Source of the DNA: an uncultured Bacteroidales bacterium
GTDB lineage: Bacteria > Bacteroidota > Bacteroidia > Bacteroidales > UBA932
Reading direction: 5' to 3'
NCBI GenBank assembly: GCA_946614205.1
Contig: CAMOGR010000205.1
Span: 1 to 15,236, forward strand
Length of the DNA: 15,236 nt
The translations under genes were made by a program, and so were the position numbers. The notes under the pieces were generated by a model. The model made no database searches. It worked only from the letters and a program-made list of their open reading frames with translations, and was not told the DNA's origin. Shown one piece after another: positions 1 to 15,236 of the stretch; the stretch's first letter is position 1, and each line of letters starts with the position of its first letter.

Positions 1-40
1 GCGGCAAGAATGAATAACTTCCTCATATAAAATATCTTAT

Positions 41-439
41 TTATGCCAAATCTCCGAGGTCGGCGTCGTCCCATGAGCCGAACCAGTCTCCCATCTTGTT
101 CTTTGCCTTGGATTTGATTTCCGGGGTGATGGCCGTGGCTACGTAGGCGACGGCCGCCACCAGAGCCCCCCAGTCATCTACCGTGCCCGCGCCGGGAATC
201 AAATCCGGCAGGAAGTCGAAAGGCAGGATAAAATAGCCGAGCGCACCTGCTATGGTCGCCTTGTATCTGGCCGGCGTCTTGGGATCGATCAGGGTAAAGT
301 ACAGGACCAATGCATAATATACGGTCTTCCGGCCAGCCCTGCGGGCGAACTTGCCGATTTTTTTGAAAAGACTCTTTTCCGAGTAGTTCGCGTCGTACCG
401 CTCTAGGTCGGCGGCCGTCAGTGATTTCTTGCTTCGCAT
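41..439 (-). CDS. YkvA/DUF1232 family small membrane-associated protein
   Basis: A 132-residue protein with the hallmark of the YkvA/DUF1232 family: a hydrophobic stretch (about residues 41-105) containing ALGYFILPFDFLPDLIPG at residues 66-83, followed by a VDDWGAL segment at 87-93. The N-terminus (1-40) is basic and the C-terminus (114-130) is rich in Trp, Asp and Gly. There is no cleavable signal, and the hydrophobic part could span or lie in the inner membrane. The function of the family is not established. The ATG at 439 is the first reasonable start and gives the usual family length. It lies 52 bases downstream of the stop of the small lipoprotein gene on the same strand, so the two may be co-transcribed, although no link in function is evident. 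The stop is TAA at 41-43. Family call is confident; role unknown. Confidence 0.88.
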   Translation of the reverse strand: MRSKKSLTAADLERYDANYSEKSLFKKIGKFARRAGRKTVYYALVLYFTLIDPKTPARYKATIAGALGYFILPFDFLPDLIPGAGTVDDWGALVAAVAYVATAITPEIKSKAKNKMGDWFGSWDDADLGDLA

Positions 440-491
440 GATGCAAAAAAGTATACGGTTAAAGTACGCCGGTTATTTTGATGCCGTCCGT

Positions 492-893
492 CTATTTCAT
501 GCCGTCCCAGGTGGCCTTGCCGGTCGTCGGGGCTTCATTCACTATAAGCGGACGCCACAGGGCTACACCGAACTGAACCGTGGTGCGGATGTAGTAGTCT
601 TTGCCAGGCTCGATGTCGAGGACGATGCCCTCGCGGCTTTCGGTCTTGCCCCATATCTCGTAAGTACCAGGCTTGTCGACTTTTACGATAGCCTTGTTGC
701 GGTTCTTGGAGCGGAACACTACCTGGTCGCCAAGATAGACGTTGTAGGGGGCCTGCACATAACCTGCGGGACGGTAGAAATAGAGCACTGCATAGTCAGG
801 ATGAACCTCGGGAACCGACTGCATGGTCACTTTCGGAGAGCAGGCGCAGAGCATGAAGAGACCTGCGGCAATAAGGACAAGTATCTTTTTCAT
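492..893 (-). CDS. Small lipoprotein, DUF2846-like
   Basis: A 133-residue predicted lipoprotein. It begins with a basic-hydrophobic signal (MKKILVLIAAGLFML) and a lipobox ending at Cys18 (L-C-A-C; Cys16 is a less likely alternative). The mature part has AVLYFYRP (35-42), YNVYLGD (50-56) and a PGTYEIWGKTE segment (75-85), followed by EPGKDYYIR (95-103). This is the pattern of DUF2846-type beta-rich lipoproteins, where a YxYRP strand is followed by an 'xVYLGD' strand and a PGKxYY turn. Their role is unknown; the mature protein would sit on a periplasmic or outer-membrane leaflet. The ATG at 893 lies 7 bases from a TATATTTG promoter-like motif on the same strand. The plus-strand reading frame running over this gene is a shadow. 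Lipoprotein nature is sure; the DUF assignment is by motif recall. Confidence 0.82.
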   Translation of the reverse strand: MKKILVLIAAGLFMLCACSPKVTMQSVPEVHPDYAVLYFYRPAGYVQAPYNVYLGDQVVFRSKNRNKAIVKVDKPGTYEIWGKTESREGIVLDIEPGKDYYIRTTVQFGVALWRPLIVNEAPTTGKATWDGMK

Positions 894-900
894 TATGTTG

Positions 901-908
901 CAAATATA
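901..908 (-). promoter_or_regulatory. Bacteroidetes -7 promoter-like element for the small lipoprotein
   Basis: On the minus strand this reads TATATTTG, an exact match to the TAnnTTTG -7 consensus of Bacteroidetes primary sigma promoters. It lies 7 bases upstream of the ATG at 893, within an AT-rich divergent spacer. I see no clear TTTG -33 box 19-21 bases upstream. If used, the transcript would have almost no leader, which lowers confidence. Confidence 0.42.
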
Positions 909-928
909 GTAATTTATAGATTAATAAC

Positions 929-936
929 TACCTTTG
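929..936 (+). promoter_or_regulatory. Bacteroidetes -7 promoter-like element for the plus-strand gene pair
   Basis: TACCTTTG fits TAnnTTTG and sits 8 bases upstream of the ATG at 945. A TGTTG at 896-900 is too far away (28 bases) to be a standard -33 box. Together with the minus-strand element at 901-908 it would make this 51-base spacer a compact divergent promoter. The motif is short and could occur by chance. Confidence 0.33.
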
Positions 937-944
937 CCTCAGAG

Positions 945-1613
945 ATGAACGTAAAGACTACCTTGCTTGCGCTACTGGTGCTGCTCGTCGGCGGGCAGGA
1001 CGTCCACGGTTCCGGGAATATCCCCGGCGCCTGGTACTCTGTCTGGCGGTCTTTCGGAGTCGACCCGTACCTTGCCGAGTCGGTGGTGTGGCCGGAGAGG
1101 CAGCGGCACGACTACCTGCGTGACGCCCTTGAAAACGCCGCCGACCGTAGCACGTACGTATTGTTCGCTGACGGCTTCGACTTCTCCATAGGCGTTTTCC
1201 AGATGAAGCCGTCGTTTGTGGAAAAACTTGAGAAAGCCTGGATGGACAGCGGTCTTGCCGAACGGTTCGACGTTCACTTCGACGTTTCGCCCACACCTGC
1301 GGCCCGCAGCGCCCGCCTCGCACGCATGCAGTCCGAGGAATGGCAGGCCGTCTACATCGCCGTCTTCCTGCACCAGCTGTCCTTCTCCTACGACACCGAA
1401 GGGCTCACGCAAGAAAATCTCGTGAAGCTGGCGGCCACCGCATACAACCGCGGCTGCGAATGGACCCCAAGGGGTTCCGGAGACGTGGAGGGACTGCTCG
1501 CCCTTTCAGGCATCGAGAGTTTCCCCCGCATAATCATCCCCCGGCCCGGTCAGCGCCGCTACAGCTACGCCGCCCTTGCCTGGGAACGCTACAAATCCTT
1601 GTTGTCGCTATAG
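945..1613 (+). CDS. Secreted protein with a putative divergent lysozyme/transglycosylase-like fold
   Basis: A 222-residue protein starting with a signal peptide (MNVKTTLLALLVLLVGG, cleavage near residue 22; no lipobox). The core has three patches in the order expected for soluble lytic transglycosylases: an acidic patch LAESVVWPE (43-51, candidate catalytic Glu45 or Glu51), SIGVFQMKPSF (81-91, resembling the S-x-G-L-x-Q-x-x-P motif) and LAATAYNRG (162-170, resembling AAYNxG). These suggest peptidoglycan cleavage or binding in the periplasm, but the fit is only partial and activity is uncertain. The reading frame extends upstream to 429, but that part is antisense to the lipoprotein gene. The ATG at 945 is the start that yields a proper signal peptide. 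The next gene begins one base after this stop, which implies translational coupling. Alternative: a Bacteroidales protein of unknown function with the same fold but another ligand. Confidence 0.8.
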   Translation: MNVKTTLLALLVLLVGGQDVHGSGNIPGAWYSVWRSFGVDPYLAESVVWPERQRHDYLRDALENAADRSTYVLFADGFDFSIGVFQMKPSFVEKLEKAWMDSGLAERFDVHFDVSPTPAARSARLARMQSEEWQAVYIAVFLHQLSFSYDTEGLTQENLVKLAATAYNRGCEWTPRGSGDVEGLLALSGIESFPRIIIPRPGQRRYSYAALAWERYKSLLSL

Positions 1614-1614
1614 G

Positions 1615-3195
1615 GTGCTCGCCAGACGTCATATCGCCTTCCTGCTGATAGTCACCGGCTTGCTCTCTGTCGCCTGCCGCTCCGACGCCGTCGTGGAGGT
1701 CCCGCAGCGGCTGTACCGGGTGAGAATGCTCGCTTCGAGCGTTGAAGTCGGATCGGACGGCACGGCGGTAATTCCCTTCGAGGCCGACTGCCCCGCTGAC
1801 GCGCTGCCGCAAGTGCGACTGCTGCAGCGCGACGGCATGGAGCCGGAGGCGTTTTCCCTGCGGGGAATATCCGAAGCAGGACCGGGACGCTACCTGGCAG
1901 GCATCTGCGATTCCGGCACTCTCGAAGCGTATTCGCTGGAAGTCTGCCTGAGTTTCGAAGACGCCGGCGGTCAGCAGCTCAGCGCCACGCCCGAATACGT
2001 TTGCGTCAACTGCGGTCCCCCGTCGTTCGGCCCGGGTGTGGACACCGGCCTCCCGGTGATTTATATCGATACCGCCGACGGCCAGGCGCCCCGGCACAAG
2101 GAGCTTGAAGCCCAGGCCCGTATAAGCGTCAGGGGCGCCGGAGGATTTGCTTCCATGGCCCCGGCGAGCTGCGTAATCGGGGGCCGCGGCAACATCTCAT
2201 GGAACTGGCCCAAGAAGCCCTGGGAACTGCGATTCCGCGACGACGTCCCCCTTTTGGGCATGGACGCGCATCACAGCTGGGTGTTGCTTGCGAATTTCGG
2301 CGACCGCACGCTGATGCGCAATCTGGTGTCGATGAAAGTCTCGTCGCTCACCTCGCTCGACTGGACTCCCAGCTGCGTGCCGGTTGAGCTTGTGCTTAAC
2401 GGCTCGCATATGGGCAGTTACCTGCTCATTGAAAAGATTGACGTATGCGCCGGCAGGGTCAACTTGTCGCCGGATGGCGGATGCCTGCTGGAGCTGGACT
2501 TCCACCTCGACAACGCGCTGCAGTGGGTCGACCCGCACGGATTCAGCCGGCTGGGTTTCGGTATTCCCTTTGCCGTGAGGTATCCGTCTGCGGGTGACGC
2601 TTCCGAGGAGCGGCTCTCCGAAATACGGAACTACGTTTACGATGCGGCAGCGGCGCTTTATTCCGATTCTTTCACCGACCCTGTGAAGGGCTATGCAGGG
2701 TGGCTCGACGTAGATTCCTTTGTCGACTACTGGATTGTATATGAGGCGCTTGGCAACTACGAACTGGGGAACCCGGGAAGCGTTTACATGCATAGGGACG
2801 CCGGAGGCCGGCTACGCGCCGGTCCCTGCTGGGACTTCGACTGGGTGCTCAGCCGCACCGGCACCGACATTCAGGCGCTTGCCGGCACCCTCAACACGGC
2901 TGCCATCTGGTATGAGCGCCTGTTCAGGGACCCTGCTTTCGCAGAAAAGGTACGTGTACGTTTCTCACAGCTCCGGCCCTCGCTTGAAGGGGTGGCGGAG
3001 TATATCGATTCGTGCGCTTCCCTGCTCGAGCGTTCGGCCGAGCTTAATTTCATGCTCTGGGACCCCGCCCAGGACCGCTGGAGCAACAACGGGCTTCTCA
3101 TAAACGGCGACGAGAACCTTGAGTTCGGGGACGCCGTCGCCCGCCTGCGGGAGGTCTGGCTGGACAGGCTCGAGCTGATTGGCAAGCTGTTGTAA
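1615..3195 (+). CDS. CotH-kinase-like lipoprotein
   Basis: A 526-residue protein when started at the GTG at 1615, which gives MLARRHIAFLLIVTGLLSVAC with a lipobox at Cys21. A TTG start at 1576 would put a non-signal stretch in front and overlap the previous gene, so GTG is preferred. Residues 22-165 form a beta-rich N-terminal region. The CotH domain follows: RGNISWNWPKKPWELRF (191-207), LLGMDAHHSWVLLANFGDRT (213-232), MRNL (234-237), GSYLLIEKIDV (267-277) and GPCWDFDWVLS (403-413), whose Asp residues are candidates for metal/ATP chemistry. Bacillus CotH phosphorylates spore-coat proteins; this organism group does not sporulate, so the target here is unknown and probably extracytoplasmic. A single base separates it from the upstream stop. 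Nothing indicates truncation. Family call is firm; kinase activity is inferred. Confidence 0.9.
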   Translation: MLARRHIAFLLIVTGLLSVACRSDAVVEVPQRLYRVRMLASSVEVGSDGTAVIPFEADCPADALPQVRLLQRDGMEPEAFSLRGISEAGPGRYLAGICDSGTLEAYSLEVCLSFEDAGGQQLSATPEYVCVNCGPPSFGPGVDTGLPVIYIDTADGQAPRHKELEAQARISVRGAGGFASMAPASCVIGGRGNISWNWPKKPWELRFRDDVPLLGMDAHHSWVLLANFGDRTLMRNLVSMKVSSLTSLDWTPSCVPVELVLNGSHMGSYLLIEKIDVCAGRVNLSPDGGCLLELDFHLDNALQWVDPHGFSRLGFGIPFAVRYPSAGDASEERLSEIRNYVYDAAAALYSDSFTDPVKGYAGWLDVDSFVDYWIVYEALGNYELGNPGSVYMHRDAGGRLRAGPCWDFDWVLSRTGTDIQALAGTLNTAAIWYERLFRDPAFAEKVRVRFSQLRPSLEGVAEYIDSCASLLERSAELNFMLWDPAQDRWSNNGLLINGDENLEFGDAVARLREVWLDRLELIGKLL

Positions 3196-3408
3196 GTGCC
3201 TGAGAAATCTCGATTTAATGCTGTCCTGAACCTTTTACCCCGGCTATGCTGAAGCCAAACACAGGCATGGAGCTCGGAGCACAGCGGCTGGAACTCAGAG
3301 CGCGGAGAGTAGTGTTCGCCGCTGGGGCTGACGACATCTAAGAGGTTCATGCCAGGCACGGACACGCAGCGTAAAATGTAAGTTTCTCTAGCTCAGCTCT
3401 TTACAGAT

Positions 3409-3440
3409 AATAACCCGGGCGGATTTGCCCAGGTTATTTT
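3409..3440 (+). terminator. Terminator-like hairpin downstream of the CotH-like gene
   Basis: Left arm AATAACCCGGGC (3409-3420), six-base loop (3421-3426), right arm GCCCAGGTTATT (3427-3438): 11 paired bases with one C-A mismatch. On the plus strand it runs on into TTATATAATATA rather than a perfect U tract. It lies about 210 bases after the CotH stop codon and is the best candidate end for that transcript. Confidence 0.6.
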
Positions 3441-3589
3441 ATATAATATACTGAAATTAAGCAACTTATATTTCACGGCTTTACATGGACCTGCGCTCCG
3501 GGATAACACGAAGCCAGAAGCAGGAATTTCGCTTTCACATAATCCGTCAAAGAATTACGCAGGATATCCGTCGTCCCGGGATGTTGCTA

Positions 3590-3624
3590 AACACAAAACT
3601 TCCCGGAGGGGTGTTCCGGGAAGT
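3590..3624 (-). terminator. Rho-independent-type terminator of the SusCD/fimbrillin-like operon
   Basis: A perfect 9-bp inverted repeat, ACTTCCCGG (3598-3606) and CCGGGAAGT (3616-3624), with a 9-base loop. On the minus strand it starts 8 bases after the stop codon of the last lipoprotein gene (stop at 3633-3635) and is followed by TTTTGTGTTT (3597 down to about 3590). Position, stem strength and T-rich tail all fit an intrinsic terminator. Confidence 0.8.
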
Positions 3625-3632
3625 GATAAAAG

Positions 3633-5828
3633 TTAATCTGCAGTAAAGCTTATTGTAGGATTACCAAGCATTCGATTGGTTCCTCCACTGTTATTGGCCA
3701 AATCTTTGGCGCCACCGCATCTTTGCTTGGAAACAACTACTGCCCGTATCTTAAGGGTTTTAAACGCATCCATCGCTTCCGCATGGAAGGAGGCATTAAC
3801 ATCTTCAACTACGTTATTTCCGTCCAGAGAATATGTGCAGTTTACCATAGTACTACTGTCTGTATTGTCTGGAACTGAAAGATTTGCTTCAATCGAAACA
3901 GGACTATCCCAATTATCATCAAAAGTATATTCCAATCTGAAATGCTTAGGCCCAGCCGTAGAAGCTGCCATTTTGTATGAAATCGTATATGTACCTGCGT
4001 TATTCTTCACATTTGGTATATCAAACTCCCAATAGGAACCCAGACCCATGCAGTAATGAAGAATAAAATACTCGCCTTCGGGACACCATGTTTCAGTTTC
4101 ATTTGGCAAACGGTAAGTCGGATCGTTGCCACCACTACCATTAGCCGTGGAAGTAACTATAATCTTTCCCTGATGGTCATCTGAATATACGTATGAACCG
4201 CTAAAGCTCTTATCTACGAGACTATAGTCTGAAGCTGCCACCCATGAAGATGAAGGGGCGGGGAAATTCCAAATAACAGGAAATTCAGCAGGACTAGGCG
4301 CAGCTTCGGTGACTTTGATATTATCGATGAACCACCTCATTTTAGAGCCGTCATTGGGACTTAAATTGACCAAATTAGGACGGATGATAATTCTGGATGC
4401 ACTGGTCAGGCCTGACAGGACCAGACTTTTAGTTTCCCAGTATAGAGTTTTTGTTTGAGTGAAAGAATCACTGACGCTTTTCCCGGAATCGGAACATGTT
4501 CCGCCACCGGTCACTTCGATGACGAATTCCTGATTCGCATCCTGTACACTCCAATCAAATGATAGAGTGACATTCTTGCGAGCTCCAAAATCAATGGCAG
4601 GTAACTGTATTCCTGAATGGTATCCCGTTCTACCGAATTTCAAGTAGTTCTCCTGAGCGTACATCACCTTTTCTTCTTTATTTATATCAGAATAGTAAAG
4701 CCCTGTGAATGCATCGCCAACCGAATCGGTGTTGCTGCTGACGTTCCAGATATTTGGCTGCTGATAAGGTTTTGCCGCAGATGTTGACGTTGAACGTGTC
4801 GCTACAGGGTCAAGGTTATACGAGTTCAAGGTGTAAGCATTACCATAAACTACATCTCCCTTGAGGACATCCCAATACTTGTAAATCCAGTCAAAATTAT
4901 CCTGGAAGTAAACAAAAGTACTTTGGCAAGTGCTGTCAAGGGTAATCTTAATCTTGGTTACCTTACCGCTTGAGAGTTCCATTCCCGAAGCTGCCGTGAT
5001 AGTCTTGGTGATTTCGTGGTTGGTCGTAAGGACAGTGACATTAAGCCCGCTTGTAAGGGTCACGGGATTGACCACCATATAAATGGACCTGCCAAATTCC
5101 AAAGGGTCTTCAGTGAAGTCAGCTGTAACATGATTCTTTCCGAGTCCGTCTGCAACTGTAAACTTCTGGTTTTCAAAATCGTAACGTACGACTCCGGACA
5201 GAATATCGCTCCCGGCAGATTCGAGCTTGAGGGACTTGATACTCTCGCCTGTAAGGCCAAGGTTGTCAGCAAGATCAATCCTCAGTACTGCACCGATACG
5301 GCGGAACTGCATGTCGTCAACAGTCACTGAGCTTCCCGAAAGCGCAACCGTCTTAGGTACACCGGCGAGCAGGTCGGCTTTAGGGTCGAATGTGTTGATA
5401 TCCGGGAACTGAATATAGGGAATCTCGAGATCGACTTTCTTACCTTCCTGTGTAGCATAAAAAGCCCTTGCGGGATAGAAAGCATAAACGGTATAGTCTC
5501 CGGGGTCGGCTGTCACGGTACCAGTGAATGAAGCAGTTTCACCTGCGACACTATTGGTCAGTTCTGCATTCACGGCGGTAGCACCGGCAGAAAAACCATT
5601 GACAAAAACCCCAAGCTTATCACCTTCTCCCCACGCGGGCACATAATTTGAACCGTCTATCGAAACGGAAGTCTTAGTGCCCGGTGCGGGAGCATTTATG
5701 GTGAGTTCAATGGTGCCGGGTGCAGTCTGTTCCTGCCCGGACACGGGTGTCTCTTCAAGCTCTTTCTTACAAGAATTCAAGCAAGCAGCGCCGATGAGAG
5801 CCGCGGTAAAAAGAAAAAACTTTTTCAT
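3633..5828 (-). CDS. Fimbrillin-like multidomain surface lipoprotein (third of three)
   Basis: A 731-residue lipoprotein: signal MKKFFLFTAALIGAACLNSC with lipobox Cys20. Residues 38-298 match the fimbrillin (Mfa-like) domain pattern: TKTSV (51-55), AWGEGDKLGVFV (65-76) and YTVYAFYP (112-119). Residues 303-508 look like a beta-sandwich, opening with YFQDNFDW (307-314) and closing with RWFIDNIKVTEA (498-509). Residues 514-731 form a module starting EFPVIWNF (515-522), with YWEFDIPNV (599-607), AGTYTISY (611-618), GPKHFRLEY (626-634) and a final TNRMLGNPTISFTAD. This module recurs at the end of the BACON protein encoded at 10730-13108. The start at 5828 is chosen because the upstream extension adds a non-signal stretch overlapping the small ORF at 5839-5997. 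It is the last operon gene, 8 bases before a terminator. The C-terminal half is clearly poorer in GC than the rest of the operon. The likely role is surface binding or adhesion; the ligand is unknown. Confidence 0.87.
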   Translation of the reverse strand: MKKFFLFTAALIGAACLNSCKKELEETPVSGQEQTAPGTIELTINAPAPGTKTSVSIDGSNYVPAWGEGDKLGVFVNGFSAGATAVNAELTNSVAGETASFTGTVTADPGDYTVYAFYPARAFYATQEGKKVDLEIPYIQFPDINTFDPKADLLAGVPKTVALSGSSVTVDDMQFRRIGAVLRIDLADNLGLTGESIKSLKLESAGSDILSGVVRYDFENQKFTVADGLGKNHVTADFTEDPLEFGRSIYMVVNPVTLTSGLNVTVLTTNHEITKTITAASGMELSSGKVTKIKITLDSTCQSTFVYFQDNFDWIYKYWDVLKGDVVYGNAYTLNSYNLDPVATRSTSTSAAKPYQQPNIWNVSSNTDSVGDAFTGLYYSDINKEEKVMYAQENYLKFGRTGYHSGIQLPAIDFGARKNVTLSFDWSVQDANQEFVIEVTGGGTCSDSGKSVSDSFTQTKTLYWETKSLVLSGLTSASRIIIRPNLVNLSPNDGSKMRWFIDNIKVTEAAPSPAEFPVIWNFPAPSSSWVAASDYSLVDKSFSGSYVYSDDHQGKIIVTSTANGSGGNDPTYRLPNETETWCPEGEYFILHYCMGLGSYWEFDIPNVKNNAGTYTISYKMAASTAGPKHFRLEYTFDDNWDSPVSIEANLSVPDNTDSSTMVNCTYSLDGNNVVEDVNASFHAEAMDAFKTLKIRAVVVSKQRCGGAKDLANNSGGTNRMLGNPTISFTAD

Positions 5829-5838
5829 GGCAGACTCA

Positions 5839-5997
5839 TTAAAAACTATAATCATACTCATCGGCGCTGGCGTTGCCTCTCAGCACACCGGCCTTACCAG
5901 ACTCTCCGGCGGAACCGGGAGCTATTTGCATGTACCCCCCCCCAGCAGCAATCGTAATGCACTGGAGGACAGGGACTTCGTAATCTAATTTCTTCAT
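5839..5997 (-). CDS. Small 52-residue protein upstream of the third fimbrillin-like lipoprotein
   Basis: An uninterrupted 53-codon frame from the ATG at 5997 to the TAA at 5839-5841. It begins MKKLDYEVPVLQCITIAAGG, then has GYMQIAPGSAGESGKAG, LRGN and an acidic/aromatic tail ending DEYDYSF. It lies 5 bases after the preceding lipoprotein stop and 10 bases before the next lipoprotein start, so it fills the gap between them. It has no cleavable signal peptide; residues 12-20 are only mildly hydrophobic. Support for reality comes from two similar small ORFs in the same position in front of the other two fimbrillin-like genes. It contains a run of nine G in codons 19-21. Function unknown. It could be a small protein partner, a peptide precursor, or a translational coupler. 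Confidence 0.68.
   Translation of the reverse strand: MKKLDYEVPVLQCITIAAGGGYMQIAPGSAGESGKAGVLRGNASADEYDYSF
5935..5943 (-). repeat. G9 homopolymer tract inside a small ORF
   Basis: Nine C on the plus strand, nine G on the coding (minus) strand, forming three consecutive GGG glycine codons of the small ORF at 5839-5997. As given the frame is open. A gain or loss of one base would shift it. Such tracts are prone to slippage in cells and also to sequencing error. Confidence 0.9.
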
Positions 5998-6002
5998 ATC
6001 TT

Positions 6003-8234
6003 TTATTGTTTTACCGCAGTTACAACAACCGAAGCGTCGGTGACGCGGATGTTGCCGGTGTCTGTATTGTTAAATGACAAATTGAACGTATCGCCTGTGA
6101 AGCTGTCGGCGAAAGTGATGACGTAACTTATGACATTGACGGTTTTATTCCATTCAGAAGTGTAGGGTTCATTGGTGGATGAGCTGAGCGTTACGCCTTC
6201 TGTGTCTGAAGTTACCGTACGTTTGGCATTGGGAACGGAATTGCTGTGATAAGTCAGCTTGACAGTCTTGGCTCCGCTGCAGGGGATTCCTGCAATCTTC
6301 CACCAACCGCCGCTCTTTGCTACAAGCAAGTTCAAAGGATTGGCTCCGTCTGGAACAGGAGATGTACCATTAGGTATATACACAAGGCCGTCAGCATAGA
6401 GCTTGGTGGAATTGCTGTTCTGCGTATAAGTTACGGTAGCTCCATCATAAACGACAGTCGAAGCATCGCCGCTTGCCATATACTGGGCTGGTGTCTGGTT
6501 GGCAGCCCCTCCGGCAAAACTCTCGGACCAAAGCACATCACCGACCTTGAGAGATGTGGTGACGGGGGCTTTCTGGTTGATGTTGAGCGTATAGGATGCG
6601 GGGGTCACAGATGCCGTGGTGGACACCGTCACGACGTAGCTCTTGTCAGCGGAGCCTGCATTGGCGGGAACGCTGACAGTCAGAACCGCTGCGCCTGTGC
6701 CGGAAGTCTTGTCGAGGCTTGCTCCTCCGCTTACGGATGCGGTCCATGCGACGTTACCGAACACATAGACAGGCACCGTTGACTCAGCTGCGGAAACGAC
6801 GACGTCATCGGTGTTCCCGTCGGCGTTCGTCACTTTGAACCTCGAAGTAGCGTCTGCCGCAACATCCTTGCGGTAAATCTTGACGGGCAGCATTGAAGTG
6901 CTTTCATTATATGCGGAGAACAGGCTGCTGCCGGAGTTATACCTTATGAGGTTGCGCTTGAGGCCGTCAACCTTAATGATAGCGCGCTCGGAATCGGGAT
7001 TCTCCTTGTCGGCATCGGTGATGTCGCCGAAGCTGATGCTCCAGCTGGCAAGAACGTCAACGGAAGCCTGCGTCCTGAGGTTGTTTCCGCCATTGTCCAG
7101 ACCGCTTGCCGCATAAAGATATCCGGGGTGTGCATCGCCGGTCGCGCGCAGAGCCCACTGACCGGGAACCAGACCGTCTTCGAGCTTGATAATCTCTACG
7201 TTGCTCGCAGGATCGATGATATACTCGCCGCTCTTGGTAATACCGGCCTGAGAGCGGTTGTTGGAGTTCTGGCCGGTGCTCATGGCAACGTCGGAATCTG
7301 CTGCGGCGATGATGATTTCATCTCCCCAGTTGAGTTCAGACTCAGAAGTGACCAACTTATACTTGACAGCTTCCTGAGCGGAAATTCCCGCCATGCTCAC
7401 GCCGAAGCGTACCACGTCGCCGGGGGCAAGGGCAGCGCTTGCAGGCAGGGTGATGGTCTTGCTGAGCGAACCCTGGTCGGTACCTACAGTAAGCTTGAGG
7501 GACTTGCCAGACAGGTCTGCGGGAACAATGCCGCACCATACCTCGTCGGCGGTGTCCGTGCTTACGGATATCATGTTGAACTGGGACGTGCCTTCTCCGT
7601 TAAACTTGCCTTCCTCGGGCAGGAAATGGTTGCGGCCCGCTATGTAGCATCCCTCCGGAGCTTCAATGGTAACGCTCTGCACGCTTGCGCCGGCAGGCAG
7701 CGAGAGGTCCTTGAAGAAGATATGGAGGTATGCAGTCGCATGAGCGAACGAGACGGGCAGCACCGACGGAAGGGTGGTAAGTTCTTCTGTGATGCTATAA
7801 AGAATCTGGGCCGAAGGGTCGGGACCGGCGGGCGTTGACGCTTGCGCCGTGGGTATCTCGACCAGGACGGTCTTGTTGGTCTTGTTGACGCTCTTGTAAG
7901 CCGCAAACGGATTTACGAGGATGAAACGGTATGATTCTGCCGCGTCGAATTTAGCGGTGAAGCTGGCGGACAGGCCGTCTGCTGCGGGAGTTACGTCGAG
8001 TGCTTTTGCAGTAGCATAGCCTATGGATGCAGCGACCTGCTTGTCATCCGCATTCCAGAGGACGGGATAGCTCTTGTCGGCATTCTGCTCACCGAAAACG
8101 GTACGGGTTTGAGGCGCCTCGGCGGTAAAGGTAACGCTGACCTGCGCAGGAGCGGCGGGTTCCAGCTCCTTGGGTGTGCACGAGGAAAGCACGGCAGCTG
8201 CGAGTGTGGCAGCGAGAACAATAAACTTTTTCAT
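6003..8234 (-). CDS. Fimbrillin-like lipoprotein with trefoil-like and BACON modules (second of three)
   Basis: A 743-residue lipoprotein: signal MKKFIVLAATLAAAVLSSC, lipobox Cys19. Domain order: a fimbrillin-like region (about 31-285) with QTRTVFG (42-48) and YPVLWNADDKQ (56-66); a module from KYKLVTSESELNWGDEIIIA (291-310) to RYNSGSSLFSAYN and LPVKIYRK (431-456), a pattern I recall from Bacteroidales secreted proteins and read as beta-trefoil-like; a BACON domain (about 465-555) with VFGNVAWTASVSGGASLD (491-508); and a C-terminal beta-sandwich (565-743) starting GDVLWSESF. Each is typical of surface adhesion or glycan-binding proteins. The longer reading frame to 8285 overlaps the small ORF at 8248-8385, and ATG 8234 gives the signal peptide. 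It is a tandem paralogue of the gene at 8397-10574. The ligand is unknown. Confidence 0.87.
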   Translation of the reverse strand: MKKFIVLAATLAAAVLSSCTPKELEPAAPAQVSVTFTAEAPQTRTVFGEQNADKSYPVLWNADDKQVAASIGYATAKALDVTPAADGLSASFTAKFDAAESYRFILVNPFAAYKSVNKTNKTVLVEIPTAQASTPAGPDPSAQILYSITEELTTLPSVLPVSFAHATAYLHIFFKDLSLPAGASVQSVTIEAPEGCYIAGRNHFLPEEGKFNGEGTSQFNMISVSTDTADEVWCGIVPADLSGKSLKLTVGTDQGSLSKTITLPASAALAPGDVVRFGVSMAGISAQEAVKYKLVTSESELNWGDEIIIAAADSDVAMSTGQNSNNRSQAGITKSGEYIIDPASNVEIIKLEDGLVPGQWALRATGDAHPGYLYAASGLDNGGNNLRTQASVDVLASWSISFGDITDADKENPDSERAIIKVDGLKRNLIRYNSGSSLFSAYNESTSMLPVKIYRKDVAADATSRFKVTNADGNTDDVVVSAAESTVPVYVFGNVAWTASVSGGASLDKTSGTGAAVLTVSVPANAGSADKSYVVTVSTTASVTPASYTLNINQKAPVTTSLKVGDVLWSESFAGGAANQTPAQYMASGDASTVVYDGATVTYTQNSNSTKLYADGLVYIPNGTSPVPDGANPLNLLVAKSGGWWKIAGIPCSGAKTVKLTYHSNSVPNAKRTVTSDTEGVTLSSSTNEPYTSEWNKTVNVISYVITFADSFTGDTFNLSFNNTDTGNIRVTDASVVVTAVKQ

Positions 8235-8247
8235 ATGCTTTCCTGGT

Positions 8248-8385
8248 TTAAAAGTCACCCCAATCCATTTCAGGGTTGGTATCATTGATGTCTCCGTTAC
8301 CGCGGAGAGACTCGCTCAGCAGGGCATTCCCAAGAGAGAGAATGCCCTCTGCAGCGCAGTCGGGGGTAATATATGTTTTTTTCAT
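8248..8385 (-). CDS. Small 45-residue protein upstream of the second fimbrillin-like lipoprotein
   Basis: A 46-codon frame, ATG at 8385 to TAA at 8248-8250. It starts MKKTYITPDCAAEG, continues ILSLGNALLSESLRGNGD and ends NPEMDWGDF. In-frame ATGs at 8391 and 8397 also exist; the latter overlaps the previous stop by one base (TAATG). The MKK start is chosen because it matches the small ORF at 5839-5997. It ends 13 bases before the lipoprotein ATG at 8234, the same spacing as in the cassette upstream. No signal peptide; acidic overall. The shared LRGN and Phe-terminated acidic tail link it to the ORF at 5839-5997. Function unknown. Confidence 0.7.
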   Translation of the reverse strand: MKKTYITPDCAAEGILSLGNALLSESLRGNGDINDTNPEMDWGDF

Positions 8386-8396
8386 TTCCATTGACA

Positions 8397-10574
8397 TTAC
8401 TTAAGCTCGGTAACGACGACCTGTATATTAGTGAAGCGTGTATTTGCAGTATGCTTGTTCGTAATCGTAAGGTCGAAGGTGGAAAGGCCGTCTTCGAACG
8501 TCACGGGGAACGAAAGGATATACGCAGTGTTATCGCCGCTGACCTCGCTTGTCTGAGTCTCGCTTCCGATAGTCACGCCTTCCGTAGTAGTCGAAGGGAT
8601 ATACTTCTCGGTCTGGCTGCGGTTGATGACATAGGAAAGCGTAGCCGACTTGACGCCCTTGCAAGGGATGCCGGATACGGTCATGTAACCCTTGGGGGTT
8701 ATAAGCAGTGTCTCGTCACGACCGGAAACGACTTTACAATTGGCATTGCCGTCCGTCTTGGTGTAAGCGCCGCTGCCGCTGTAAATCACGGGTGCACCGC
8801 CCAATACGACAGTGCCGCCGAATGCATATTTGTCGAGGGCGCCGTTAGTTGAACCGTCGGCTGCGCCGGCCCAGTTCTCGAAGTACAGGACGTCGCCAAC
8901 CTTGACATCGACGCTCGCAGGAACGGCATTCTGCGTAACCGTGAGGGTATAAGAGCTGGGAGAGACGGAAGCGCTTGTGCTCACGGTGACCTTATACTCC
9001 TTGGTCGAAGTGGTGGTGTTCTCGGGAACGCTGAGGGTAAGCGTAGCGGGGCCGTTGCCGGAAGTCACATCCAGGCTTGCACCGCCACTTACGGAAGCAG
9101 TCCATGATACATTGCCGAACACATACACCGGCAATTCCGCAGCAGAGGTGGCAATGGTCTTGCCGTCGGAAGGCATGGTTGCATTGAAGCGGGGAGACAT
9201 GTCGGGATCCACCCGGTGGCGGTAAATCTTCACAGGATAAGTCGACGTGACGTCGTTGTAGCCGGAGAAGATTTTACTGTCCATGTTGTAACGGATAAGT
9301 GAACGCTTCGAGGTAAGCGCATGGATGATGGCGCGCTCGGCGTCGGGATTCGCATTGTCAGCTTCGGTAAAGTCTCCGAAGGAAATGTTCCAGCTTGCCT
9401 GTTCGTCGATGATATCCCTGGTCCTCAGGTAATTGCCCGCATCGTTAATACCTCCGGCAGCATAAATATACCCGGCGGTTTTAGTTGCATACAGCGACCA
9501 AGTACCGGGGATGAGGCCGTCCTGGAGGGTGATTATCTCTACGTCGTCACTGGGGTCGAGGATTACGCCGCTGCCCTTGGAGACACCGGTTTCTGAACGG
9601 TTGTTGGTGTTCTGGAGTTTGGAAAGGGCTACATCGTAGTCTGCTGCGGCAATGATAATTTCGTCACCGTAGTGGAGCTCGTCAGCAGAAGTCACAAGAT
9701 CGTATACCACGGGGTCCTTCATACCAATACCCTCCATATTGATGCTTAACTTGCATATCTTGCCGGGGCTGAATACAAAGCTCTTAGGGATATTGAGATC
9801 TTTGTTGAGAGAGCCTTTGTCGGTCACGATGGAAACGGAGAGAACAGTGCCAGCCAAATCAACGGGGGCGATTGCGCACCACACGTCATCGAGGCTTCCG
9901 GTGCTGACGGTGACTGACTTCGCCATGCTGGTGCCCTCTACATAACTGCCGTCCAGTTTGAGGAAGAAACGGCCGGCAATGAATTTCTCGGAAGAAACGC
10001 TCACCGACTGAACGGTAGCTCCTCCAAGGTCGACGCCCTTGAAAGACATGTGAAGATAAACGGGAACGTGCTTGAGGGAGAGACTCACCTTGGAAGGAAG
10101 TTCCGCGCTGATATCGGAAACGCCGTACATTACCTGAGCCCTCTCGTCGGGGGTTCCGACACCACTCGTCTGGCCTGAGGGGACCTCGACCATGAAGCGG
10201 CTTTCGCTGGCATTTACGCTCTTGAAGGCGTCATAGGGATTGACGATTACGAACTGATAAATTCCGCTTGCGTCATCGCTGAGTTCACGGGTAAATGTTG
10301 CAGTCTTGTGATCTGCAGAAACGGTAAGGTCGGCGCTCAGGACGCTCTTGAGATTGAGCGCAAGGCCGATTTTGGAGTCGTTGTCACTCCAGAGGACGGG
10401 GTAGGTGGAACCGTCGGGGGTTCCGAAGACAGTCCTGGTCTCGGGGGACGAGGCCGTGAACTCGACAGTGCGTACGCCCTGAGAGACAGGTGCAGACACA
10501 TCTTCTTTTTTGGTGGTGCAGGAAGAGAGCACGAGGGCTGCAGTAAAGGCAGCGAAAAGAACTGTTTTTTTCAT
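8397..10574 (-). CDS. Fimbrillin-like lipoprotein with trefoil-like and BACON modules (first of three)
   Basis: A 725-residue lipoprotein: signal MKKTVLFAAFTAALVLSSC, lipobox Cys19. A GTG at 10586 would add MYAI before the signal and overlap the small ORF stop, so ATG 10574 is preferred. Domain order: fimbrillin-like (about 35-285) with ETRTVFG (45-51) and YPVLWSDND (58-66); trefoil-like module (289-452), from YDLVTSADELHYGDEIIIAA to RYNMDSKIFSGYN and YPVKIYR; BACON domain (465-549) with VFGNVSWTASVSGGASLD; C-terminal beta-sandwich (556-725) starting GDVLYFENW and closing NIQVVVTELK. Same architecture as the gene at 6003-8234. The two are closest in the trefoil-like and BACON parts and least alike in the last 160 residues, which suggests diversification of a binding end. 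Membrane-anchored surface protein in a SusCD operon; ligand unknown. Confidence 0.88.
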   Translation of the reverse strand: MKKTVLFAAFTAALVLSSCTTKKEDVSAPVSQGVRTVEFTASSPETRTVFGTPDGSTYPVLWSDNDSKIGLALNLKSVLSADLTVSADHKTATFTRELSDDASGIYQFVIVNPYDAFKSVNASESRFMVEVPSGQTSGVGTPDERAQVMYGVSDISAELPSKVSLSLKHVPVYLHMSFKGVDLGGATVQSVSVSSEKFIAGRFFLKLDGSYVEGTSMAKSVTVSTGSLDDVWCAIAPVDLAGTVLSVSIVTDKGSLNKDLNIPKSFVFSPGKICKLSINMEGIGMKDPVVYDLVTSADELHYGDEIIIAAADYDVALSKLQNTNNRSETGVSKGSGVILDPSDDVEIITLQDGLIPGTWSLYATKTAGYIYAAGGINDAGNYLRTRDIIDEQASWNISFGDFTEADNANPDAERAIIHALTSKRSLIRYNMDSKIFSGYNDVTSTYPVKIYRHRVDPDMSPRFNATMPSDGKTIATSAAELPVYVFGNVSWTASVSGGASLDVTSGNGPATLTLSVPENTTTSTKEYKVTVSTSASVSPSSYTLTVTQNAVPASVDVKVGDVLYFENWAGAADGSTNGALDKYAFGGTVVLGGAPVIYSGSGAYTKTDGNANCKVVSGRDETLLITPKGYMTVSGIPCKGVKSATLSYVINRSQTEKYIPSTTTEGVTIGSETQTSEVSGDNTAYILSFPVTFEDGLSTFDLTITNKHTANTRFTNIQVVVTELK

Positions 10575-10587
10575 AATCGCATACACT

Positions 10588-10710
10588 TTAGAAAATCAAC
10601 TCTTCCTCCTGGGCGTCGTCGAGGCCAAGGCCATCGAAGGACGTGAGTTCCAGATACTCGGAATATGCCTCAAGGGGCATGTACTCCGCATTGGGTTTGT
10701 TGTACTTCAT
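10588..10710 (-). CDS. Small 40-residue acidic protein upstream of the first fimbrillin-like lipoprotein
   Basis: A 41-codon frame, ATG at 10710 to TAA at 10588-10590. It begins MKYNKPNAEYMPLEAYSEY and ends with an acidic tail, DDAQEEELIF. An in-frame TAA at 10726-10728 makes ATG 10710 the first possible ATG. It starts 19 bases after the stop of the BACON gene and ends 13 bases before the lipoprotein ATG at 10574. It has no signal peptide and is strongly acidic and rich in Tyr and Glu. Sequence likeness to the other two small ORFs is limited to the MK..(x)P start and the acidic, Phe-ended tail; the shared position is the stronger argument. Function unknown. Confidence 0.62.
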   Translation of the reverse strand: MKYNKPNAEYMPLEAYSEYLELTSFDGLGLDDAQEEELIF

Positions 10711-10729
10711 AATAACTATAATAATTTAT

Positions 10730-13108
10730 TTAATCTGCTTTGAACGAGATGGTTACATGATCGCCCACGCGGTTGGTCGCACCGTGGTTGAGAGCCATGT
10801 CGGTACCGGAGACGCGGCTGGTGGAGACCACCCTTGCGCGCACCCTGACCGTAGTGGACTTAGCAATCGCGGGAAGCCGGACAGACTTGTTTATCGTATA
10901 GACCGTCGAAGCTTTTTCCAGGGCGTAGGTGTACTGGAATGTCTCTTCTCCGTTTTCGCCGCTGTACGAACCGTCAACGGGATCTACTGGAATCCAGTTG
11001 ACGCCGTCGCCGGAATACTCAAGCAGGAAGTACTTGGGTCCGTTGCCGGAAGACTCGGCACAGTACTCAATGGTATAGGTTCCCGCAGGATTGGTGACGT
11101 TGAACACCTCGAAGAGCCAGTAGTCGTCCTTGTAAACGCCGTAGTGCAGGAAGCAATGCTTGCCGTTCCAGCGCTCCTCGGTACGCTTCTGGTACGTGGT
11201 GTTGCTCGACGTCGCCGAGGTGGTGGAAGTACGTATCATGCTCAGCTTGCCGTGGTGGGTGTCGGAATACACGTACGAGCCGGAAACGTTGTTGAGCGAG
11301 AAGTCAACTCCGTTTACATTGCTCGGACCGGGCATGCTCCACATGATGGGGAATTCCGCAGGTGTGGTAACCTCCTGAGGCTCATCGCTGCCGGGCGTGA
11401 CGCTGCCCGGCTTCGCACCCTGGATAATGGCGATGGAGCTGCGGGTGATGCCGGCCTTGATGACGATGACGCCCTCGCGGATGGAGCCGGTGTCGTTGTC
11501 TTCGCAGTTCACCGTGAAGGAAATGTCCTCGCCTGCGGAGGATTCGGTCTGGTCGACCTTAATCCAGTCGGAGGAAGGAGTGAGGGTGAAGTCCTGGTCG
11601 GAAGTTACCGTGAACTTACGCGAACCGGCTTTCTCGCCGTCGAAGGCGAGGTAGGAAGGATTGACGGTGAGATTGGCCTTGGTGAGGGTCTCGGAACCGG
11701 CAGCAACTATCGAAATCTGAGGCTGATAGGCGTCGTCGGCAGTCTTGGTGTCAACCGCCAGGCGCCAGGTGCCTCCGTTGGGTGCGCCAAGGGCTCCTTT
11801 GCCGTTGGCCTGCCAGTTGGCGGCGCAGATGAAGCGGAACTCCACCTGGTCGGTGTTGGCAGTGTAATTGGCAAGGGACTCCACGAAGATGTTGGTGGAA
11901 CCGTCGGAATTCATGGCATGTGTGTATACGACAGGCTTGCCGTCGGGGCCGGGAACCTCGGGGTCGGTAAGTGGCTGACCTGCAATCTTCCAGGTATCGC
12001 CGTCGCGGAACTCGAGCCTCCAGTACTTGTGACCGGTGCCGGATACGCGCGTACCGAAGACGAGCTTGACAATGGTTCCTGCGGAAACGGGCGACGCAGC
12101 TACTATCTCCAGATAATCTCCGGGCCACACTCCGGCGGCGCGGGGACAATTGTCGGAGACGTCGATGACGACCTTGCCGGCGCTGTCGACGGCGCGGCCG
12201 CTCTCGTTGTGCCAGGTCATCATGCCGCTGCCGCTCACGGGAGGGATGGTGCCGCCCGTGGGCCATGTGGATGCGTAGGTATTGTCCGCCACGCGCACCG
12301 CCCACTTGACGGGGAAGCCCTCGAGGGTGGTTTCGTTGGCAGGATACTGGGTGATGGGGACCAGCTCCGTCTTGGCCTCGCCGTCGATGGTGTAACGGAC
12401 GGTGAGGTCGGCGCCGCGTACGCCCAGGTTGTTGGCGGCTACCTTGAAGACAAGGGTGTCGACCTGCTTGCCGCTCTCGTGCTTGGACTCGTCGGTTATC
12501 CATTCCAGGTCGGGCGTGCCATAGGAGGCGGCGGGCTCGAGTGAGTAATCCCAGTTCACGTTGGAGGTTACGGCGAGGCGTATCCTCTGGCCGGAAGCCT
12601 GTACGTTGAACTTGGCGGCGTTCATCTCGAGGAAGAGCGGGCTGGGCTCCTGCGTGACACTGAGCATGCCCTCAAGGGGCTCGAAGTTGCCGGTGCCCTT
12701 GTCGACCAGTATGTTGAACAAGGCTTCGCGACGGTTCACCGGGTCGATGTTGCGTTCGGTCTTGAAGAAGAACAGGCCCTCCTTCTCACCACTGTCGGGG
12801 AAGGGATGAATCCAGCTCTCGGGCTCTCCGGTGGCGGGTACCACCTTCCAGCGCATGTTGGAGTTCACATAGAAGCGGGCTGCCTTGGACACATGGTTTG
12901 CGTTGTTGGCGGCGGCAGACCAGGCGTTCGGACCTATGACGAAAGAATACTGGGCCGACATCTCGTCCAGGGTGGCAACGGGGACCTCGCTGTCGTCGCG
13001 CACCACGATGCTGAACGTAGGGTCGCCTTCAACGACGAACCCTTCTTTTTCCTTCTGGCAGCCTACGGCGGCCAGAAGAAGGAACAGAGGTATCAGATAT
13101 CTTTTCAT
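10730..13108 (-). CDS. BACON-domain surface lipoprotein with duplicated beta-sandwich module
   Basis: A 792-residue lipoprotein: signal MKRYLIPLFLLLAAVGC, lipobox Cys17. Three BACON-like domains are visible: about 50-155 (ending MLSVTQEPS), 157-256 (FNVQASGQRIRLAVTSNVNW, ending VPITQYP) and 478-566 (TVTSDQDFTLTPSSDWI, ending IAIIQGAKP). Between and after them lie two copies of another module, opening FPVKWAV (265-271) and FPIMWSM (586-592). Both have an AGT...V/I strand and a HKYWRLEFRDGDTW or PKYFLLEYSGDGVNW strand. The C-terminal copy ends TNRVGDHVTISFKAD, as in the lipoprotein at 3633-5828. The start codon is 6 bases after the SusD stop, the position where Sus-type operons carry a surface glycan-binding lipoprotein. 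The probable role is binding glycan or mucin-like ligand beside the SusCD importer. No catalytic motif seen. Confidence 0.87.
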   Translation of the reverse strand: MKRYLIPLFLLLAAVGCQKEKEGFVVEGDPTFSIVVRDDSEVPVATLDEMSAQYSFVIGPNAWSAAANNANHVSKAARFYVNSNMRWKVVPATGEPESWIHPFPDSGEKEGLFFFKTERNIDPVNRREALFNILVDKGTGNFEPLEGMLSVTQEPSPLFLEMNAAKFNVQASGQRIRLAVTSNVNWDYSLEPAASYGTPDLEWITDESKHESGKQVDTLVFKVAANNLGVRGADLTVRYTIDGEAKTELVPITQYPANETTLEGFPVKWAVRVADNTYASTWPTGGTIPPVSGSGMMTWHNESGRAVDSAGKVVIDVSDNCPRAAGVWPGDYLEIVAASPVSAGTIVKLVFGTRVSGTGHKYWRLEFRDGDTWKIAGQPLTDPEVPGPDGKPVVYTHAMNSDGSTNIFVESLANYTANTDQVEFRFICAANWQANGKGALGAPNGGTWRLAVDTKTADDAYQPQISIVAAGSETLTKANLTVNPSYLAFDGEKAGSRKFTVTSDQDFTLTPSSDWIKVDQTESSAGEDISFTVNCEDNDTGSIREGVIVIKAGITRSSIAIIQGAKPGSVTPGSDEPQEVTTPAEFPIMWSMPGPSNVNGVDFSLNNVSGSYVYSDTHHGKLSMIRTSTTSATSSNTTYQKRTEERWNGKHCFLHYGVYKDDYWLFEVFNVTNPAGTYTIEYCAESSGNGPKYFLLEYSGDGVNWIPVDPVDGSYSGENGEETFQYTYALEKASTVYTINKSVRLPAIAKSTTVRVRARVVSTSRVSGTDMALNHGATNRVGDHVTISFKAD

Positions 13109-13114
13109 AAATGA

Positions 13115-14713
13115 TTACAGCTGAGGTGAATAAGGACTGCGATGAGTACCGTGGAGCTTGACGTAAGACCAGTCGAGGGGGATGTGCATGTTGTTGGCGG
13201 CTCCAGCGCCTCCCATGCGCTCGAGAGCTTCCGTGACATGTGCGCTGTTGGACGCGACGGTGTAGTTGGGATATCCGTAGCGGGTGGGCACTTCGTAATC
13301 GTTGGAAGAAGTGCCGCTCGCAATCTGGAAGTCGGGATATTCGGTGCGGCGCCACTCATTGAAGACCTCGTAGCCGCAGAAGTACAGGGAGATGAACTTC
13401 TGACAGGCAATGAGTTCCTCGGCGCTGCCGTAAAGGCTGCCGTCCTGCGAGACCGCCTTGTCGTACGAGCCCAGGGGGCCTTCCAGAAGGGCGGTTATGT
13501 CGGCGGAACGCACGGTGACGGGCTTGGCCGCATACTGGCCGAATTCGGCCCACTTGGCTATGCTGGCGCGGACTGCCTCCTCGTAGAGGTCTTTCGCAGT
13601 CTTGCCCGCTACGTTGAGCTTGCCCTTCTGCACGCCCTCGGCGAGGATGAATAGAACCTCGGAATAATCCATGAGGAATGCAGGCATGCTGGAACGGGCG
13701 AGGACCGCAAAGTTGGGAAGGGCGGAGCCGGTGTCGTAGGCCTTGAAGTCTCCGGTGGGCACACCGCCGCGGGAGCCCTTCCATGCGCCGGAGCGCTGGG
13801 TTGCGAAAATGGGAAGGCGGGGGTCTTCGAACACGGCGTTGCCTTTGTCGTTGAACTGCACCATCATGTCAATCATGGTCTGGGTGATGCGGTGTGCGGT
13901 AAAGTTGGAATTCGTCATGTTCTGCTGGCCCCAGTAGTTGCGGTAAGGGTCAACATCCTGGAAGGGAACGGCCGCGTTGTCGGTGTTGTCGGCGAATACG
14001 GGATACCCCGTCGGGTTGTCCACAATCTGCTGAATGGCAGCCCAATAGCTGTCGCTGATGCCCGACATGCGGCAGAGGATGCGCAGCTTGAGGGAGTTGG
14101 CGAACTTTATCCACTTGGTGTAATTGTCGCCGTACATCCTGTCCAGGCCGGGCTTGGTAATCTCCGGCTTGCGGGCGAGGATTACGGCGGCGCTGTCGAG
14201 GTCGGCTACGAACTCGGCGGCAAGCTCTTCCTGACTGTCGAACACCGGGCTGGTGTTCTCGGTCTGCATGTAAGCCTCTTTATAGGGGATGTCGCCGAAC
14301 AGAGCGGAAAGGTTGCTGAGGCAATAGACCTTGAGAATAAGGCCGAGAGCCTCCATGTACTTGTCTTCCCTCTTGACGGCCTGGGCCACGAGGTGATGGG
14401 CGTCGAAGCCGAAGCGCGCGTAATTGTCCCACTGGCTCTGCCAGTTGCCGTCGGTAACCTGATACTGGTGTATCTGGGTGGTCTGGCCGCTGGTGAACGC
14501 CGTCACCTGGGCCAGTTCGTTGGCGAAGAACCATGCCTGATACTGGTTGTTGACGCCTATTCCGTAGAACAGCGGCTCGAACAGCGAACCAGGGGCGGCA
14601 TCGCCGAAGTTGATCTTGTTGGGATTCGTATTGATTTCTACGAACCTGTCGGTGCAGGAAGAGGCTGCAACGCAGAGGGCCAGGGCCACGAATGTCTTGA
14701 TTATCTTATTCAT
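13115..14713 (-). CDS. SusD-like outer-membrane lipoprotein (SusD-like_2 type)
   Basis: A 532-residue lipoprotein, full length for the family: signal MNKIIKTFVALALCVAASSC with lipobox Cys20. The mature start FVEINTNPNK (24-33) is the usual opening of the SusD-like_2 (PF12771) group. The helical core shows LFGDIPYKEAYMQ, the P-x-F-D-S-Q-E-E segment, MYGDNYTKWIKFANSLKLRI and, near the end, YEVFNEWRRTEYPDF, all conserved in the family. SusD proteins sit as a lid over SusC and hold oligosaccharides at the outer face of the outer membrane. The ATG lies 6 bases after the SusC stop, the classic arrangement. Neighbours suggest glycan uptake, but peptide or other ligands are possible for this subgroup. 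Family assignment is secure; substrate unknown. Confidence 0.95.
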   Translation of the reverse strand: MNKIIKTFVALALCVAASSCTDRFVEINTNPNKINFGDAAPGSLFEPLFYGIGVNNQYQAWFFANELAQVTAFTSGQTTQIHQYQVTDGNWQSQWDNYARFGFDAHHLVAQAVKREDKYMEALGLILKVYCLSNLSALFGDIPYKEAYMQTENTSPVFDSQEELAAEFVADLDSAAVILARKPEITKPGLDRMYGDNYTKWIKFANSLKLRILCRMSGISDSYWAAIQQIVDNPTGYPVFADNTDNAAVPFQDVDPYRNYWGQQNMTNSNFTAHRITQTMIDMMVQFNDKGNAVFEDPRLPIFATQRSGAWKGSRGGVPTGDFKAYDTGSALPNFAVLARSSMPAFLMDYSEVLFILAEGVQKGKLNVAGKTAKDLYEEAVRASIAKWAEFGQYAAKPVTVRSADITALLEGPLGSYDKAVSQDGSLYGSAEELIACQKFISLYFCGYEVFNEWRRTEYPDFQIASGTSSNDYEVPTRYGYPNYTVASNSAHVTEALERMGGAGAANNMHIPLDWSYVKLHGTHRSPYSPQL

Positions 14714-14719
14714 AGCACT

Positions 14720-15236
14720 CTAGAATTTGACTTTGATGCTGCCACCGTAGGAACGGCACATAGGGAAACTTCCCGACTCTATGCCTCGGGTCGCGTTGGC
14801 GTCGTTGGCGCCTGTGACCTCAGGGTCGTAGAACGGATAGTTGGAGATGCAGAAGAGGTTGTTGGCATACAGGGAAATGGTAACGCCCTGCAGGAACTTG
14901 GTCTTGGTGACAAGCGACTTGGGGAAGTCGTAGGAAAGCGTCACCTCCTTGAGCTTGAGGAAGGAGTTGTCGTAGATGTACTCCACGAAGTTGTAACGGT
15001 TGGCCTTGAAATTGGAATAATAGGTGTAGATGTCCGACACCAGCGTGGTGTTGGTCTTATATATTCCGTTGCCGTCCTCGTCGTAGCCCACGAAATTGAC
15101 TCCCTCGGGAATCAGGCCGTCCTGACGGCCGTCCAGGGTGTTCTTAAGCTTGCCCTGATAACCGAGGCTGGCCGCGGTGACGGAGTAGGTCTTGCCGCCG
15201 AGCTGCGCCGAGAAGATGGCGCCGATGCTCAGGCCC
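14720..15236 (-). CDS. SusC-like TonB-dependent outer-membrane transporter, C-terminal part
   Basis: Only the last 171 residues lie in the window; the frame stays open to the window edge, so the start is beyond it. A GTG at 15091 is internal, not a start. Features typical of the SusC beta-barrel end are visible: ISLYANNLFCISNYPFYDPE (the NLF...YDPE motif), ATRGIESGSFPMCRSYGGS, LKLKEVTLSYDFPK and the last strand IKVKF ending in Phe. It forms the gated barrel that takes up substrate captured by the SusD partner, powered by TonB. It is the first gene of the operon seen here. The two Cys residues, in LFCI and PMCR, are a little unusual near the barrel end and could pair. Family sure. Confidence 0.94.
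   Translation of the reverse strand, partial: GLSIGAIFSAQLGGKTYSVTAASLGYQGKLKNTLDGRQDGLIPEGVNFVGYDEDGNGIYKTNTTLVSDIYTYYSNFKANRYNFVEYIYDNSFLKLKEVTLSYDFPKSLVTKTKFLQGVTISLYANNLFCISNYPFYDPEVTGANDANATRGIESGSFPMCRSYGGSIKVKF

Follow-up and report, generated by a model that had tools for sequence, protein, structure and literature searches.

Small Open Reading Frames Preceding Bacteroidales Lipoprotein Genes as Candidate Leader-Bearing Precursors of an RRE-Dependent Peptide System

Introduction

In a compact gene run of an uncultured Bacteroidales bacterium, each of three large lipoprotein genes is preceded by a short open reading frame (ORF) of its own. This arrangement raises the question whether the short frames encode peptides and, if so, what such peptides would do for the lipoproteins encoded next to them. 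An initial interpretation made without database searches (the sequence-only reading) had suggested a linked function of the pairs, in the form of a partner, a peptide precursor or coupled translation. No description of small ORF-lipoprotein pairs was found in the accessible portions of the open-licence literature, including PMC7366714, PMC10352776, PMC7533575, PMC8498205 and PMC10368454.

Organization of the Locus

The window, i.e., the whole stretch of 15,236 nucleotides that was analyzed (GenBank assembly GCA_946614205.1, contig CAMOGR010000205.1), contains the following features:

14720-15235, minus strand: SusC/RagA outer-membrane protein, C-terminal part, cut by the window end
13115-14713, minus strand: SusD-like lipoprotein (SusD-like_2)
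10730-13108, minus strand: BACON-domain lipoprotein, with a 6-base gap and no small ORF before the gene
10588-10710, minus strand: small ORF 1, 40 aa, putative precursor-type peptide with YxxP leader
8397-10574, minus strand: lipoprotein 1, 725 aa, downstream of small ORF 1
8248-8385, minus strand: small ORF 2, 45 aa (49 aa if the start is at 8397), YxxP leader
6003-8234, minus strand: lipoprotein 2, 743 aa, paralogue of lipoprotein 1, downstream of small ORF 2
5839-5997, minus strand: small ORF 3, 52 aa, YxxP leader, in-frame run of nine G
3633-5828, minus strand: lipoprotein 3, 731 aa, downstream of small ORF 3

All three small ORFs were present on the minus strand with the coordinates and spacing that had been reported for them. 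Small ORFs 1, 2 and 3 are separated by 13, 13 and 10 bases, respectively, from the ATGs of the lipoprotein genes that follow (10574, 8234 and 5828). The gaps that they occupy measure 155, 162 and 174 bases and not 120-170 bases as previously given, whereas the 6-base gaps between SusC and SusD and between SusD and the BACON gene were reproduced. The frame of small ORF 2 opens four codons earlier, at 8397, where its ATG overlaps the TAA of the preceding lipoprotein gene as TAATG. The SusC/RagA piece matches TIGR04056 (profile positions 836-981) and, being a fragment, stays below the whole-protein cut-off. Relatives of the lipoprotein were found neither among viral contigs (78 pattern matches) nor among plasmids, and therefore nothing points to a mobile element.

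The designation of the three lipoproteins as fimbrillin-like was found to apply to different degrees. Lipoprotein 1, for which 214 homologues were identified, carries a lipoprotein signal with a cysteine at residue 19 that is invariant in an 18-row alignment, and its AlphaFold2 model (pLDDT 83.7) predicts a fimbrillin-like domain (residues 30-285), a beta-trefoil (290-457) and a weak BACON domain (501-549). The lipoprotein signal together with the predicted Mfa/FimB-type fold points to a fimbrillin-like lipoprotein. In a Foldseek search, the best E-value belonged to a GH115 enzyme with a TM score of 0.14 or less, followed by adhesion proteins with target TM scores of 0.41-0.57. Lipoprotein 2 can be assigned by its 45-47% identity to lipoprotein 1. 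For lipoprotein 3, the designation applies weakly: its N-terminus gives a weak Mfa1-family match (6.3e-6, below cut-off) and its C-terminal part aligns with the BACON protein.

The Small ORFs Are Probable Coding Genes of a Large Family

Small ORFs 1-3 belong to a large family and very probably represent coding genes. Dinucleotide shuffles of gaps 1, 2 and 3 produced a qualifying frame, defined as an ATG frame of at least 40 codons ending within 20 bases of the end of the gap, in 68, 142 and 110 of 5000 cases, respectively, corresponding to a joint chance of about 1e-5 for all three frames if these are independent. A hold-out profile was built from 77 peptides, leaving out the window's own peptides and five orthologues from L001 and L002 (L001-L012 denote the loci at which a close homologue of the lipoprotein is encoded). 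It ranked small ORFs 3, 2 and 1 at the top of the 137 small ORFs (25-100 aa) contained in the window, with 21.0 bits (E-value 4.7e-5), 10.8 bits and 8.3 bits, respectively, and no further window frame occurred among the 22 best matches of the mixed set, which reaches down to 5.5 bits. A profile built from 11 close relatives only recovered small ORF 2 (17.1 bits) and small ORF 1 (13.3 bits) but missed small ORF 3 (0.5 bits), one unrelated window frame scoring higher (6.8 bits).

The outcomes at homologous loci that the sequence-only reading had named as refuting, i.e., interrupted frames or substitutions of a non-coding type, were not observed, apart from one exception. In all ten compared peptide pairs pN was lower than pS, with substitutions concentrated at third positions; for example, small ORF 1 and its 40-aa orthologue in L001 show a pN of 0.127 and a pS of 0.740, and the corresponding values for small ORF 2 and its counterparts in L001 and L002 are 0.354/0.741 and 0.300/0.807. 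The exception is the second small frame of L003, which looks interrupted, as a 22-codon frame is found there and a family-like tail lies in another frame.

Small ORFs 1-3 matched no Pfam or NCBIfam model, and a protein search with small ORF 2 as query returned only small ORF 2 itself. A word-limited search of 5.8 billion proteins yielded 26 relatives (E <= 0.001), for which the only name given was “hypothetical protein.” When predicted alone, small ORF 2 adopts a helical fold of low confidence (pLDDT 66.3), which is not informative.

A Common Leader and Conserved Pairing With Lipoprotein Genes

A first set of 22 peptides was taken by position, partly chosen by eye, from 29 candidate frames. 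Seven frames were dropped by eye (L005 2279, L006 3739, L007 5797, L009 3095, L013 5648, L016 2274 and reversed-window 4546), and four of the choices concerned one of two frames before the same gene. Both Y and P of a YxxP motif are invariant in all 22 peptides. In an extended set of 85 peptides, Y or F followed by xxP is present throughout, partly by selection, and the leader statistic is partly circular because most of these peptides were found with a profile. The 85 peptides have in common the leader YxxP...E..FLxS, whose register is fixed between Y and +19, followed by an acidic tail that ends in an aromatic residue; a GG-type leader is absent from the consensus and no signal sequence is apparent by eye. 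The window peptides are divergent members, as none of the three carries E at +13 and S at +19 is present only in small ORF 2. L or A at -3 and S or G at -1 near FLxS would fit a signal-peptidase rule.

In all twelve loci L001-L012, a small ORF of 40-51 codons is situated just upstream of the lipoprotein homologue, at a spacing of 11-14 bases from its start. Matches to the peptide profile were obtained in 15 of 15 source genomes. Of 52 match places examined, 49 directly precede a lipoprotein gene (46 according to a script and three, L045, L049 and L088, by eye), the base rate of the script in another sample being 76 of 276 ORFs. At the remaining three places (L065, L075 and L080, the last reaching the contig end) no such gene was found, and the 52 places leave out at least three matches with E < 0.01 (G004:C6:9557, G009:C18:27178 and G005:C70:6501). 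In 400 kb of genome G012, all eleven small ORFs scoring at least 18.1 bits, out of 3206, directly precede a lipoprotein gene; two of these matches were also in the training set, and the partners were classed as lipoproteins by visual inspection of the first 40 residues, the script agreeing for 8 of the 10 that it covered. This density cannot be scaled to the genome, since the contigs C22 and C25 were picked for holding a match. The pairing is confined neither to SusCD operons nor to fimbrillin-like proteins. As it is conserved and recurs across genomes, the proposed linked function of the pairs is well supported.

One explanation of the pairing is a cis-acting leader, i.e., a small ORF which would only couple or tune translation of the lipoprotein as an upstream frame or attenuator and whose peptide would have no task of its own. 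The spacing of 10-18 bases observed for the 22 first peptides, the TAATG overlap before small ORF 2 and the lack of an apparent signal sequence agree with this explanation, and the coupled translation that had been suggested for the window is likewise compatible with this overlap and with the 10-13 base spacing found there. However, neither accounts for the conservation of the amino acid sequence, and a leader register that stays fixed over diverged peptides argues against a function in cis alone. In addition, the spacing is loose in wider sets (-38 to +40 bases among the places examined and up to 118 bases in the linked regions described below), and an Rfam scan of the window revealed no family reaching threshold. 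We therefore consider a purely cis-acting role unlikely.

Association With a PqqD Cassette

PqqD (PF05402), which is an RRE, was found over cut-off in all 15 source genomes. Among 149 genomes, it is present in 47 of 50 peptide-bearing genomes versus 22 of 99 others (47 with both, 3 with the peptide only, 22 with PqqD only and 77 with neither; p = 3.7e-18, genomes being counted regardless of shared ancestry). For the peptide and the cassette peptidase, the respective numbers in these genomes, counted in the same way, are 47, 3, 13 and 86 (p = 4.4e-23), and in three of the 50 genomes with peptides neither PqqD nor the peptidase is present. A decoy profile of reversed peptides, made from 26 of the 31 peptides of one profile set, matched none of the 149 genomes, as compared to 50 and 44 for the real profiles. 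At the order level the association does not discriminate, as 127 of 198 genomes carry PqqD, whereas 9 carry peptides and 8 carry both.

Physical linkage was also detected. Among the matches listed, 14 of 47 genomes have a peptide at a distance of no more than 5 kb from PqqD (0.85 expected) and 17 have one within 10 kb (1.67 expected); 33 of the 47 show no peptide within 5 kb. The 17 linked regions contain a kinase in 16, a peptidase in 12 and an ABC gene in 14 cases. A lipoprotein-like gene follows 21 of their 22 peptides, within 118 bases for 20, and several peptide-lipoprotein pairs are situated in the cassette's own gene run. The linked peptide of L162 lacks a following lipoprotein, and no cassette genes adjoin its PqqD. 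The Alistipes-type regions L103 and L113, as well as L104, exhibit a PqqD without kinase, peptidase or ABC gene within about 4.5 kb.

The frequent neighbors of PqqD are an HPr-kinase-like protein, an S24/S26 peptidase, a nucleotidyltransferase (NTP_transf_5 match) and an ABC exporter; in G001, PqqD, kinase, peptidase and ABC genes occur in a row, and in G002 PqqD, kinase and ABC genes. This cassette was read in other genomes, the window's own genome being covered by the window sequence alone. The kinase and peptidase assignments rely on weak matches, mostly below curated cut-offs, together with motifs: SGTGKST and DD are kept in five of five kinases, and the serine (in GxSMxP) and the histidine are kept in seven of seven peptidase rows. 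The PqqD of L101 comes closest to the NCBIfam models of lasso PqqD chaperones, with scores far below cut-off.

Neither the association nor the linkage with an RRE, peptidase and ABC cassette is predicted by a cis-acting leader. A further explanation would be a cytoplasmic helper, in which the peptide stays inside the cell as a chaperone or targeting aid prior to lipoprotein export and its association with the RRE is indirect. The presence of one peptide per lipoprotein, directly before it, the lack of an apparent signal peptide and the acidic tail are consistent with such a helper. However, it leaves the lasso-like leader and the linkage to peptidase and exporter unexplained, and in one G012 group of four pairs the tails are on average 93% identical versus 61% for the leaders, which suits a conserved product, wherever it acts. 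A helper of this kind appears improbable.

Proposed Function

The peptide precursor envisaged by the sequence-only reading thus receives strong, albeit indirect, support from the lasso-like YxxP leader and from the co-occurrence and linkage with the cassette. We propose that the small ORFs probably encode leader-bearing precursors which belong to an RRE-dependent (RiPP-like) system, have a cognate lipoprotein each and would be matured by a common cassette. The basis for this proposal lies in the sequences, namely the coding signature, the family, the fixed leader register, the pairing and the cassette co-occurrence and linkage. Two features of RRE-dependent, RiPP-like systems were found, i.e., a small precursor with a conserved leader and a variable tail, and gene linkage to an RRE, a peptidase and an exporter. 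More tentatively, a single RRE-kinase-peptidase-nucleotidyltransferase-ABC cassette might serve many scattered precursors in trans, with each peptide acting as a ligand, cofactor or subunit that is dedicated to the surface lipoprotein whose gene follows.

In the mechanism that we infer, which comprises RRE binding, cleavage, modification, export and joint function with the lipoprotein, each peptide gene, situated directly before its own lipoprotein gene, would probably be translationally coupled to it, and all peptides would be served by one shared cassette whose genes mostly lie elsewhere in the genome. The PqqD-type RRE would bind the YxxP...E..FL leader, the signal-peptidase-like S24/S26 enzyme would cut near FLxS, and modifications of the acidic tail may come from the HPr-kinase-like protein and the nucleotidyltransferase. 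The ABC protein would then export the peptide, and the product released, about 20 residues long, would encounter the lipoprotein beyond the inner membrane. The putative role that we prefer for it is that of a partner of the lipoprotein, as one of the earlier suggestions had it.

If this proposal holds true, it would provide a function for small Bacteroidales proteins that form an unnamed class, and substrates for stand-alone PqqD/RRE cassettes, which without them have the appearance of orphans. It would also suggest that a processed peptide is used by many surface lipoproteins of gut bacteria, and a peptide-maturation route equipping cell-surface adhesins and glycan-binding proteins would be new for the bacterial surface.

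Comparison With Known Peptide Systems

Features of lasso peptide systems include a transglutaminase-like leader protease (B2), an asparagine-synthetase-like cyclase (C) and a core that starts with Gly and carries Asp or Glu at positions 7-9. The peptides described here could be viewed as true lasso peptides with tails threaded by the standard pathway. According to the accessible portions of the respective reports, the YxxP leader, the stand-alone PqqD/RRE, the HPr-related kinase, the nucleotidyltransferase (NTP_transf_5) and the ABC exporter are all known from lasso clusters, as in the split-B1/B2 systems paeninodin, pseudomycoidin and bsf (PMC10368454, PMC7533575, PMC8498205), and one published precursor group has a common YxxPxL at -17 to -12 (PMC10368454). 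However, B2 (PF13471) was found over cut-off in none of the 15 source genomes and in one of the 149 genomes (G299), where it adjoins a different PqqD from the one near the peptide gene. A conserved Gly is missing where the core should begin, since no position between +15 and +23 has Gly in more than 27% of the 85 peptides, and no cyclase C was recognized among the minority of cassette neighbors that could be identified. The standard lasso reading was set aside on account of the nearly constant absence of B2 and the lack of a core-start Gly, and is regarded as very improbable. In contrast to lasso systems, an S24/S26 signal-peptidase-like enzyme takes the place of the B2 protease, and many precursors are scattered over the genome, nearly all of them before a lipoprotein gene.

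A short precursor with leader and variable core and an exporter are also shared with the Bacteroidales RiPP clusters that use GG leaders and PCAT exporters, as far as these are described in the available part of the source (PMC10352776). Unlike in these clusters, the leader consensus is not of the GG type, the Pfam matches of three scanned ABC proteins include no C39 peptidase, and the precursors are located away from the cassette in most genomes, among the matches listed. On the side of the lipoproteins, fimbrillin-like lipoproteins of the Mfa/FimB type are among the closest known systems.

Small ORFs in the window and their homologs

Three minus-strand small ORFs lie as the sequence-only reading placed them, ending 13, 13, and 10 bases before lipoprotein genes 1, 2, and 3, respectively. 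They are listed here with other features of the window.

10588-10710, minus strand: small ORF 1
8397-10574, minus strand: lipoprotein 1, fimbrillin-like, with a predicted beta-trefoil domain at residues 290-457
8248-8385, minus strand: small ORF 2
5839-5997, minus strand: small ORF 3, with an in-frame run of nine G, a possible slippage or sequencing-error site
1576-3195, plus strand: CotH kinase-family protein (PF08757, 1.1e-32), on the opposite strand and past the operon end
492-893, minus strand: small protein resembling a lipoprotein, with a DUF2846 match below threshold
41-439, minus strand: DUF1232 protein (5.8e-11)

A chance origin of frames at these three places is unlikely: in 5000 dinucleotide shuffles per gap, a qualifying frame arose 68, 142, and 110 times. 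An alignment of 18 lipoproteins, run against species genomes, led to 18 loci from Bacteroidales or related MAGs, many of them ruminant. All 12 close loci (L001-L012) exhibit a small ORF ending 11-14 bases upstream of the homologous lipoprotein, that of L008 being overlooked by the script and found by direct reading. A small ORF is present as well in L013, L015, and L016 and is absent from L014, L017, and L018, which are partial matches in other protein types. The sequence-only reading had also called for an analysis of substitution patterns, and pN was lower than pS in 10/10 pairs of relatives; between small ORF 1 and its L001 counterpart, codon positions 1, 2, and 3 differ at 7, 4, and 20 sites. 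The third small ORF of L002 has a TTG start and overlaps with the lipoprotein start, and the second of L003 (about 8313-8442) appears interrupted, probably near a run of seven C. Comparison of homologous loci showed that the small ORFs carry a coding signature.

A peptide family paired with lipoprotein genes

A first profile of 22 peptides found matches in all 15 source genomes (3 to 16 per genome at E <= 1, seeds included). Of 52 further places examined, 49 sit directly before a lipoprotein gene, three of them accepted by eye. In a census of 400 kb of genome G012, in which 3206 small ORFs were scored, all 11 reaching at least 18.1 bits had a lipoprotein beginning between -26 and +28 bases; another, of 16.0 bits, had no gene after it and the remainder scored at most 5.7 bits. 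Among 14 different places examined in an order-level draw, 12 had a lipoprotein-like start at most 60 bases away and two, both in G030, had none within that distance. Judged by these matches, the small ORF peptides form a large family. Four small ORFs at scattered sites on G012 contigs C22 and C25 (within L134-L151) have near-identical tails and precede four similar lipoproteins.

Leader statistics were obtained from 85 ungapped peptides and are partly circular, most of these having been found with a profile. An xxP motif is preceded by Y (83) or F (2) in every peptide and, counting from this residue, positions +5, +7, +10, and +12 are hydrophobic in 84-92%; E occupies +13 in 60 peptides, F +16 in 46, L +17 in 52, and S +19 in 47. 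The tail from +17 has a mean of 22 residues, a net charge of about -5, and 1% Lys/Arg, and 67/85 peptides carry an aromatic residue within the last four positions. One lasso study places YxxPxL at -17 to -12 of the lasso leader (PMC10368454); if this spacing holds, the small-ORF leader would run to about +16, while a signal-peptidase rule would rather favor a cut after +19. The rumen lasso leaders given in PMC7533575 look similar to those of the small-ORF peptides.

A hold-out profile, trained on 77 sequences that included neither the window's peptides nor five of their L001/L002 orthologs, ranked the three peptides highest among the window's 137 small ORFs (21.0, 10.8, and 8.3 bits). A profile of 11 close relatives recovered small ORFs 2 and 1 and missed small ORF 3. 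All three peptides contain YxxP and lack the Glu usual at +13. By profile and motif, they are divergent family members.

PqqD and its gene cassette

The resemblance to lasso leaders prompted a search for the stand-alone RRE known from lasso systems, PqqD, which was found in 15/15 source genomes. In 18 PqqD regions of these genomes (L096-L113; neighbors by simple ORF calling), genes nearby encode an ABC exporter (11), a nucleotidyltransferase (8), a kinase-like protein (7, raised to 8 by a weak match in L105), and a peptidase (5); L103, L104, and L113 show no other cassette gene nearby. The families are ABC transporter, NTP_transf_5, HPr-related kinase (weak), and S24/S26 peptidase (weak, over cut-off in L165 only). 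One Ser and one His are conserved in 7/7 peptidase rows, as are SGTGKST and DD in 5/5 kinase-like proteins. The window itself contains no cassette. The second PqqD regions of G009 and G010 (L107, L109) include a nucleotidyltransferase among neighbors that by eye resemble polysaccharide export; PqqD is therefore not tied to one role in these genomes.

A lasso protease was over cut-off in 0/15 source genomes and in 1/149 genomes from the family of G001, with three other matches below cut-off. In G299 (G299:C1:11326-11987), a lasso-type B2 protease scoring over cut-off comes directly after PqqD; this is probably an ordinary lasso cluster that shares its genome with the peptide family.

In raw counts across the 149 genomes, which include any effect of shared ancestry, peptide profile A5, made before PqqD was considered, matched 50, PqqD 69, and the cassette peptidase 60. 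A reversed-peptide profile matched none.

Co-occurrence in 149 genomes (both; peptide only; cassette protein only; neither)
A5 peptide and PqqD: 47; 3; 22; 77
A5 peptide and cassette peptidase: 47; 3; 13; 86
A6 peptide (profile including peptides from linked regions) and PqqD: 41; 3; 28; 77

Among the matches listed, the nearest peptide and PqqD lie at most 5 kb apart in 14 of the 47 genomes with both (0.85 expected at random), and in 33 no listed peptide lies within 5 kb of PqqD. At the order level, PqqD is so common (127/198 genomes) that its presence in 8/9 peptide-bearing genomes carries little information. Twenty regions were read, 17 picked for linkage and three for PqqD alone, and contained the kinase (19), ABC gene (17), peptidase (14), and nucleotidyltransferase (12). 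A lipoprotein-like gene follows 21/22 peptides in linked regions, 20 within 118 bases and that of L160 after 391 bases; the protein after the L162 peptide has no lipoprotein-like signal. In several regions the pair lies inside the cassette's gene run.

Gene order in three regions
L165: PqqD, nucleotidyltransferase, ABC, peptide, lipoprotein, kinase, peptidase
L163: peptide, lipoprotein, PqqD, nucleotidyltransferase, ABC, kinase, peptidase
L159: PqqD, nucleotidyltransferase, ABC, kinase, peptidase, peptide, lipoprotein

L154/L155, L156/L158, and L157/L168 are lookalikes, so some of the linked regions do not count as independent cases. At the level of gene content and order, the peptides were shown to be associated with the cassette.

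Proposed mechanism and relation to known systems

In the proposed scheme, the PqqD-type RRE would bind the peptide leader and the S24/S26 peptidase would remove it, the kinase-like protein and nucleotidyltransferase may decorate the tail, and the ABC protein would export it. Once outside, the tail would work with the lipoprotein, as indirectly suggested by the one-to-one gene order and by the four G012 pairs, whose peptide tails are 93% identical versus 61% for the leaders. Counting against the scheme are the PqqD regions L103, L104, and L113 that stand apart from other cassette genes, the 33 genomes with PqqD more than 5 kb from every listed peptide, the poor discrimination at the order level, the possible effect of shared ancestry on the counts, and the absence of a cassette from the window.

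When checked against the features that define lasso peptides, the pairs did not qualify as a lasso system proper. Searches of an open-licence paper library yielded no description of small ORF-lipoprotein pairs or of the cassette with them. By their sequences, the pairs appear to be part of an RRE-dependent peptide system akin to the lasso systems.
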